From the NCBI RefSeq assembly GCF_014651495.1, contig NZ_BMWZ01000007.1, positions 124,001-188,000 of the forward strand: a DNA stretch of 64,000 nt, read 5' to 3'. Of this stretch, positions 1-64,000 are shown one piece after another. The stretch comes from Algibacter mikhailovii. Lineage in GTDB: Bacteria; Bacteroidota; Bacteroidia; Flavobacteriales; Flavobacteriaceae. Below the pieces are notes generated by a model. That model saw only the letters and a program-made list of their open reading frames with translations. It did no database searches and was not told the DNA's origin. Position numbers and translations under genes: made by a program. The stretch's first letter is position 1. Each line of letters starts with the position of its first letter.

Positions 1-428
1 CCATTCTCAGAGCAGGAATTCCTTTGCATCATGGTTTACTGAACTATTTTGACAAGGCTGAAAATGCCTTTATTTCAGCATACAGGAAACATATAGATAA
101 TTCAGAACAATTTGAAATCAATGTGGAATACATCGCTTGTCCTAACTTAAAAAACAAAACCATAATATTGGCAGACCCCATGTTAGCCACTGGACAATCT
201 TTGGTTGCCACATTTGAAGCTTTAAAACCTTTTGGACCACCAAAAGAGGTTCATGTAATTAGTATTATTGGGGCACAAGAAGGTGTTGATTTTATAAGTA
301 CAAAATTTGACAGTAACACACAGCTTTGGATTGCGCGAATTGATGAAGAACTTAATGACAAAGGCTATATTGTCCCTGGAATTGGTGATGCCGGTGATTT
401 GGCGTTTGGAAATAAATTACAACAATAA
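1..428 (+). CDS. upp: Uracil phosphoribosyltransferase, C-terminal part (5' end outside window)
   Basis: Pyrimidine salvage enzyme making UMP from uracil and PRPP in the cytoplasm. The reading frame is open from position 3 and the start lies upstream of the window; about 142 codons are present, roughly two thirds of the usual 208-217 residues. The PRPP-binding loop (ADPMLATGQS) and the C-terminal uracil-binding segment (VPGIGDAGDLAFG) are both intact, so the visible part looks functional. It converges with the DUF6427 gene and overlaps its end by 12 bases. An in-frame TTG at 24 is internal and is not a start. Confidence 0.95.
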   Translation, partial: ILRAGIPLHHGLLNYFDKAENAFISAYRKHIDNSEQFEINVEYIACPNLKNKTIILADPMLATGQSLVATFEALKPFGPPKEVHVISIIGAQEGVDFISTKFDSNTQLWIARIDEELNDKGYIVPGIGDAGDLAFGNKLQQ

Positions 429-1340
429 CAAAATAAAAGGCAATACAACCAGCACAGATAGAAACAATTCTTTAAACCATTTATCCTGAATAATCTCTAT
501 ATAGTTTGCAATAATAATAGATAAGGGCGCAAATAGAAAAATAAATTCTCCGCCATCTTTATCTGGAGCTAGTACTAAAATTATGAATCCAATTAATGCT
601 GCAACAATAACAGATTTAAAGGAGACCCTGTACCTTTTTTTCTGTTTCCTAATATTCTGTAAATAAAAAAAAGAAGACCAAATACCAAAAGACAGAAGCA
701 CCGTAATTGCTACTAAATACCTTAATGCGTTATAATTACTAAAATCATAACTTACTCCGGGAGGATAATTAAAAATTTCAAAATAATTATTGTACACCAC
801 TAATGATACGGCACAGGATATTACGAAAACGGTGAGTATTCCTAAAAAAGGTACAATCCAATGCCTTAAATTCTTATCCGGATAAAGCATTAAGGTAACG
901 ATGATTAGAATAAAAAAAAGGATGGACCAAAAGTAAAACAAGGATGCCACTCCAATCCAAAACGCAGCGTCAAAAAGCTTTTTTTTTATATCCTTTTGTG
1001 AGTGTAAACTAATTATACGACGTAACCCTAATAAAACAAAAAAATTAGACACTAAAATATTAGCATTATTAGTGGTTTCAGTAATGTATAACAAAAACAA
1101 GCTAAACAATAATACTTCATAATTACTTTTATTTGTTAAACTATTCTTGCTAGCTATAAAATTCAAGAGTAAAATTGAAACCAATGCTACAAATACTAAA
1201 ACCAACTGTTTCATAAGGACTTCAAAAGAAAGCCCTTCAACAAAGAGTGATTTTCTAGCTAAAACAAATGCTAAAAGTGTCACCACAAATACGATGATAA
1301 AATTTGTTGGTTTAGATTTATTAAAAAAACTTGTTATCAT
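417..1340 (-). CDS. DUF6427 family multi-pass membrane protein
   Basis: Protein of about 308 residues with some ten predicted membrane-spanning segments separated by very short loops, so an integral inner-membrane protein of unknown role. I recognise it as the DUF6427 family, which in flavobacteria sits between upp and purD; the neighbours here match. The frame extends upstream to a GTG at 1364, but the ATG at 1340 followed by ITSFFNKSKPTNF matches the usual family start and is preferred. It is divergent from the small DUF6341 gene and overlaps the end of upp tail to tail. No catalytic motif is visible and no function can be assigned. Confidence 0.8.
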   Translation of the reverse strand: MITSFFNKSKPTNFIIVFVVTLLAFVLARKSLFVEGLSFEVLMKQLVLVFVALVSILLLNFIASKNSLTNKSNYEVLLFSLFLLYITETTNNANILVSNFFVLLGLRRIISLHSQKDIKKKLFDAAFWIGVASLFYFWSILFFILIIVTLMLYPDKNLRHWIVPFLGILTVFVISCAVSLVVYNNYFEIFNYPPGVSYDFSNYNALRYLVAITVLLSFGIWSSFFYLQNIRKQKKRYRVSFKSVIVAALIGFIILVLAPDKDGGEFIFLFAPLSIIIANYIEIIQDKWFKELFLSVLVVLPFILLLL

Positions 1341-1412
1341 TAACTGTTTTTGTATTTTTGCCACGTAAATATACTAACTAAATAATGGTTAGTATTTAAT
1401 AAATAAACACAA

Positions 1413-1640
1413 ATGACTGATTTCTTTTACGCCATACAAGACCTATTTGTAAATGTTCTTTTCGCTCCTTTGGATGCTATAAGAGCTTTAGAACTTGAAA
1501 ACTGGTTTGCTGCAAACTTAATCTCTTGGATTTTTATTATAGTTGGTTTTGTTGCTATGGTATATTGGATGATCCAATTAAAAGGTTTTAATGATAATAA
1601 CGAAGAAGATAAAAGTATTTCTTCTCATTCGTTTTTATAA
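1413..1640 (+). CDS. DUF6341 family small membrane protein
   Basis: Protein of 75 residues with one clear hydrophobic helix at about residues 36-55 (ISWIFIIVGFVAMVYWMI), an amphipathic N-terminal part and a charged Glu/Asp/Lys-rich tail. Its length, motif MTDFFYAIQDLF and position beside DUF6427 and purD fit the flavobacterial DUF6341 family. The ATG follows an A-rich leader without a Shine-Dalgarno, as is normal for this phylum. Its stop overlaps the purD stop by six bases in convergent orientation. Function is unknown; conserved neighbourhood is the only hint of a link to nucleotide metabolism or envelope. Confidence 0.75.
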   Translation: MTDFFYAIQDLFVNVLFAPLDAIRALELENWFAANLISWIFIIVGFVAMVYWMIQLKGFNDNNEEDKSISSHSFL

Positions 1641-2906
1641 ATCGAACCCAATATCTTTACGATAATTCATCTTATCAAAATGTAGTTTTTCTATATTTTG
1701 ATAAGATTTTTTTATGGCCTCTTGATAAGTTTCTCCGTAAGAGGTAATGGCCATCACACGTCCTCCAGAAGTCACTATATTTCCATCTTTGATTATAGCT
1801 CCAGCATGAAACGCAATAGAATCTTCTATAGTTTCAACTCCTGAAATCACTTTACCCTTTTCATAACCTTCGGGATAACCACCAGAAACTAACATTATAG
1901 TTGTTGCGGCACGCTCATCAATCTCAATATTGATTTTATCCAGTGTACCATTGGCCATAGCTTGTAACACTTCAACTAAATCATTCTTTAATCTTGGAAA
2001 AACAACTTCGGTTTCAGGGTCACCCATTCTCACATTATATTCAATCACTTTAGGATCGTCACCAACTTTTATAAGCCCAATAAACACAAATCCTACATAC
2101 GGTAATTTATCTTTCTTGAAACCCTCAATAGTAGGTTTTACTATACGCTCTTCTATTTTATTTAAAAACGCCTCCGTTGCAAATGGCACTGGAGAAATAG
2201 CACCCATTCCACCTGTATTCAACCCAGTATCTCCTTCTCCTATACGTTTATAGTCTTTAGCTGTAGGTAGTATTTTATAATTTTCGCCATCAGTAAGCAC
2301 AAAGCAGCTTAACTCAATACCATCTAGAAATTCTTCAATAACTACTTTTGTACTCGCCTGACCAAATTTAGCATCAACCAACATACTTTTTAGTTCGGCT
2401 TTGGCTTCATCTAAATCATTCAAGATCACAACGCCTTTTCCCGCCGCTAAGCCATCTGCTTTTAAAACATATGGCGCATTTAAAGTCTCTAAAAATTTAT
2501 ATCCATCCGCAACTGTTTCTTTTGTAAAGCTTTCATAAGCTGCTGTTGGGATATTATGTCTGTATAAAAATTCTTTTGCAAATTCCTTGCTACCCTCCAA
2601 TTCGGCCGCTTCTTTTTGTGGGCCAATAACAGACACATGTTTAATGGCATCATCATTTAAAAAGAAATCATGAATACCTTGTACCAAAGGGTCTTCTGGT
2701 CCTACAACAACCATATCTATATGCTTATCTAAAACCAACGCTTTAATCGCTTCAAAATCGGTTACGCTTAAATTGACATTAGTTGCAATTTTATCAGTTC
2801 CCGAATTACCAGGAGCTACAAATAATTGATCACATTTAGAGCTTTGTGCTATTTTCCAAGCAAATGTATGCTCTCTTCCTCCAGACCCAAGAATTAAGAT
2901 ATTCAT
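1635..2906 (-). CDS. purD: Phosphoribosylamine-glycine ligase (GAR synthetase)
   Basis: Second step of purine synthesis: joins phosphoribosylamine and glycine with ATP to form GAR in the cytoplasm. At 423 residues it has normal family length. Visible landmarks are the N-terminal nucleotide-like fold start (MNILILGSGGREHT), the GPEDPL segment near residue 70, the ATP-grasp part with KADGLAAGKGVV near residue 148, and NVRMGDPETEVV for metal binding. A matching -7 box lies 23 bases upstream of the ATG. The gene stands alone as a transcription unit, divergent from the CapK-like gene and convergent with DUF6341. Confidence 0.97.
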   Translation of the reverse strand: MNILILGSGGREHTFAWKIAQSSKCDQLFVAPGNSGTDKIATNVNLSVTDFEAIKALVLDKHIDMVVVGPEDPLVQGIHDFFLNDDAIKHVSVIGPQKEAAELEGSKEFAKEFLYRHNIPTAAYESFTKETVADGYKFLETLNAPYVLKADGLAAGKGVVILNDLDEAKAELKSMLVDAKFGQASTKVVIEEFLDGIELSCFVLTDGENYKILPTAKDYKRIGEGDTGLNTGGMGAISPVPFATEAFLNKIEERIVKPTIEGFKKDKLPYVGFVFIGLIKVGDDPKVIEYNVRMGDPETEVVFPRLKNDLVEVLQAMANGTLDKINIEIDERAATTIMLVSGGYPEGYEKGKVISGVETIEDSIAFHAGAIIKDGNIVTSGGRVMAITSYGETYQEAIKKSYQNIEKLHFDKMNYRKDIGFDL

Positions 2907-2928
2907 TGTTATGTTTTTTAATGAGTTG

Positions 2929-2936
2929 CAAAAATA
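2929..2936 (-). promoter_or_regulatory. Flavobacterial -7 box (TATTTTTG) for purD
   Basis: Read on the minus strand the bases TATTTTTG match the Bacteroidota -7 consensus TAnnTTTG and end 23 bases before the purD ATG. No convincing -33 TTG element was found at the right distance, so this is a motif match only. Confidence 0.5.
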
Positions 2937-3010
2937 ACGGGTTTTTAGAATAAGCCATGAATAAGTTCTCTATTTTTTCTTAAATTTTCAACTAAAACAG
3001 GAATAATCTT

Positions 3011-3018
3011 TAGCTTTG
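3011..3018 (+). promoter_or_regulatory. Flavobacterial -7 box (TAGCTTTG) for the CapK-like gene
   Basis: A perfect TAnnTTTG match ending 16 bases before the ATG at 3035. It decides the start: the in-frame TTG at 3023 would lie about where transcription should begin, so the ATG is used. Confidence 0.55.
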
Positions 3019-3034
3019 TTTTTTGCTTCATTCT

Positions 3035-4342
3035 ATGAATTTATTTAATCTTTCGCTGAAACTAAATGGCTACCCGATTAAAGCAGCTGCAAAAATGCTG
3101 CAATCTATTCAATCTAAAAATATTGATGATTCTACAAGGTATATAGAGACCCAAAAACATGCCATTGTCGACTATCATTTAAATCACAATAATTTTTACA
3201 AAGCTTTTGCAAAAAACAGTAGTAGTACAGATTGGAAAAGAATTCCTGTTATGGGAAAACATGATTTGCAACAACCCTTAAAAAATAGATTATCTAATGG
3301 GTTTAATGAAAGTGACATCTATGTGAATAAAACATCGGGCTCCTCAGGAAATCCATTTGTATTTGCAAAAGACAAGTTTTGTCACGCCCTTACGTGGTCC
3401 ATTTTTATAGATAGATATTCTTGGTTTAACATAAATACTAATACTTCTAAACAAGCGCGCTTTTATGGTATTCCTCTAGATAGCAAAGGCTATTATAAAG
3501 AGCGTTTAAAAGATGCCTTGGGCAATAGGTTCAGATTTTCAGTATTTAATTTAAGCGATGAGCAATTAGAAAAGAATCTTAATAAATTCAAATCGACCAC
3601 TTTTGATTACATAAATGGCTATACCAGCTCAATTGTTCAATTTGCCAAGTTTTTAGCAAGTAAAAATATTGTATTAAAGACTATTTGTCCATCATTAAAA
3701 GCTTGTATTGTTACTTCTGAAATGCTCTTTGAAACAGACAAAACGCTTTTGGAATCTCAATTTGGCATACCGATTATAAACGAATATGGGGCTGCAGAAC
3801 TTGGACTAATTGCATTTCAAAACAAACAGGACGAATGGATTATAAATACTGAAGATTTATATGTAGAAATTCTTGATGAAAATAATAATATTCTACCCTA
3901 TGGTGAGGAAGGACGTATTGTAATTACCTCATTATACAACAAGGCACACCCTTTTATTAGATATGACCTAGGCGATGTTGGAGCGCTATCAAAGCAAAGC
4001 ACACCCCAAAAACCTATCCTTAAAAAGTTAACGGGTAGGACAAATGACATTGTTTTATTACCTAGTGGCAAAAAGTCTGCAGGACTAACGTTCTACTATG
4101 TAACCAAAACCATTATTGAAGAAAAAAGTTCTGTTAAAGAGTTTGTGATAGAACAGCTTACAATAGACACTTTTAAGATAAGCTATGTAAGCCCCCTAGA
4201 ATTAAGCAATGAAAACCTTAAGAATATCAAAACTGCAATTTCTAAATATTTAGAACCTAATTTAAATATAATCTTTGAAAGAAATGAAAAACTAAACCGT
4301 TCTAATCGCGGTAAATTGAAACAGTTTATGTCTCATTTGTAG
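3035..4342 (+). CDS. CapK-like adenylate-forming enzyme (phenylacetate-CoA ligase family)
   Basis: Member of the AMP-forming ligase superfamily, which activates a carboxylic acid as acyl-adenylate, often for CoA transfer. The protein has 435 residues from the ATG. Motifs in order are the phosphate-binding loop SGSSGNP at 101-107, YGAAELG at 251-257, RYDLGD at 309-314 and the hinge TGRTND at 333-338. Such CapK-type proteins are typical of exopolysaccharide and capsule loci, and this one sits at the left edge of the glycan locus, facing the opposite way. It may supply an acyl group for sugar or amide decoration; substrate is unknown. A role in aromatic degradation is unlikely given the context. 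Confidence 0.85.
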   Translation: MNLFNLSLKLNGYPIKAAAKMLQSIQSKNIDDSTRYIETQKHAIVDYHLNHNNFYKAFAKNSSSTDWKRIPVMGKHDLQQPLKNRLSNGFNESDIYVNKTSGSSGNPFVFAKDKFCHALTWSIFIDRYSWFNINTNTSKQARFYGIPLDSKGYYKERLKDALGNRFRFSVFNLSDEQLEKNLNKFKSTTFDYINGYTSSIVQFAKFLASKNIVLKTICPSLKACIVTSEMLFETDKTLLESQFGIPIINEYGAAELGLIAFQNKQDEWIINTEDLYVEILDENNNILPYGEEGRIVITSLYNKAHPFIRYDLGDVGALSKQSTPQKPILKKLTGRTNDIVLLPSGKKSAGLTFYYVTKTIIEEKSSVKEFVIEQLTIDTFKISYVSPLELSNENLKNIKTAISKYLEPNLNIIFERNEKLNRSNRGKLKQFMSHL

Positions 4343-5105
4343 TTATAAGGTACTTGGGTTTGATGAGAAAATGTTCAAGTAGAAATACCAACATATAATA
4401 CAAAGATTTAATAACTGAATACCCCAAACCTTTTTTATAAACCCAGTAATTATGCTTTAAGAGGTTGAACTTATTCGCAGATATGGAGTTATTTCTCACT
4501 CTATAATAAGCTAAGGATTCTTGTACACCCTTTGCAGGTTTTCCAGACTTTTTTATAGCCGATAACCATAATAACCAATCTTGTCTTTTTCGTAAATTAA
4601 CTGTTGTTATTTTACCCAGATGTTTCACACTGTACACCCCAGTTAAATTACCAATATAATTACTCTTTAATAATTTACGATAAGACAATGTTTTTAATGC
4701 TTTAACCCTTCTATGCATTAAATCCCCATTTTCATCAATTTGATCATAACTACTAAAACAAACGTCACAATTGTTCAAACTCATAAAATTAAGCTGAGTT
4801 TCAAGCTTATTGGGCTTCCACAAATCATCGGCATCAAGAAAAGCTATATAATCTCCAATCGCCTCTGTAATCCCTTTATTTCTAGAAATAGCAGCCCCTG
4901 AATTAACATTGTTTTTTAAAAGCTTGATATTTGTGTTTGTTTCTAAAAAAGGTTTAATAACTGACAGTGTATTATCTTGAGATTTGTCATCTATTAAGAG
5001 TAATTCCCAGTTTTTATAGGTTTGATTCAAAACACTTTTAATTGTTTCTGAGATATAGTTCTCAGAATTATACATGGGCGTTACAATAGAAACTAAATCT
5101 TTCAA
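4326..5105 (-). CDS. Family 2 glycosyltransferase
   Basis: Inverting GT-A fold glycosyltransferase, 259 residues. It opens with VSIVTPMYNSE, has the nucleotide-binding acid pair at IDDKSQD (38-44), the metal-binding DADD at 91-94 and the base-region motif KRQDW near residue 178. A hydrophobic stretch at about 230-250 may attach it to the membrane. The frame begins at a TTG; no ATG exists upstream of the first beta strand, so TTG is accepted as the start. It follows the sugar transferase at 5116 by ten bases and is probably the last gene of that operon. It overlaps the end of the CapK-like gene tail to tail. Sugar specificity is unknown. Confidence 0.9.
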   Translation of the reverse strand: MKDLVSIVTPMYNSENYISETIKSVLNQTYKNWELLLIDDKSQDNTLSVIKPFLETNTNIKLLKNNVNSGAAISRNKGITEAIGDYIAFLDADDLWKPNKLETQLNFMSLNNCDVCFSSYDQIDENGDLMHRRVKALKTLSYRKLLKSNYIGNLTGVYSVKHLGKITTVNLRKRQDWLLWLSAIKKSGKPAKGVQESLAYYRVRNNSISANKFNLLKHNYWVYKKGLGYSVIKSLYYMLVFLLEHFLIKPKYLITTNET

Positions 5106-5115
5106 AATATATAGC

Positions 5116-6525
5116 TTAATAGGCTTTCTCGTCGCCTTTTAAGGCATTAATAACCGTTTGTATTATTATTTTTAAGTCGAGTAGTAATGACCAATTCTCG
5201 ATATAAAAATTGTCATATTTCACTCTATTAATGATATCAGTATCGTTCTCTACTTCACCCCTGTAGCCTTTTATTTGGGCTAAACCTGTTATTCCCGGCT
5301 TTACATGGTGTCTAAATATAAAATTATACTTATCTATTTTTTTAGAATAATCATCCGTGTATGACAACATATGAGGTCTTGGACCAACCACACTCATGTC
5401 GCCCATCAATACATTAATAAATTGAGGTAGTTCGTCTAAACTCGTTCTTCTTAAAAACCTTCCTACCCGCGTTGTTCGATCATCATTTTCCTTAACATAG
5501 CTGCCTTTTACTTCTTCTGTAGTCCGTAAAGATCTATATTTAAAACAATAAAACTCTTTGTAATTAATCCCATTACGCTTATGCCTATAAAACAAAGGGC
5601 CTTTAGATTCTATTTTAATAAGAATGAATAAAATAATTGAAAGCCATGATAACACAAAAACAATCACAAATAGCGAAAACACAATGTCAAAACTCCTTTT
5701 GACTATTCTGTTAATATCAGTATTCAAGGCTACTTCTTGAATTGACATCACCGGAAGATAATTGTAATAATCTGTATGAAGACGTTTGGTAAGAAACTTA
5801 GTACTGTTAGAAATAAATTTTAAATTATAATGCTTAATACTAGAATATTTTACAAATTCATTAACCTGTTTTTCAGATAACTCATCAATACTGCAGTAGA
5901 TTTCATCTATACTGTCCTCGCCTTTTAAAAAATTAAAACCATCCCTTATGGTTCCTGTTGCTTGAACGCCTTTGACATCACTAAATGTGGCTTTTAAATT
6001 GTACCCCAATTCTTTTTGATTAATAAACATATTCTTAAGTTCATCAACGCTTGCTCCGTTGCCTACAATAATTACATTTCTAAGGTTTCCTTTTAAATAA
6101 TATCTAACTTTCTTAAGAAGAAAATAACTTAATATTTTAACAAAACCTATGGCTGTAAAAATATAAATCAGATAATTTAATACCTGAAAAACCTCAATAT
6201 TAATACTTCTAAAAACACCTATAAATGCAAATACAATTATAGTATACACCAAAAATTGTCTCACTAAAAGGGATAATATATTAAGAAAAGAAGTGTGCCT
6301 ATAGACCTTATAGAATTTTAATAAGTATGTAGATAAGAGCCAAAGAATACTGGAATAAAAAAGGTAAAGAACATTTTTATTATTAAAGAAATCAGTCGAA
6401 AAAAAGTATAAACTCTCTGCATTAAAATTCAAAAAATAAAATGCAAAGAAATTAATAACACATAAGTCGTAAGCTATTAATATTGGTCTTAAAAGCCATG
6501 AGTATCTGCCGCGTTTATATTCCAT
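5116..6525 (-). CDS. Initiating sugar-phosphate transferase (WbaP/WcaJ type), copy 2
   Basis: Polyprenyl glycosylphosphotransferase of 469 residues, expected to place the first sugar-1-phosphate on undecaprenyl phosphate in the inner membrane. It has about four membrane helices in residues 12-140, a Rossmann-like domain starting at VIIVGNGAS (151-159), a re-entrant hydrophobic helix at 280-304, and the bacterial sugar transferase domain to the end. The domain shows KGPLFYRHKR, the catalytic SLDELPQ at 362-368, GDMSVVGPRPH at 375-385 and KPGITGLAQ at 409-417. It is a clear tandem paralogue of the gene at 6659, sharing the same ends (GRYS near residue 6, final KAY) and domain order. Only a 41-codon open frame separates the two. 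Confidence 0.93.
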   Translation of the reverse strand: MEYKRGRYSWLLRPILIAYDLCVINFFAFYFLNFNAESLYFFSTDFFNNKNVLYLFYSSILWLLSTYLLKFYKVYRHTSFLNILSLLVRQFLVYTIIVFAFIGVFRSINIEVFQVLNYLIYIFTAIGFVKILSYFLLKKVRYYLKGNLRNVIIVGNGASVDELKNMFINQKELGYNLKATFSDVKGVQATGTIRDGFNFLKGEDSIDEIYCSIDELSEKQVNEFVKYSSIKHYNLKFISNSTKFLTKRLHTDYYNYLPVMSIQEVALNTDINRIVKRSFDIVFSLFVIVFVLSWLSIILFILIKIESKGPLFYRHKRNGINYKEFYCFKYRSLRTTEEVKGSYVKENDDRTTRVGRFLRRTSLDELPQFINVLMGDMSVVGPRPHMLSYTDDYSKKIDKYNFIFRHHVKPGITGLAQIKGYRGEVENDTDIINRVKYDNFYIENWSLLLDLKIIIQTVINALKGDEKAY

Positions 6526-6529
6526 TTAT

Positions 6530-6655
6530 TTAATATGGTTTTTTTTTGGCCTTCTGTAGTATTATAATTTCGTTCATAAACCTTTTTAATAAGTTAATGT
6601 GCTTTAAAGCATACGTAGTCCAAAAGCTTAGCAAAAGACGTTTAAAAAACCACAT
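6530..6655 (-). CDS. Possible 41-residue basic, tryptophan-containing peptide
   Basis: An ATG-started open frame of 41 codons fills the gap between the two paralogous sugar transferase genes almost exactly: its ATG lies three bases after the upstream stop and its TAA four bases before the downstream ATG. The peptide starts MWFFKRLLLSFW, is hydrophobic and aromatic at the N-terminus and ends in a Lys-rich tail (QKAKKKPY). I recognise no family. It could be a small membrane-associated protein, a leftover C-terminus from a lost gene, or chance in AT-rich DNA; an AGGAG lies too far upstream to support translation. Tight spacing is the only argument for it. Confidence 0.3.
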   Translation of the reverse strand: MWFFKRLLLSFWTTYALKHINLLKRFMNEIIILQKAKKKPY

Positions 6656-6658
6656 TGC

Positions 6659-8011
6659 TTAATAAGCTTTATCTTCTCCTTTCAAAGCATTTAAAAAAGT
6701 TTGAAATACAATTTTCAAATCTAGTAATAACGACCAATTTTCAATATAAAAAATATCATATTTTACTCTATTTATAATATCCTTATCCGTTTCTACTTCC
6801 CCACGAAAACCACTTATTTGTGCAAGCCCAGTAATTCCAGGTTTCACAAAATGCCGTACCATAAACTTGTCTATTCTTTGAGCATATAGGTTGGTATGAC
6901 TGACCATATGAGGTCTTGGACCTACAACGGACATATCTCCAAATAGAACGTTAAAAAATTGTGGCAACTCATCTATACTTGTTTTTCTTATAAAAGCACC
7001 AACTTTTGTAATTCTTAAATCTCCTTTTGTGGCCTGGTTCAAATGAGAATTCTCATTTGGCTTCATAGACCTAAACTTATAACAATCGAACTCATTATAA
7101 TTAAAACCATTTCTCGACTGTTTAAAAAAAACAGGACCTTTTGATTCTAATTTTATAATAATGGCTAATAAAGGGGTTAACCATGACAAGACAAACACAA
7201 TAATGAATACAGAAAACAATATATCAAAGAGTCGTTTAGCAAACTTACTAAATGGCTCCTGAATAGGAATTACCCTCATGGAAAGTATTGGTATAAACTC
7301 GTAATATTCATACTTTAACTTTTTAGAGTAAATATCCTTATTGTCCGGTATAAACTTAAGTTCTCTCAAATTATTATCAGCAAAATCTACTAAATGATTA
7401 ATCTGCCTATTCGTAAGTTCAGAAACTGAAAAATATATTTCATCAATACTGTTTTCAATAATATAATTAAAACATTCATCTAAATTGAAATACTCATCCT
7501 TACTACTAAATTGAGCTCTAAATTTATATCCATAATCCAACCTCGTATTAAAAGTGTTTATTAATTGTCTTGTTTTTTCATTACTCCCAATTACGATAAC
7601 ATTTCTATAATTCCCACTTAAAATAGTTCTATATTTTTTTAGCAAAAAAAAGGTAATTAGCTTAAAAGCAATTACAAACAGTGACACCCAGAGAAAATAC
7701 TCCCCTAAGGCAAGTCTGCTCATGTTTGGCTGTTTGAATACACCTATAAAAGCATATAAAACGATAGCAAAAAAGAACATTTGCCTTACAAGAAGAGGAA
7801 TAATTTGTATTACCCGAGTATGTCGTTGAACCTCATAAAACTCATTTTTGATTGCAATGATTATCCACACTGAGGATATATATAAAGTAAATGTAAATAC
7901 GTTATTTAGGTTTATTTCAAAGAATAAAACAGCCGTGTTAATAACTAATAAATCTATTAAACCAAAGATCGGTTTAATTAAACCTGAATATCTACCCTTT
8001 TTGTATTTCAC
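6659..8011 (-). CDS. Initiating sugar-phosphate transferase (WbaP/WcaJ type), copy 1
   Basis: Second polyprenyl glycosylphosphotransferase, 450 residues, with the same architecture as its neighbour at 5116: N-terminal membrane helices, a Rossmann-like segment beginning NVIVIGSNEKT, a hydrophobic helix and a C-terminal sugar transferase domain with KGPVFFKQSRNG, SIDELPQFFNV, GDMSVVGPRPH and KPGITGLAQISG. The start is a GTG, supported by alignment of MKYKKGRYS with MEYKRGRYS of the paralogue; there is no nearby ATG. A terminator-like hairpin upstream separates it from the beta-propeller gene, so it probably opens its own transcription unit. All catalytic motifs are kept, so both copies look active, perhaps on different sugars. 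Confidence 0.93.
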   Translation of the reverse strand: MKYKKGRYSGLIKPIFGLIDLLVINTAVLFFEINLNNVFTFTLYISSVWIIIAIKNEFYEVQRHTRVIQIIPLLVRQMFFFAIVLYAFIGVFKQPNMSRLALGEYFLWVSLFVIAFKLITFFLLKKYRTILSGNYRNVIVIGSNEKTRQLINTFNTRLDYGYKFRAQFSSKDEYFNLDECFNYIIENSIDEIYFSVSELTNRQINHLVDFADNNLRELKFIPDNKDIYSKKLKYEYYEFIPILSMRVIPIQEPFSKFAKRLFDILFSVFIIVFVLSWLTPLLAIIIKLESKGPVFFKQSRNGFNYNEFDCYKFRSMKPNENSHLNQATKGDLRITKVGAFIRKTSIDELPQFFNVLFGDMSVVGPRPHMVSHTNLYAQRIDKFMVRHFVKPGITGLAQISGFRGEVETDKDIINRVKYDIFYIENWSLLLDLKIVFQTFLNALKGEDKAY

Positions 8012-8068
8012 CTATTATTCTGCGTGATTTTTTAATTCTATGAACCCATATTGTAGAAATTTACTTAA

Positions 8069-8102
8069 AAAAATCTATTCACAATGATAACAATAGATTT
8101 TT
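8069..8102 (-). terminator. Rho-independent terminator after the beta-propeller gene
   Basis: Eleven-base inverted repeat (8069-8079 with 8092-8102) around a 12-base loop. On the minus strand it ends in a run of seven T. It lies between the beta-propeller stop and the sugar transferase start and divides the locus into two transcription units. Confidence 0.6.
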
Positions 8103-8196
8103 ACTCAGAGTAACATATTTAAAACAAATTGATATAAGGTACCATATTTACCTATTAATAGCTATAAGAACAAATTACCAATTTAGTCAATTTACC

Positions 8197-9129
8197 CTAA
8201 ATTATCTTCCATTTTTTAATAGTTCTATTCGAACTGCTAGTATAAAAATAATTTTCTGAAACTAAAATTTTAATAATTCTCGCCTTATCATAATACTCTT
8301 TAACTATTTCAAAAGTATTTAAGTCAATAATTTTTATAATTCCACTCCAATCACCCGCAATAATAAATCTGTCCTTGTAAATATCAATAGCCTCAATTAT
8401 TTGATTACCAAAAATTAATTTATATTCTTTTGAGCCATTAGCAATATTTATCTTTAAAATTTCACCATTTACAGAAGTAACATATAAATATTCGTGCTTA
8501 TTATCAAAAACAAAATTAACCAATCTATTTTGTCCTTTATAAATCATTCTACTTGTCTTGGTTGTTACATCATAAGCAATAACTTTTCCAGAGTCTGTAA
8601 TATAATAAAGATTATTATTGAAAAAACCCATCCTTCTAGCATATGAATCAATTTTTATTGAATCTATTTTCTTATATCTTGGATTGGTTCCATATTGATA
8701 GCTTTCAATAGTAGAATCCTTTTTACTAATAAAAAACAAACTATCTTCTTGATGAATAAAAAAATCCAACAACTTTGTAGAATACAAAACATGATATTTA
8801 TTTATATCTTTTTGAATTAAATCATAAAAACGAATGGAACTTCTGTCTGCATAAAGCTCATTAGCAGCTGTAATAATTTTTTTTTGCTCCATTAAATTAT
8901 ACAATCTTAAACCAAACCCTCCGACAAAACAGCTGTCTTCTTTAAATATTGCATCCTTAGTTCTAGTCCTTAAATTGTAACTTTTTAAATCTCTCTTTTC
9001 TATAAAAATCAGTGAGTTCTCGAATAGAATAAAGTCTCTTACGGCAAAATTTGTATTCAAGACAACTTCTTGAGCAGATAACCCCTTATTAAAGAACAAA
9101 AAAAATAAACTTAACCCAATCACTCTCAT
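8197..9129 (-). CDS. Secreted WD40-like beta-propeller protein
   Basis: Protein of 310 residues with a typical signal peptide (MRVIGLSLFFLFF ... LSAQ) and then repeated four-stranded blade-like units, e.g. YDVTTKTSRMIYKG, INIANGSKEYKLIFG and IDLNTFEIVKEYY, ending KKWKII. The pattern of hydrophobic strand, turn, and D-hydrophobic-x-T/N repeats fits a six- or seven-bladed propeller in the periplasm or outside the cell. No catalytic motif is visible; a binding or assembly role is the simplest guess. Its ATG starts one base after the stop of the Wzy-like gene, so the two are likely translated together. Such a protein is not a usual part of a Wzx/Wzy locus. It could instead be a cargo gene. Confidence 0.7.
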   Translation of the reverse strand: MRVIGLSLFFLFFNKGLSAQEVVLNTNFAVRDFILFENSLIFIEKRDLKSYNLRTRTKDAIFKEDSCFVGGFGLRLYNLMEQKKIITAANELYADRSSIRFYDLIQKDINKYHVLYSTKLLDFFIHQEDSLFFISKKDSTIESYQYGTNPRYKKIDSIKIDSYARRMGFFNNNLYYITDSGKVIAYDVTTKTSRMIYKGQNRLVNFVFDNKHEYLYVTSVNGEILKINIANGSKEYKLIFGNQIIEAIDIYKDRFIIAGDWSGIIKIIDLNTFEIVKEYYDKARIIKILVSENYFYTSSSNRTIKKWKII

Positions 9130-9130
9130 G

Positions 9131-10279
9131 TCATTCTTTTATTTCATTCATATTTATTGTATTGTAATAATAAAGCATGAGTGTACATAATACTATTCCA
9201 TGATGTCTATTATATATGCTTTCAATAAAACACATTAACCCAACAATAATTAAAAAACCTATATACTCCTTTTTTAATAACTTTATATTCTTGAAAAAAG
9301 GAATTCCAAATGACATCAAGATTAATAACAATCCTATTAAACCAAATTTTAATAAAAAAGATAAATATTGATTATGCGCATTATAATTAAAATCTAAAAA
9401 TTCATAGTTACCGTGCAAAAAATGCGCAATGTTTAATTGTAAATACTCATTTAAGCTACCATAGCCAAAAATAATATTTTGCGATATCATTTCAGTTGCT
9501 GCACTCCAAATTCTTAATCTAAAATCAAATGCTCTAAGGTATAGGTCTAATAAAAAGTTTTTAAAAAAAACAATTAAAATGAAGAGCAACGAAAGAATTA
9601 TTACCTTCTTTATCGCATTCCATTTAATCCTATTCATGGTATGATAGGCTAATAATAGAATAAGAATTATCATAGCTGCTTTGCTTTTAAAAAACCCTAG
9701 AAAGGAAACTAATATAACAAGCATTATTAATATTAACACAAATTCTTTTTTATCTTCAATTCTAAAAAGCCTTACTAATAGATAATTTATAGAAAACAAG
9801 ATATATAATGACATGTATAAATGATGAATATCAAATAATTCTTGAACAATACTTCTATCATAGACTTCAAAATGCAAAATAGAATTAATAAGAATTAATA
9901 AAAAAGTAAAAAATAACCCTGCAATAAAAATTTTTGGCAAAACTTTTATTCTATTGCTGTCAAAATAAAATACAGGCGCCAACAAAAAGACTAAATAAGG
10001 GGCATAGGACCTATCAAAGGACAAAAAAAAAGAATTCAATCCATCAATAAAAACCCCTTGAATACAAATATAAATAAAAAAAAAAATGTAAATAACAAGT
10101 AACTTCTTTTGAGCCAGAATCCATTTAAAATCTCTGTTAATTATAGATTTAATTATCCCTAAAGACAAGGCAATAAAAAGCAATTTAGAACTAAGTTTTA
10201 TGGACAAAGATAGTGTGGCTATAGAAGCGCAAAAAATTAAAAAATCTATTTGTATAATACTTGATTTCACTAATTTCAT
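9131..10279 (-). CDS. O-antigen polymerase/ligase family membrane protein (Wzy/WaaL-like), copy 1
   Basis: Integral membrane protein of 382 residues with about ten to eleven hydrophobic segments and a longer polar loop at roughly residues 255-295 (containing RLRIWSAATEMI and a YNAHNQYLSFLLKFG motif). The AHNxYL motif near the C-terminus is the hallmark of the O-antigen ligase/polymerase family. It may polymerise repeat units (Wzy) or attach the chain to an acceptor (WaaL); sequence alone does not decide. It lies 11 bases downstream of the WecG-type gene and is coupled to the beta-propeller gene. A second, weakly similar membrane polymerase lies at 16698. Confidence 0.85.
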   Translation of the reverse strand: MKLVKSSIIQIDFLIFCASIATLSLSIKLSSKLLFIALSLGIIKSIINRDFKWILAQKKLLVIYIFFFIYICIQGVFIDGLNSFFLSFDRSYAPYLVFLLAPVFYFDSNRIKVLPKIFIAGLFFTFLLILINSILHFEVYDRSIVQELFDIHHLYMSLYILFSINYLLVRLFRIEDKKEFVLILIMLVILVSFLGFFKSKAAMIILILLLAYHTMNRIKWNAIKKVIILSLLFILIVFFKNFLLDLYLRAFDFRLRIWSAATEMISQNIIFGYGSLNEYLQLNIAHFLHGNYEFLDFNYNAHNQYLSFLLKFGLIGLLLILMSFGIPFFKNIKLLKKEYIGFLIIVGLMCFIESIYNRHHGIVLCTLMLYYYNTINMNEIKE

Positions 10280-10290
10280 AGCCAGTATAC

Positions 10291-11052
10291 TTACATCTTT
10301 TTACTTTTTCCAGTTCCTAATTTAATAATTTCAATAAAAAATAACGGGTTTGAATACAAATATCGTTTTGCTAATCTCCAACTTGAAAATGCTCTATGCA
10401 ACCATTCCAACTTTATTTGAATTACCCATTGAGGTGCACGTTTTTTAGTTTCCGCAACAAAATCAAAAACAGCCCCAATAGAACATATAATTTTAGCATT
10501 AACAAACTCATTATTTTGATGTACCCATTTTTCCTGTTTAGGAGCAGTCATACCAACAAAAAGTATGTCTGTATGAAAGTCATTTATTTTTGATATCATA
10601 CGTTTATTATCCATTTCAGAAAAGTTATCTTTAAACGGTGGCGAGAAAAAACCAAATATAATATTTTTATACTGCTTTTCTTGCTTACTTTTAATAACCT
10701 CCAAAGTTGTATTACTCGACCCCAAATAAAAACATTTTAACCCTTTTTCATTGGCTAAATTAAGCAAATGAAGGTGGATGTCTGCACCAGCGATTTTAGC
10801 TATTCGTTGATTTCTTAAGAATTTTGCCATAAATACCACACCTTCACCATCAGGCAATAGAATATCACTGCTAACTAAAGCTTTTTCAAATTCGCTATCT
10901 TTTTTAGCTACAATATAAGAATGAGCGTTTATAGTGTTTATTACTTTTTTAGTAGAATTAATGCCTATACTAGCTAATTCATCAGCATAAATTTTATAAT
11001 CATTAATTAAAATAGTCTTCAAAGCGAGTTTATATTCAATTACTAAATTCAA
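10291..11052 (-). CDS. WecG/TagA/CpsF family glycosyltransferase (GT26)
   Basis: GT26 enzyme that usually adds an N-acetylmannosamine-type residue to a lipid-linked acceptor. Family signs are INAHSYIVAKKD, the catalytic-region LLPDGEGVVFMAK, AGADIHLHLL, FLGSS, VGMTAPKQEKWV and the C-terminal FDFVAETKKRAPQW followed by LEWLHRAFSSWRLAKRYL. Its 253 residues fit the family. The frame opens at TTG 11052, but a second TTG at 11022 (LKTILINDYKIYAD) would give a more typical N-terminus; no ATG is available, so the exact start is open. It follows a 255-base gap without a recognisable gene and heads a three-gene group with the Wzy-like and beta-propeller genes. Confidence 0.9.
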   Translation of the reverse strand: MNLVIEYKLALKTILINDYKIYADELASIGINSTKKVINTINAHSYIVAKKDSEFEKALVSSDILLPDGEGVVFMAKFLRNQRIAKIAGADIHLHLLNLANEKGLKCFYLGSSNTTLEVIKSKQEKQYKNIIFGFFSPPFKDNFSEMDNKRMISKINDFHTDILFVGMTAPKQEKWVHQNNEFVNAKIICSIGAVFDFVAETKKRAPQWVIQIKLEWLHRAFSSWRLAKRYLYSNPLFFIEIIKLGTGKSKKM

Positions 11053-11307
11053 AAATACATCCTTTATTTGTTTTCTATTGCATTTATAAGGGATGTTATT
11101 AAAAAAGAAAGTTATTTATTAATACTTATATAAAGAAAAAAGCCAAGGTGAATATACAATCAATAACTTGCTTAATTATTAGCATTATCTAGTTTGCTGG
11201 CAAAAAAATTTAATATTAGTTATTATTCTAGTCCTAAAAAAATACTATTTTGGTATAACACTTAATGTTTACTATACTCTCCACAATTTATGACAACCAA
11301 AGACCTA

Positions 11308-12432
11308 CTAAATTTCAAGTAATTCTAAAAGGGATTTTTCAAATTTTTCTAAACTGTATTTTTCTAAATAAACACTTCTACACTTTCGGCTAACAGCTTC
11401 ATTCAAGTATTTTTCTTTGATAATATTAAATGATTCTATTAAATTCTCTTTGCTGGTTAGTAAACCAATCTCTTCAGAAATTATTTCTGAAACTGCTCCT
11501 GCATTAAATGCAATTATAGGAAGCCCATAGGATAATGCTTCTAAAATTGAAAGCGGAAAAACCTCTTTTGCATAAACGGAAGGAAAAATAAATAAATTAG
11601 CCTGTTCAAACAATAACTTTTTCTCTTCTCCACGCACCAACCCATGATATAGAACAAGGTCATCTAAATTATATTTCGATACAAAAGTATCAAAGTAGTT
11701 TTGATCTTCAATAGTAGCCCATCCACCAGCAAAGTGAAACTTAATACCTTTCAAATCGGTTTCTTTTGCATATTTAGCCAAATCCAAAACAATGTCATAC
11801 CCTTTCTCCTTCATCATATTAGACAGATACAAAACCTGTATCTTATCGGATTTATGACGACTTAAATTAACATCTGTAAAACTTCTTTTATCAAGATGGT
11901 CTTTAACCCCATTATTTAAAAAATTAATGCTTTTGTACCCTTTTATTCCTCTTAACTCAATTTTCATTTGTTTTGAAATTAAAATTATATGGGCTTTCAA
12001 TAAGAAAAAGTTCGTCAATACTTTTGATAATTGATTTTTTGAAGAAAAAGAATAAATTCCTTTTGCATGGTAATGAAAAACTAATTTTCTTTTAAAACAA
12101 AAACAAAAAAACTTTACGGGTAAAGTAATTATTAAGTCTCTATAAAAGGCTAGACCATTTGGTGATGCAGTATAATATATTAGGTGTGGCCTAAAAATTA
12201 TCAATTGATAAAATACGGTAAAAAACAACTCAACAATAAACCATATTTTATTTAATTTAAACAAACCTATTTCTTCTAAATTATTTGATGATTTAATTTT
12301 AATAAATCTTGACTTAAATCTATCTCCAATTACATTACTATTGACGATAGTATCCCCAACCATAGAAGCGCCATGAATAGGTGGTGAATAATGCAATACA
12401 AAAAGTGCTTTCTTAAAATCCTTTTTAATCAT
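11308..12432 (-). CDS. Family 4 glycosyltransferase
   Basis: Retaining GT-B glycosyltransferase of 374 residues. The N-terminal half begins ALFVLHYSPPIHGASMVGD, and the C-terminal donor domain shows VLYLSNMMKEKGYD, HFAGGW, LVLYHGLVRGEEK and the acidic EVFPLSILEALSYGLP motif that binds the nucleotide sugar. Its ATG overlaps the stop of the preceding GT4 gene by eight bases, so the two are translationally coupled. It is the last gene of the long run that begins upstream near 22554. Acceptor and donor sugars are not predictable from the sequence. Confidence 0.92.
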   Translation of the reverse strand: MIKKDFKKALFVLHYSPPIHGASMVGDTIVNSNVIGDRFKSRFIKIKSSNNLEEIGLFKLNKIWFIVELFFTVFYQLIIFRPHLIYYTASPNGLAFYRDLIITLPVKFFCFCFKRKLVFHYHAKGIYSFSSKNQLSKVLTNFFLLKAHIILISKQMKIELRGIKGYKSINFLNNGVKDHLDKRSFTDVNLSRHKSDKIQVLYLSNMMKEKGYDIVLDLAKYAKETDLKGIKFHFAGGWATIEDQNYFDTFVSKYNLDDLVLYHGLVRGEEKKLLFEQANLFIFPSVYAKEVFPLSILEALSYGLPIIAFNAGAVSEIISEEIGLLTSKENLIESFNIIKEKYLNEAVSRKCRSVYLEKYSLEKFEKSLLELLEI

Positions 12433-13681
12433 GAAGAGGTTTCTTTATTAAAAGGCTATTATAAATGTTAATATATTTATCGGCTTTAGCTTCCCAAGTA
12501 AATTCTTTTAAAATAGTATTTTTATTAAGAGCTCCTATTTCGGTTCTAAGAGCCTTATTTTCGAATAACCGGAGAATTAATGAACTAATCTTATTTTCTA
12601 TTTCTTCAATTGAGAGATTAGGATCAACTAATTGTTGTTCTTTTCTCTGTTTTATAAACTGTCCCGGACCGCCATAATCTAAAGCAACAATTGGTAGTCC
12701 AGAACTCATAGCCTCTAAAATTACAAAACCTGCGCTTTCGAGTGTTGGAAACAAAAACAAGTTAGATTCATTATATAGCTTCATAAGTTGATCCTGAGGA
12801 AGGAATTCTATGAAATTTATATTATTAAAAACACGAAGCTCTTTTGTTATTTTAATTAACTCTTCTTTTTGATTTCCCGAACCTACAATTGTTAAAATAA
12901 CCTTTTTCCTTTTTTCTTTATCAATTAAGTCAATAAACTTTGAAAAACTTCTTAACGTTAATTTGAAATTTTTTATATGAATTAGCCTGCCTATTGACAA
13001 AACATTAAAAACCTCTGTACATGTGGAATTATCAAAATTCACAACCCCTTTTTTCATTCCAATAGCTGGGGAAACTAAAAAATTATCAGTATTTAATCCT
13101 AGTTTTTTATTCACATTTTGGTTTATTCCTATAATTAAATCGGAATGATTTTTACATCTATTGAAATAAGGATCAAAACGTCTAAAAAACCATTGAAGTT
13201 TTATTCTAAAAAACTCAATTAACTTTTCTTTATTTGTAAATAAAAACTTGCCAGGTACCTTATCATGACTGCCCACTGGGCCCCAAATAAAAATATTTCT
13301 TTTATTTTTAAGTTTTATAAATACTGAAGGTAGCCAATCATTAACAAATGTAATATGATGTATAATATCAAAATTTATTTTTCTCTTTCTTAAAAAACGG
13401 ACCGCGCCAAACATCCATAAATAATAGTATATTCTAGTAAAATTACCAGCCTTTTTGAATTTTAAGAATAAATTAGGTAATTCATAATAAAAAAAAGATA
13501 AATTTTCAGGGGAATTTTGACTTTGAATTTTTTCTCTATTATTTTTTCTAGTTATAACAAAATAATTGTTAGAAGTATCTTTTTTAGCTAATACGATAGC
13601 AGTTCCCCAGCCAACTTCTGGCTCTGAACCTTTTCCTGGTTCGCAAGCATATGCACAAAGCAATATCTTTAAATTACCCAT
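12425..13681 (-). CDS. Family 4 glycosyltransferase
   Basis: GT-B fold retaining glycosyltransferase, 418 residues from the ATG. It starts LKILLCAYACEPGKGSEPEVGWG, a pattern typical of one large GT4 subgroup; the donor domain contains NVLSIGRLIHIKNF, LTIVGSGNQKEEL, FLPQDQLMKLY and the E-x7-E motif ESAGFVILEAMSSGLP. The ATG at 13681 overlaps the stop of the APH-like gene by eight bases; the TTG at 13690 is less likely. It is coupled both to that kinase gene and to the next GT4 gene, so all three should be made together. Confidence 0.92.
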   Translation of the reverse strand: MGNLKILLCAYACEPGKGSEPEVGWGTAIVLAKKDTSNNYFVITRKNNREKIQSQNSPENLSFFYYELPNLFLKFKKAGNFTRIYYYLWMFGAVRFLRKRKINFDIIHHITFVNDWLPSVFIKLKNKRNIFIWGPVGSHDKVPGKFLFTNKEKLIEFFRIKLQWFFRRFDPYFNRCKNHSDLIIGINQNVNKKLGLNTDNFLVSPAIGMKKGVVNFDNSTCTEVFNVLSIGRLIHIKNFKLTLRSFSKFIDLIDKEKRKKVILTIVGSGNQKEELIKITKELRVFNNINFIEFLPQDQLMKLYNESNLFLFPTLESAGFVILEAMSSGLPIVALDYGGPGQFIKQRKEQQLVDPNLSIEEIENKISSLILRLFENKALRTEIGALNKNTILKEFTWEAKADKYINIYNSLLIKKPLHD

Positions 13682-14579
13682 AAATATCAAATAGTTGTTT
13701 ATATTTTGAGTATAACTGTGTTTTATGCTTACCCTTTTCTATGTTCATTTTGCTAACTACAAAACTAATTAAGTACTGATTGTAATTTTGTACGTCGAAA
13801 TAATTAAAATATTTTTTTATCCAATAAATATTATCTTCCATAATGTCTTTAATTTCTTTTTTCTCATTAATCAAGAAATTAGTATGAAAGATATAAGTAA
13901 ACAAATCATACCCTAAAGACTTAAAACTAGCCATCTCCCAATCGATCAATATTATGTCTTGGCTATCTTCTTTTAACATATTCCAAGGGCAAAAATCACC
14001 ATGAGAAAACACTCTTTCATTATTATTTTGAGCTAAAGGAAATAATTCACCTAAAACACATAGTAATTCAAATATTTTATCATTAATACTAGTAAAACTT
14101 ACTTTTTTACCCTTTATTACATCGGTTAAAATAAATGTAAAATCTTTATTATTTACATAATTAATAAGTCTAGGTGTTTTTATAACATTTTGACTTTCTA
14201 ATTTTTTTAAAATCTTAGCCTCATTCTTTACCAATTGTTGAGCAATAGGTTTCTGTGCAAACTTTAAGAATCTCTTTGCTTTATTGTTTTCAGCAATTAT
14301 TGTTGCTTTTTGTTCTCGCCCTGGTGTGCCTATATTAAAAAAAAATGAAGCTTCCTTCAATTCAATAATTTCTTTTATTTTTGAGATAGGTAATGGAAGA
14401 TTGCTTTCATTAATTTTAAAAAAATATCTAACTAAAAAAGCCTTTTTAAAAAAAAACCAAAATATTTTCGATTTGATTGAAAATGGCTTGTAAAACTCTT
14501 GATATATCCTGAATTTTCTTGTAGGAAAAAAAAACTGGGGCTTATTAGGTGGGTAAAAATAGTATTCAAAAACACTCAT
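13674..14579 (-). CDS. Aminoglycoside-phosphotransferase-like kinase
   Basis: Protein-kinase-fold small-molecule kinase of 301 residues from the ATG (a GTG lies two codons upstream). The N-lobe shows a glycine-containing strand (NIGTPGREQKATII), a lysine strand (AKRFLKFAQ) and an NEAKILKKLE helix. The catalytic loop reads FSHGDFCPWNML and the metal-binding DFG-like strand reads ILIDWEM. Both active aspartates and the asparagine are present, so it should transfer phosphate from ATP. In a glycan locus the likely target is a sugar, choline-like or lipid group, not an antibiotic. It overlaps the following GT4 gene and follows the nucleotidyltransferase/kinase fusion gene, hinting at a shared modification pathway. 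Confidence 0.8.
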   Translation of the reverse strand: MSVFEYYFYPPNKPQFFFPTRKFRIYQEFYKPFSIKSKIFWFFFKKAFLVRYFFKINESNLPLPISKIKEIIELKEASFFFNIGTPGREQKATIIAENNKAKRFLKFAQKPIAQQLVKNEAKILKKLESQNVIKTPRLINYVNNKDFTFILTDVIKGKKVSFTSINDKIFELLCVLGELFPLAQNNNERVFSHGDFCPWNMLKEDSQDIILIDWEMASFKSLGYDLFTYIFHTNFLINEKKEIKDIMEDNIYWIKKYFNYFDVQNYNQYLISFVVSKMNIEKGKHKTQLYSKYKQLFDIYG

Positions 14580-14630
14580 ATTCACAATTAATCTTAACAG
14601 TTATTTTTAGTAAACAAAATTTACAGTGGT

Positions 14631-15965
14631 CTATTTATTTAACCGTTCATTCATATTTTTTTTAATTAATTCTACCACTTCATTAATAGTTGTTTCAATA
14701 GTCTTACTTGTATCAATCCAATAGGCATTTTTAACTTTATTGCTAAATGCCTTTAAGGTTAATACTTGTGCTTTAACTTCCTTTAAAGGGAGCTCTTTTT
14801 TTCTATCATATAAAATTTCAGGTTTCCCTCCTAAACAAATTATTAAATTTGGACTAGGAACAAAAACTTTAATCATTTTAATAATCCACGAAGGTAGTTT
14901 TATTCTTCCTCTTTTGGGATCAATTAAGTAGTCATAAAAATATCTGTCAAAAATCCATAAAGATGGTTTTCGAACTAAACTGGGGTAAACCTTTAACCAA
15001 TAGCCAATAATATAATCCATTGAATAATAAAACAACCTAAAAATAGATCCAATAAAGCCAGATTCCTTTTTTTCATGAGGATTTGCAACAGTACCTACGT
15101 GTTCCTCTTTCTTAAGTATTGAGGCTATGCTAGGTAAAAAGTTAGGACGCATATGTTCGTAATGTACTTCGTTATGAACAGCTTCCGTTAATAAGGGTGT
15201 TATATTATTAATAATAGTTGTTTTGCCCGATCCATCTACACCTAAAAAAGTTATAGTATATCCAAACGGATGTCTAAATCTATTGACTTTACCAAAAAAA
15301 GAATGTATATTTTTTAATTTATTAGAAAGGCCAGAAGTTAATTCCTTAGCTCCTAAAACTCCAAGCTTTTTAACCTTTAAAAAATCATAAGAGTCTTTAG
15401 ATAACACATCGTCTAGGAGTAATATAAAACGTTTTGAATACTTTTTGTTCAACTCTTTTAAATATATTTCTCTATTTAACTCCCAAGCCATACTTGCCTC
15501 TATAAAATACTTTTCACAACGCTTATTATAAAATATTTCTTTCAAAAAAGCTATAAAAATAGCATCGTTATCATTAAAAACTTTTACTTTGTTATAAGTG
15601 TTAAGTCTTGAAAAAACAAACTTTACTGGAAAAATATCTGCTGATTTATATGGTATTATTCCATGGTGGACATCAAACATAATCCCATAAAAACAATTAT
15701 CCTCTCCCCCCAAAACACATATTTTAGGAACTTGTCCTTTAGAGCTTGCTATTATAACCCCATTTGTACTTTTTAATACTTTATTAAAAATATTGTAAAA
15801 TAGTTGGATGTCTTCGTTTGAAATCAAAATATCCAAATCACTTTTTCCTAAGGAAGAAGGAAGCCCTTTATAGTTTCTCATAACTCCATATTTAACATTG
15901 GAGTTATTTAATTGGGTGAAAAATGGCTTTAAAAATACACTCTCATTTTCCATTCCCAAAAACAT
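14631..15965 (-). CDS. Nucleotidyltransferase-fold / thymidylate-kinase-like P-loop fusion protein
   Basis: Two-domain protein of 444 residues. Residues about 20-125 look like a minimal nucleotidyltransferase fold: LGKSDLDILIS carries the paired aspartates (43 and 45), with a further aspartate in IMFDVHHG. After a helical linker, GVDGSGKT at 242-249 is a Walker A loop, and WIFDRYFYDYLIDPKR carries the DR motif of thymidylate-kinase-like enzymes. The C-terminal half keeps a lid-like DRKKELP segment. True dTMP kinase is about 210 residues and has no such N-terminal domain, so a nucleotide- or phosphate-transfer role in glycan building is more likely than DNA precursor supply. The start overlaps the upstream GT2 gene; ATG 15953 is an alternative. 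Confidence 0.75.
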   Translation of the reverse strand: MFLGMENESVFLKPFFTQLNNSNVKYGVMRNYKGLPSSLGKSDLDILISNEDIQLFYNIFNKVLKSTNGVIIASSKGQVPKICVLGGEDNCFYGIMFDVHHGIIPYKSADIFPVKFVFSRLNTYNKVKVFNDNDAIFIAFLKEIFYNKRCEKYFIEASMAWELNREIYLKELNKKYSKRFILLLDDVLSKDSYDFLKVKKLGVLGAKELTSGLSNKLKNIHSFFGKVNRFRHPFGYTITFLGVDGSGKTTIINNITPLLTEAVHNEVHYEHMRPNFLPSIASILKKEEHVGTVANPHEKKESGFIGSIFRLFYYSMDYIIGYWLKVYPSLVRKPSLWIFDRYFYDYLIDPKRGRIKLPSWIIKMIKVFVPSPNLIICLGGKPEILYDRKKELPLKEVKAQVLTLKAFSNKVKNAYWIDTSKTIETTINEVVELIKKNMNERLNK

Positions 15966-16701
15966 AGTTCTTAATAGTTAACACCGCTCTTATTGATAAT
16001 GCAAAAAGGTTACCAAAAATATTCATTCCTGCCTCCTTTCTGGCAACAAACCCTTCTTTCATTCTATTATTAAAACTCATTTGGGCACTCACTCCTTCTA
16101 ATCTGTAATTCACTATCGCCTTATTTATATAAACAAAAGTATCAGGGTCTGCTAGAAATGCTTCAAGCACAAATTGATAATCAGATAAAGCTATTAACTC
16201 TGTACTGTACTTGTGCTTCTTATATTCTTGCCTCGCAATAAACATTGATGGGTGATTATAGGTCATACTATAATACTTAAACTTAATTGAAGACTGATTA
16301 AATTTTTTGATTATTCTTGATCCATCACTAAGCACATCATAACGGTCTGCATGAAAAATAGTTTTAAATGGGTTCTCCAAATAAGCCTTTACCATTATTT
16401 CTACGGCATTTGACTCATACCAGTCATCACTATTTATCATGCCTATCAACTCCCCGTTAGCAATATTAATACCCTTATTCATGGCATCATAGAGCCCCTT
16501 ATCAGGCTCACTTATCCATTTATTAATTGTAGTCTCATTTTTCTTAATAATTGAAATTGTTTTATCCGTAGAACCACCATCAATTATTATATACTCGATG
16601 TTTTTATAGGTTTGATTTCGGACACTTTCAATTGTTTGTTGAAGGTGTATTTCTCCATTGTATACAACTGTAATGATACTTACAAGAGGTTTTTCGGTCA
16701 T
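15943..16701 (-). CDS. Family 2 glycosyltransferase
   Basis: GT-A glycosyltransferase of 252 residues of the WcaA/WcaE-like group. It opens VSIITVVYNGEIHLQQTIES, has IDGGSTDKT, WISEPDKGLYDAMNKGI and the metal-binding NSDDWY, and ends with a hydrophobic-basic tail. The ISEPDKGLYDAMNKG signature is very typical for exopolysaccharide GT2 enzymes. Its ATG overlaps the stop of the upstream Wzy-like gene in an ATGA arrangement, and its own end overlaps the fusion gene, so these three are coupled. The sugar added is unknown. Confidence 0.93.
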   Translation of the reverse strand: MTEKPLVSIITVVYNGEIHLQQTIESVRNQTYKNIEYIIIDGGSTDKTISIIKKNETTINKWISEPDKGLYDAMNKGINIANGELIGMINSDDWYESNAVEIMVKAYLENPFKTIFHADRYDVLSDGSRIIKKFNQSSIKFKYYSMTYNHPSMFIARQEYKKHKYSTELIALSDYQFVLEAFLADPDTFVYINKAIVNYRLEGVSAQMSFNNRMKEGFVARKEAGMNIFGNLFALSIRAVLTIKNYVFGNGK

Positions 16702-17930
16702 TTTAACCCTATTAAATTATTTATCTCAACATCATCCATATCTCTATAATCCTTTTTCAAAACCGTCCCAATAGCCATCCATAAAATAATAAATAAAGGT
16801 GTAAATGTAGGTCTTAATTCTATAATAGTTAAAATTGTAATTATTAATATAAAATAGCCTAATCTACGGATAAACCAGTTGTTTGATTTGAATATAGCCA
16901 AATAAATAGCCTTAAAATAAATTAAAACATTAAGTATTAACATTACAAATCCTCCCTTTAATATCATCTGTAAATAACCAACCTCTACTGAAATTCTATC
17001 TGGAACATCACCAGGCCAACCTACGCGCCCCATGGCTTCCCAATACCTTCTTGTTCTTGCAAAAAAGTCACTATAATACTTACCTAAAGACCCTCTCCCA
17101 AATAGCAAGTCATCAGTTTTTGATAAATCTTCAAAAATTTCATTAAATAGAAAAACTCTTGTTTCTTGGAAATCAATTACAGATAGAGCAATATCAGACA
17201 AAAATTCGTACCCTACGGTAAAAACAAGTGTAAACAAAATAAAAAACCCAAATATTATGTACTTAAAAAAAATCTTTTTTATTGAAATAGAGGATATTCT
17301 ATCAATCATTAAAAAAATTAATACTACACCTAAGAATAAAAACTCCATTCGCCTAGAAGAATATATGGCAATCTTGACATAAACAAATAAAATACAATAA
17401 ACTTGTAATCTTGTCATAAACTTAAAGCGATATAATCCAATTATTAAAATAAAGTTTACTGGTCGCAATAATTGTATCCATTCTTCATTATGACTAAGAT
17501 AAGGTGATGCTATAAATGCTAATATCATTATTGAAAACATGAAGGAAATTGTCTTAAATACTATTTTCCAATTTTCAATTTTTAACCCAATAATGACAAC
17601 TACAGGAACTAACCAGGCATAGCCCATATAGATATTTCCAAAATTAGTCATCCAATCTTGTAGGGATAGAGAAAAACCTCTTATGGTAACTATAACTCCC
17701 CAGAAAAACAATAAATAAAGTAATACTTTAGAGTTTTTTGAAATATGCTCCATCTCCTTCCTACCACTGTAACAAACTAAAAAAAGACATATCGCAGAAA
17801 ATAATAAAAAACTAGTTATTGTAATATTTAACAGGCTTATACCGTTTGGCATAAATAAAAAAAGAAGGGCTATATAAATTACATTTGAAAATAATGCCCA
17901 TTTTATTAATCTGTTACTTGTAATAAACAT
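16698..17930 (-). CDS. O-antigen polymerase-like membrane protein (Wzy candidate), copy 2
   Basis: Polytopic membrane protein of 410 residues with about eleven hydrophobic segments and a large periplasmic-type loop at roughly residues 245-325 (LFGRGSLGKYYSDFFARTRR and VEVGYLQMILKGGFVMLI). The loop with Arg-rich and E-x-GYLQ-like motif before the last helices is characteristic of Wzy polymerases. It is translationally coupled to the GT2 gene downstream and follows the GT4 gene at 18010 after 79 noncoding bases. Its position next to glycosyltransferases and the flippase makes it the better candidate for repeat-unit polymerase of the two such proteins here. Confidence 0.8.
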   Translation of the reverse strand: MFITSNRLIKWALFSNVIYIALLFLFMPNGISLLNITITSFLLFSAICLFLVCYSGRKEMEHISKNSKVLLYLLFFWGVIVTIRGFSLSLQDWMTNFGNIYMGYAWLVPVVVIIGLKIENWKIVFKTISFMFSIMILAFIASPYLSHNEEWIQLLRPVNFILIIGLYRFKFMTRLQVYCILFVYVKIAIYSSRRMEFLFLGVVLIFLMIDRISSISIKKIFFKYIIFGFFILFTLVFTVGYEFLSDIALSVIDFQETRVFLFNEIFEDLSKTDDLLFGRGSLGKYYSDFFARTRRYWEAMGRVGWPGDVPDRISVEVGYLQMILKGGFVMLILNVLIYFKAIYLAIFKSNNWFIRRLGYFILIITILTIIELRPTFTPLFIILWMAIGTVLKKDYRDMDDVEINNLIGLK

Positions 17931-18009
17931 ATATTATCCTTGATTAACTAGCTCCCCCAAAACAAAAACAATTTGAACACCAATACATTGTCTTCTTTTT
18001 TAGAATTCT

Positions 18010-19242
18010 TTATTGATTCAAAATATTCTTGTACAGTTCAATATAATCTTGTCCTACTTTTTTATCATTAAAGTCTTTCACCACCTTTGCTCTAGAACTT
18101 TCAGATAAATCTTTATAAATACTGTCATCCAAGACCCATTCAATTCCTCTGGACAAATCTTCTTCTTTAAATGGTTCTGCTAAATACCCGTTTTTTTTAT
18201 GCTCTATTAAATCCTTATTTCCTCCTATATTAAAGCCAACCACCGGTGTTCCGCAAGATAGACTTTCCATAATTATATTGGATAAGTTCTCTTGCTTACT
18301 TGGTGTTACCGTAACATCTGCTGCAGAAAATAATGTTACTAAACTTGCATCGTCATGCAATTCCCCTAAATAATGAGTTTTAAATCCAAATTCAAAAGGC
18401 GATTCAGGTCTCGTACTTCCAAAAATTAATAATTCAATATTTTTTAAACTTATTACAGCTAGCGCAGAAGTTAACTCTTCAAAACCCTTTCTTTCATCAC
18501 TTGTTCCCGACATAGCTCCAAATAATACTAGTTTTTTATCTAAAGGCAAATTCCACAATTCCCGTGCCTTTTTTTTATCAAATGGTTTAAAAACATTTGT
18601 ATCTATTGGGTTAGGTAAATTAACAATTCTTTTTCCTTCAAAAAGAGGGCTTGATTTTGAACATTGTACAAGCCATTTACTTAAACCAATAATAGTCATG
18701 TTTTCTAAGGATTTGAACGCCTGTTGTTTTCTCCTGAATAGTTTTTTACTAATATCGTTATTCTTTTTAGAATTCAATACTGGACATTTTCCACAACTAT
18801 CTTCATAAGCATTACAACTATTAGAGTAATGACATCCGCCAGTAAAGGGCCACATATCATGAAGCGACCAAACTATAGGAGCTTCAATTTTATTTAAATC
18901 TTCTACCTTTAGCATTCCTGCATTAATCCAATGTAGATGAACTATATCAGGCTTCAAATGATTAATTTTCTTTACTAAATTAAAGCTTAAAGAAAATGAA
19001 GGAGAAAAAGGGGCTGAAACTCTATATTTTTTAAGAGGAAGTGGATTAATTAAGGCTTTAAACTTTGCAAATACTTTATCTATATTAGTTTTTGGGGCAT
19101 GGACTAAATAGCTGTCCGTATTCTTCATTAAAACAAACATTTTAGAATCAACATCTAAGTTAAGTAATGACTGGTGAAGTCTACTAGCTGCTCTTGCTGC
19201 GCCTCCACTACTATCACTAAAATTAACTATAAGTATTTTCAT
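18010..19242 (-). CDS. Family 4 glycosyltransferase with cysteine-rich insert
   Basis: GT-B retaining glycosyltransferase of 410 residues. It begins MKILIVNFSDSSGGAARAA, followed by DIVHLHWINAGML, then a four-cysteine segment (GGCHYSNSC ... CGKCPVL at about 133-155) typical of a WcaC/WcaL-like GT4 subgroup. The donor domain has KLVLFGAMSGTSDERKGFEE, PSKQENLSNIIMESLSCGTP and GFNIGG. The cysteines may bind a metal or form a structural knot; known in this subgroup from many polysaccharide loci. It lies five bases after the nucleotidyltransferase gene at 19248 and so belongs to the same operon. Confidence 0.92.
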   Translation of the reverse strand: MKILIVNFSDSSGGAARAASRLHQSLLNLDVDSKMFVLMKNTDSYLVHAPKTNIDKVFAKFKALINPLPLKKYRVSAPFSPSFSLSFNLVKKINHLKPDIVHLHWINAGMLKVEDLNKIEAPIVWSLHDMWPFTGGCHYSNSCNAYEDSCGKCPVLNSKKNNDISKKLFRRKQQAFKSLENMTIIGLSKWLVQCSKSSPLFEGKRIVNLPNPIDTNVFKPFDKKKARELWNLPLDKKLVLFGAMSGTSDERKGFEELTSALAVISLKNIELLIFGSTRPESPFEFGFKTHYLGELHDDASLVTLFSAADVTVTPSKQENLSNIIMESLSCGTPVVGFNIGGNKDLIEHKKNGYLAEPFKEEDLSRGIEWVLDDSIYKDLSESSRAKVVKDFNDKKVGQDYIELYKNILNQ

Positions 19243-19247
19243 CTCTA

Positions 19248-20213
19248 TTATTTTAAAAAAAATATTGCTTTTTTTAGTTTAAATTTAATATCATCTCTAA
19301 AAAAATGAAAAGAAAAAGGAGTAACGAAAGGGTATTCCACACCTTTTGCCCTTAAAATACAATTTAAATTTTGCGAATTCTTTATATAGTCTTGTAAGAT
19401 GATATTATTAGATTTGTTATAATAAAATTGTTGAAAAAAATTAAAAAATGTATCATTAAGATATACTTTATAACCCTTTTCTTCAATTAGAAATTTATTA
19501 TTGTTACTTAATAATATTTCCAATCTGTTGTTAATGCAATACCGAGTACGCCGACTGTAACGTTCTAATTGATCAATAACAATATCATTCGAGTATTCAA
19601 ATAATTCGGATAACTTAATAATAAATATTTCATTAACATCTTTTGGTAATACCTTTCCCTTTAAAACACTGAATCTAAGTTCCGAACTAAATTTTAAGGC
19701 CTTATGACTAGAGTCAATATTGTCTATAGACTGACAAATATTCTTAAGAACTAACAACCTATCCCTGCAAGAATATTTTTCATTAGTAATTACATGAAGT
19801 CCAGTAACCATTAAAAAACTGGTCCAAATGATATTTAACATAAGTTTTGAACCTGCAGAAGGCTTTACTATTTCGATTGAGCTAGGGTTATATGTTATTT
19901 TTAAACCATATAATGAGTGGAAATTTGGTATTAATGAAATCATTTCTTCTGATATAATGAAAGGTTCATGAAAAAACAAATAGCTTCTTATCTCATCCTT
20001 CTTTATATAATTTAAAATTTTCTCTCTGTTTTCTTGGAAATCGTTTTTTTGCAAACAAATAAAAACATCTAAATCAGAAATTGAAGGACAAGATGCATCA
20101 CCAAATTCACCTATTATTAAGGGCTTTGTTTGCGTTTTACAAAATTGTTCAAGATCATTATAGGCATTCCTGTAATCTTCCAAATTCAATATTTTAATTC
20201 CTGCTTTATCCAA
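19248..20213 (-). CDS. Nucleotidyltransferase-fold protein of unknown role
   Basis: Protein of 321 residues not assignable to a named family by eye. The segment IIGEFGDASCPSISDLDVFI matches the loop and paired-aspartate signature of the nucleotidyltransferase fold (Gly-rich turn, then DxD), in a variant form with Asp where Ser is usual. The remainder is helical and ends in a basic tail (FKLKKAIFFLK). The frame starts at TTG 20213 and overlaps the end of the next nucleotidyltransferase gene upstream by eight bases, so the pair is likely coupled. A LicD- or fukutin-like phospho-transfer role is possible, as is a nucleotide-sugar step; both are inference. Confidence 0.6.
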   Translation of the reverse strand: MDKAGIKILNLEDYRNAYNDLEQFCKTQTKPLIIGEFGDASCPSISDLDVFICLQKNDFQENREKILNYIKKDEIRSYLFFHEPFIISEEMISLIPNFHSLYGLKITYNPSSIEIVKPSAGSKLMLNIIWTSFLMVTGLHVITNEKYSCRDRLLVLKNICQSIDNIDSSHKALKFSSELRFSVLKGKVLPKDVNEIFIIKLSELFEYSNDIVIDQLERYSRRTRYCINNRLEILLSNNNKFLIEEKGYKVYLNDTFFNFFQQFYYNKSNNIILQDYIKNSQNLNCILRAKGVEYPFVTPFSFHFFRDDIKFKLKKAIFFLK

Positions 20214-21183
20214 CTATATCAAGGTACTTTAAGGATTCAGAAATATAATCGCTTGTACTTCTTTTATTAAGGTCATTAAGAGATAACAAACTGGTGTCAT
20301 TTTTAGAAACTTTTGGAGAAAATTTTTCTGCAAACTTTCTCCAAATATGAGGGTCAGGACAAAATTTAACGAGAAAAGCGAATATCTTAAAAATGCTCTT
20401 TCCGGTTATAACATCCCAATTTTCTCTACAATTAGTAGACCAAGTTATACAGCTAAAAGCATCAACTGAATATAAAGTATGTGATTTTGCTATTGCTCCT
20501 GGCTTATCTATTTCTTCATTCTTTAATTGAAATATAAATGCAGGAACTAAAACAAAAGAGCCTACTAAACATTTAAGTTCATAAGCATTTATATTATTTA
20601 AAAAATACTTTTCACTTAATCGTTCTATATTTTTACATGTGCCTATTATATTTTCTCGTAATCCTTTTAAAGTTTGTTCCTTATCAATATTCGCTTTTAT
20701 AATTTCATCACCTTGAATTCTTTTTGCCTCTTTCATGATGTATAAAGGCATAAATGAATTATTATAAACATCTAATTCGTTATTGCAAACAATCCAATGA
20801 CCATGATGTTGGATAGGGTCAATTCTACAAAACTTTATATCAATTTTGTTTAAAATTGATATTACACTCCTTAATTCTTTTTGAGACTTAAATCTATCTT
20901 TATGTATAATTATAAAATCATCAATATCAGAAAAAGCATTGTTAGTATTATCTGCCCAACTACCATGAAGATAAGCTGATACATAGTTTTCATAAGGCTT
21001 CAAATTCCTAAATAATTGCATAATTTTTCTATTATTACACAATTGTATATTTTCAATTAAAACAGTATCTAATTTTTTTTCTGCAGTTTCTTGAATTTCA
21101 TGAACCAAAAGATTTTTCCTTTTAAAAGAATTATATACCTTATAAAAAAAGGTGTTTCGATATGTAATTTGGTTGCATTTCAT
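20206..21183 (-). CDS. Nucleotidyltransferase domain protein
   Basis: Protein of 325 residues with a canonical minimal nucleotidyltransferase signature: YLHGSWADNTNNAFSDIDDF near residues 92-111 (GS turn plus SDID pair), and FCRIDP as a candidate third acidic strand at about 152-157. A histidine pair (IQHHGHWIV) follows. The C-terminal half is helical and unassigned. It begins six bases after the flippase gene and overlaps the second nucleotidyltransferase gene. The two proteins share the fold signature but little other obvious sequence, so they may form a heteromeric or sequential pair. Substrate unknown; antibiotic-modifying activity is unlikely in this context. Confidence 0.7.
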   Translation of the reverse strand: MKCNQITYRNTFFYKVYNSFKRKNLLVHEIQETAEKKLDTVLIENIQLCNNRKIMQLFRNLKPYENYVSAYLHGSWADNTNNAFSDIDDFIIIHKDRFKSQKELRSVISILNKIDIKFCRIDPIQHHGHWIVCNNELDVYNNSFMPLYIMKEAKRIQGDEIIKANIDKEQTLKGLRENIIGTCKNIERLSEKYFLNNINAYELKCLVGSFVLVPAFIFQLKNEEIDKPGAIAKSHTLYSVDAFSCITWSTNCRENWDVITGKSIFKIFAFLVKFCPDPHIWRKFAEKFSPKVSKNDTSLLSLNDLNKRSTSDYISESLKYLDIVG

Positions 21184-21189
21184 TTATAA

Positions 21190-22554
21190 TTACTTATTCC
21201 AAATTCCTCTGGCCTTATTATTGATAATCCTATAATATTGAATAGGTCTTAAAATCACGGAATACCCCAAACAAAAACAAGTCGCAAACATAACTCCTGA
21301 AACACCAAAATTTAAAGTTTTTGCAAAAAATATACTTAACGGAATGTTAATTACCATAGAAATTATTGCCGTTACTAGTTGAAGTTTGATTTTGCCAACT
21401 CCATTTATAAAACTAACAAAAATACTGTTAAATGAGCTCATTAACACAAACAAAGCCATAGATAATGACAAGATTTTTGGAACAACAACCTCTTTGCCAA
21501 CCCACATTAAATAAAACCAATCTGCCAAAAACAACATTAAAACCAAACCGACTGGCACTACTATCCAAATTTTAAGAATATTATTAATAGAAATCTTAAT
21601 CCAACTAAAATCGTTTTTTACATATGCATCTGTAAATGATGACCAATATGGAGCAACAAGCATTGAAAAAGCCATAGTCAAAATTGAAAAATACTTAAAT
21701 GCTATATTGTAAGGCACTACTTCTTCTGGACTAAAAACGATACTAATAATAAAATTATCTGTTGAAAACAAAACTAAAGCCGCTATTTGAATAATAAAAA
21801 ACCTAAGTCCAACCCCCATTATCTCATTTAAATATTTATTATTCCACAAATAGATTGATGGTTTTAAGAGCCTAAACCTATTAGAAAAACCAAATAAATT
21901 TAATACCAAAAGTACTAAAACAGGCAACGCAGAAAATATTATTCCATAGATTAATAAGGAGCTATTCGTTGTTTTTGTCAAAGCCCAAACAATAATTAGT
22001 AATAACACTTGGGTAATAAATTGAATTTTTACTTGAATGGAGTGATTTTGGTCTGCTAAGTATACACTTGATATTAGTTTAACTATTAGCTGTAAACAGA
22101 AAAGACCAATAATTACAGGCATTAATATGCTAAAGTCTGACATCAATTGATCACTCGTATTAAACACTCTGGTCCAATCAATGAAATAATTAACTATTAG
22201 AAATAATGTAAACAATGATATACTTATGCAGGTAATAGTATAATAAGCAGTACTTATATAGGCTCTTGCCAAAGAATAATCATTCTTCGCTTTAGCCTCG
22301 GCAAACTTATTACGTAAACCGTTCCCTAAACCAATGTCAAAAAAAGAAAACCAAGAAATAAAGGAGCTTAAGGTTAACCAAACCCCATAATTTTCAACAT
22401 CAAGATAATTAATTGTAAGCGGAACTAAAAGAAAATTAGCTAAAACAGCCCCTCCTTTATAAAAAAAAGAAACAGCAATATGTTTCACTATATTTAAAGT
22501 TCGACCGCTTTTTACACCAATTCTATCTAATAATTCAATGATTTTTTTCTTCAA
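21190..22554 (-). CDS. Wzx-type polysaccharide flippase
   Basis: Multi-pass membrane protein of 454 residues with about twelve helices, of the MATE/MOP exporter superfamily that flips lipid-linked repeat units across the inner membrane. N-terminal GGAVLANFLLVPLTINYLD and WLTLSSFISWFSFFDIGLGNGLRNKFAEA are classic for Wzx proteins. The start is TTG 22554; there is no nearby ATG before the first helix. It is the only flippase in the window and leads the long minus-strand run of glycan genes. The upstream 273-base gap contains the decayed fcl fragment. Confidence 0.93.
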   Translation of the reverse strand: MKKKIIELLDRIGVKSGRTLNIVKHIAVSFFYKGGAVLANFLLVPLTINYLDVENYGVWLTLSSFISWFSFFDIGLGNGLRNKFAEAKAKNDYSLARAYISTAYYTITCISISLFTLFLIVNYFIDWTRVFNTSDQLMSDFSILMPVIIGLFCLQLIVKLISSVYLADQNHSIQVKIQFITQVLLLIIVWALTKTTNSSLLIYGIIFSALPVLVLLVLNLFGFSNRFRLLKPSIYLWNNKYLNEIMGVGLRFFIIQIAALVLFSTDNFIISIVFSPEEVVPYNIAFKYFSILTMAFSMLVAPYWSSFTDAYVKNDFSWIKISINNILKIWIVVPVGLVLMLFLADWFYLMWVGKEVVVPKILSLSMALFVLMSSFNSIFVSFINGVGKIKLQLVTAIISMVINIPLSIFFAKTLNFGVSGVMFATCFCLGYSVILRPIQYYRIINNKARGIWNK

Positions 22555-22619
22555 ATTAATGTAAATAATTTTATGAGCTAATAAACATTATAATAACCTT
22601 CATTTGGATTTAAGAATTC

Positions 22620-22790
22620 CTAATTAAATTTCAGAAAAATTCTCCCATTATTAATAAAACTTAGGAGTTTATACCTATCAAATATTGCTTTAATGCCGCC
22701 TTCTAATTCAATTCTATGTTTCCATCCCAAACTATTTAACTGAGGAACATTTGTTAATTTGCGCTTGATTCCATCAGGTTTACTGGTGTT
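22620..22790 (-). pseudogene. fcl: Relic of the 3' end of a GDP-L-fucose synthase gene
   Basis: Translation of the minus strand from 22790 reads NTSKPDGIKRKLTNVPQLN and then SLGWKHRIELEGGIKAIFDRY, ending near 22671. This aligns with the C-terminus of GDP-L-fucose synthase (family pattern D-x-SKPDG-x-x-RKL-x-D-V, then LGW-x-x-x-I-x-L-x-x-G). After that point the frame runs out of homology and stops at 22620. The rest of the roughly 310-residue gene is missing: upstream it breaks off 38 bases after the Wzz-like stop. No gmd partner is nearby. It is best read as a recombination scar from a former version of the locus that made GDP-fucose. Confidence 0.8.
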
Positions 22791-22827
22791 AATAATTAAA
22801 TTAAACGTTATTAAAATATGTACATAA

Positions 22828-23889
22828 TTAATTTTTAAAACGTTCTAAGAATTTAATAAACTCAAAAATTATAAGTCCTAAAAACACTAGGAAAGATATT
22901 AATGTGGCATAATAAGCTTTATACCCAAGTGATTTTCCTAAAATTTCTTTTCTATTATCAATGAAGCCACTTTCTTGTTTACTCGATATTATTTCCACAA
23001 TATCCTTCTTATCGAGCAATTCTCTTTCAATTTCAACCAACTCTCTCCTCAGCTCTAGATCATTCTTATACAAATCAAATTCCTTAGTTTTTTCTATATT
23101 ATTGTTGCCTTCAAAAGTAATGCCTATTTCTGATTCCTTTTCTATAGATTTTTCTAAAACACGCTTATAGGTATTTTGTAAAGAATCTGATTTAATCAAT
23201 GCAATTTCTAACGCTAATTTTATATTACTTAATTCTTCGACATCTTTCGCTTGTTCATTTATGAAATATTCATTAGAATTAACCCCTTCAACAACTTTTT
23301 CAAATACCAATTTAAAATTATTTCTTTCTTTAGCCTTTATGGAAATTTGTTGAACCTTGTGGTCATACTCCTTATCATTTAACAAATAGTCTTCATATGT
23401 TATAGATGAGGATACCATAGTATCAAGTGTTTTTATATAAGTATCATACTCTTTAAGCCTCTCATTTTCACTAATCAAAGACCCTACTTCAAAACCTAAT
23501 ATTTTTGCAGCTTCACCGGGCGTAACGCCTAATGTTGCACCTAGAGTTATTGTATCTCCTTGTTTAACTAAATCATTAAAATAACTTACCGTATTGTACA
23601 AGTCCTCTCCGGTGTCATAGTTTTGCTTGACTGTAAAAAATGATTTATAAACAGGCTCTCCTGTTTTTTCAAAATAAACGCCTAAACCAACACCTATTAC
23701 CCCAGCAATAATCAACTTTAGCAAATGCTTTTTAACAAAAAACACAAGCCACACAAAACCAAGAAAGAGCTTATAGAAGATATTACCAATAAAATTAAAA
23801 AACCGCTCAAAAGCATTGCCTATAAGTCTAAATAATTGACCTAAATCCACCTCCTCTGACTGTTGTGGTTGTTTTGATTCTGTACTCAT
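22828..23889 (-). CDS. Wzz-like chain-length determinant protein
   Basis: Protein of 353 residues with the layout of polysaccharide co-polymerases: a cytoplasmic N-terminus, hydrophobic segments at about 40-53 and 57-73, a long mainly helical periplasmic part rich in Glu/Lys (residues 100-320, with coiled-coil-like ELRRELVEIERELLDKKDI) and a C-terminal helix at about 327-345. No kinase domain is attached, so it is of the Wzz type rather than Wzc. It probably sets glycan chain length together with a Wzy protein. It follows DUF6909 by eight bases, so it may be transcribed with the conserved M23-GH3-DUF6909 set rather than with the variable glycan genes. Confidence 0.75.
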   Translation of the reverse strand: MSTESKQPQQSEEVDLGQLFRLIGNAFERFFNFIGNIFYKLFLGFVWLVFFVKKHLLKLIIAGVIGVGLGVYFEKTGEPVYKSFFTVKQNYDTGEDLYNTVSYFNDLVKQGDTITLGATLGVTPGEAAKILGFEVGSLISENERLKEYDTYIKTLDTMVSSSITYEDYLLNDKEYDHKVQQISIKAKERNNFKLVFEKVVEGVNSNEYFINEQAKDVEELSNIKLALEIALIKSDSLQNTYKRVLEKSIEKESEIGITFEGNNNIEKTKEFDLYKNDLELRRELVEIERELLDKKDIVEIISSKQESGFIDNRKEILGKSLGYKAYYATLISFLVFLGLIIFEFIKFLERFKN

Positions 23890-23897
23890 AATAATTG

Positions 23898-25586
23898 TTA
23901 GTTAAGTATTTGTTTTAATATGGTTCTTGTTATTAAATATGTTGGTCTTACTCCAGTTGTTCCCAATCCTCCAGAGGCTAGTGTAGCTCCTGTTTCTAAA
24001 GGGTTATCACTGGCATAATAGGCATACCTCACTTTTACATCACTTTTAATACTCGCTCGTACTTTTGAGGCTGCTTGAATTGCTTTTTGATAATGTGCAC
24101 CTTCCATTTCTAACCCAATAACCTTCCATGTTGAATCATAGAAAAATTTCAAAATGTCTTTGTTTTGTAGAGATGTACCTAAAACAGTTACCATAGACCC
24201 TGCATAAACAGCAACACCTTGCCCTTCTAGGTCTTCTTTATTTAATTCATTATTAAAAGGATAATTATCAGCTGTTCCTTCAAATATATGTGCTGATGGA
24301 ATCATGATATCCCCTTTTCCGCCTTCTAATATTCCAGCCTTACCCATAATAGATATAGACTCTACATTTAAATGAATCTTTTCACCTTTAACGTTATAGG
24401 GCTTTAATAGCTCATCAATGGTTTCATAGGCCTGTTCACCAAACGCATAATCCATTACTAGAATAACAGGTTTTTCTACCTCTAAAATAGATTCTGTTAT
24501 TTCAAAATCAATCTTATCATGATTCATTTTAGCCGTATCAAAAATTTGAACATCAATATTTGTCCTTGAAGCATCCTTGATATATATCATTCCATTTTGC
24601 AACGCTTCTTTGGTCACTTTATTGCGCAAGGATTCATTTTCAGTTTTACTTAATGATTCATAAACCTCAAATATATCCGTTTCGGGTCCGTCCGAATTCA
24701 GAGCTTTTCCTGAATAAAGTGTATTCATGACGCTATGCATATTTGCACTAACAACATGAATAGGCCGTTCTAACAATGCGTTTTTTCTAAGTATCTCCTT
24801 AATGTTATCAGCCCATATTTCACCATGAATATGATGTCCGATACGCTCTCTTAACATAGGGCTAAAAGTTACAGTTCTCTTTTTGCCATGAACTAGTTCC
24901 TCAATGGCCAATTTACCCAACCAATAAATAATATGAAAAAATCTCTCAGGTTGCGTAGGCGAAGAAAACAACTTATAGGAAGCACTTATTTCATCAAATG
25001 TTCTACCCAAAATATTCGCGGCATAAGTAATAGTAACCTCTCTCGCTTCTTGGTTAAGTTTCCTTTTTGAAAGCACTACCTTTTCAAGCTTTTCCCAATC
25101 CCTTGTTGTTGAACCATCCTCGTCAATAATAACGCGATTACCAATTTTATGAGACTCAATAAACAAAAAGGTTAAATGGGTAAGAATATCATAAATTTCT
25201 GAACGTCCTCTGGTAATTTCAATATTTATCTGCTCATCATCTATTCTGTAACAATTCCGACGTCGTTTTTCAGGAATTATAGGCTTAAAATGAGATTGCG
25301 CATACCCTTCATCACTAGTTAAATTGATAAAAGTGCATTCTTCTATACCCTGTGGTAATCTATCAATAACGTACAGTAGACCTTCAAGCTCCGCTTTATC
25401 TTCACCAATAGAACCATATATTTCTGGCTGTAAAAGCAGTAAAGCGTGCCTTAATGTCTCTCCAGAAATTCCCATGGGTTTATAAAAACCTCTATTGAAT
25501 AAATGACGCATAGTAATATACATCCTTTCAATAGCATGAGAACTCTCTTGGGCCCTTGTTCGTGCATGATGTTTTTTACTAGACAT
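23898..25586 (-). CDS. DUF6909 family protein
   Basis: Conserved protein of 562 residues from the ATG, recognised as the DUF6909 family of Bacteroidota; function unknown. It has no signal peptide or membrane helix. Notable segments are the basic N-terminus (SSKKHHARTRAQESSHAIERMY), PHV-like HVVSANMHSVMNTLYSG, VILVMDYAFGEQAYE and a C-terminal part with GLEMEGAHYQKAIQA that resembles nucleoside-phosphorylase-type MEGA motifs. The last half may therefore have a phosphorylase-like fold, which is inference. The TTG at 25607 lies within the -7 box, so the ATG at 25586 is used. It sits between GH3 and the Wzz-like gene. Confidence 0.75.
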   Translation of the reverse strand: MSSKKHHARTRAQESSHAIERMYITMRHLFNRGFYKPMGISGETLRHALLLLQPEIYGSIGEDKAELEGLLYVIDRLPQGIEECTFINLTSDEGYAQSHFKPIIPEKRRRNCYRIDDEQINIEITRGRSEIYDILTHLTFLFIESHKIGNRVIIDEDGSTTRDWEKLEKVVLSKRKLNQEAREVTITYAANILGRTFDEISASYKLFSSPTQPERFFHIIYWLGKLAIEELVHGKKRTVTFSPMLRERIGHHIHGEIWADNIKEILRKNALLERPIHVVSANMHSVMNTLYSGKALNSDGPETDIFEVYESLSKTENESLRNKVTKEALQNGMIYIKDASRTNIDVQIFDTAKMNHDKIDFEITESILEVEKPVILVMDYAFGEQAYETIDELLKPYNVKGEKIHLNVESISIMGKAGILEGGKGDIMIPSAHIFEGTADNYPFNNELNKEDLEGQGVAVYAGSMVTVLGTSLQNKDILKFFYDSTWKVIGLEMEGAHYQKAIQAASKVRASIKSDVKVRYAYYASDNPLETGATLASGGLGTTGVRPTYLITRTILKQILN

Positions 25587-25604
25587 AGTTTTATTTGGTG
25601 GGGC

Positions 25605-25612
25605 CAAAGATA
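25605..25612 (-). promoter_or_regulatory. Flavobacterial -7 box (TATCTTTG) for DUF6909
   Basis: On the minus strand TATCTTTG is a perfect TAnnTTTG match ending 18 bases before the ATG of DUF6909. It suggests an internal promoter feeding DUF6909 and the Wzz-like gene, in addition to any read-through from GH3. No clear -33 TTG is visible. Confidence 0.5.
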
Positions 25613-25624
25613 GTACTATTTGCG

Positions 25625-27118
25625 TTAATTTACATACAGAAGCTTGTCTACTATTTTCCTGTCATTGGACAGTCTTGGTATTTTATTTTGTCCGCCAAGT
25701 TTACCTACAGACTTCATATATTCATGAAACCCATCCTTTTTCACTTGCGTGATTTGTAGTGGCTTTAAAACCTTGCCTTGTATCAAATCGAAGTAATACG
25801 TGTTTTGCCTCTGCAATGATTCATCCAACCTTTTTGCTAATTTAGAAAGGTCTTTAGGCTCATTTTCAAATTCTATGAACCATTCATGATATGGCAGACC
25901 TTCTTCAGGGTTAATTTTAGGAGCCACTGTAAACTCTGAAACCATTATATCTGTATCTAAAACAGCTTCCTTCATAGCTTGTTCAACTTCTTTGCCTATA
26001 ACATGCTCTCCAAATGCAGATATAAAGTGTTTTATCCGGCCAGACACAATGACGCGATACGGCTTTAATGATGTGAAGATTACAGTATCACCAATATTAT
26101 ACGCCCATAAACCTGCATTTGTTGAAATAATTATGACATAATTTACCCCTACCTCAACGTCTTTTAGGGTTAATCTTTTGGGGCTTTCATTGAAAAACTC
26201 ATCTGCCTTAACAAACTCATAAAAAATTCCGGAATTTAGCTGAAGTAACATGCCTTTTTCACCTTGCTTATCTTGATATGCAAAAAACCCTTCACTTGCC
26301 GGATATAGCTCTATGCTGTCTACTTTACGCCCTATGAGATTCTCAAATTTAGCACGATAGGGCTCGTAATTAACTCCCCCAAAAATGAATAAATTAAAGT
26401 TCTTAAAAATATCGCCAATTTTCTTATCTGTTTTCTCTTGAAGCTTTTCAAAATACATTTGAACCCAAGACGGAATTCCTGAAATAACGGTCATATCCTC
26501 TGGTAAGGTTTCCTCAACAATAGCATCTACTTTAGTTTCCCAGTCTTCAATACAATTGGTTTCCCATGACGGCAACCTATTCTTCTGTAGATATTTAGGT
26601 ACATAATGAGCAACAATACCTGATAACCTTCCCAATTGTATACCATTCTGTTCAGTAAGTATAGGGCTTCCCTGTAAGAAAATCATTTTACCATTTACAA
26701 ACTGACTCTTCCCTGTTTCATGTATGTACAATAAAATAGCATTTCTAGCTGCCTCAACATGACTTGGCATACTTTCTTTAGTAATTGGAATATACTTAGA
26801 ACCCGATGTTGTTCCTGAGGTCTTTGCAAAATAAAGCGGTATGCCCTGCCAAAGCACATTTTCTTCACCAGCAACAACCCTCTCAACATAATCTTTAAGA
26901 GCCTCATAATCCCTAATTGGTACTTGCTTAACAAAGTCTGCGTGGTTATGTATGTTTTTAAAGTCGTGATCTTCTCCAAAGGCTGTATTTTTAGCGTCAG
27001 CTATTAAGCCCTGAAACACCTTTTCTTGAGTCTCAATTGGGTTATTAGCCCATTTTTGAACCTTTCTATAAATACGTTTAGCAAAGAGTTTTGCCAAGCC
27101 TGACTTTAATGATATCAT
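25625..27118 (-). CDS. GH3 family acyl-acid-amido synthetase-like protein
   Basis: Bacterial member of the GH3 family, adenylate-forming enzymes named after plant auxin-conjugating proteins; the bacterial substrate is unknown. The 497 residues contain the ATP-binding AKTSGTTSGSKYIPITKES near 107-125, ELYPASEGFFAYQ near 300 and AYNIGDTVIFTSL near 340, in the usual order. It begins directly after the M23 peptidase stop (adjacent bases 27119/27118), so the two are coupled. The arrangement M23-GH3-DUF6909 recurs in flavobacteria and suggests an envelope-related job, perhaps amide bond formation on a lipid or amino acid. Confidence 0.88.
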   Translation of the reverse strand: MISLKSGLAKLFAKRIYRKVQKWANNPIETQEKVFQGLIADAKNTAFGEDHDFKNIHNHADFVKQVPIRDYEALKDYVERVVAGEENVLWQGIPLYFAKTSGTTSGSKYIPITKESMPSHVEAARNAILLYIHETGKSQFVNGKMIFLQGSPILTEQNGIQLGRLSGIVAHYVPKYLQKNRLPSWETNCIEDWETKVDAIVEETLPEDMTVISGIPSWVQMYFEKLQEKTDKKIGDIFKNFNLFIFGGVNYEPYRAKFENLIGRKVDSIELYPASEGFFAYQDKQGEKGMLLQLNSGIFYEFVKADEFFNESPKRLTLKDVEVGVNYVIIISTNAGLWAYNIGDTVIFTSLKPYRVIVSGRIKHFISAFGEHVIGKEVEQAMKEAVLDTDIMVSEFTVAPKINPEEGLPYHEWFIEFENEPKDLSKLAKRLDESLQRQNTYYFDLIQGKVLKPLQITQVKKDGFHEYMKSVGKLGGQNKIPRLSNDRKIVDKLLYVN

Positions 27119-27988
27119 TTATTCAAAATCTATAAAATTAGTTGGATTTATGGGATATCCATCATTCCATAATTCAAAATGCAAATGCGGTCCTGTTGAT
27201 AAAGCTCCTGTATTTCCGGCGGTAGCAATAACCTCACCAGATTTTACTAAGTCTCCTTGTTCCTTTGTTAAAACAGCACAATGCTTATATATTGAAATTA
27301 AGCCATAACTGTGTTCCAATATAATTACATATCCTGTTGTCGCGGTCCATTCTCCAAAAACCACAACGCCATCTGCTGTGGCTTTTATTGGCGTGTCTTT
27401 GGGTACCACAATATCTACAGCATAATGTTTTTCTTTGGCATTATAGACCTCACTAATTTGTCCGGTTACCGGCGGAAACAATACAAAATTAGTTGCCGTT
27501 GTGGCAGATTCAAACAAATTATACTTATCTTCTTTGTCAACCTTATCACGCAGCAGCGAATCTTCAGCAATGGGAGCTAAATTGACCTCATTCGCTTCTA
27601 TTTTTACAGCTTGTATTATAGAATCTCTATTAAAATCAACTGTACTAACATCTCCTGTTAATACTTTTTTAATAGAACCATAAAACCTGTCATTCATAAA
27701 AATAACCTGTTGTAATGAATCTATTTTATAAGTGAGTTCTGTAGCCCTCTTTTTTAATGCTGTTGAAGAATACCCCGGAATATACTCCCTAAGTCCGGTA
27801 AAAGCAATAATCAAATACGTTATTGATATAAAAAAAATTGCCATTAATGACCCCATGACAAATACATTAAGCCTAGTTAATTTAAAAGAAAGACGCTCTT
27901 CAAACGTATTTTCATTCAAAATGACTAAACGATACTTATCCAGTAGTTTACGCCTTAATCTTTTAGGTTTCTTTTTCTTATCTGCCAT
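27119..27988 (-). CDS. M23 family metallopeptidase (LytM-like)
   Basis: Membrane-anchored peptidoglycan endopeptidase or divisome factor of 289 residues from the ATG. A basic N-terminus (MADKKKKPKRLRRK) precedes one membrane helix at about 39-66, a short coiled region (KKRATELTYKIDSLQQVIF), and the C-terminal M23 domain. Zinc motifs are present: H in EKHYAVDIVVPKD, the D of the same motif, and HLHFELW near the end, so it should be catalytically active. The TTG nine bases upstream is not used. It is divergent from tatA and leads the M23-GH3 pair. Confidence 0.93.
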   Translation of the reverse strand: MADKKKKPKRLRRKLLDKYRLVILNENTFEERLSFKLTRLNVFVMGSLMAIFFISITYLIIAFTGLREYIPGYSSTALKKRATELTYKIDSLQQVIFMNDRFYGSIKKVLTGDVSTVDFNRDSIIQAVKIEANEVNLAPIAEDSLLRDKVDKEDKYNLFESATTATNFVLFPPVTGQISEVYNAKEKHYAVDIVVPKDTPIKATADGVVVFGEWTATTGYVIILEHSYGLISIYKHCAVLTKEQGDLVKSGEVIATAGNTGALSTGPHLHFELWNDGYPINPTNFIDFE

Positions 27989-28132
27989 TAAAAACAAAAA
28001 TAAATAGAATTTATGAAATAGCTGGTTTGTTTAGACTATGTATAAGGTAATTATTATTAGCAATACAACCTTTGAAGATCTAATCATTATGCTAAAGTTA
28101 TGTATAAAACAATATTATTAAACTATAATTAT

Positions 28133-28140
28133 TAACTTTG
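28133..28140 (+). promoter_or_regulatory. Flavobacterial -7 box (TAACTTTG) for tatA
   Basis: Perfect TAnnTTTG match ending 18 bases before the tatA ATG, in the divergent gap between the M23 peptidase and tatA genes. Confidence 0.5.
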
Positions 28141-28158
28141 TATTTTAAAATTTGAAAT

Positions 28159-28341
28159 ATGAGCATATACATGTTACCCTTAGTTATTGGTTGGCCACAA
28201 ATTGTTTTAATTGCAGTTGTTGTTTTATTACTATTTGGAGGAAAAAAAATACCTGAACTTATGAAAGGATTAGGTAGTGGTATTAAGGAGTTTAAGGATG
28301 CTAGCAAAGAAGAAGAAACTAGCACAGATAAAAAAGAGTAG
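28159..28341 (+). CDS. tatA: TatA/E family twin-arginine translocase subunit
   Basis: Sixty-residue protein with the full TatA pattern: a short periplasmic start, one membrane helix ([14 protein letters not shown]), the hinge [14 protein letters not shown] and an amphipathic helix ([13 protein letters not shown]) with an acidic-basic tail. It forms the pore-like part of the Tat system that exports folded proteins. Length is normal for the short Bacteroidota form. MSIYM offers a second ATG four codons in. It is a single-gene unit with its own -7 box and a strong shared terminator. Confidence 0.93.
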
Positions 28342-28350
28342 TGATTACCT

Positions 28351-28401
28351 ATTTATATAAAAAAAGACCAGCACAATGTGCTGGTCTTTTTTTATATAAA
28401 T
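28351..28401. terminator. Perfect 24-base bidirectional terminator
   Basis: Two perfectly complementary 24-base arms (28351-28374 and 28378-28401) flank a three-base loop. The core gaccagcac/gtgctggtc is GC-rich and is followed by T runs in both directions. It serves tatA (plus) and DUF4837 (minus), which converge here. Confidence 0.92.
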
Positions 28402-28409
28402 GTAATACA

Positions 28410-29387
28410 TTAATCTATATGAACCGATTTTATTATAGATTCAAGCTCTAGCATATAATTTCTTTTTTCTACTGAGGGTGCAAAGGCAAAACCTTCTATA
28501 ACCACCCAACGATCATTCTTCTCATCTTCTATAGCGTAATTAATAAACGGCCCGCCCATAAACGCATTTTTAACATTCCAAATACCTTTTGTTTCAAAAA
28601 CAGGTTTATTATCCAAAATGGTTTCACTTATAAAAGGCGCATAAGCATCTTCAGTAACCATATAAGACCCTTCTACAGGCCCTTCAATATACACCTTACC
28701 TATTGAATCCCTTATTTTAATTATTTGATTAACCACACTATCATTTCTTTTTATGGCATCAAATGGCAATTCATAAATCATTAAGTTATTGGTTCCAGTG
28801 GTAATATCTTTTCTAATCCAGAAAAAGTCATCTGTTTGTTTCGCTATGCGATAAACAGACGCAAAATCGAGAGTTAAACCAAGTTTTTCTTTAATAACAG
28901 TAAAAGTATGGGGTGATTTTGCCATTTGCCGTTGACGTTCGGCTAACTCCACATTTCTAAATGTTTCTATTATTTTTGCTTCGTTTTCTTGAAGAACTTT
29001 TATAATCGCTTCCCTACTTTTTCCCGATACCACAATCACTTTCTGTGGTTTGGCATAAACATCATCTAAAATCTCAATACCAGCTTCATTCCTAATTTCA
29101 ATCTTTAACACCGTTCTATTTTTTGTCACAAAACCAGAAAACACAGCAGTAGGTATTTGACTAATAGTAAATGTAGGCTCATCCTGTGGTAAGCCATAGA
29201 TTGGTTTTGCTAATACAGACCTAATAGCATCACCAATTCGGCCATCCCAAAGTTCATTTTCGGTAACTACAGATACGCTATTGATAGCCCCAGAAGCATC
29301 TGGCAAAAACTTTTCATTTGACTTTTCTTTATCATTACACGATATTAAAAGTACCATCATCAAAACTGAAAAAAGAACGTGTTTCAT
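28410..29387 (-). CDS. DUF4837 family lipoprotein
   Basis: Predicted lipoprotein of 325 residues: signal peptide MKHVLFSVLMMVLLISC with the lipid-bearing cysteine at residue 17, followed by an Asn/Lys/Glu-rich spacer. It matches the DUF4837 family of Bacteroidota, function unknown. Segments such as YEELPFDAIKRND-like IYELPFDAIKRND and GPFINYAIEDEKNDRW are visible in the second half. It lies 24 bases after the lytic transglycosylase gene, so the two are probably one operon, which ends in the bidirectional terminator. A cell-wall related role is suggested only by this partner. Confidence 0.85.
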   Translation of the reverse strand: MKHVLFSVLMMVLLISCNDKEKSNEKFLPDASGAINSVSVVTENELWDGRIGDAIRSVLAKPIYGLPQDEPTFTISQIPTAVFSGFVTKNRTVLKIEIRNEAGIEILDDVYAKPQKVIVVSGKSREAIIKVLQENEAKIIETFRNVELAERQRQMAKSPHTFTVIKEKLGLTLDFASVYRIAKQTDDFFWIRKDITTGTNNLMIYELPFDAIKRNDSVVNQIIKIRDSIGKVYIEGPVEGSYMVTEDAYAPFISETILDNKPVFETKGIWNVKNAFMGGPFINYAIEDEKNDRWVVIEGFAFAPSVEKRNYMLELESIIKSVHID

Positions 29388-29411
29388 TTTTTATTGTATA
29401 TTTTTTGGAAT

Positions 29412-30989
29412 TTACCCTCTTGAAATCTTAAGTTTCATTCCTGGTTTTAAACTACTACCACTAATACCGTTCCAATCTTTAATATTTTGAACAGAAACTC
29501 CAGGAAATTTTTGTGAAATACTCCAAAGTGAATCCCCACGCCTTACAGTATACATACTACCTTGGCTTGAAACAGCACTTGCTTTTTTGCTATTTTGCGG
29601 AGCCACATATGGTTTTCTTGGGTAAATTGTCAATCGTTGACCAATTTTAAGGTTATTGCTGCGTAGCCCATTCCACCTTTTTATATCACTAACCCGTACG
29701 CCATAGGTTCTTGAAATTTTACCCAAATAATCTCCAGATTTTACACGATATCTTACTCTATCACTGGCTTTTGTAAACTGAGGTAATGGTTTTTCACGCT
29801 TATCAAATTCAGCTTTTGCGAATGCATAAATTTTTTCTTCATTAGTAACAAACTGACCAATAACATTGATAGGTAATCTCAAAACATAATCTTCTTCCTC
29901 CAAATATGGAATAATATCCAACTTATAAGATGGGTTTAAAAACTGTAGTTCTTCAATAGGTGTTCCGGTTACTTCTGAGACCTGATCTAATGTAATCATT
30001 TGTTTCACCCTTATCGTATCTGTTTCAAAATAAGCAAATTCAGGTTTAGAATTCACCACAAAACCGTGTTCTTTAGCATATTCAAAAATATACATATTAG
30101 CTAAGAAGGCTGGTAAATATCCTGCCGTTTCACGTGGTAAATTATGACGAATATTCCAATAGTTTTCATAGCCTCCTGAGCGCCTAATGGCCTTCGTTAC
30201 ATTTCCAGGCCCAGAATTATAAGCCGCTAAAGCTAAATCCCAATCACCAAAAATCTCATATAGCTTTGATAAATACTTTGCCGCCGCTTCAGTTGACATT
30301 ACAGGGTCACTGCGCTCATCTACATAACTACTTACATCAAGCCCATACATGCGTCCTGTACTGAACATAAACTGCCACAGACCGGTTGCACCTACCCTTG
30401 ATTTTGCTCTCGGTTTAAGGGCAGATTCTACTATTGCTAAATATTTAATTTCTAAAGGGATATTATGTTTGTCTAGCTCAGTCTCAAACATTGGAAAGTA
30501 AAAGGCACTCAAAGTTATTAGCTTTTGCAAATGCTTTCTTCTGTTCTTTAAATAGGATTTAATAACATTTTCTAAAGACGGATTATATGCCACATTAAAA
30601 GGCGTTCTGGCATCAAGTCTTTTTAATCTTGCTTTTAAAGTATCAGTAGAGAGTTCTGGATAATCTATTGGTTCAAAATCTAATTCGGTAACCGTTTTAT
30701 ATATGGTATCAAATAAGGTGCTGCTGTATAACTCCTCATACCATTTTTCATCATACTTAGTAGCAATTTCAAGGTCTTTAAGATTTTTTATCGATAAACT
30801 ATCCATAGAAACACTTAGACTATCTAGTGTTATAGAAGTCTTATCAATCAAAGAATCTTTGACATGAATATTTTGAAGGGGTACGGAGTCCTTTAAATGG
30901 TTACTCTGTGCCACAAGCGAATCCTGCGCCTGTGAAAAAGAAATACTTACATTGAGAAACAATGCAATTATAATAAAACGAAAAGCCAT
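29412..30989 (-). CDS. LysM-containing lytic transglycosylase (MltD-like)
   Basis: Periplasmic peptidoglycan lyase of 525 residues. A signal peptide (to about residue 20, SISFSQAQ) is followed by a Ser/Asp/Leu-rich spacer, then the SLT domain with catalytic glutamate E188 in AIVESALKPRAKSRVGATGLWQF and AYNSGPGNVTKAI. Two LysM peptidoglycan-binding domains follow at about 416-464 (VKSGDYLGKISRTYG) and 477-524 (VRRGDSLWSISQKF). This is the standard MltD arrangement. It is upstream of DUF4837 in the same direction and 79 bases beyond the pgk stop. Confidence 0.95.
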   Translation of the reverse strand: MAFRFIIIALFLNVSISFSQAQDSLVAQSNHLKDSVPLQNIHVKDSLIDKTSITLDSLSVSMDSLSIKNLKDLEIATKYDEKWYEELYSSTLFDTIYKTVTELDFEPIDYPELSTDTLKARLKRLDARTPFNVAYNPSLENVIKSYLKNRRKHLQKLITLSAFYFPMFETELDKHNIPLEIKYLAIVESALKPRAKSRVGATGLWQFMFSTGRMYGLDVSSYVDERSDPVMSTEAAAKYLSKLYEIFGDWDLALAAYNSGPGNVTKAIRRSGGYENYWNIRHNLPRETAGYLPAFLANMYIFEYAKEHGFVVNSKPEFAYFETDTIRVKQMITLDQVSEVTGTPIEELQFLNPSYKLDIIPYLEEEDYVLRLPINVIGQFVTNEEKIYAFAKAEFDKREKPLPQFTKASDRVRYRVKSGDYLGKISRTYGVRVSDIKRWNGLRSNNLKIGQRLTIYPRKPYVAPQNSKKASAVSSQGSMYTVRRGDSLWSISQKFPGVSVQNIKDWNGISGSSLKPGMKLKISRG

Positions 30990-31068
30990 AAAATCAATTC
31001 AGGTGTTTATTGAACGAGATTATGGCGAAAATCGTATTTTTTATGCTAAATTAAAAGCTTCTAGGCTT

Positions 31069-32256
31069 TTATTCTAAAATAGCAGCAATTCCAGGAAGGG
31101 TTTTTCCTTCTAAGCTTTCTAGCATAGCACCTCCTCCAGTACTTACATAACTAACTTTATTTTCAAATCCAAATTGCTTAACAGCAGCCACTGAATCGCC
31201 ACCACCAACTAATGAAAAGGCGCCATTTTTGGTAGATTCGGCAATAGAGTTCCCTAATTCAATGGTTCCATTTGCAAAACTTTCCATTTCAAAAACACCT
31301 AATGGCCCATTCCAAAGAATCGTTTTTGATGCCAAAACAACATCATGAAACAATTTTATAGATTTTGGTCCAGCATCAACCCCTTCCCAGCCGTCAGGAA
31401 TGGCATTGATATCAACAACTTGCTTGTTAGCGTCATTACTAAAATCGTCTGCAGCAATTGTATCAACAGGAATATGAATTTGTACATTCTTTTCTTTAGC
31501 TTGTTTTAGTATATCAAGCGCTAATTCCATTTTATCATCTTCACAAATAGAATTACCTATTTTTCCACCTTGTGCTTTTACAAAAGTGAAGGCCATGCCT
31601 CCTCCTATAATTAAATGATCTACTTTATCAAGAATATTTTCAATAATTGTAATTTTTGAAGACACCTTAGCGCCACCAAGGATAGCTAAAACAGGCTTTT
31701 CTCCAGTTTCCATTACTTTTTTAATACTATCAATTTCTTGAGCTAATAGGCTACCAAAACATTTCTTACCTTCAAAAAACTGAGCAACAATAGTTGTTGA
31801 AGCATGTGCTCTATGTGCAGTCCCAAAAGCATCATTCACATAAATATCACCTAACTTTGATAATTTTTCAGCAAAACCTACATCACCAGCAGTCTCTTCT
31901 TTATAAAAACGTAAGTTCTCTAAAAGTAATATTTCTCCTGGCTCTAAACTTGCCGCAGCCGCTTCAACATCAGCACCAATACAATCTAGAACAAACTTTA
32001 CATTTACACCTAAAATATCTTCTACTTTAGCCGCAATATGTTTTAATGAAAACTCATCTTGAAATCCTTTTGGGCGTCCAAGATGTGACATTAAAATACA
32101 GCTTCCGCCATCTTCTAAAATTTTGGTAATTGTTGGTTTAGCAGATACAATTCTCGTGGCGTCAGTTACTTCAAATTTATCATTTAAAGGCACATTAAAA
32201 TCAACACGAATTAATGCTTTTTTATTCTCAAAATTAAAATCGTTAAGCGTTTTCAT
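31069..32256 (-). CDS. pgk: Phosphoglycerate kinase
   Basis: Glycolytic enzyme interconverting 1,3-bisphosphoglycerate and 3-phosphoglycerate with ADP/ATP. The 395 residues match the usual bacterial length. Landmarks are the substrate-binding [12 protein letters not shown] near the start, SHLGRPKG, the hinge-side [24 protein letters not shown] and the nucleotide-binding [12 protein letters not shown] near the end. It has its own -7 box and stands between the DUF2652 gene and the lytic transglycosylase gene. Confidence 0.98.
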
Positions 32257-32291
32257 TATTATGTATTTTTGTCTTTAAGTATTGTGAAACA

Positions 32292-32299
32292 CAAATGTA
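32292..32299 (-). promoter_or_regulatory. Flavobacterial -7 box (TACATTTG) for pgk
   Basis: Minus-strand TACATTTG is a perfect TAnnTTTG match ending 35 bases before the pgk ATG. No clear -33 partner is seen. Confidence 0.5.
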
Positions 32300-32369
32300 A
32301 CTAATTAAAAGGCCATATAAAATGACTTTTTCTACGAAAACGTTTGAACTGTAAAAGATTTTTTAAAAA

Positions 32370-33443
32370 CTAATATGAATCCACTGAATTGGGACTAAAA
32401 CCAGAATCAATTAGTAATACGAGTTCCTTTATGTTTTCAGAAATAGCTCGTTTTAAGGTGCGTTTCATTAAGGGTTTAAAAAGTATTCCGAGTGGCTTAA
32501 AATCGGCAAAAACTTGAATATTCATCTTAGTATAACCTTCTTCCGTTTCTTCCAAAACAAAATAATTATTAAACAATTTTGAAAAAGGGGCATTAGTGGT
32601 AGACTCGCCATAAACCAATTGATTTTTCTTTACAGATTTAGTCACTGTTGTTTGCGTTATATCCGCATTCTTGTTAAACAAACACTTGTGTTTTTCACCT
32701 GCACGATTGACTTTATTTTTTTCATATTCCAATTTATCCACCCCTTTTGTCCAAAGTAATCTGTAATCAAAATTACTAATTACCTCATACAAATCATTAG
32801 CCGACATTTTTATAGTTTCCGTTTGATCATATAGCTTATGTTTAGGAATGTTCTCTGGAATAGGTTCTATTTCTGGGAGTTCTTTTTTAAAATGCTGTAA
32901 GGGTTTATACTTAAAACTTATATTGCCAAAATCATACCTACCAACCATGTTATTCTCACCTTCCTCATGCAAAGGCATAATAGCATCAGTTAATAAGGCA
33001 TACTCATCTAAAGGTACGTCATTTTTAAGGAGCCTATGCACTTTAATTACATTAGCTCCAAACGGTTTTTTAGAGTCTTGAACGCTTATAAACTCTATTT
33101 CACCATAATGTGCCACAAATTTTAATTTAAGATTATAAGCAGAAGTACAGGCACCACAGTTGCATATGCGTTGCAGTTCATAACGTTTTAAATGCTTGTG
33201 AAAGGCCAAATACATGGCTTTAATTTGATCTTCTAAAGCAGTAACCTCAACCTTTTCAACTATTTTATAAAGAAATAAAGCATCGCCTTCAATTTCGGCA
33301 AGCTCCAAGCCCAAAGGATTACAATCTATTAGTATTTCAAGAAGTTCAGAAACAATATGTTTGCTATGAGAAATAGCAGTATGCTGAACAAACTCTGTAA
33401 AACCCGAAATATCCGGAATAAAAAGTAAAGCGTTTTTGGTCAT
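32370..33443 (-). CDS. DUF2652 protein: degenerate cyclase-like domain plus SRPBCC-like domain
   Basis: Protein of 357 residues. The N-terminal 190 residues are DUF2652 and resemble class III nucleotide cyclases: FIPDISGFTEF carries the first metal aspartate (11), EGDALFLYK the second (54), and FVAHYGEIEF and NVIKVHRLLKN follow at the places of later cyclase strands. A CNCGAC motif at 94-99 is inserted between these. The C-terminal part (from about 205, ETIKMSANDLYEVISNFD) looks like a SRPBCC/START-type lipid-binding fold. Whether it makes a cyclic nucleotide is not known; the two metal aspartates are present. Single gene, divergent from holB. Confidence 0.75.
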   Translation of the reverse strand: MTKNALLFIPDISGFTEFVQHTAISHSKHIVSELLEILIDCNPLGLELAEIEGDALFLYKIVEKVEVTALEDQIKAMYLAFHKHLKRYELQRICNCGACTSAYNLKLKFVAHYGEIEFISVQDSKKPFGANVIKVHRLLKNDVPLDEYALLTDAIMPLHEEGENNMVGRYDFGNISFKYKPLQHFKKELPEIEPIPENIPKHKLYDQTETIKMSANDLYEVISNFDYRLLWTKGVDKLEYEKNKVNRAGEKHKCLFNKNADITQTTVTKSVKKNQLVYGESTTNAPFSKLFNNYFVLEETEEGYTKMNIQVFADFKPLGILFKPLMKRTLKRAISENIKELVLLIDSGFSPNSVDSY

Positions 33444-33525
33444 TTTTTATCAATAGGCATTTATTCACTCTTTAAAAATAAGTCGATTTATCTTTAATTT
33501 GTTACAAGATAATGTTAAAAATGTG

Positions 33526-33533
33526 TAGGTTTG
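33526..33533 (+). promoter_or_regulatory. Flavobacterial -7 box (TAGGTTTG) directly before holB
   Basis: Perfect TAnnTTTG match that ends only four bases before the ATG of the delta' subunit gene. If used, the mRNA would have almost no leader. Confidence 0.45.
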
Positions 33534-33537
33534 TTTT

Positions 33538-34692
33538 ATGCTTTTTCAGGATGTTCTAGGCCAAAATCATATAAAAAATCACCTCAGCCAAAGCGTTGAT
33601 AAAGGGCGCATACCACATGCGCAATTATTTGTTGGTAATGAGGGTTCTGGCACTTTACCAATGGCACTAGCCTATGCCCAGTATATTTTATGTTCCAATT
33701 CAGAAGGAGAAAACAATACCGGTAACGAAGCTTGCAATCTTAAATTTAAAAATTTTTCGCACCCTGATTTACATTTCGCTTTCCCAGTAACAACAAGTAG
33801 TAAAGTAAAAAGCAAACCTGTTTCTAGTTTTTATTTAGAAGAATGGCGCCAGCTACTTAATGAGCAACCTTATGGAAATCTTTTTGATTGGTACAAATTA
33901 CTTGGTGTTGATAATAAGCAAGGGCAGATAGGCGTTGATGAAGCTCATGACATTGTAAAGGCACTTACCCTAAAATCCTATGAAGGAGGTTATAAAGTGA
34001 TGTTGATTTGGATGGCAGAAAAAATGAATACGGCTTGTGCTAATAAGCTTTTAAAACTCATTGAAGAGCCGCCAAATAAAACGATATTTTTATTAATTGC
34101 CGAAGACGAAGAACAAATTATAAATACAATAAGGTCCCGTTGTCAAGTATTGCATTTTCCACCTTTAGCAGAAGAGGTTATAAAAGATGCGCTTATAAAA
34201 CAATATAATATTGAACTTTCGGTAGCTACCAAAATAGCCCATCAATCTAATGGCAATTACAATAAAGCCTGTGATATGGTCTATCATGATTCTGAAGACA
34301 CCCAGTTTGAAACCTGGTTTATTTTTTGGATTCGCAGTGCTTTTAAGGCTAAAGGCAATAAAGCTGCTATACACGATTTAATTTCATGGAGTGAGGATAT
34401 TGCCAAAACCGGTCGTGAAACTCAAAAACAATTCCTTAACTTTTGTTTAGATTTTTTTCGTCAAGCACTTTTGTTAAATTATAATGCCACTGATCTTGTT
34501 TTTTTTGAACCTAAAACAGATAAATTCAAATTAGAAAATTTCGCTCCGTTTGTACATGGTAATAACATTATGGATATTAGTAATGAGTTGCAAGATGCTA
34601 TTTATCATATAGAGCGTAACGGAAATTCTAAAATCATTTTAACCGACCTGTCTATTAAATTGACGAGGCTTCTACATAAAAAAGCAGAATAA
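33538..34692 (+). CDS. holB: DNA polymerase III delta' subunit
   Basis: Clamp-loader subunit of 384 residues. The N-terminus reads MLFQDVLGQNHIKNHLSQSV, then RIPHAQLFVGNEGSGTLPMALA; the P-loop position has Thr-Leu instead of Lys-Thr, consistent with the delta' subunit, which does not hydrolyse ATP. LIWMAEKMNTACANKLLKLIEEPP and the sensor motif IRSRCQVL follow, as in the family. The C-terminal third is the clamp-loader collar. It is divergent from DUF2652 and convergent with DUF4249. The conserved N-terminus supports this start in spite of the very short distance to the -7 box. Confidence 0.93.
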   Translation: MLFQDVLGQNHIKNHLSQSVDKGRIPHAQLFVGNEGSGTLPMALAYAQYILCSNSEGENNTGNEACNLKFKNFSHPDLHFAFPVTTSSKVKSKPVSSFYLEEWRQLLNEQPYGNLFDWYKLLGVDNKQGQIGVDEAHDIVKALTLKSYEGGYKVMLIWMAEKMNTACANKLLKLIEEPPNKTIFLLIAEDEEQIINTIRSRCQVLHFPPLAEEVIKDALIKQYNIELSVATKIAHQSNGNYNKACDMVYHDSEDTQFETWFIFWIRSAFKAKGNKAAIHDLISWSEDIAKTGRETQKQFLNFCLDFFRQALLLNYNATDLVFFEPKTDKFKLENFAPFVHGNNIMDISNELQDAIYHIERNGNSKIILTDLSIKLTRLLHKKAE

Positions 34693-34734
34693 TCAACCCA
34701 GCTAAAAATTAATTTTAACTGGGCATATTATAAA

Positions 34735-35589
34735 TCATTCCTGCTCAACAAACGTGTAATTTACCGTATCGAATTCTGACAGTCTGAAATAACCATGAGC
34801 ATAATTCTCAGGATTATCTATATTAACACAATTACCCTTGAGCTTCACAGGAATAGCGCTAAATGGATCGCCTCCACTATAATACTGCTCTATTAAAAGC
34901 CTTACGTAATTAAAATATTCTTTAGAAATTCCATATAATGATATATCTACAACATCTCCTGGGTTAAACTCAGCTTCTGGGTCGTCACTATCTCTATCCT
35001 TTTCAAAAAACGCATCAAGCTGGTTTCCGTTTACAAACTCATCTGGGAAATCTTCCAAAATAGGTAGCAAATCCCCTTCTTCTATAAATCGTATCATATA
35101 ATAATTCTCTTCATCTACAGGGTCATCCCAAAAAATATAAACATCCAAAACATCATCATAAAAGCCTCCTTCAAGGGTTTGTTCAACCGCCTTAATAGGT
35201 GACACGGCACGTAAAGTTTCGGTAGCAGAATAGGTTTCATTACTATAAATAATTTCTAAAGTGTAGGTGTTATTAATAACAGGCTCGAAATTTGAAATGT
35301 TATAAGATCCATCTTTTTGGTCTATAAAAACATACTCAACTCCAGTGGATGTATTCTTTACTTTTACGCTTGCGCCGGATAAAGGATCAAGTTTTTCCGT
35401 ATCAAAATAAGGCGTTGAGGTACTTAATTGAATTGTTTGTTCATTGCCTAGAGTTCCCTTTTTCCAATCTAACGAGGCTTCTATAACTAATCTTGGCTCC
35501 GCACTTGGAACTGACACTTCTATAACATCTTCACATGATGTTATGCTCAATACTATTAATACGAAAAATGATTTTATATATAGTTTCAT
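34735..35589 (-). CDS. DUF4249 family lipoprotein
   Basis: Predicted lipoprotein of 284 residues: signal peptide ending LSITSC with cysteine 19. The mature part has the DUF4249 pattern, a beta-rich domain (EPRLVIEASLDWKKGTLGN near the N-terminus, SGASVKVKNTSTGVEY) and IFWDDPVDEENYYMIRF. It follows the TonB receptor stop by four bases, the usual receptor-plus-lipoprotein pair of Bacteroidota, and is likely to sit on the receptor at the outer-membrane surface and help substrate capture. Substrate unknown; no polysaccharide-degrading enzymes lie nearby. Confidence 0.88.
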   Translation of the reverse strand: MKLYIKSFFVLIVLSITSCEDVIEVSVPSAEPRLVIEASLDWKKGTLGNEQTIQLSTSTPYFDTEKLDPLSGASVKVKNTSTGVEYVFIDQKDGSYNISNFEPVINNTYTLEIIYSNETYSATETLRAVSPIKAVEQTLEGGFYDDVLDVYIFWDDPVDEENYYMIRFIEEGDLLPILEDFPDEFVNGNQLDAFFEKDRDSDDPEAEFNPGDVVDISLYGISKEYFNYVRLLIEQYYSGGDPFSAIPVKLKGNCVNIDNPENYAHGYFRLSEFDTVNYTFVEQE

Positions 35590-35593
35590 GATA

Positions 35594-37969
35594 TTAAAAT
35601 TTAAAGTTGTAGGTTACTGATGGAATAATGCCAAAAATGGCAATTCTGGTGGCTTCGTTATTACCGGTATCTTGGTTTTGGCTAAAGGAAATTGAAGCGG
35701 CATTTTTTCTATTATACACGTTATAAATACCAAATACCCACTCCCCTGTCCAACGCCTATTGTGTTTGTTCTTTGGTGTAAGTATGGCAGAAACATCGAG
35801 TCTATGATAGGCAGGAAGTCGGCTTTCATTCCTGTCAGAATAACTTCCAATAGATAGGCCTTCATATTGATATTGTCCATCTGGATTGGTAATAGGTCTG
35901 CCTGTTTGATATACCAAATTGGAACTAAAGCGCCACTTATCATCTAATTTGTATGACCCTGTTAAAGAAAAGTCATGCGTTCTGTCATAAGGCGTATTGT
36001 ACCACTTTCCGCCATTAATTCCCGGGCCACCGGCATTGCCTCCAAGGGTCCTTTGTTCAGACTTAGATAGCGTGTATGCAAACCATCCAGTAAATTTCCC
36101 TTTGTTTTTTCTTAGTAATAACTCGACTCCATAAGCTCTAGCTTCGCCATTTAGTATTTCGGTTTCAATGGTATTTGTTCCTATAAGATCTGAACCATCT
36201 ACATAGTCAATTCGGTTATCAATAGATTTATAATAGGTTTCCAATTCCATGGAAAACATATTGTTTTTAAAATTTTTATAATATCCTAATGCGTATTGAT
36301 TTGACAATTGTGGTTTTATGTATTTCCCACTAGGAGTCCAGACATCGACAGGAGTAACTGCCGAGGTATTAGAAAGCAAATGCATGTATTGCGAAGACTT
36401 AGTATAGCTGGCCTTAATTGATGAGGATTCGTTTAACTGATAGGCCAGGCCTAATCTTGGTTCAAGATTGTTGAAGGTTGCTATACTTTCATTTTTACTA
36501 TAGTATGTTTCTCCAGAAGCATCACCTTCCTCATAAATATCGAGCTCACTATTATAAATCACCGGTTGATTATTTACATAGTCCGTAACAAACTGTCCTC
36601 CTAGTCTATTAAATCTGCTATAGCGTAATCCATATTGAGCGGTAAGTCTATTTGTTAGTTGATGTTCTGCACTTACATATAAACCACTTTCAAAAGCTCG
36701 TTTCTGTTCTAGCTTTAAATAGTTTATTGGAGAGGTTTCAGATGTTGGTTTAACCTCACCAGGATTCAAACCGTATAGTATCCCACTAGCTCCAAAATCT
36801 ATTCTTATTTTGTCGTTAAGGTAATACCCAAAATCATACTTTAGGTTGTAGTTTTTAATATCGGCAATCCAATCCAATTCCGCGAATTCAAGTTCAATTT
36901 GATAGTCATACTTGCTATAGATTAATGATAAATTAGAAAACAATTTGTCGTTAAAAACATGATTCCATCTTAAGTTTCCTGAGGCGTTTCCATATTGGTT
37001 TTTAACAATATTGTCCAAATCAAATACATCTCTTCCAAAATAGCCTGACAGAAATATTCTATTATTGGCATTTAAATTATAATTGGTTTTTAGGTTTAAA
37101 TCATAAAAAGAAATTTTATCATCTTTTAGATCTTCAATACCTTTCATAAATAGATGCGCGTAAGATGTTCTACCAGCCACTAAGAAAGATCCCTTATCGC
37201 TAAATAGTGGTCCTTCTAGAGCCAATCTACTTGTTATTGTACCTATGCCACCTGTAGCTGCAAAATGTTTACTATTTCCATCTTTCTGATGAACATCTAG
37301 CACAGACGATATTCGACCTCCAAACTTTGCGGGTATATCACCTTTATATAACTTCACATCTTTAATGGCATCTGTATTAAAAACAGAAAAGAATCCAAAA
37401 AAGTGGGACGTATTATAGATAATAGCCTCGTCTAATAAAACCAAATTCTGATCTACAGCACCCCCTCTTACATTAAAACCACCAGTGCCTTCACCTCCAT
37501 TGGTAACCCCTGGAAGCATTTGAATAGATTTAATAACATCAACCTCACCAAGAACAGCAGGCATTTGCTTAATGGTACCAGCTTTTAATTTAGAAACTCC
37601 TGTTTCGGGACTCTTAATACTAACCTGCTCAGATTCTTCAGCCACAATAACAACTTCTTCTAATTGCTCTGATGATTCTTCTATTTCAACATTGATAAGT
37701 TGATCTTTGTTAAGTGTAATTTCCCTAGTCAATTCCTTGTATCCCATATAGGATACAACTAAAGTATAGGTGCCTTCGGCTGCTGTTAGCGAATAAAAGC
37801 CGTAAGCATTTGTAATGGTTCCAATGGTTGTGCCCTTTAAAAAAACAGTGGCGCCCAGTAAGGTTTCTCCGTTATTAAAATCTTTAACCGTGCCCCTTAT
37901 GCTATGTGTGGATTGGGCGGATGAAATTATCCCCATTAATAGGGATAATCCTAATACAATGTTCTTCAT
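35594..37969 (-). CDS. TonB-dependent receptor with carboxypeptidase-like N-terminal domain
   Basis: Outer-membrane TonB-dependent transporter, 791 residues from the ATG (the frame extends to a TTG at 38032, but MKNIVLGLSLLMGIISSAQ is a proper signal peptide). After it come the beta-sandwich CarboxypepD_reg-like domain (THSIRGTVKDFNNGETLLGA), the plug (MLPGVTNGGEGTGGFNVRGG ... VKLYKGDIPAKFGGRISSV) and a 22-strand type barrel ending IPSVTYNFKF, with the terminal aromatic residue required for barrel insertion. It is paired with DUF4249 downstream and preceded by the LytTR regulator gene. The substrate is unknown. Confidence 0.95.
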   Translation of the reverse strand: MKNIVLGLSLLMGIISSAQSTHSIRGTVKDFNNGETLLGATVFLKGTTIGTITNAYGFYSLTAAEGTYTLVVSYMGYKELTREITLNKDQLINVEIEESSEQLEEVVIVAEESEQVSIKSPETGVSKLKAGTIKQMPAVLGEVDVIKSIQMLPGVTNGGEGTGGFNVRGGAVDQNLVLLDEAIIYNTSHFFGFFSVFNTDAIKDVKLYKGDIPAKFGGRISSVLDVHQKDGNSKHFAATGGIGTITSRLALEGPLFSDKGSFLVAGRTSYAHLFMKGIEDLKDDKISFYDLNLKTNYNLNANNRIFLSGYFGRDVFDLDNIVKNQYGNASGNLRWNHVFNDKLFSNLSLIYSKYDYQIELEFAELDWIADIKNYNLKYDFGYYLNDKIRIDFGASGILYGLNPGEVKPTSETSPINYLKLEQKRAFESGLYVSAEHQLTNRLTAQYGLRYSRFNRLGGQFVTDYVNNQPVIYNSELDIYEEGDASGETYYSKNESIATFNNLEPRLGLAYQLNESSSIKASYTKSSQYMHLLSNTSAVTPVDVWTPSGKYIKPQLSNQYALGYYKNFKNNMFSMELETYYKSIDNRIDYVDGSDLIGTNTIETEILNGEARAYGVELLLRKNKGKFTGWFAYTLSKSEQRTLGGNAGGPGINGGKWYNTPYDRTHDFSLTGSYKLDDKWRFSSNLVYQTGRPITNPDGQYQYEGLSIGSYSDRNESRLPAYHRLDVSAILTPKNKHNRRWTGEWVFGIYNVYNRKNAASISFSQNQDTGNNEATRIAIFGIIPSVTYNFKF

Positions 37970-38094
37970 TTTGATTTGTTCGTTTTTGATTGATGATATC
38001 TTATTGACAACCCAAATTCTAAAAGGTTGCATGAAAAAAATAAAACGTAAAGAAAATTTTAATATTTACAGCTAATCCCGTAATAACGAAGCTT

Positions 38095-38124
38095 TGGAGT
38101 GAAATACTCGTTTATGGAGTGAAA
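38095..38124. promoter_or_regulatory. Direct repeat, candidate LytTR operator
   Basis: The ten bases TGGAGTGAAA occur twice without mismatch, at 38095-38104 and 38115-38124, so start-to-start distance is 20 bases, two helical turns. LytTR-domain regulators are known to bind pairs of short direct repeats spaced about two turns apart. The repeat lies between the LytTR regulator gene and the TonB receptor gene, 126 bases before the receptor ATG. The functional link is inference. Confidence 0.5.
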
Positions 38125-38136
38125 CAAGTGGTTGGT

Positions 38137-39033
38137 TTACGTTCTAGGGAGGACCTCTGTATTTATAATGTGTAAATACGATTTAGATATGGGCACTTTT
38201 AAAGCGTCAATGGTGGCGTTAACTAAGTAGTCTTTACCTTTTATTTTTGCCTTATGGTTAACGTTTAACAAGTTTACCGCATAAGACCGATGGCATTGAG
38301 TAATAGGAAGGTTTTGGGTTTGATTTAAAAAACTTTTCATTCTGTTTCTAGTAATATGCTTCTTAACACATCCATCCTTAAGGTAATGAATTAGGATGTA
38401 TTGATTACTAGCTTCAACGTAGAGAAAATTGATTAAAGCAAGAGAAAAATCAATGTTATCATTTTCGTCTTTAATCTCTAGGAGTTCTGATTTTTGTTTG
38501 TCCCTAAATGTACTTTGATAATTTTTTAACTGGTCCCCTAGTTCGAGGATTTCATCATTAAGATTCTTAATCAATATAAAGGCTATTGTAGCCATAAAGG
38601 GAAAAAGCAAAACGACCATGGTTTTAAAATAGACTTTTAGCTGAAACCCAAAATTGAGTTCTTCTTCAAAATCATTACCTAAATCGGGAATTATAAAAGA
38701 AAGCGCAAAATTTACAAGTGTTAAAGCAAGTGTTTCTATAAAAAACCAAAGCATATATCTTTGGTATGTTACATTTTCAAATTGTAATAATTTTCTTCCA
38801 TAAAATTGTGTTACAGATAGTGTTACGAAAGTATTTAGAACTATTGAAGCAAAGAAGAGTATAATGTTAATAATAGGATTAACCGGACTACTAACTTCTT
38901 CTGAAAGTCCATAGGGTTGAAATAAAAGAAGAAAAACCAATACAAAACCTGTAGAAATTGATATATAACGCCACTTATTTTTTGCGCTACTTAAAAAGTC
39001 AAAAGACTGGTTTAAAAAGGTTCTTATCTTCAT
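38137..39033 (-). CDS. Membrane-bound LytTR family DNA-binding regulator
   Basis: Regulator of 298 residues with four membrane helices in residues 20-155 (e.g. YISISTGFVLVFLLLFQPYG, FFASIVLNTFVTLSV), a coiled linker (EILELGDQLKNYQSTFRDK) and a C-terminal LytTR DNA-binding domain (about 190-298) with FLYVEASNQYILIHY, HITRNRMKSFL and ITQCHRSYAVNLLNV. It has no receiver domain, so it would sense through its membrane part and bind DNA from the membrane. It lies upstream of the TonB receptor on the same strand with the candidate operator between them, which makes the receptor pair its likely target. Confidence 0.88.
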   Translation of the reverse strand: MKIRTFLNQSFDFLSSAKNKWRYISISTGFVLVFLLLFQPYGLSEEVSSPVNPIINIILFFASIVLNTFVTLSVTQFYGRKLLQFENVTYQRYMLWFFIETLALTLVNFALSFIIPDLGNDFEEELNFGFQLKVYFKTMVVLLFPFMATIAFILIKNLNDEILELGDQLKNYQSTFRDKQKSELLEIKDENDNIDFSLALINFLYVEASNQYILIHYLKDGCVKKHITRNRMKSFLNQTQNLPITQCHRSYAVNLLNVNHKAKIKGKDYLVNATIDALKVPISKSYLHIINTEVLPRT

Positions 39034-39091
39034 ATTAAATTACAAACTATGAAGATACTAAAACAGCTCAAAGGCTATCTTATTGTAATGT

Positions 39092-39131
39092 TAAATGATA
39101 AAGCCAGCTTTTTAGCTGGCCTTATCATTTA
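39092..39131 (-). terminator. Hairpin terminator after the OmpH-like gene
   Basis: Eighteen-base stem with one mismatch (39092-39109 with 39114-39131) and a four-base loop, 14 bases beyond the OmpH-like stop. The GC core is gccagct/agctggc. It separates this gene from the LytTR regulator. Confidence 0.65.
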
Positions 39132-39145
39132 AATATATTATTTAT

Positions 39146-39667
39146 CTATTCGTCATATGACGCATTGAGCGCTTCTAATACCGTCTGCGTTAAATCATTT
39201 TCATCAGCACCATACATAACAGAAGCTGCAGCATCACTTGTTCCCAAAATGTAGGTATAGCCATTCGTTTTTCCATAATCCTTAACGTAATCTTTTACCT
39301 TAACAATTAAAGAATCTATTTGAGCCTGAAATTCTTGTGTCAATTGTTGTTGCTCAAACTGAATTTGTTGTTGTAGGATTTGTTGTTTTTGCTGCAAACC
39401 TCCCATTAACTCTTCAGCCTTCTTTCTGTTACTAGGAGCTATTTTTTGCGCTTCAGCTTGGGTTGTTTGAGCTTCTAATTGAAAAGCTTGACTAATACTA
39501 TCGGCTCTTTTTCTAAAAGCTTCTTCTTTTATTTGAAACTTAGCCTCTACATCTTTTTTTTCTTGATAATCATTAATTATCGTTCCGTTATCCACAAAAC
39601 CAATTTTTTGATTTTGACAAGAGAAAACAGAAATGGCTATTGCAGCCATCAAAAACATATTTTTCAT
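39146..39667 (-). CDS. OmpH/Skp-like lipoprotein
   Basis: Protein of 173 residues from the ATG, of the OmpH (Skp) family of periplasmic chaperones for outer-membrane proteins. A lipoprotein-type signal ends AISVFSC (Cys17), then KIGFVDNGTIINDYQEKKD, a long Gln/Glu/Lys-rich coiled coil (FQLEAQTTQAEAQK, QQKQQILQQQIQFEQQQ) and the C-terminal strand YTYILGTSDAAASVMYG. The coiled-coil arms between two small beta parts are the Skp layout. Lipid attachment is unlike the soluble E. coli Skp, but is seen in some Bacteroidota members. Own promoter and terminator, so a single-gene unit. Confidence 0.88.
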   Translation of the reverse strand: MKNMFLMAAIAISVFSCQNQKIGFVDNGTIINDYQEKKDVEAKFQIKEEAFRKRADSISQAFQLEAQTTQAEAQKIAPSNRKKAEELMGGLQQKQQILQQQIQFEQQQLTQEFQAQIDSLIVKVKDYVKDYGKTNGYTYILGTSDAAASVMYGADENDLTQTVLEALNASYDE

Positions 39668-39688
39668 TGGTTTATTTTTAAATCCGAA

Positions 39689-39717
39689 CAAATGTAACAA
39701 AGTCAATCAAAATCAAA
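39689..39717 (-). promoter_or_regulatory. Bacteroidota promoter (-33 TTTG, -7 TACATTTG) for the OmpH-like gene
   Basis: On the minus strand TTTG (39717-39714) is followed after 17 bases by TACATTTG (39696-39689), and the ATG comes 21 bases later. Both elements fit the Bacteroidota sigma-ABfr consensus; this is the most complete promoter seen in the window. Confidence 0.6.
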
Positions 39718-39894
39718 CCGTGCATTGGCCTCTTTTTAACATATAACAATAATTTATAACACCAATGGTTTGTGATTAGTAATAACTATCAAAAAACACT
39801 TCATATAAGCCATTTTAAGGCGTTTTCAAAAAACAGCCAGGTATTTATATATTGTTAGGACTTTTAATAAAAATAAGGCGCCTATAAACAAGAA

Positions 39895-40746
39895 TTACCT
39901 TTTCCCAATGACATAAATAAGTGATGAAGCTTCTTTTGAGCTTATAGCTTTAATATTAGACAATAAACCAATCCAAAACCCTTTAATTAAATTCATAGTT
40001 CCGGAACGGTACTTTTCAGAAAGCAGACTTACATAAAATGCATCAAACCACATAGGCTTAACTTTTTCTACACAAAAGGATTGTCTTTTAACTAATTTCG
40101 AAATAGAATCTCTATTAAAATGCCACAAGTGTCGAGGAACATCATAAGCCGCCCAATATGCTTTATAATGTTTCGCATCATAACTTTTATAGTTTGGTAC
40201 TGCAATTACCAATTTTCCATTTGGTTTTAGTAACGTATTAAAGTGACTTATCTGATCTTCTAAATCTGGTAAATGCTCTAGAACATGCCAAAGGGTAATA
40301 ATATCAAAACTGTTTTTTTCAAAACTTAAAAGTTCATTGGCGTTCAAAACAGCTTTATTCGTTTTCTTGTTTGCAATTTTCCTGGCCTCACTATTAGGTT
40401 CAATACCCGAAACACTCCAGCCATTTTCCTGAGCATATTTCAAAAAATCTCCTGTTCCACATCCTATATCTAGTAAACGCTTTTCTTCCGATTTAAACGA
40501 ATTAATTAAATTCAGTTTCTTTTTTAAAGAAAACACACGTACCAAGTGATATACCTTTTCAAAGATATTTCTTTTAGAATCCGTATGTGAAATATAATCC
40601 TCGCTTTCGTAGTACTTGGGCAATTCATCTAAAGCTGGTTGAGGTGCTGTTTCTAAAAAACCATAATCTTTGTTTTCAATTAATTCAAACACCTCTCCTG
40701 AAACAGAATGATCTTTTACACTTAAAAAAATAGATTTATTTTTCAT
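39895..40746 (-). CDS. Class I SAM-dependent methyltransferase
   Basis: Methyltransferase of 283 residues, with the SAM-binding motif RLLDIGCGTGDFLKYAQ near residues 90-106, the acidic end of strand two in VSGIEPN, and the motif IITLWHVLEHLPDLEDQI. The N-terminal segment (SGEVFELIENKDYGFLETAPQP) resembles methyltransferases that carry a short head before the Rossmann fold, often acting on quinones, sugars or surface glycans. No context clue gives the substrate; it is followed by nothing in its strand for a long way and preceded by mnmG beyond a parS-like site. Confidence 0.88.
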   Translation of the reverse strand: MKNKSIFLSVKDHSVSGEVFELIENKDYGFLETAPQPALDELPKYYESEDYISHTDSKRNIFEKVYHLVRVFSLKKKLNLINSFKSEEKRLLDIGCGTGDFLKYAQENGWSVSGIEPNSEARKIANKKTNKAVLNANELLSFEKNSFDIITLWHVLEHLPDLEDQISHFNTLLKPNGKLVIAVPNYKSYDAKHYKAYWAAYDVPRHLWHFNRDSISKLVKRQSFCVEKVKPMWFDAFYVSLLSEKYRSGTMNLIKGFWIGLLSNIKAISSKEASSLIYVIGKR

Positions 40747-40789
40747 TTAAAACGTAACAAGTAAGGAGTGATAAAAGGAAATTATAAAG

Positions 40790-40805
40790 TGTTCCACGTG
40801 GAACG
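40790..40805. other. parS-like ParB-binding palindrome (site 1, one mismatch)
   Basis: The 16 bases TGTTCCACGTGGAACG match the widely conserved parS consensus (TGTTnCACGTGnAACA) with only the last base different. It lies 19 bases beyond the mnmG stop. ParB recognises this palindrome in most bacterial phyla to organise the origin region. Confidence 0.8.
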
Positions 40806-40824
40806 CAAACTGTTTTTTTTAATA

Positions 40825-42696
40825 TTATCGACCCATATAAACCAACAACACAGAAATATCATTAGGAGAAACACCACTAATACGAGACGCCTGAGATACT
40901 GTTGTAGGTTGAATGTTTTTTAGTTTTTCACGCGCTTCAAAACTCATAGATTTTATCTGAGAATAATCAAAGCCCTCTGGGATTTTAACGTATTCTAAAC
41001 GTGTTAGTTTATCGGCATTGTTTTTTTCTTTAGCAATATATCCCGCATATTTTACTTGAATTTCTGCTTGCTCAATAATTTCCCTATCCAGATTATGATC
41101 TTGAATATAACTCTCTACGCTCTCCACTTTTCTGATATCCGCCATGTCAATATTAGGTCTTGCAAAAACTTTAAACAACTTACCCGACTGATTCACTTTG
41201 GCTGATTTCTTGCTTTCCAAAATTGGATTTATCTCTTCAGGTTTAACACTAGTTGTTTCAAAAAAGCTTACAAAATTTTTAGCTGCTTGGTGCTTCTCCT
41301 CCATACGTCTCAATCTATTTTCAGAGGCTAAACCTAATTCAAATCCTTTAGGCGTTAATCTTAAATCAGCATTATCTTGACGCAATAAAGTTCTATATTC
41401 CGCCCTAGAAGTAAACATTCGATAAGGCTCCTCAGTACCCTTTGTTATTAAATCATCAATTAACACACCTATGTAAGCCTCATCACGTTTTAAGGTAAAC
41501 GCATCCTTTTCATTCACCTTTAAACTTGCATTTATGCCTGCCATTAAACCTTGTGAGGCCGCTTCCTCATAACCGGTTGTTCCATTAATCTGACCTGCAA
41601 AATACAAACCTTGCACAATCTTAGTTTCTAAAGTATGTTTTAATTGTGTTGGCGGAAAGTAGTCATATTCTATAGCATAGCCCGGTCTAAAGAATTTAAC
41701 ATTTTCAAAACCAACAACAGAACGCAAAGCCTTAAATTGAACATCCTCTGGTAATGAAGTTGAAAACCCATTTACATAAACCTCACAGGTATTCCACCCT
41801 TCTGGCTCTATAAACAACTGATGACGATCCTTATCAGCAAACCTGTTAATTTTATCTTCGATAGAAGGACAATAACGCGGCCCTAAACTTTTAATTCTAC
41901 CATTAAACATTGGAGAACGATCAAACCCTTCCCGAAGCAAATCATGCACTTCTAAACTTGTATAAGTCATATGACATGCTCGTTGTTTTGTTAATGGCCG
42001 AGTAGCTTTTAAATAAGAAAATTTTTCTGGATTCTCATCACCAGGTTGTTCAGACATTTTTGAAAAATCCAAACTTCTGCCGTCTACTCTCGGCGGAGTT
42101 CCTGTTTTCATTCTACCAGAATCAAATCCTAAATCCACAAGCTGTTCCGTAATGCCCGTTGCAGCACGTTCACCTGCTCTACCTCCACCAAAATTTTTGT
42201 CTCCAATATGGATTAAACCATTTAAGAAGGTTCCATTAGTTAAGACCACAGATTTTCCTTTTATTTGAATACCAAGCGAAGTTCGAACACCTACAACTTT
42301 ACCTCCTTCTACAAGTAACCCAGAGACCATTTCTTGGTAAAAGTCAAGATTAGCAGTGCCTTCTAATAACATTCTCCAATCCTCTGCAAAACGCATTCGA
42401 TCACTTTGCACCCGAGGACTCCACATAGCTGGCCCCTTAGACTTATTTAACATTTTAAACTGAATAGCCGAGGTGTCTGAAACAATACCGCTATACCCAC
42501 CTAAAGCATCAATCTCCCGAACAATTTGCCCTTTGGCAATGCCGCCCATAGCCGGGTTGCAAGACATTTGAGCAATATTTTGTAAGTTCATAGTTACCAG
42601 GAGGGTCTTACTTCCCATGTTTGCAGCCGCAGCCGCAGCCTCACTACCAGCATGCCCGGCACCAACTACTATGACATCATAAACTTCGTTAAACAT
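40825..42696 (-). CDS. mnmG: tRNA uridine-5-carboxymethylaminomethyl modification enzyme
   Basis: FAD-dependent subunit (GidA) that with MnmE makes cmnm5U at the wobble base of several tRNAs. The 623 residues from the ATG are normal. Visible are the FAD-binding VVGAGHAGSEAAAAAANMG, the CNPAMGGIAKG motif with its conserved cysteine, RMKTGTPPRVDGRS, GYEEAASQGLMAGIN and the C-terminal helical MnmE-binding part (QASRISGVSPNDISVLL). The TTG at 42705 is not needed. The gene is bracketed by two parS-like sites, in keeping with the frequent location of mnmG near the replication origin. Confidence 0.97.
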   Translation of the reverse strand: MFNEVYDVIVVGAGHAGSEAAAAAANMGSKTLLVTMNLQNIAQMSCNPAMGGIAKGQIVREIDALGGYSGIVSDTSAIQFKMLNKSKGPAMWSPRVQSDRMRFAEDWRMLLEGTANLDFYQEMVSGLLVEGGKVVGVRTSLGIQIKGKSVVLTNGTFLNGLIHIGDKNFGGGRAGERAATGITEQLVDLGFDSGRMKTGTPPRVDGRSLDFSKMSEQPGDENPEKFSYLKATRPLTKQRACHMTYTSLEVHDLLREGFDRSPMFNGRIKSLGPRYCPSIEDKINRFADKDRHQLFIEPEGWNTCEVYVNGFSTSLPEDVQFKALRSVVGFENVKFFRPGYAIEYDYFPPTQLKHTLETKIVQGLYFAGQINGTTGYEEAASQGLMAGINASLKVNEKDAFTLKRDEAYIGVLIDDLITKGTEEPYRMFTSRAEYRTLLRQDNADLRLTPKGFELGLASENRLRRMEEKHQAAKNFVSFFETTSVKPEEINPILESKKSAKVNQSGKLFKVFARPNIDMADIRKVESVESYIQDHNLDREIIEQAEIQVKYAGYIAKEKNNADKLTRLEYVKIPEGFDYSQIKSMSFEAREKLKNIQPTTVSQASRISGVSPNDISVLLVYMGR

Positions 42697-42717
42697 AATT
42701 ACCAATTACTAATTTGA

Positions 42718-42733
42718 TGTTCCACGTGGAACA
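42718..42733. other. parS-like ParB-binding palindrome (site 2, perfect)
   Basis: TGTTCCACGTGGAACA is a perfect 16-base palindrome identical to the parS form used by many bacteria. It lies 21 bases upstream of the mnmG ATG, so it could also influence mnmG transcription. Distance from site 1 is about 1.9 kb. Confidence 0.85.
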
Positions 42734-42771
42734 CCATGTAAATTTAAGTCTGCAAATATACGCTGAAATCT

Positions 42772-43188
42772 TTAATCTACACGAAGCTCATTAAGGTAGT
42801 AATTCTCCTTCTCACGCATAACCTTTGCTTCCTCTTCAGTCTTATCCTTATAGCCACAATAATGTAAAACTCCATGAATAATTACCCGATTCAGTTCCGT
42901 GTTAAATTCAACATTATAGTCCTTAGCATTATCCGCAACCCTTTCAACTGAAATAAAAATATCTCCTTGTATTAACTTCCCAACTGAATAATCAAAACTT
43001 ATAATATCCGTTAACGTATCGTGATTCAAAAATTCCACATTTAACTTAAGCAAATAATCATCGTCACAAAACACATAATTTATTTCTTCAATATTATGAT
43101 GTTCCTCCTCAATACACCTTGTTACCCAATTGCTAATTCTTTCCTCAGCTAATAATCTGAATTCCGTTTCGTAATTAAAACTAATCAT
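42772..43188 (-). CDS. ybeY: Endoribonuclease YbeY (rRNA maturation)
   Basis: Metal-dependent RNase for 16S rRNA 3' end maturation and ribosome quality control, 138 residues. TDIISFDYS and QGDIFISVERV match the family, and the metal motif reads HGVLHYCGYKDKTEEE. Two zinc histidines (H105, H109) are present, but the third, usually in GYDH, is replaced; D115 is at about that place. To my knowledge this variant is shared by other Bacteroidota, so activity is likely kept with Asp as ligand. The ATG overlaps the DUF4175 stop by eight bases, so the two are coupled. Confidence 0.93.
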   Translation of the reverse strand: MISFNYETEFRLLAEERISNWVTRCIEEEHHNIEEINYVFCDDDYLLKLNVEFLNHDTLTDIISFDYSVGKLIQGDIFISVERVADNAKDYNVEFNTELNRVIIHGVLHYCGYKDKTEEEAKVMREKENYYLNELRVD

Positions 43189-46100
43189 TGCTTTCCTTAA
43201 AATATTCTTGAACTTTTCTTTTATAAACAGGCTGCAAAGGTAGTGCTTGTCTGTTTAATATTTCCGTAGATTTAAAATATTCCCTAGCCTTAGGTACTTG
43301 ATTAACTCCATTACCACTATAAATAGTAGTATTAGTTTCCGCCTTACGTTTATTTTCTTTTCCTTGTTCTAAGGATGCGTTTTCTAGCTTAAGCAATTGA
43401 TGCTCTAAAGCCATCATTTTTTGAAGTGTTTCTTGTGTAAATCCTCTATTCAATAAATCGGATTCTATACTTTCCATGCGCTTAAGAACCGCCTTTTCAT
43501 AGCGACCATTACCATTCTTGCCTAAACGGTCTTTTAATGCTTGCCTTAATTTTTCTTGTTGCTGATAAATTTGATATAGTAACTCTTCCTGCCCTTCATT
43601 GTCTTCAGTCCCATCTCTTCCAGATTGCCCTCCTTCCTTTCCTTGTCCACCATTTTTTCCCTCTCCTTTTTCACCTTCATTACCAGGTTTTTTTCCTTCA
43701 CCTTTCTCTTCACCTTCCCCATCGTTTGGTTCTCCTTGTTTTCCTTTTTTCATTCCCTTCTCCATCATCTCGTTCAATTCCTTCTGTCCCATAATAATAT
43801 CAGGTAACTGCATTTCACCTTCTCCTCCACTACCCGATGACATACTCATACTCTCTTGCATATTGTCTAATATATCACTTAAAAAATCTGCTAAATTGTT
43901 AGCTCCCGTCACGGCAAATTGTTGACTAGATACTCCCTGATATAATTGGTTTTCCGCAAACAAATCTAAAGACCTATCGATGTTATAGTAGACCTCAGCA
44001 ATTTCCGTATTTATATCTTCGGACAATTTAGGTTGACGCAATGACAATGCGAATAAACTATCATCTATATGTTCAAAATGCTCTCTTAAACTGTTTTGCC
44101 TTTTTAAATAATTTGCAAACCTATTATGATTTACTTCAATAGCCTTAAATTGATTCATTAAATCCTCCTGATCTAAAGAAAACAAAACAAGATTATCTAA
44201 TATTTGTCTCAACATATCCGAGTCCTCTTGCATCTGTTCACCACCTCCCGATTGCATGGCACTTTCCATTTTCTGACTCATCTCCTTCATTTTTTGAGCC
44301 GCCTTTTTTTGACTACTTTTTGCTTTCTTTAACTGTTCACTTTGTGGCTTAGGCGCTCCTTCATCTTCTTCATTATCATTTTCCTCTTTCTCTCTTTCTA
44401 ATGCCTCTAAAGCCTTTTCCTGTTCTTTCTCAACTTCCCCTTCGTCCAACTTATCTCGTGGGATATCTATTGGCTTCTTTAAGTCTTTACTCTCCTGTTC
44501 TAACTCATCAAGTTCCTTTTTATAATCCTCAAACGCCTTATTAAGTTCTTCCTGTTTTTCTTCAGTATTCTCTTCTTCAGTTTTTTTAGACAATTCTTCT
44601 TGCTCATTAGCTAACTGCCTTAAATCATCTTTTAATTTTTCCAGTTTCTTTTCTACATAAAACCGTTTTGTTAACTCTAAGAGTTGTTCTAAACTTCGCT
44701 TTTTATTCTTATTTTGCTTGGCTAATTCATCCAATTTTTGAGTTAACTCCTCTTTACTAATTTTTTCTTGAAGCTTTTCTATTTCTTCCAAAAGCTTTTC
44801 ATTCTTCTCCAATTGTTCTTCATTATCATCCAAACGTTTTTCTAAATCTTTCCTGAACTCATCAATTTCTTCGGAATCTTCATCGAACTTCTTCAGATTT
44901 TCTTTAAATTTCTTATTGAAATTTTTCATCATTTGATCTTGCTGCTTTTGTCGCTCTAAGAATGCATCCAATTTCTTTTTATCATTAAAATTTAAAGTTG
45001 ATTTTTCCTTTTGTGTTTTAGTTATGGCTTCTAACCGCTTATCTTGCTCATTAATTTTTTGCAATGACTTATCCAAATCCTTAACACCTTCTTTTTGCTC
45101 CTTTAATGTCCTTAGAGCCTCCTCATCCTTAGTTCTTTTTCTAAATGTAATGACGCTACTTTTCGCAGACTTATAACTGTTAACTATATCATTATCAAGT
45201 ACTTGAAAATATATTTTATAAGAAACACCTGGTGTTATTTGATACGCACTAGGAAAAGCACTTACAAACTCTTCAACGTTAGAATTTCCAATAGGTATAA
45301 CAACCAATTCTTTGCTTTCTACATCATCTGCTGGGTAATACACTAACTGCAGTTTTGTAAAACCATAATCATCACTAATCTGACCAAAGAAATAAAGCGA
45401 CTCCAAATCCAAACTATCCTTTTCTACTTTAAGAGCTATGTCTGGGAATTCATCCTTTATTACGTCTATATTAAACCCAAGGTTTTCATAATTCTTTATT
45501 TGTGCATTACTCGTACTCAATGTATAATTCAAGTCATTAAAAACCTCCCTTGCTGTCTCAAACCTACCACTACCCTTAGGCACAAAGCTAAGTGTATCCT
45601 GAGCATACATACTGACCTCATCTGTTGCTTTTGTATTTAATAGCCATGTAATTTTTGTTCCTTCAGGAACCATAGCGTTTCCAGTACTTTTAAAAACCTC
45701 ATCCCTTTTTCTTGTATGCTTTGGGTAATCTAAACTCATTTCAAAATTCAGTAATGAAGGTGTCCTAATAATGCTGATTACATACGGCTTGGAGTTTACA
45801 TCATTAGCAGACAGTTGAAAATTTATATCTTCCTTAGGTTGCACAAATACATACTCAAATTCACCAACTCCTTTTTCCTGCAGGAAATAAGTCTCATTAT
45901 TATAGCTTATTTCTACGTACTCAGGTATTACCTTTCCCGTAGTTTTTACAATTAATCTAAAATTTTCATTTTCTATTCCATTTAAGCTTTCATTAACTAC
46001 ATAAAAATGAAAAGGTGCCGGCGGTTCATAAGCTGTGTTATAATCTATTACACGCTTGTAACTCGTACTAAACCAATCCATATGTCCTGTTAAAAAAGTA

Positions 46101-46594
46101 AGGAACAAAATAGCAACAGGTATGGCAGCGTATTTCAAATATTTCAAATTCTTTTTGAAATTAATAGCCAACTTAAAAGGTACTGGTTTAAGTTCAGCAG
46201 ACTTCTGCTCAATACTAGCAAGCAACAAATCTGAATGCATTCCTGTATTATGAAGTTGCAGTACATTCAATAACTTATCACTTACTTCGGGAAAATGACG
46301 TCCAATTATTTTGGACGCTATTTCATAGTCAATTCCCTTTTTAAGCTTAAGCAATTTAAATAAGGGTATCAGGATAAACTTTACTAATAAACCAATTTCA
46401 ACAGTTATGAACATCCAAAACAACACAGTTCTCAACCCTGTATTTAACCAAAGGATATGTTCAATAAAAAGTGTCAATAAAAAATAAAGAAAGCCAATTG
46501 CGAAAAACAATATAGACCCCTTAAGTAATTCATTAGTATAAAATTTTCTAATAAACCCTTCTAACTTATTTTGTATGGAATTGAAACTAGTCAT
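43181..46594 (-). CDS. DUF4175 family large membrane and coiled-coil protein
   Basis: Protein of 1137 residues, the usual size of this Bacteroidota family. Three membrane helices lie near 26-42, 52-75 and 152-172, then a beta-rich extracytoplasmic part (about 185-490), a very long charged coiled coil (about 495-780, rich in Lys/Glu/Leu), a Gly/Glu/Lys low-complexity stretch (about 955-1020, e.g. GEGEEKGEGKKPGNEGEKG) and a helical end. Function is unknown; the build suggests a scaffold across the envelope. It is translationally coupled to ybeY downstream. The low-complexity region produces spurious open frames on the other strand. Confidence 0.85.
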   Translation of the reverse strand: MTSFNSIQNKLEGFIRKFYTNELLKGSILFFAIGFLYFLLTLFIEHILWLNTGLRTVLFWMFITVEIGLLVKFILIPLFKLLKLKKGIDYEIASKIIGRHFPEVSDKLLNVLQLHNTGMHSDLLLASIEQKSAELKPVPFKLAINFKKNLKYLKYAAIPVAILFLTFLTGHMDWFSTSYKRVIDYNTAYEPPAPFHFYVVNESLNGIENENFRLIVKTTGKVIPEYVEISYNNETYFLQEKGVGEFEYVFVQPKEDINFQLSANDVNSKPYVISIIRTPSLLNFEMSLDYPKHTRKRDEVFKSTGNAMVPEGTKITWLLNTKATDEVSMYAQDTLSFVPKGSGRFETAREVFNDLNYTLSTSNAQIKNYENLGFNIDVIKDEFPDIALKVEKDSLDLESLYFFGQISDDYGFTKLQLVYYPADDVESKELVVIPIGNSNVEEFVSAFPSAYQITPGVSYKIYFQVLDNDIVNSYKSAKSSVITFRKRTKDEEALRTLKEQKEGVKDLDKSLQKINEQDKRLEAITKTQKEKSTLNFNDKKKLDAFLERQKQQDQMMKNFNKKFKENLKKFDEDSEEIDEFRKDLEKRLDDNEEQLEKNEKLLEEIEKLQEKISKEELTQKLDELAKQNKNKKRSLEQLLELTKRFYVEKKLEKLKDDLRQLANEQEELSKKTEEENTEEKQEELNKAFEDYKKELDELEQESKDLKKPIDIPRDKLDEGEVEKEQEKALEALEREKEENDNEEDEGAPKPQSEQLKKAKSSQKKAAQKMKEMSQKMESAMQSGGGEQMQEDSDMLRQILDNLVLFSLDQEDLMNQFKAIEVNHNRFANYLKRQNSLREHFEHIDDSLFALSLRQPKLSEDINTEIAEVYYNIDRSLDLFAENQLYQGVSSQQFAVTGANNLADFLSDILDNMQESMSMSSGSGGEGEMQLPDIIMGQKELNEMMEKGMKKGKQGEPNDGEGEEKGEGKKPGNEGEKGEGKNGGQGKEGGQSGRDGTEDNEGQEELLYQIYQQQEKLRQALKDRLGKNGNGRYEKAVLKRMESIESDLLNRGFTQETLQKMMALEHQLLKLENASLEQGKENKRKAETNTTIYSGNGVNQVPKAREYFKSTEILNRQALPLQPVYKRKVQEYFKESND

Positions 46595-46700
46595 TTAAAA
46601 GGATAAAAATAAAGTATTTCATAGAACTAAAGTCCTAATATTTGTTAAACCCGCTGTAAGGTAGTTTAAATAAGGGCCACTAAGTTTTAAAACTGCAATT

Positions 46701-47531
46701 ATGAAAAACGTTCTAATACTATTGGTCCTTTCTGTCTCCATTAATGCATTCGCCCAAGGCGCTTGGACCCAAAAAACAGGAGAAGCCTATACCCAATTAT
46801 CCTTTTCAACTATTGGTAATTATAGCAGTATTTATGGAAATCCTAATTACGAAACAGAGCGTGAAATAACTGACAACACACTTCAGCTTTACGGTGAATA
46901 TGGCCTAAATAATAAAACAACTTTAATTCTAAATATACCCTTAAAATTTATAGAGACAGGCAACTTGGTCAGTACAACAACTCCTGTAACTATAGCCTCA
47001 TCAAATACAAGTTTAGGTAATATAGTAGTGGGTATTAAAAGGCAATTTTATAATAAAAAATGGGTGATTTCTGGTCAATTAAACCTTGAAGCTAACAGCG
47101 GTTCATTTGAAAATGAATCTGGAATACGCACCGGTATTGATGCATGGTCATTCACCCCTACATTAAACGCTGGGCGAAGTTTTAAATGGTTTTATGCCCA
47201 AGCTTTTACTGGTGTAGCATTCCGCACTAACGATTATAGTAGTAGTTTCAAAATTGGAGGAGAAATAGGTATACGCCCCATAAAACGCATATTAGTAATT
47301 GGCCTAATAGATGTTGTGAAATCCTTTGAAAATGGAGATGTTGTACTACCTCCCTCTAACCTATTGACAGGACTTTATGTAAATAACCAAGAATATGCCG
47401 CGTATAGTTTAAAGTTTGTTGGCGAAATAACTAACAAACTAGGTGTAAATATTGGCATTGGTGGTGCCTTCTCGGGTAATAATGTAGCTAGAAGGCAAGC
47501 CTTAACCTTCGGAGCTTACCATAAATTTTAG
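46701..47531 (+). CDS. Secreted outer-membrane beta-barrel-like protein
   Basis: Protein of 276 residues with a clear signal peptide (MKNVLILLVLSVSINAFAQ) and alternating aromatic and polar strands throughout (YTQLSFSTIGNY, LQLYGEYGLNNKTTLILNIPL, WVISGQLNLEANSG, FYAQAFTGVAFRTND), ending AYHKF. The final Phe and strand pattern fit an outer-membrane barrel of about twelve strands, similar to transporter-type (MetA-pathway or phenol-degradation-like) barrels, but I do not recognise a named family. Single gene divergent from DUF4175 and upstream of gltX. Confidence 0.65.
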   Translation: MKNVLILLVLSVSINAFAQGAWTQKTGEAYTQLSFSTIGNYSSIYGNPNYETEREITDNTLQLYGEYGLNNKTTLILNIPLKFIETGNLVSTTTPVTIASSNTSLGNIVVGIKRQFYNKKWVISGQLNLEANSGSFENESGIRTGIDAWSFTPTLNAGRSFKWFYAQAFTGVAFRTNDYSSSFKIGGEIGIRPIKRILVIGLIDVVKSFENGDVVLPPSNLLTGLYVNNQEYAAYSLKFVGEITNKLGVNIGIGGAFSGNNVARRQALTFGAYHKF

Positions 47532-47616
47532 GTTTTAAAATTTACTCTTGAAATCATTTCCCAGCTACTTAAAAAATCAATTGTACTTAAACTTCTCAAA
47601 TTACTAAATAACATTT

Positions 47617-47624
47617 TATCTTTG
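47617..47624 (+). promoter_or_regulatory. Flavobacterial -7 box (TATCTTTG) for gltX
   Basis: Perfect TAnnTTTG match ending 19 bases before the ATG at 47644; it disfavours the upstream TTG at 47635 as start. Confidence 0.5.
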
Positions 47625-47643
47625 CAGTCCTAATTTGACAATA

Positions 47644-49155
47644 ATGACGAAAAATGTTCGTGTGCGTTTTGCACCAAGCCCAACAGGACCTTTGCATATA
47701 GGTGGTGTAAGAACCGCTCTATTTAACTATTTATTTGCTAAAAAACATAATGGTGAGTTTATATTGAGAATAGAGGATACCGACCAAAACAGGTACGTAG
47801 AAGGTGCCGAGCAATATATAATTGATGCCTTAAATTGGTGTAAAATGCCTTTTGACGAAGGCCCTGGAAAGAACGAAAAATTTGGTCCTTACAGACAAAG
47901 CGAACGTAAAGATTTATACAAACAATATGCCGATAAGTTAATAGCCTCAGGTAACGCATACTATGCCTTTGATATACCGGAAGCTTTAGATTTTCACAGA
48001 AAAGATCATGAAGCAAAAGGGAAAACTTTCATCTATAACTGGCACAATAGACTAAAGCTATCCAATTCACTATCTCTTAGTGCCGACGACGTCAAGGCCA
48101 AATTAGATGCCGGTGAAGACTATGTTATACGATTTAAATCACCCCAAGACGAAACCTTAAACCTTAAAGATATAATTCGTGGAGACATTAAAATAGACAC
48201 CAATATTTTAGATGACAAGGTTTTATTTAAAAGTGATGGTATGCCAACTTATCATTTGGCCAATATTGTTGATGACCACCTTATGGATATTACCCATGTT
48301 ATTCGTGGTGAAGAATGGTTACCTTCTTTAGCCTTACACTATCAATTATATACTGCGTTTGGTTGGAAAACTCCAGAATTTGCCCACCTACCCCTCATTT
48401 TAAAACCAACAGGTAAAGGCAAGCTTAGCAAACGTGATGGTGATAAATTAGGTTTTCCTGTTTTTCCTTTAGAATGGAAAGACCCAAAAACTGCTGAAAT
48501 ATCACGAGGCTACAAAGAAGATGGTTACTTTCCTGAAGCCATGGTGAATTTCCTTGCCTTTTTAGGCTGGAATCCTGGTACCGAACAAGAAATTTTTAAC
48601 CTTGATGAATTAATCAATGCTTTTGAATTAGATCGTGTAAACAAGTCTGGTGCACGTTTTGATCCCGATAAAACGAAATGGTTTAATCATCATTACATGC
48701 AAGAACAAGATAATGATGATTTAGCTTGTGCCTTAAAAGAAGAACGCCACGAACTTTATGAAATTGACACCAACTACATCAGTATGGTAATCGATTTAGT
48801 AAAAGAACGCGCTACCTTTGTTTCCGACTTTTGGGACCTAAGTCATTTCTTCTTTAAAGCGCCTACAAGTTATGATGAAAAAGCTACTAAAAAAGCAATA
48901 AAAGAAGGTACTGCTGATATCTTAAATCAGGTCATTTCCATTATTAACGACACGAAGGATTTCTCATCCGAAAACCTTCAAACTGTTGTTAAAGGTTGGA
49001 TTACTGAAAACGAAATAGCTTTTGGTAAAGTAATGATGCCACTGCGTTTGGCTCTAGTTGGTGCGTTACAAGGTCCTGATGTATTTGATATTATGTTCAT
49101 GATAGGAAAAAATGAAACTATTAAACGTATAGAAAACATAATAAAAACAATTTAG
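47644..49155 (+). CDS. gltX: Glutamate-tRNA ligase
   Basis: Class I aminoacyl-tRNA synthetase charging tRNA-Glu, 503 residues from the ATG. It carries the HIGH-type motif in RFAPSPTGPLHIGGVRTAL, IEDTDQNRYVEGAEQYI, HVIRGEEWLPS and the KMSKS-type loop GKLSKRDGD, followed by the helical anticodon-binding end. The zinc knuckle cysteines of some GltX are not present. It has its own -7 box and a downstream terminator, so it is a single-gene unit. Confidence 0.97.
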   Translation: MTKNVRVRFAPSPTGPLHIGGVRTALFNYLFAKKHNGEFILRIEDTDQNRYVEGAEQYIIDALNWCKMPFDEGPGKNEKFGPYRQSERKDLYKQYADKLIASGNAYYAFDIPEALDFHRKDHEAKGKTFIYNWHNRLKLSNSLSLSADDVKAKLDAGEDYVIRFKSPQDETLNLKDIIRGDIKIDTNILDDKVLFKSDGMPTYHLANIVDDHLMDITHVIRGEEWLPSLALHYQLYTAFGWKTPEFAHLPLILKPTGKGKLSKRDGDKLGFPVFPLEWKDPKTAEISRGYKEDGYFPEAMVNFLAFLGWNPGTEQEIFNLDELINAFELDRVNKSGARFDPDKTKWFNHHYMQEQDNDDLACALKEERHELYEIDTNYISMVIDLVKERATFVSDFWDLSHFFFKAPTSYDEKATKKAIKEGTADILNQVISIINDTKDFSSENLQTVVKGWITENEIAFGKVMMPLRLALVGALQGPDVFDIMFMIGKNETIKRIENIIKTI

Positions 49156-49178
49156 TAATACATACATATCTCTAATTT

Positions 49179-49218
49179 AAATGAGACTTTAATAGCATTT
49201 GAATGTCTCATTTTTTTT
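49179..49218 (+). terminator. Rho-independent terminator after gltX
   Basis: Nine-base stem (49179-49187 with 49205-49213) with a 17-base loop, followed by a run of eight T reaching 49218, 24 bases beyond the gltX stop. Confidence 0.7.
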
Positions 49219-49283
49219 CAATTATTCAAAATGTCATTACCTTAGAGGCATCGCCTTCGTATTCAACGGGATAATGATTCTAA

Positions 49284-50087
49284 ATGAAACCAATATATTA
49301 CTTTCTTTTTCTATTCTTATTATTCCACATTAATGCGGTTTCTCAAGATCAAGAAGAACAGAATGTGAAAGTCAACGCCCAACTCTGGCTTGATTACAAT
49401 TTTCAAAATGACTTAGGTGATTTCAAAACTCTCAATAGTTTTGTAGGATATAGAAGTATTACTCCAAATATTTACAACAACTTTTTAGTAGTATCTACCT
49501 ATAACATTGCTAATCAAAATAGTGTAAAGTTTTTAAAACGAGAGAAACCTTTTTTCAACTCCTATCATTTTGGTGCTAGAGCAAATTATATCGCTAACAA
49601 AAACAAAAAAGATGATTTTGAATTTCGATTAATGCAGGGCATCAAATTTTACCTTCCGTTTATAAAAGACGTTCCCTTAATGAATTATATCCGCTTAGAA
49701 GAACGATTTCAAAAAACATTTGACACCTCTGGTTGGGACATTGGTTTTAGGTTTCGTTATAAAATATCTACTGTATTAGATTTGGACAAACACTTATTTA
49801 ATTTCACCACAGGTTTTTATATCCCTATGAACGTAGAGTTTTTTTTTAATTTGAAAAAAGTTGATCGCTTTAATGATGTTATTAGAATCTCCCCTGGAAT
49901 TGGATATAAACTCAATGAAGACTGGAAGTTTGAATTTTATGTATCCTATCAAAACACACAAAACACCTCACAAACAGAAAACACCTCAAATGATTTCGTT
50001 TTTAGATTGCGCATTTTTAAATTGAGTAGCAAAAAGAATAAAACCATTCAAAGCAAGGACGAGCAAATAAAAGAATTAATAGAATAA
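49284..50087 (+). CDS. DUF2490 family outer-membrane-type protein
   Basis: Protein of 267 residues with a signal peptide (FLFLFLLFHINAVSQ) and repeated amphipathic strands, matching the DUF2490 family (NAQLWLDYNFQNDLGDF, YRLEERFQK-like YIRLEERFQKTFDTS, FRYKISTVLDL, DVIRISPGIGYKLNEDWKFEF). DUF2490 proteins are predicted small outer-membrane barrels with unknown role. A basic tail (KLSSKKNKTIQSKDEQI) follows the last strand, which is unusual for a barrel that must end in an aromatic residue. Single gene between gltX and the SPFH gene. Confidence 0.8.
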   Translation: MKPIYYFLFLFLLFHINAVSQDQEEQNVKVNAQLWLDYNFQNDLGDFKTLNSFVGYRSITPNIYNNFLVVSTYNIANQNSVKFLKREKPFFNSYHFGARANYIANKNKKDDFEFRLMQGIKFYLPFIKDVPLMNYIRLEERFQKTFDTSGWDIGFRFRYKISTVLDLDKHLFNFTTGFYIPMNVEFFFNLKKVDRFNDVIRISPGIGYKLNEDWKFEFYVSYQNTQNTSQTENTSNDFVFRLRIFKLSSKKNKTIQSKDEQIKELIE

Positions 50088-50278
50088 CTAAAATCATAAA
50101 TTGAAATCAGACCGCATTACCTCTATTAAGTTGCAAAAAAACTTAAAAAACTGTAACAAAAGACCTATAAACCACTACTAATATTACAGATAGATGCTGA
50201 TTATAAAAACTAACTATCACTAACTTTCTATCATACATTTTCGTATCTTAATATTTTCTAATTTTTAAATAAATTGCT

Positions 50279-51205
50279 ATGAGTTTCTTTTCTATTCCAT
50301 TCATTATTATAGGCCTATTTATTCTAATTTCTTCCTTCTTTATTGTCAAGCAACAAACTGCAGCAATTATTGAGCGTTTTGGCCGTTTTACAAGTATTCG
50401 CCAATCTGGATTACAAATGAAAATACCATTGGTAGATCGCGTTGCAGGACGCTTAAGTTTAAAAATTCAACAATTGGATGTTATCATTGAAACCAAAACA
50501 TTAGATGATGTGTTTGTGCGCTTAAAAGTTTCTGTGCAATATAAAGTAATCAAGGAAAAAGTATATGATGCCTTTTATAAGCTTGATTATCCTCATGATC
50601 AGATAACAAGTTATGTTTTTGATGTGGTTCGCGCCGAGGTACCAAAAATGAAACTGGACGACGTATTTGTAAGAAAGGATGATATTGCCATAGCTGTTAA
50701 AACGGAACTTAATGATGCCATGATTGAATACGGTTATGATATCATTAAAACCTTAGTAACAGACATTGACCCAGATGCTCAGGTAAAAGAAGCCATGAAT
50801 CGTATTAACGCCTCAGAGCGCGAAAAAATAGCTGCACAGTTTGAGGGTGATGCACAGCGTATTTTAATCGTTGAAAAAGCTAAAGCTGAAGCCGAAAGCA
50901 AACGTTTGCAAGGTCAAGGTATTGCTGATCAACGTAGAGAAATAGCACGGGGTTTAGAAGAATCGGTGGAGGTTTTAAACCGCGTAGGCATAAACAGTCA
51001 AGAAGCATCTGCACTTATTGTAGTAACACAACACTATGACACGTTACAATCATTGGGAGAAGAGACTAACAGTAACCTAATTTTATTACCTAATGCGCCG
51101 CAGGCAGGTAGTAATATGCTGAATGATATGGTAGCAAGTTTTGCGGCCAGTAATCAAATTGGTGAGGCTATGAAAGAAGCAAAAAAAAATCCTCCTAAAA
51201 AATAA
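50279..51205 (+). CDS. SPFH domain (stomatin/prohibitin-like) membrane protein
   Basis: Band-7 family protein of 308 residues. One N-terminal membrane helix (IPFIIIGLFILISSFFIV) is followed by the SPFH domain (VKQQTAAIIERFGRFTSIR, PLVDRVAGRLSLKIQQLDV, VSVQYKVI) and a long helical region with AMNRINASEREKIAAQFEGD and KAKAEAESKRLQGQGIADQR, typical of stomatin-type proteins that form ring assemblies in membrane microdomains. The NfeD partner often found beside such genes is not in the window. It ends in a bidirectional terminator shared with the repeat protein gene. Confidence 0.9.
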   Translation: MSFFSIPFIIIGLFILISSFFIVKQQTAAIIERFGRFTSIRQSGLQMKIPLVDRVAGRLSLKIQQLDVIIETKTLDDVFVRLKVSVQYKVIKEKVYDAFYKLDYPHDQITSYVFDVVRAEVPKMKLDDVFVRKDDIAIAVKTELNDAMIEYGYDIIKTLVTDIDPDAQVKEAMNRINASEREKIAAQFEGDAQRILIVEKAKAEAESKRLQGQGIADQRREIARGLEESVEVLNRVGINSQEASALIVVTQHYDTLQSLGEETNSNLILLPNAPQAGSNMLNDMVASFAASNQIGEAMKEAKKNPPKK

Positions 51206-51214
51206 CAAAAAAAG

Positions 51215-51247
51215 AAAAGGCATTTAAATTATATTTAAATGCCTTTT
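51215..51247. terminator. Bidirectional terminator, 15-base perfect stem
   Basis: Perfect arms 51215-51229 and 51233-51247 with a three-base loop, A run before and T run after, so usable from both sides. It serves the converging SPFH gene (plus) and repeat-protein gene (minus). Confidence 0.85.
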
Positions 51248-51269
51248 TTATTAAAATTACTAAATCAAA

Positions 51270-51629
51270 TTATTGATCCATATCATTTTGTGTTGCAACT
51301 AAAGTACCTTCCTCTTTAATTAGAGCTTGTTTATTTTGCCAAGGTTTAAAGTTCTTATACTTTGGACCTGTTAAATTTGCTCTTTTATTAACCGAAACTA
51401 CTTGTTGGTATTCAATTTCTTCCTTTGAATTTTTCCAAGATTTATAATTTTTATACTCCGGTCCAGTAAGCCCCTTTTTACTGTTTGAAGAAAATGCAGG
51501 TTCTACTTTTGTTTTGTGTTGCCACGATTTATAGTTTTTATATTTCGGACCTTGTAAATCACTTCTTTTTTGTCCAAAAGCGGCTATTGTAATAAATGTA
51601 AATGCTAATAATACTGCTAACTTTCTCAT
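51270..51629 (-). CDS. Small secreted protein with three GPxYKNxKxW repeats
   Basis: Protein of 119 residues with a signal peptide (VLLAFTFITIAAFGQ) and three copies of a 15-residue unit: LQGPKYKNYKSWQHK at 25-39, LTGPEYKNYKSWKNS at 54-68 and LTGPKYKNFKPWQNK at 86-100, separated by variable linkers of 14 and 17 residues. The units are basic and aromatic, which could suit binding to an acidic glycan, nucleic acid or peptidoglycan; that is inference. I do not know a named family. It ends in an acidic tail. Its upstream region faces a perfect palindrome next to the response regulator gene. Confidence 0.75.
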   Translation of the reverse strand: MRKLAVLLAFTFITIAAFGQKRSDLQGPKYKNYKSWQHKTKVEPAFSSNSKKGLTGPEYKNYKSWKNSKEEIEYQQVVSVNKRANLTGPKYKNFKPWQNKQALIKEEGTLVATQNDMDQ

Positions 51630-51703
51630 GACTTCTCCGTTTTTAATTTCAATGTAAAATTACATCCAAAATCAAGGTTGTAGCCCTATGAGAAACCACG
51701 TAA

Positions 51704-51731
51704 TTTATATCCGTATAAATACGGATATAAA
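51704..51731. promoter_or_regulatory. Perfect 28-base palindrome, candidate operator
   Basis: Two perfect 13-base arms (51704-51716 and 51719-51731) with a two-base centre; the inner part is CCGTATAAATACGG. It lies three bases after the response regulator stop and 75 bases upstream of the repeat-protein ATG. It lacks a T run on either side, so an operator is more likely than a terminator. Confidence 0.5.
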
Positions 51732-51733
51732 CA

Positions 51734-52366
51734 TCAAATAAGATTAATTTTAGCGGCCTTTTTTATAAGTTCAGCAGTATTCTTTACTTCAAGTTTTTTT
51801 AGAACATTAGCACGGTGTGTTTCTATTGTCCTTGAACTAACAAATAATTTTGCAGCAATTTCCTTAGTTGTAAGTCCTTCCGAAATCAATCCCAATACCT
51901 CCTGTTCCTTTTTAGATAGTATATTTGCGCTAACACTATTCGTTGACATAAAATTTATCATCTTTTCTGAAATATTATGGCTGAAATATTTTTTACCAGA
52001 ATAAACCATTCTTATAGCCATAATTAGTTCTTCTTGATCGGTGTTTTTTAACAAATAACCATAAGCTCCCTTTTTAGCACATTTAGCAATATAATTACCA
52101 TCATCATGCATGGATATTATTATAGGCTTAATAGTAGAACCAAGTTCTTTTAACTTTCCTAATACACGAAAACCATCCATCTTAGGCATGGTTATATCAA
52201 GTAAAACAATATCAATATCATCCCGTGATTCTATAACATCAATAAAGACCTGTCCGTCTCCAACACCTTTTACAACCTGTACATCATCATACTTATGCAA
52301 TAACTCCTTTAAACCATTTCTAAATAGCTCATGGTCATCTGCAATAATTAGTTTTATATCACTCAT
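51734..52366 (-). CDS. NarL/FixJ family response regulator
   Basis: Response regulator of 210 residues: receiver domain with acidic pair DDH at 10-12, phosphoacceptor D57 in IVLLDITMPKMDG and lysine in AYGYLLKNTD, and a LuxR-type helix-turn-helix domain at about 147-205 (LSKKEQEVLGLISEGLTTK, VSSRTIETHRANVL). Its ATG overlaps the histidine kinase stop by eight bases, so the pair is made together. The nearby palindrome and secreted repeat-protein gene could be targets, which is inference. Confidence 0.95.
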   Translation of the reverse strand: MSDIKLIIADDHELFRNGLKELLHKYDDVQVVKGVGDGQVFIDVIESRDDIDIVLLDITMPKMDGFRVLGKLKELGSTIKPIIISMHDDGNYIAKCAKKGAYGYLLKNTDQEELIMAIRMVYSGKKYFSHNISEKMINFMSTNSVSANILSKKEQEVLGLISEGLTTKEIAAKLFVSSRTIETHRANVLKKLEVKNTAELIKKAAKINLI

Positions 52367-54017
52367 TTGTTATAGGTAATTCAATTTCAAAAGTGGTCAT
52401 TCCGTTTTTAGAATCTATTTGTATTTTTCCATCACAAATTTCTACGCGTTCTCGAATATTAACTATTCCTGAACCCAATTTTACTTTTTTAAGGTCAAAA
52501 CCTTTACCGTTATCAAAATAAAAAAAGGATACAAAATCATCAAACTCAGACAGTGTAATTCTTATTTTATTGGCATCGGCATGCTTTAAGGCATTGTTTA
52601 TAAGTTCTTGACCAATTCTAAAAATATTAATTTTTTGAGTCTTAGATAGTTTACTCTTATCTTTTTTAGTTAGATCTTCAAAAACAATATCTATATCTGT
52701 GGATGCATTAACACTTTCTACAAAATTAGACAACACGGCTCCTACCCCAAAATCATTTATTGCCGATGGCATTAAGGCATTAGACATTAATCTAACTTCC
52801 TTTATAGTGGAGTCTACAGCTTTTAGCATGACCTTTTTGTGCTCAATACTTTCAACTTTATTCTCAATATAAAACTTCAATGTTGTAAGAAGGGGACCAA
52901 GACCATCATGTAATTCCATAGAAAGCCTTTGTCTTTCTTTTTCTAAACCATCTACAAGTAAGCGCTTTGCATGCAAGCGATTTTTATTTTCTTTGTTCCT
53001 AAATTCTCGCAGTTTATCGCGCATTTTTATCAAACTCTTACCTAAAATATCGTTTTCACTTTTTGGTTGGTACTGGCTACTTAAATTCATATCGCCAATT
53101 TCATTAGAGAATGCAACAGCCCCTTGAAGCGATTTTTTTAACTGAGCTAATGCCTCGAACATCTCCTTCATTTCATTAGAAATCTTATAAAATGCCTTGT
53201 TTTGCTCATAATTCCCAGCTGCCATAATCTTTAAGCTTTCCTGCATATTCATAATGGGCACGGTTATTAATCTTGTAAGAAATAAAGATAGAATTATAGC
53301 AATAAGCATAACCACAACAATCAAACCTAGCAGTCTAATTCTCAATTTTTTCAGTGGTGCTGTCACCTCACCTATATCAATTTCAGAAAGGATAACTAAT
53401 TTCAATTTAGAAATTTCTATTAGACCGTAAGCACTGTAAACTTTCACGGCTCTATAGTCCGGAAAAACACCTCTTTCAGTTTTACCAGAAAAAGCATCCT
53501 TAACTCCTATGGTTTCTACCTTAATTGTTCCTGGGGATTTAGTTGGGAAAAACCGAGAAGGCGATCTCATAAAATAGTCCTCTCCTACCAAATAGGACTC
53601 TCCACTATTGCCCATTCCCGTTCTTTCTAAAAGTATTTTTGTGATTTTATTCTCATCAATTCGCCTGGTTACTGTTTTATTATTTTTATTCGAAACTAAA
53701 ACAATAGCCGTTTTTCTTGAAGGGTCTAAAGGTGTTAAATCATATATTCCAGAAGTACCAAGAATTTCCTCTGGAATATCTAAATGCATTGTATTAAAAT
53801 GGTCTGTAGAATCTCTTGAAGCTAAAAAAGTGTTCCATTCGCTTTCTATTAAATCTTCAATCTGATTTTTTTTTAAGGTTTTAATGGAGTTTAACTGAAG
53901 AAGAATACGTTCGTCAATTGCCTTAGAAAATTGATTGTAAAACGTAAAAGACAATAATATCACGACTATAAACACCAAGCCATTTGTTATTATTAAGATG
54001 AGGGATTTTATGCTCAT
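52359..54017 (-). CDS. Membrane sensor histidine kinase (HisKA_3 type)
   Basis: Sensor kinase of 552 residues. Membrane helix at about 6-27, an extracytoplasmic sensing domain of about 200 residues (with TGNSGESYLVGEDYFMRSPS-like GMGNSGESYLVGEDYFM, a pattern seen in cache domains), second helix at about 228-250, a HAMP linker, a coiled region, then the dimerisation helix ERQRLSMELHDGLGPLLTTL with the phosphoacceptor histidine, and a C-terminal ATPase domain (ELINNALKHADANKI, FYFDNGKGFD, LGSGIVNIRERV). It is coupled to the NarL-type regulator. The signal is unknown. Confidence 0.93.
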   Translation of the reverse strand: MSIKSLILIITNGLVFIVVILLSFTFYNQFSKAIDERILLQLNSIKTLKKNQIEDLIESEWNTFLASRDSTDHFNTMHLDIPEEILGTSGIYDLTPLDPSRKTAIVLVSNKNNKTVTRRIDENKITKILLERTGMGNSGESYLVGEDYFMRSPSRFFPTKSPGTIKVETIGVKDAFSGKTERGVFPDYRAVKVYSAYGLIEISKLKLVILSEIDIGEVTAPLKKLRIRLLGLIVVVMLIAIILSLFLTRLITVPIMNMQESLKIMAAGNYEQNKAFYKISNEMKEMFEALAQLKKSLQGAVAFSNEIGDMNLSSQYQPKSENDILGKSLIKMRDKLREFRNKENKNRLHAKRLLVDGLEKERQRLSMELHDGLGPLLTTLKFYIENKVESIEHKKVMLKAVDSTIKEVRLMSNALMPSAINDFGVGAVLSNFVESVNASTDIDIVFEDLTKKDKSKLSKTQKINIFRIGQELINNALKHADANKIRITLSEFDDFVSFFYFDNGKGFDLKKVKLGSGIVNIRERVEICDGKIQIDSKNGMTTFEIELPITNE

Positions 54018-54161
54018 TTGTAATACAAGTTGAAAAACTAAAGTTAATATAAAATATCAATTATTGCTTTAGCATTTACTACCCAGAAGATCGAATATAC
54101 AGGTCCATTTAAATGTAACAAGGCCAAGTTTATAAATCAAAACATAGAAAGGTATATCATG

Positions 54162-55325
54162 CTACTGTTTAAACGGATGACGTTCTTCCCAATCATTCTT
54201 GGGGTTCATTAGACCAAAAACAGGCCTCAATAACGTATTTAGAAAACCGTTTGTATGTTTCATATACATTTCCATGGTGTGTGGTTTTGCACCCACCGAA
54301 CTTTTAATGGCCATAGCCGTACGAGCATATACAATAGCGGAAAACTGTTGGTCTATTCCAAATTTAAGCATATCGTACAACATATTTAAATAGAGCTGAT
54401 TGTTATACTGATGCTGAGAATCATAGCCTAGAAAATAGGTTTCTAAATGTTTGTTATTCAAGATTAGGGTATAAAAACCAACCAACTTACCCTCAAAATA
54501 ATAAGCAAATACTTTAAATGCATCTCCCAAACACGACTTCATAGTATAAAAATGATTTACTGGTAAAATAAAGCTGTTAAACTTGGCATTATTACAAACA
54601 TTTAAATATAATTTGTGCAGCTGTGTGTTATTAGATGATATGGCATCCATGTCTAATTCAACCGAACTTATATTCGCCAATTTCTTTTTAGAACGCTTAT
54701 ACCTATCCCTATATTTTTTCTTCAAATCAGAAACATAATCCTCAATACTCATCCAATCGCGCTGCAAATCAAGAATCATATTAGGCTGCACTGAGACTTT
54801 ATGCAGATTCAACTTTTCGAACTGCTTAATACGCTTCAATTTAGAGTTCTTTGTAAAGAAATCCTTAAGTAAAATCATTCGGATAGTTTTACCTTGTTTC
54901 TTTTTAATTTCGTTTTTAAGCGTTTTTAAGGCCTTAAAAACCAATTCAAAGTACTCTGCGTCTGTTATATTATTTTCATTAAAATATAAAGCGTGTTGAC
55001 CTGTGTGCGTTAAATTTCCAACCACCAAAATGTTTCCTTTTAAAACTTTAGAAACGGTCTTTTGAAAAAACTCTTTAACGCAGGACACCTGTGTTTTCCT
55101 AAACATGTCATTCAAATATAATTTAACACGTTGCACAAGGGCAACACCAACAAGTATATTATCATTAAAAACACCTAAATAAAACAATTCTATATTTTCT
55201 GGAGCCCCCTTTTCAAGTGCGTTCAAATATTTTGATTGCAGAAAAATATCATGCAGTACCAATTCATCCCAAGATGCTGGTAGATCCTCACTAGAATAAT
55301 AAATTTGAATTGTTTTCAATAGCAA
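54162..55325 (-). CDS. GNAT/FemAB-like acyltransferase-fold protein
   Basis: Protein of 387 residues resembling the FemAB/BioF2-like branch of the GNAT fold. Segments such as LKKKYRDRYKRSKKKLA (central basic helix), YYFEGKLVGFYTLIL and ETYFLGYDSQHQYNNQLYLN are typical of the second GNAT half. These proteins transfer aminoacyl or acyl groups, for example to cell-wall or lipid substrates. No ATG exists before residue 74; TTG at 55325 or TTG at 55319 must serve as start. Both lie in the T run of the terminator of the upstream gene, an odd arrangement. Cytoplasmic, no signal peptide. Substrate unknown. Confidence 0.7.
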   Translation of the reverse strand: MLLKTIQIYYSSEDLPASWDELVLHDIFLQSKYLNALEKGAPENIELFYLGVFNDNILVGVALVQRVKLYLNDMFRKTQVSCVKEFFQKTVSKVLKGNILVVGNLTHTGQHALYFNENNITDAEYFELVFKALKTLKNEIKKKQGKTIRMILLKDFFTKNSKLKRIKQFEKLNLHKVSVQPNMILDLQRDWMSIEDYVSDLKKKYRDRYKRSKKKLANISSVELDMDAISSNNTQLHKLYLNVCNNAKFNSFILPVNHFYTMKSCLGDAFKVFAYYFEGKLVGFYTLILNNKHLETYFLGYDSQHQYNNQLYLNMLYDMLKFGIDQQFSAIVYARTAMAIKSSVGAKPHTMEMYMKHTNGFLNTLLRPVFGLMNPKNDWEERHPFKQ

Positions 55326-55359
55326 AAAAAAAGACTGAAGTTTAAAATACTCAGTCTTT
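55324..55359 (-). terminator. Terminator after the DUF1761 gene, overlapping the next gene's start
   Basis: Nine-base stem (55330-55338 with 55351-55359), 12-base loop, followed on the minus strand by a run of nine or more T. It ends at the TTG start region of the GNAT-like gene. Confidence 0.65.
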
Positions 55360-55383
55360 AAATGTATTTATAGTTTACAAAAA

Positions 55384-55863
55384 TTATCTCCAACCACAAA
55401 TAATAGCACCCATGACACCCATTGTTAAAATCCAATAGCCACTATTAATTAGAATATATTTAGCACTTTTTCTTTCAAATAAGGCATTTGTCCCTAAAAT
55501 TGGTAAAGCAATAAATATACCCCCAATTATACCATGAAATGCACCATGTTTGAAGGTTCTAAATTCATTAGCATAATCACTCATAAAAGTTTCATAAGAC
55601 GGCAATATTCCTAATTCACCTTGGACAAGGCTATATGCTCCCATCTGGTGTATTGTAATTGACATTAAAGACATGGCTAATAAAATGGCGAATATTAATG
55701 CCATTATAAAAATCTTTGCCATATTAGCACCATTCATCTTCTCTTCGGTCATCTCAGCTTCTTTCATCCAAGCTTTGCCAAATACCTTAGGATTATACCA
55801 AATAAAACCCACTACTAGTGCAGAAAAAGCTGCAGCAATTATTGCTAAAAAATTAATTTCCAT
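55384..55863 (-). CDS. DUF1761 family membrane protein
   Basis: Protein of 159 residues with four predicted membrane helices. The family signature FLAIIAAAFSALVVGFIWYN, followed by FGKAWMKEAEMTEEKM, is clear; the remainder includes FKHGAFHGIIGGIFIALPI and a final helix ending CGWR. Function unknown. It is a single-gene unit closed by the hairpin at 55324. Confidence 0.9.
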   Translation of the reverse strand: MEINFLAIIAAAFSALVVGFIWYNPKVFGKAWMKEAEMTEEKMNGANMAKIFIMALIFAILLAMSLMSITIHQMGAYSLVQGELGILPSYETFMSDYANEFRTFKHGAFHGIIGGIFIALPILGTNALFERKSAKYILINSGYWILTMGVMGAIICGWR

Positions 55864-55936
55864 GATAAATATTAGTTTAGTCAGTAGTTAAATATAACTA
55901 AAAAATACTACTAGTGCATTCAAACAATATGTTTTG

Positions 55937-57478
55937 CTAGTTAAGACTTCTAAAAACACTTAAATTATTCTTATAATCCATCCCCTCTACTTTAATAAGG
56001 TCCAACAAGCTATGATATATGACATCCGTAGAAAAGACCTTTTCTTTATTCTTTTTTAATGCTTCAATTTTATCCGGATATAATTTTCGATATGCTTCAG
56101 AATACCAGACTAGCATGGCTGGGTTTTTACAAGCATCTATATCCTGAGCATGTAACCATTTTCCATTTTCTCCAAGTGCCTCTCCATGATCAGAAATATA
56201 AATCAAAACTACAGGTTCATCAATATTATCCAGACTGCCAATAATACTATTTAGAAAAAAGTCAAGATATAGTATGGTATTGTCATATGAATTAATAATT
56301 TGCTCTGCCTCTAATGACGGAATGTGCTTAGAATCCATTACAGGTTGAAACACTCTAAATATATCTCTGTAACGGTTTTCATACCACCAATGGCTTCCTA
56401 TCATATGTAAACTATATAATCCGCGTTGTTTTTTTATAATTTCTTTTTTAAAGGGAGGTAAAAGATTTTCATCTAGAACCTTATTGAAGCTGTAAACCGA
56501 CCTCAAACTATCTACCAATACTACAGCTTTATTTGTTTTAACAAGGCTCTCATAGCTCACTTCTAATTCCTGATTGCCAAACCAAACAGTATTAAAATTG
56601 CAGGAATTATAAACATCATAAACTGAAACGAGTTTATTTAAAGGGTTTGTATTTATACTTGCGCTGCTAATAATTCGCGGTAGACTAGACCCAGTGTATG
56701 TGTGCGGTGTATAAATATTTTGAAAACTAACAATATTTTTTATTTTACTTATCAAAGGAGTAGTCTGTCTTTTGTAACCATTAATCCCTAAATGATCTGC
56801 CCGAACAGTTTCTCCTAATACCAGTATCACCTTTAAGCTGTCTATTGGACTATTGATTTCTTTAGGAGCTTGAGCTAAAACATAATTAGGCTTTTCAAAA
56901 TAATCATTAAAACCAAAAAAAACACTGTAAGGTAACCTGCTTCTTAATGTTCCGTTTCTTCTTTTCTCAATAAAACTATAGCTAGATATTGAAATAAGAG
57001 ATATTACAACAAAAATCCATTTAATTTCTATAGGTTTAATTCGAGCATAATATCTATTAACAAAAAAAAGGACATTAAGTACAAAAACAATATATACAAT
57101 GTACTGTACAGATAATAAATCAAAAACAATAGACGGTTTTGTTTCCATAACCACAGTAACTAACGATTGAGTTACAGAAATATCTTGAGTAAACACCCAA
57201 AAAGAAAACAAAGACAAAACAAAAAATACTGGACAAAACACAAACCTAAAAATCCATTTATTCAAAGTAATTAAGTATAAATACCCCGATATTGAAAACT
57301 GCAATAAAATAATATGAATAGTATATAATGCCCGATCCTTAAATCCAGATAAAGGAATATGAACATAGGATGCCAGTGAAATAAAAAAAACAACTAAACA
57401 GTTTAATATTAAGTAGAAATATATCTGACTTTTATACTTTTTAAAAAAAAGAAATATGTTACTTTTTAATTTTTCCAT
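55937..57478 (-). CDS. Phosphoethanolamine transferase-like protein (sulfatase fold)
   Basis: Inner-membrane enzyme of 513 residues of the EptA/CptA group, which moves phosphoethanolamine from a phospholipid to lipid A, core sugars or other surface glycans. Five membrane helices occupy residues 20-170. The periplasmic domain starts with ILVLGETVRADHLGINGY, in which T224 is the expected nucleophile, and has YISDHGEALGENGKWLHA near the C-terminus for zinc binding. It overlaps the acyltransferase gene upstream by 20 bases, so both probably act on the same surface structure. The frame shows no defect. Confidence 0.88.
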   Translation of the reverse strand: MEKLKSNIFLFFKKYKSQIYFYLILNCLVVFFISLASYVHIPLSGFKDRALYTIHIILLQFSISGYLYLITLNKWIFRFVFCPVFFVLSLFSFWVFTQDISVTQSLVTVVMETKPSIVFDLLSVQYIVYIVFVLNVLFFVNRYYARIKPIEIKWIFVVISLISISSYSFIEKRRNGTLRSRLPYSVFFGFNDYFEKPNYVLAQAPKEINSPIDSLKVILVLGETVRADHLGINGYKRQTTPLISKIKNIVSFQNIYTPHTYTGSSLPRIISSASINTNPLNKLVSVYDVYNSCNFNTVWFGNQELEVSYESLVKTNKAVVLVDSLRSVYSFNKVLDENLLPPFKKEIIKKQRGLYSLHMIGSHWWYENRYRDIFRVFQPVMDSKHIPSLEAEQIINSYDNTILYLDFFLNSIIGSLDNIDEPVVLIYISDHGEALGENGKWLHAQDIDACKNPAMLVWYSEAYRKLYPDKIEALKKNKEKVFSTDVIYHSLLDLIKVEGMDYKNNLSVFRSLN

Positions 57479-58442
57479 TCAATATGGGTACATATTTATT
57501 AACAAAAACTATTACTGGCCAAATCAATAATATTTGAACAAAAACTAATCCAAGTTTTACAGGTTCACTAAAATTAAAACTACTTACTCCTACAATTATA
57601 AGCACCAATTTAATAACTGTCATAGCACGTAATTGAAGTGCCAACAAAGGGATTGTATTTCTTCCTAATAAAACAAAAAATCTGTTTTTTTTAATTTGTT
57701 TAAACAAAAGAAGTACAAAAAAAACACCTATAAAACCATTAAAAATAAATAAAGGAATGCATCCATATACCGATCTATACATATCAATTTTTGTGTTTAC
57801 CAAAGCGGTAAAAGTTAAAAGGAACAAACAAAAAATGAGTAATACAGTTTTTTTACCAGCAGTAAAGTCTATTAACTTTCTTTTCATGAAAAATCCTGGA
57901 ACATAAAAAATTAAAGAAACTAATGCGACATCAAAACTCCATGGCAACCTAAAATAGAAATAATGAGAATAAAGAAACCCGGTAACAATTAAGATCAATA
58001 CTATGAATAACTGAACTTTTAAATTATTTATAAATTGGACAAAATAAAAAATTAAAAAAGTCAAAAAAATAGCCGGTAAAAACCACATAGGAATACCCCA
58101 ATCCATAAACCTAACATCACCTTGAGCATAGAAAACACCTAATAAACCTTCAAGAGGATCCAAATTCTTATGTACACTCTCTCCAAAATGTAAACCAATT
58201 GTAACCCAAAACAAGTAAAGCAAAAAACTCCAAATAAAATAAGGTATTAAAATACTTTTTGCTCTTTTTACAATGTCTTTCTTTTTTATTTCTTTGGGAT
58301 GAAACATTCCAGCAATAAAGAAAAAAAGAGGAATATGAAAACTATAAATATATGATTCTGAAAACGGAAAATTATGTCCATAGACAACTAGGAAAATACC
58401 TAAACCCCTTGCTCCATCAACCCAATCATATCTCTTATACAT
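57459..58442 (-). CDS. Acyltransferase 3 family membrane protein
   Basis: Integral membrane O-acyltransferase of 327 residues with about ten helices. The N-terminus WVDGARGLGIFLVVYGHN contains the catalytic-type histidine, and SFHIPLFFFIAGMFHP follows as in fucose-4-O-acetylase-like proteins. The rest is helical with short loops, and WGIPMWFLPAIFLTFLIFYF is typical. It would acetylate or acylate a sugar of a surface glycan, using acyl-CoA from the cytoplasm. It starts 11 bases after the glnS stop and overlaps the phosphoethanolamine transferase gene; all three may be one operon. Confidence 0.88.
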   Translation of the reverse strand: MYKRYDWVDGARGLGIFLVVYGHNFPFSESYIYSFHIPLFFFIAGMFHPKEIKKKDIVKRAKSILIPYFIWSFLLYLFWVTIGLHFGESVHKNLDPLEGLLGVFYAQGDVRFMDWGIPMWFLPAIFLTFLIFYFVQFINNLKVQLFIVLILIVTGFLYSHYFYFRLPWSFDVALVSLIFYVPGFFMKRKLIDFTAGKKTVLLIFCLFLLTFTALVNTKIDMYRSVYGCIPLFIFNGFIGVFFVLLLFKQIKKNRFFVLLGRNTIPLLALQLRAMTVIKLVLIIVGVSSFNFSEPVKLGLVFVQILLIWPVIVFVNKYVPILNGKIKK

Positions 58443-58453
58443 TTAAAATTATG

Positions 58454-60454
58454 TTATAATGCCCTAGCTTCTGCAACCAACAACTCATTTTTATCATTTA
58501 TAGCTTTCTCCAAAAAAGCATTGACTTCGTCATTTTTAGTTTGCCCATTTTCTAATAAAACACCTAAAACGAGAGCCACTGCTATTCGTGTTCCTACCTT
58601 TTTTACTGCTGTATTAAAAAGTGGTTCCAACTCCTCATAACTCACATTTTTGGCCAATTCTAAAATCTCAGATTTTACTTTAAGCTGTTTGGCTTCGGGT
58701 AAATTGGTGTATTTTTTTCCTAACTGTTGTATGATATCAATCGCTTTGCGTTGCGACTTCTGTTGGTTCTGATTATTATTTTGTTTTACAGGTTGTTCTT
58801 GTTTTGGTTTTTGTTTTGCCCAAGAATCTCGCAGGCCAACCGTTTTATTAAAAATCAATTGCTCCTGAGTAGAATCATCATCTACATTAAAATATCCCAA
58901 TCGTTGAAATTGGAACCGCTCACCTGGTTTAGCTTCTTGCAAACTAGGCTCAACAAAGGCTTCTATTATTTTTAAAGAATTTGGATTAATAAAATCCATG
59001 AAATCCTTATCCTCATGGCTATCCGGTGCCTCATCATAAAACAATCTGTCATACTCCCTAACCTCTGCTTTTACAGCATGTGCCGTAGAGACCCAATGGA
59101 GAGTTCCTTTAACGCGTCTAGCAGTATCTTCAGAATAGGTACAATGAATTTCAACAACCTCCCCGTTAGAATCTTTAACAACGCTTTCAGCCTTTATAAT
59201 ATAAGCACTTTTCAATCTTACCTCACCACCAAGTTTTAATCTGAAAAACTTATTTCCTGCTTCCTCCTTAAAGTCGGTTTTCTCGATAAATAATTCCCTT
59301 GTAAACGGTATTTTTCTGAATCCTGCAGACTCATCCTCTTGATTGTTTTCTGTTTCAAACCATTCAACCTTATCTTTTGGGTAATTCGTAATGACAACTT
59401 TTACCGGGTTTAAAACTGCCATCACACGATGCGCTGTTTTATTTAAATCTTCACGAATACAAAACTCTAAAAGTGATACATCAATAATATTATCACGTCT
59501 AGCAACACCTACTGTTTCAACAAATTTTCTTATTGCTGCTGGTGTATAACCCCGTCTCCTAAGTCCAGAAATAGTAGGCATTCTAGGATCATCCCATCCA
59601 TTAACAACTCCGTCTTCAACCAATTTCAGTAATTTACGTTTACTCATTATGGTATAACTAAGGTTTAAGCGCGCAAATTCACGTTGCTTAGGTCTTAGCT
59701 TATTTAAATCTATAACTTGATCTAAGAACCAATCATAAAGTTCTCTGTGGGGTTTAAATTCTAAGGAACATAAAGAATGCGATATTTGTTCTATATAATC
59801 ACTTTCCCCATGTGTCCAATCATACATAGGGTAAATACACCAAGTATTGCCTGTTCTATGATGATCTTTCTTTAAAATACGATACATAATTGGGTCACGC
59901 ATCAACATATTGACATGTTGCATATCAATTTTTGCACGCAAAATATGAGCACCTTCTTCAAATTCACCCGCTTTCATTCGTTCAAATAAATCTAAATTTT
60001 CTGCAACCGACCTATTTCTGAATGGTCCATCTATACCTGGCTGGGTAGGTGTTCCTTTTTGTTCGGCCATAGCCTCACTAGACTGCGAATCCACATAAGC
60101 CTTACCGTGCTTAATCAAAAGTACAGCCCAATCATAAAGCTGTTGAAAATAATCTGAAGAAAATAATTCCTTATCCCATTGATATCCCAACCAAGCCACG
60201 TCTTTCTTTATGGCGTCAACGTACTCCTGCTCTTCCTTAGCCGGATTGGTATCATCAAAACGCAAATTTACAGGGGCATTATAATACTCCCCTAAACCAA
60301 AACTTATACCAATAGCTTTTGTATGTCCAATATGTAAATAACCATTGGGTTCTGGTGGAAACCTAAAACGTAAATTGTCTTTAGACATTCCATTGGCTAA
60401 ATCTTCTTCTATAATTTGCTCAATAAAATTGAGAGATTTTCTTTCTAGTGACAT
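58454..60454 (-). CDS. glnS: Glutamine-tRNA ligase with C-terminal extension
   Basis: Class I synthetase charging tRNA-Gln, 666 residues from the ATG (the frame extends to 60502 but MSLERKSLNFIEQII is the family start). HIGH-type motif RFPPEPNGYLHIGHTKA, substrate region RFDDTNPAKEEQEYV, KMSKS-type MSKRKLLKLV, then the beta-barrel anticodon-binding domains. A Gln/Lys/Asn-rich linker (about residues 545-570) leads to a helical extension of about 110 residues (AIDIIQQLGKKYTNLP, VGTRIAVALVLGVLLEN) absent from E. coli GlnS but common in Bacteroidota. The presence of GlnRS means tRNA-Gln is charged directly here. Confidence 0.95.
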   Translation of the reverse strand: MSLERKSLNFIEQIIEEDLANGMSKDNLRFRFPPEPNGYLHIGHTKAIGISFGLGEYYNAPVNLRFDDTNPAKEEQEYVDAIKKDVAWLGYQWDKELFSSDYFQQLYDWAVLLIKHGKAYVDSQSSEAMAEQKGTPTQPGIDGPFRNRSVAENLDLFERMKAGEFEEGAHILRAKIDMQHVNMLMRDPIMYRILKKDHHRTGNTWCIYPMYDWTHGESDYIEQISHSLCSLEFKPHRELYDWFLDQVIDLNKLRPKQREFARLNLSYTIMSKRKLLKLVEDGVVNGWDDPRMPTISGLRRRGYTPAAIRKFVETVGVARRDNIIDVSLLEFCIREDLNKTAHRVMAVLNPVKVVITNYPKDKVEWFETENNQEDESAGFRKIPFTRELFIEKTDFKEEAGNKFFRLKLGGEVRLKSAYIIKAESVVKDSNGEVVEIHCTYSEDTARRVKGTLHWVSTAHAVKAEVREYDRLFYDEAPDSHEDKDFMDFINPNSLKIIEAFVEPSLQEAKPGERFQFQRLGYFNVDDDSTQEQLIFNKTVGLRDSWAKQKPKQEQPVKQNNNQNQQKSQRKAIDIIQQLGKKYTNLPEAKQLKVKSEILELAKNVSYEELEPLFNTAVKKVGTRIAVALVLGVLLENGQTKNDEVNAFLEKAINDKNELLVAEARAL

Positions 60455-60595
60455 GAACTGAAGTATTTCAACTAAATAAGCACCAAAATTACGGAAATTC
60501 AAGTTAATTTAGCCTAAATTCTGTGATAAGCGTAACAAACATTTAATTCATTATACTTATACATCAAACAGTATAAACTATAAAGAATTTAAACT

Positions 60596-60805
60596 ATGGA
60601 AAACCTTAAGTATTCTTGTCCTAAATGTCATAACAAGACTTACAAAGTAGGACAAATGAGAGCAACAGGTGGTACTTTTTCAAAAATTTTTGATATTCAA
60701 AATCAAAAGTTTACATCGGTTACATGCCAACGTTGTACCTATACAGAATTTTACAAAACTAAAACAAGTGCAATAAGTAATGTTTTTGATTTTTTTACAA
60801 GCTAA
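60596..60805 (+). CDS. Small zinc-ribbon protein
   Basis: Protein of 69 residues with two CxxC knuckles, CPKCH at residues 8-12 and CQRC near 44-47, separated by a Gly/Phe-rich stretch (MRATGGTFSKIFDIQNQKF). It matches the small zinc-ribbon nucleic-acid-binding-like proteins found widely. Its TAA shares one base with the ATG of folB (TAATG), so the two are translationally coupled. Function unknown. Confidence 0.85.
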   Translation: MENLKYSCPKCHNKTYKVGQMRATGGTFSKIFDIQNQKFTSVTCQRCTYTEFYKTKTSAISNVFDFFTS

Positions 60806-61167
60806 TGGGACTAATTAAAGTAGAAAATATTCGTGTTTTTGCCTATCATGGATGTTTAAAAGAAGAAACTAAAATAGGTAGTGATTATAGTGTTGATTTA
60901 GAAGTTAAGGCTAATTTAAAAACCTCATCAAAAACGGACAAACTAGACGATACTGTTGATTATGTCTTTTTAAACCGGATTATAAAAGAAGAGATGAACA
61001 TCCCTTCTGCCCTGTTGGAACATGTTGCAAAACGTATTCTAAAAAGAATTTTTAAGGAAGACAACATGGTCACAAAAGCAACTGTCTGGGTAAGTAAATT
61101 AAACCCCCCAATTGGTGGAGATGTTGAGCGGGTTACCATAAAAATGACCAATAGGCGTAAAAAGTAA
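60805..61167 (+). CDS. folB: Dihydroneopterin aldolase
   Basis: Folate synthesis enzyme that converts dihydroneopterin to hydroxymethyl-dihydropterin and glycolaldehyde, 120 residues as expected. Conserved motifs are VFAYHGCLKEETKIGSDY with the active-site Glu, DDTVDYVFLN, and the C-terminal WVSKLNPPIGGDVERV with the catalytic lysine region. Coupled to the zinc-ribbon gene; followed by the tRNA-Cys promoter. Confidence 0.95.
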   Translation: MGLIKVENIRVFAYHGCLKEETKIGSDYSVDLEVKANLKTSSKTDKLDDTVDYVFLNRIIKEEMNIPSALLEHVAKRILKRIFKEDNMVTKATVWVSKLNPPIGGDVERVTIKMTNRRKK

Positions 61168-61198
61168 TTTATATGTAAGGTAAAATGACTTTTTTTTT

Positions 61199-61206
61199 TA
61201 CATTTG
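61199..61206 (+). promoter_or_regulatory. Flavobacterial -7 box (TACATTTG) for tRNA-Cys
   Basis: Perfect TAnnTTTG match ending ten bases before the first tRNA base, an ideal distance for a stable RNA promoter. Confidence 0.65.
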
Positions 61207-61216
61207 CAGCATTAAT

Positions 61217-61287
61217 GGCGTCGTGGCCGAGTGGCTAGGCAGAGGTCTGCAAAACCTTCTACAGCGGTTCGAATCCGCTCGACGCCT
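61217..61287 (+). tRNA. tRNA-Cys (GCA)
   Basis: Seventy-one bases fold into a cloverleaf: acceptor arms GGCGTCG and CGACGCC (61217-61223 with 61280-61286), D arm in GCCGAGTGGCTAGGC, anticodon arm GAGGT CTGCAAA ACCTT with anticodon GCA at 61249-61251, and a T arm with GGTTCGAATCC. The discriminator base is T (61287), as expected for tRNA-Cys. CCA is not encoded. It stands alone with its own promoter and terminator. Confidence 0.97.
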
Positions 61288-61291
61288 CAAG

Positions 61292-61323
61292 AAGCTTTCA
61301 GTTTATTCTGAAAGCTTTTTTTA
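61292..61323 (+). terminator. Rho-independent terminator after tRNA-Cys
   Basis: Ten-base perfect stem (61292-61301 with 61308-61317), six-base loop and a T run, five bases beyond the tRNA 3' end. It reaches the last codon of the LysE-type gene on the other strand. Confidence 0.85.
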
Positions 61324-62001
61324 ATTTATAGGGCTTATGTGTTCTAACTTCTCTCTGTTTTTTTGATACGCTTCTGGAAATAAACCTTGAATAAATAATA
61401 AAATACCAAAACCTAGAATTACAACAGAAATAACTTTTTTAGTTTTAAAAATAAGACGAGGTGTTAACTTGGCTTTGAGCTGTTTTGCAATTAAAATCTT
61501 AAAGAGATCTGTAATAAAGTAAGAGACAACCATGGCAATAATAAAAATAATATCACCATTCTCAGATGATGTCAAGGAGTTTCCTATCACAATAAACCCC
61601 AGCCAACCGAGTAACACACCAATATTTATAAAATTCAATAAAAACCCTTTAACGAAAAGTTTTTTATAATCTTTCTTAATTTCAACCTTGTGATATTCCT
61701 TTACTATAGAGCGAAAAGACTTTGATGTTTTAAGGAAAGAAATAATGCCGTATACAATTAATAAAACACCGCCAAAAATTAAAAAACTAGGGTCTTTTCC
61801 TATTTTACCCCTTAGACTATTGGTACTATAAAACGCAATAGCAATAAATATGATATCAGCAAGAATGACACCTAAATCAAATATCAAAGCACTTCTAAAC
61901 CCTTTGGTTGCGCTAGTTTCTAAAAGCACAAAAAAGACCGGACCTATGGTAAAGGCAAGAATAATACCAAAGGGAATTGCTTTTAAAATATCGTCAATCA
62001 T
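61321..62001 (-). CDS. LysE family amino-acid exporter
   Basis: Membrane protein of 226 residues with six helices. The family signature AIPFGIILAFTIGPVFFVLLE with the conserved GP, followed by KGFRSALIFDLGVILADI, is clear. LysE-type proteins export amino acids or related small molecules with proton exchange; the substrate cannot be told. Single gene; its stop lies in the T run of the tRNA terminator on the opposite strand. Confidence 0.9.
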   Translation of the reverse strand: MIDDILKAIPFGIILAFTIGPVFFVLLETSATKGFRSALIFDLGVILADIIFIAIAFYSTNSLRGKIGKDPSFLIFGGVLLIVYGIISFLKTSKSFRSIVKEYHKVEIKKDYKKLFVKGFLLNFINIGVLLGWLGFIVIGNSLTSSENGDIIFIIAMVVSYFITDLFKILIAKQLKAKLTPRLIFKTKKVISVVILGFGILLFIQGLFPEAYQKNREKLEHISPIN

Positions 62002-62075
62002 AAACCAATGAAGCTTTAATACAAAGTAAAGAAATATTTCAAACTATTAGTTTTGAATCAAATAGAATTTAAACA

Positions 62076-62104
62076 AAAAAAATCATCAAAATTGATGATT
62101 TTTT
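62076..62104 (-). terminator. Bidirectional hairpin terminator after the GIN-domain gene
   Basis: Seven-base core stem (62083-62089 with 62094-62100) with a four-base loop, extended by an A run before and a T run after, so a terminator in both directions; it lies 24 bases after the GIN-domain stop. Confidence 0.7.
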
Positions 62105-62127
62105 GTCGTTGTATTTTGGCCTTTATT

Positions 62128-62802
62128 TTATTTCATTCGCTTGACTTTACCACCAAGCACATTACTTTCGTTTACTGTTTCTGGATTACCATAAATATAA
62201 ACATCACCCCCTGCCCTAATTTTTACATCGGCTAATTTCGTAGCATACACATAAGCCTCTCCAGCTGCGTTAATGGACACCTCAGTGTTTTCAGTAATTA
62301 GGTTTTCACCTTTATAAACACCTCCGGTTAACAAGGATATTTTTTGTTTTTTAGATTGACCAGATGTTTCTATTATACCCCCGGTTACTGATTTAATGGT
62401 TGTATATGTTACATCAACTGGCACATTTATCATTCCACCTTCTTGTGCGTTTAACTTAATTTCAAACTGTTTAATGGTATCTTTTGTATTAACTATAGCA
62501 CCCTCATTGACATCAATAACATCAATAGTAGTGTAATACAATTTTACATTAGTTTTTGCGCCATCATAAGACCCTTCAATATTCATTTTAATTTTTAGTT
62601 TGCCATTTTTATTAACAATAACAACACGTTTTGAATTATGACCAGTAATTACTACTTTATTTTGATCTGATTTAACCAACTCCACATTAATTAAATCATA
62701 TATTTTTAGTTCGCTAAATTCTCCAACTGTTTTTTGAGTGGCCTCCTGAGCAATGCTAAGCAATGACATTGTAAGCGTTATTAAAACAATTATTTTTTTC
62801 AT
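62128..62802 (-). CDS. Secreted GIN-domain (DUF2807) protein
   Basis: Protein of 225 residues from ATG 62802, with a signal peptide (KKIIVLITLTMSLLSIAQ) and a beta-helix-like DUF2807 domain: repeated short strands with Gly/Asn turns such as VVITGHNSKRVVIVNKNGKL, GGVYKGENLI and GGDVYIYGNPETVNES. GIN-domain proteins are abundant in Bacteroidota, likely adhesin-like or periplasmic; function unknown. The basic end (GGKVKRMK) is usual in the family. ATG 62805 and further upstream starts exist but the signal peptide fits 62802 or 62805. Confidence 0.85.
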   Translation of the reverse strand: MKKIIVLITLTMSLLSIAQEATQKTVGEFSELKIYDLINVELVKSDQNKVVITGHNSKRVVIVNKNGKLKIKMNIEGSYDGAKTNVKLYYTTIDVIDVNEGAIVNTKDTIKQFEIKLNAQEGGMINVPVDVTYTTIKSVTGGIIETSGQSKKQKISLLTGGVYKGENLITENTEVSINAAGEAYVYATKLADVKIRAGGDVYIYGNPETVNESNVLGGKVKRMK

Positions 62803-62874
62803 CATTCTATATTTTATTCTAATTATTAAAAATAACAATAATTATTCCATTGTTGTTTTTTATAAAGACCAATA

Positions 62875-64000
62875 TTATACATTATCCTCAGGTTTTCCTA
62901 ATAAATTAAAATCCAGATGCTTTTTAACCAAATCGGTGTTTTTAACTTTTACAAGTACCTCATCACCTAATTGATATATGATCTGCGATTTTCTACCTAC
63001 CATGGCATATTGGTCTTGATCAAAAGCATAATGATCATCTTTCATGTCACGTACACTTACCATGCCTTCACATTTATTCTCTATAATTTCAACATATATT
63101 CCCCAATCTGTAACACCCGATATAACTCCTAAAAATGCTTCATCCTTATGGTCTTCCATAAATTTAATCTGCATGTATTTTATGGAATCTCGTTCAGCTC
63201 TTGTAGCTAAGCCTTCCATATTACTAGAATGGTTACACTTGTCTTCATACGCCTCTTCATTAGCCGATTTACCACCGTCTAAATACAATTGTAACAAACG
63301 GTGTGCCATCACATCTGGATACCTTCTAATTGGCGATGTAAAGTGAGAATAATAATCAAAAGCTAAACCATAATGACCAATGTTGTGCGTGGTATACTCC
63401 GCTTTACTCATGGTTCTTATAGCTAAAGTATCCACCAAATTTTGCTCTTTTTTACCATTCACATCTTTCAAAAGATTATTAAGGGTAGCTGAAACGCTTT
63501 TTCGATCCTTAAAATTAAGCTTGTAACCAAATTTGCTCACTACATTTTGTAATGCAGCCAATTTACTTTCGTCAGGTTCATCATGAACACGATAAATAAA
63601 AGTCTTTTTAGGATCTTTTTTACCAATAAATTCTGATACCTTTCTATTTGCTAATAGCATAAATTCTTCAATCAATTTATTAGCATCTTTACTGGTTTTA
63701 AAGAATACGCCAACAGGATTTGCCTCTTCATCTAAATTGAATTTTACTTCCACTTTATCAAAAGAAATAGCGCCAGAACTCATACGTGTACGACGCATTT
63801 TTTTAGCTAATTCATCCATTTTTAAAATAGCTTCAGTAATCCCTGTCGACGCTTGATAGGCCTTTCCTGTTAAGGACACTTCTAAAGGTATTTCAGAAGT
63901 ACCAGTTTCAATAATAGCCTGAGCCTCTTCATAAGCAAAACGAGCATCACTATAGGTTACAGTTCTACCAAACCATTCGTTTTTTATCTCACACTTGTCA
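62875..64000 (-). CDS. rnr: Ribonuclease R, C-terminal part (start outside window)
   Basis: 3'-5' exoribonuclease degrading structured RNA; 374 codons are present and the frame stays open to the window edge (WFGRTVTYSDARFAYEEAQ just inside it), so the gene is cut by the window. Visible are the end of the RNB catalytic domain (NIGHYGLAFDYYSHFTSPIR with RRYPDVMAHRLL) and the C-terminal S1 RNA-binding domain (FLGVISGVTDWGIYVEI ... HLDFNLLG). The basic tail of E. coli RNase R is lacking. GTG 63879 is internal and not a start. Confidence 0.96.
   Translation of the reverse strand, partial: DKCEIKNEWFGRTVTYSDARFAYEEAQAIIETGTSEIPLEVSLTGKAYQASTGITEAILKMDELAKKMRRTRMSSGAISFDKVEVKFNLDEEANPVGVFFKTSKDANKLIEEFMLLANRKVSEFIGKKDPKKTFIYRVHDEPDESKLAALQNVVSKFGYKLNFKDRKSVSATLNNLLKDVNGKKEQNLVDTLAIRTMSKAEYTTHNIGHYGLAFDYYSHFTSPIRRYPDVMAHRLLQLYLDGGKSANEEAYEDKCNHSSNMEGLATRAERDSIKYMQIKFMEDHKDEAFLGVISGVTDWGIYVEIIENKCEGMVSVRDMKDDHYAFDQDQYAMVGRKSQIIYQLGDEVLVKVKNTDLVKKHLDFNLLGKPEDNV

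Follow-up and report, generated by a model that had tools for sequence, protein, structure and literature searches.

The stretch of DNA analysed here (the window) comprises 64,000 nucleotides and corresponds to positions 124001–188000 of contig C7 in the draft genome of Algibacter mikhailovii (G000; 4.4 Mb, 39 contigs). The features of interest are located on its minus strand. A gene for a Wzz-like protein of 353 aa (22828–23889) is followed by a joint of about 25 bases (22803–22827), which extends from the stop of this gene to the first fcl-like codon. Then come 44 codons resembling the C-terminus of GDP-L-fucose synthase, Fcl (22671–22802), and the continuation of the same frame up to and including a TAG stop (22620–22670). 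A wzx-type flippase gene (21190–22554) and the remaining glycan cluster (5116–21183) lie beyond.

The Wzz-like protein is matched over residues 1–353 by its counterpart in genome G327 with 65% identity, and the nearest named records are from Flavobacteriaceae. The Pfam family Wzz (PF02706) was hit below threshold (E = 0.13) and the best PDB match (E = 0.5) is not a convincing relative; 'Wzz-like' is a weak designation taken from the place of the gene and the outline of the protein. The flippase belongs to the MATE/Polysacc_synt superfamily, with MatE at E = 1.3e-8 (35.2 bits, cut-off 24.9) and Polysacc_synt at 23.7 bits, under its cut-off of 28.2. The remaining cluster contains transferases, wzy2, WecG, wzy1, a beta-propeller gene and two Bac_transf genes. 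Within 5116–21183, tblastn did not find rml, gmd, ugd or any epimerase/decarboxylase-like gene. Both Bac_transf genes encode WcaJ-type sugar transferases and adjoin each other (5116–8011), as do their homologs in G001 (L063). Four genes located among the glycan genes at 13674–15965 and 19248–21183 (APH/choline-kinase-like, weakly thymidylate-kinase-like, a Polbeta-type nucleotidyltransferase and an unknown gene) are never the best hit in the clusters of G029 or G034 and may act in glycan modification. Gene labels such as rml, gmd, GT, GH3, M23 and ugd are in part those that we presume to be appropriate. Names in the loci of relatives are blastp best hits against the ORFs of the A. mikhailovii genome, and the listings of these loci hid unannotated ORFs overlapping annotated ones as well as short unannotated ORFs.

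The minus-strand frame 22623–22838 translates into a polypeptide containing NLIINTSKPDGIKRKLTNVPQLNSLGWKHRIELEGGIKAIFDRY. Its codons from 22802 to 22671 correspond to Fcl residues 302–345 of about 350, with no stop inside and no start ahead of them. The best 13 of the 22 PDB sequences listed at E ≤ 1 are all GDP-fucose synthases (top match 7anh, E = 1.9e-9), one of which carries the alternative name GDP-4-keto-6-deoxymannose epimerase/reductase; the remaining nine, with E between 0.0017 and 0.28, comprise leucine-rich-repeat proteins and designs. A single NCBIfam family was matched, GDP-fucose synthase NF047922 (E = 2e-9), and no Pfam family was matched at E up to 10. Thus, the piece resembles Fcl rather than the C-termini of other SDR proteins. 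Its 37 bits compare with a curated NF047922 cut-off of 500, which the intact Fcl of relatives do not reach either. Past 22671 the similarity to Fcl ends, and the frame runs on to the stop codon at 22620–22622; this last part is the disordered tail of the first-pass annotation. The first-pass annotation had described a decayed fcl 3' end between wzx and the Wzz-like gene at 22620–22790. This identification is borne out; the similarity itself, however, spans 22671 to about 22802.

Relative to intact Fcl, the piece fits positions 258–301 of the 308 in the NF047922 profile, while residues 1–301 and the start are lacking. It does not amount to a complete enzyme, as the window holds residues 302–345 only; the absent part includes the nucleotide-binding and catalytic regions. 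A tblastn search of the window (E 0.01) used a pair each of intact Fcl and Gmd sequences along with two sets of RmlB/A/C/D. The only match was 22802–22671, with no further piece of fcl, gmd or rml, in agreement with the earlier statement that no upstream part remains. Pieces of ugd or of epimerase/decarboxylase-like genes were likewise not found in the window at this threshold. Judged by its sequence, the piece is a remnant of fcl and not an enzyme.

No usable start codon precedes the Leu-Gly-Trp motif in the remnant frame, and hence the remnant is not a gene of its own. The sole ORF of at least 20 aa in this frame begins with a TTG at the Leu of this motif and encodes 36 aa. In comparisons of the remnant with nine intact long-type copies, third codon positions account for a share of 0.37–0.51 of the differences, versus 0.59 among intact pairs. 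Furthermore, three of 11 residues that are invariant in 13 intact long-type copies are altered. In this small sample of 44 codons, compared descriptively, the pattern is what one would expect of a former gene whose constraint has been relaxed.

The corresponding chromosomal site was compared in 20 genomes and two named MAG contigs (L008 and L009). Its order is conserved: M23-like, GH3-like, DUF6909 and Wzz-like genes, then usually rmlB-rmlA-rmlC-rmlD, and then transferases. rmlC is present at the site in all 20 genomes, and rml together with, in many cases, gmd-fcl is located between wzz and the transferases. A wider count, in which fcl was placed by coordinates and gmd was not counted, covered 51 genomes: the best 43 among the Wzz matches listed (own genome excluded) and eight picked for wzx or genus. 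The Wzz position of G029 was derived from L094. In 14 of the 51 genomes (10 of 43 without the eight chosen for other reasons) an fcl occurs downstream of the Wzz-like gene at a distance of up to 15 kb; four have it on the upstream side ahead of the DUF6909 gene, eight have it only elsewhere, and 25 have no fcl-grade match (E 1e-15). All nine loci that were read of those 14 contain gmd-fcl (G327, G070, G396, G267, G029, G034, G097, G133 and G043). Looking for an intact gmd-fcl pair near the Wzz-like gene in relatives, as the first-pass annotation had proposed, was therefore successful. In G072 (L052:106–2275) gmd-fcl occupies the opposite flank of the Wzz-like gene, ahead of DUF6909, and by coordinates the same holds for fcl in G044, G264 and G320. 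In G014 (L101:5626–6977) wzx is split into two ORFs behind the Wzz-like gene, with no rml between. The wzz-wzx gaps of G014 (L101) and G370 (L112) were searched for a remnant and gave no match.

In the relative G034 (L095, L109) the Wzz-like gene is followed by rmlBACD, three further genes, gmd, fcl, wzx, wzy2 and GT2a; farther along the locus come GT4b, GT4a, WecG, wzy1, ugd, an epimerase/decarboxylase-like gene and WcaJ2. Its fcl stops at 12351 and its wzx starts at 12357, leaving a gap of 5 bases; the start of wzx is called as TTG there and in the window. Identities to the window are 49% for Wzz, 62% for wzx, 51% for wzy2, 57% for GT2a, 31% for GT4b, 56% for GT4a and 65% for WecG. In G265 a gap of 4 bases separates fcl from a wzx that is 53% identical to that of the window, and in G025 and G252 fcl lies about 110 bases upstream of wzx (39%). 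Altogether, 30 wzx loci were inspected over 1,500 bases on each side: four have an intact fcl directly upstream, two a remnant (the window and G376), one an fcl about 1.2 kb off, and 23 none. In G029, which has the closest wzx (66%), five listed genes separate fcl from wzx; in G097 four genes and a 148-residue frame do so; and in G388 fcl lies downstream of wzx, at a distance of about 8.6 kb. In G034, G029 and G097, ugd and the epimerase/decarboxylase-like gene stand at the opposite end of the cluster.

In a wzx tree of 33 rows (29 of the 30 wzx loci, the split wzx of G014 being excluded, and four others) the window belongs to a clade of eight with support 100/99. Within this clade an intact fcl is adjacent in G034 and G265, a remnant is present in G000 and G376, fcl lies further upstream in G029 and G097, and G387 and G388 have neither. 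Adjacency of fcl is not clustered on the tree (three changes; 161 of 500 shuffles were equally low) and the branching inside the close clade is without resolution. Consequently, the tree gives no proof of an ancestral fcl-wzx adjacency. The surviving end of fcl faces wzx, however, and in G034 fcl stands directly before the homologous wzx, which other homologs of the window's genes follow. Hence, the fcl tail was probably part of the present wzx set, either from the outset or by arriving together with it. The missing genes are more likely those of a nucleotide-sugar block that lay between wzz and wzx, and less likely an earlier set of glycan genes.

Equivalent precursor genes are present elsewhere in the A. 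mikhailovii genome. An intact gmd-fcl pair is located on contig C3 (L002, 8675–9820 and 7542–8660) and rmlBACD on contig C12 (L004). On contig C12 (L003, L004) rmlBACD is part of another large polysaccharide locus, together with Wzc/Wza-like genes, transferases and a gene for a UDP-sugar dehydrogenase; some of these labels are likewise presumptive. The remnant is 43–48% identical to the Fcl of C3, which led us to reject it as a recent copy of that gene, and 45–61% identical to Fcl from the wzz loci of relatives, with G029 as the best. Since these ranges overlap, they do not fix its parent lineage. rmlB was counted (E 1e-60) in 33 genomes, which were chosen rather than sampled: it is single-copy in 32, and G396 has two copies. 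It is located at the wzz locus in 23 of the 33, whereas in six (G000, G046, G267, G014, G394 and G370) the site is present and rmlB lies elsewhere; for the remaining four (G265, G376, G387 and G388) only the copy number was taken. Thus, absence of rmlB from the locus goes together with a copy elsewhere. A loss of the capacity for GDP-fucose is not required because an intact gmd-fcl pair is kept on C3.

Other truncated pieces of these genes occur. In G376 (L098:12577–12675) Fcl residues 315–347 precede a homologous wzx (57%), with rmlD upstream and nothing else of fcl remaining. In the genome search this piece was found at E = 4.9e-7, scoring no better than RmlB tails. An origin as an RmlB tail was rejected, since NF047922 matches it at E = 1.1e-6 versus 0.039 for RmlB and 13 GDP-fucose synthases top its PDB matches. 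It is closer to short-type Fcl (26.6 bits, with a profile built from four sequences) than to long-type Fcl (20.7 bits), while the window piece is closer to the long type (48.6 versus 33.1 bits). Because of these differing types, the two tails probably go back to separate events, with the reservation that the G376 piece is short. In G265 (L100:8760–9572) a gmd match begins at residue 102, ahead of wzx and an fcl that is intact; a few kb upstream a complete gmd occurs along with another fcl, and a NusG-like gene lies between. Among 61 genomes, fcl-tail frames shorter than 100 aa with E 1e-3 or better and away from contig ends were detected only in G000 and G376. Two short fcl frames in G119 were rejected as remnants, both being contig ends, and G133 contains a weak short fcl frame (E = 0.006).

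We consider it rather probable that the remnant derives from the 3' end of a now dead fcl that once lay upstream of the present wzx, and that its precursor block was deleted in place. The ancestral block would have had the order wzz-(rmlBACD)-gmd-fcl-wzx. A cut from the wzz side, at the present joint, would have removed this block and joined the wzz stop to the last approximately 45 codons of fcl, sparing wzx and its start region. Such a cut would be tolerable because contigs C3 and C12 carry equivalent genes (gmd-fcl and rmlBACD, respectively). GDP-fucose and dTDP-rhamnose may still be supplied in trans, and the glycan of this locus may contain both sugars. The comparison behind a deletion covers relatives but no close strain, the genus being otherwise represented by one genome only (G001).

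A joint produced by recombination is the main alternative and less likely than a deletion, although several observations are compatible with it. Here a module of wzx and transferase genes, with the final codons of fcl at its border, would have been imported and joined behind the resident Wzz-like gene; the breakpoint would lie within the fcl of the donor and nothing would have been deleted in place. In G001 the flanking genes are close (GH3-like 87%, DUF6909 83%), while the Wzz protein is of another type (33–34%) and no fcl-grade match is present. This divergence from wzz onwards indicates that the locus has been exchanged between relatives. In addition, Wzz and wzx of the window have their closest relatives in different genomes (G327 and G029, respectively), so that a mosaic is possible, and G265 and G376 likewise have a gmd or fcl that is 5'-truncated before wzx. 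An import is not needed, however, since G034 unites this Wzz type and this wzx in one locus with gmd-fcl between them. Also against it speaks the joint itself, which lies no more than about 25 bases from the wzz stop.

According to the first-pass annotation, the remnant marks a recombination edge: an earlier version of the locus, which probably made GDP-fucose next to the Wzz-like gene, would have given way to the present glycan genes. That the remnant marks a joint is supported, and fcl downstream of wzz does occur in homologous loci, in several of those read with other glycan genes behind it. A replacement by the present genes, as an unrelated set, nevertheless seems improbable: two events would be necessary, a loss between wzz and fcl and a replacement after fcl, and the adjacency of fcl and wzx in G034 and G265 would be a coincidence. 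An assembly artefact, i.e. a collapsed or chimeric contig, is very improbable; the genome is a draft and the short frames of G119 show what contig ends can produce, but the joint is well inside contig C7 and the remnant is only 44% identical to the one other fcl-grade match of the genome. That the 44 stop-free codons are retained for themselves as a functional short peptide or RNA element is hardly credible, given the missing start, the apparently relaxed constraint and the occurrence of a similar piece, nearer another Fcl type, in just one other genome (G376) of 61 at E 1e-3 or better, which also disposes of a conserved independent short gene.

Beyond the deletion of this one block, a more general pattern is conceivable. 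The sites range from full rmlBACD, with or without gmd-fcl, through rmlC and rmlD only (G046, G267 and G394) to no rml at all (G000, G014 and G370). Tentatively, precursor genes located between wzz and wzx may be trimmed repeatedly in Flavobacteriaceae, with a single copy at another place acting in trans and the start region of wzx as the limit of such cuts; the 5'-truncated gmd or fcl before wzx in G265, G376 and G000 would then be scars of this process. The scar in the window suggests a direction of change in which precursor genes are lost and assembly genes are kept. It also advises caution in deducing the sugars of a glycan from the gene content of its locus alone, because precursors may be made by genes on other contigs.

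The piece has the properties of a gene remnant in a Wzx/Wzy-type cluster: it is truncated, lacks a start, and relatives have intact counterparts at this site. A search of open-licence literature, largely at the level of titles, returned no published fcl or gmd remnant in a polysaccharide cluster. Related cases are described for the O-antigen clusters of Salmonella enterica, where wzy remnants are reported in groups B1 and D1 that span different regions of the gene and are interpreted as separate decay (PMC3715488). Also reported there are rml genes containing recombination junctions and, at the D2 junction, the remnant of an H-repeat element (PMC3715488). Both systems have truncated, non-functional genes that record earlier forms of the cluster; in Salmonella a polymerase gene is affected, whereas in the present flavobacterial locus it is a precursor gene, fcl, where wzz and wzx meet. 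Gene remnants are known from O-antigen clusters, and the comparison with relatives suggests an ordinary kind of gene loss in the window. A separation of precursor genes from assembly genes also has a parallel in Sphingomonas sanxanigenens, whose sanxan pathway is scattered and yet reported to work (PMC5399355). On that description the whole sanxan pathway is scattered, while in A. mikhailovii only the precursor genes are gone from an otherwise compact cluster with a putative glycan product.
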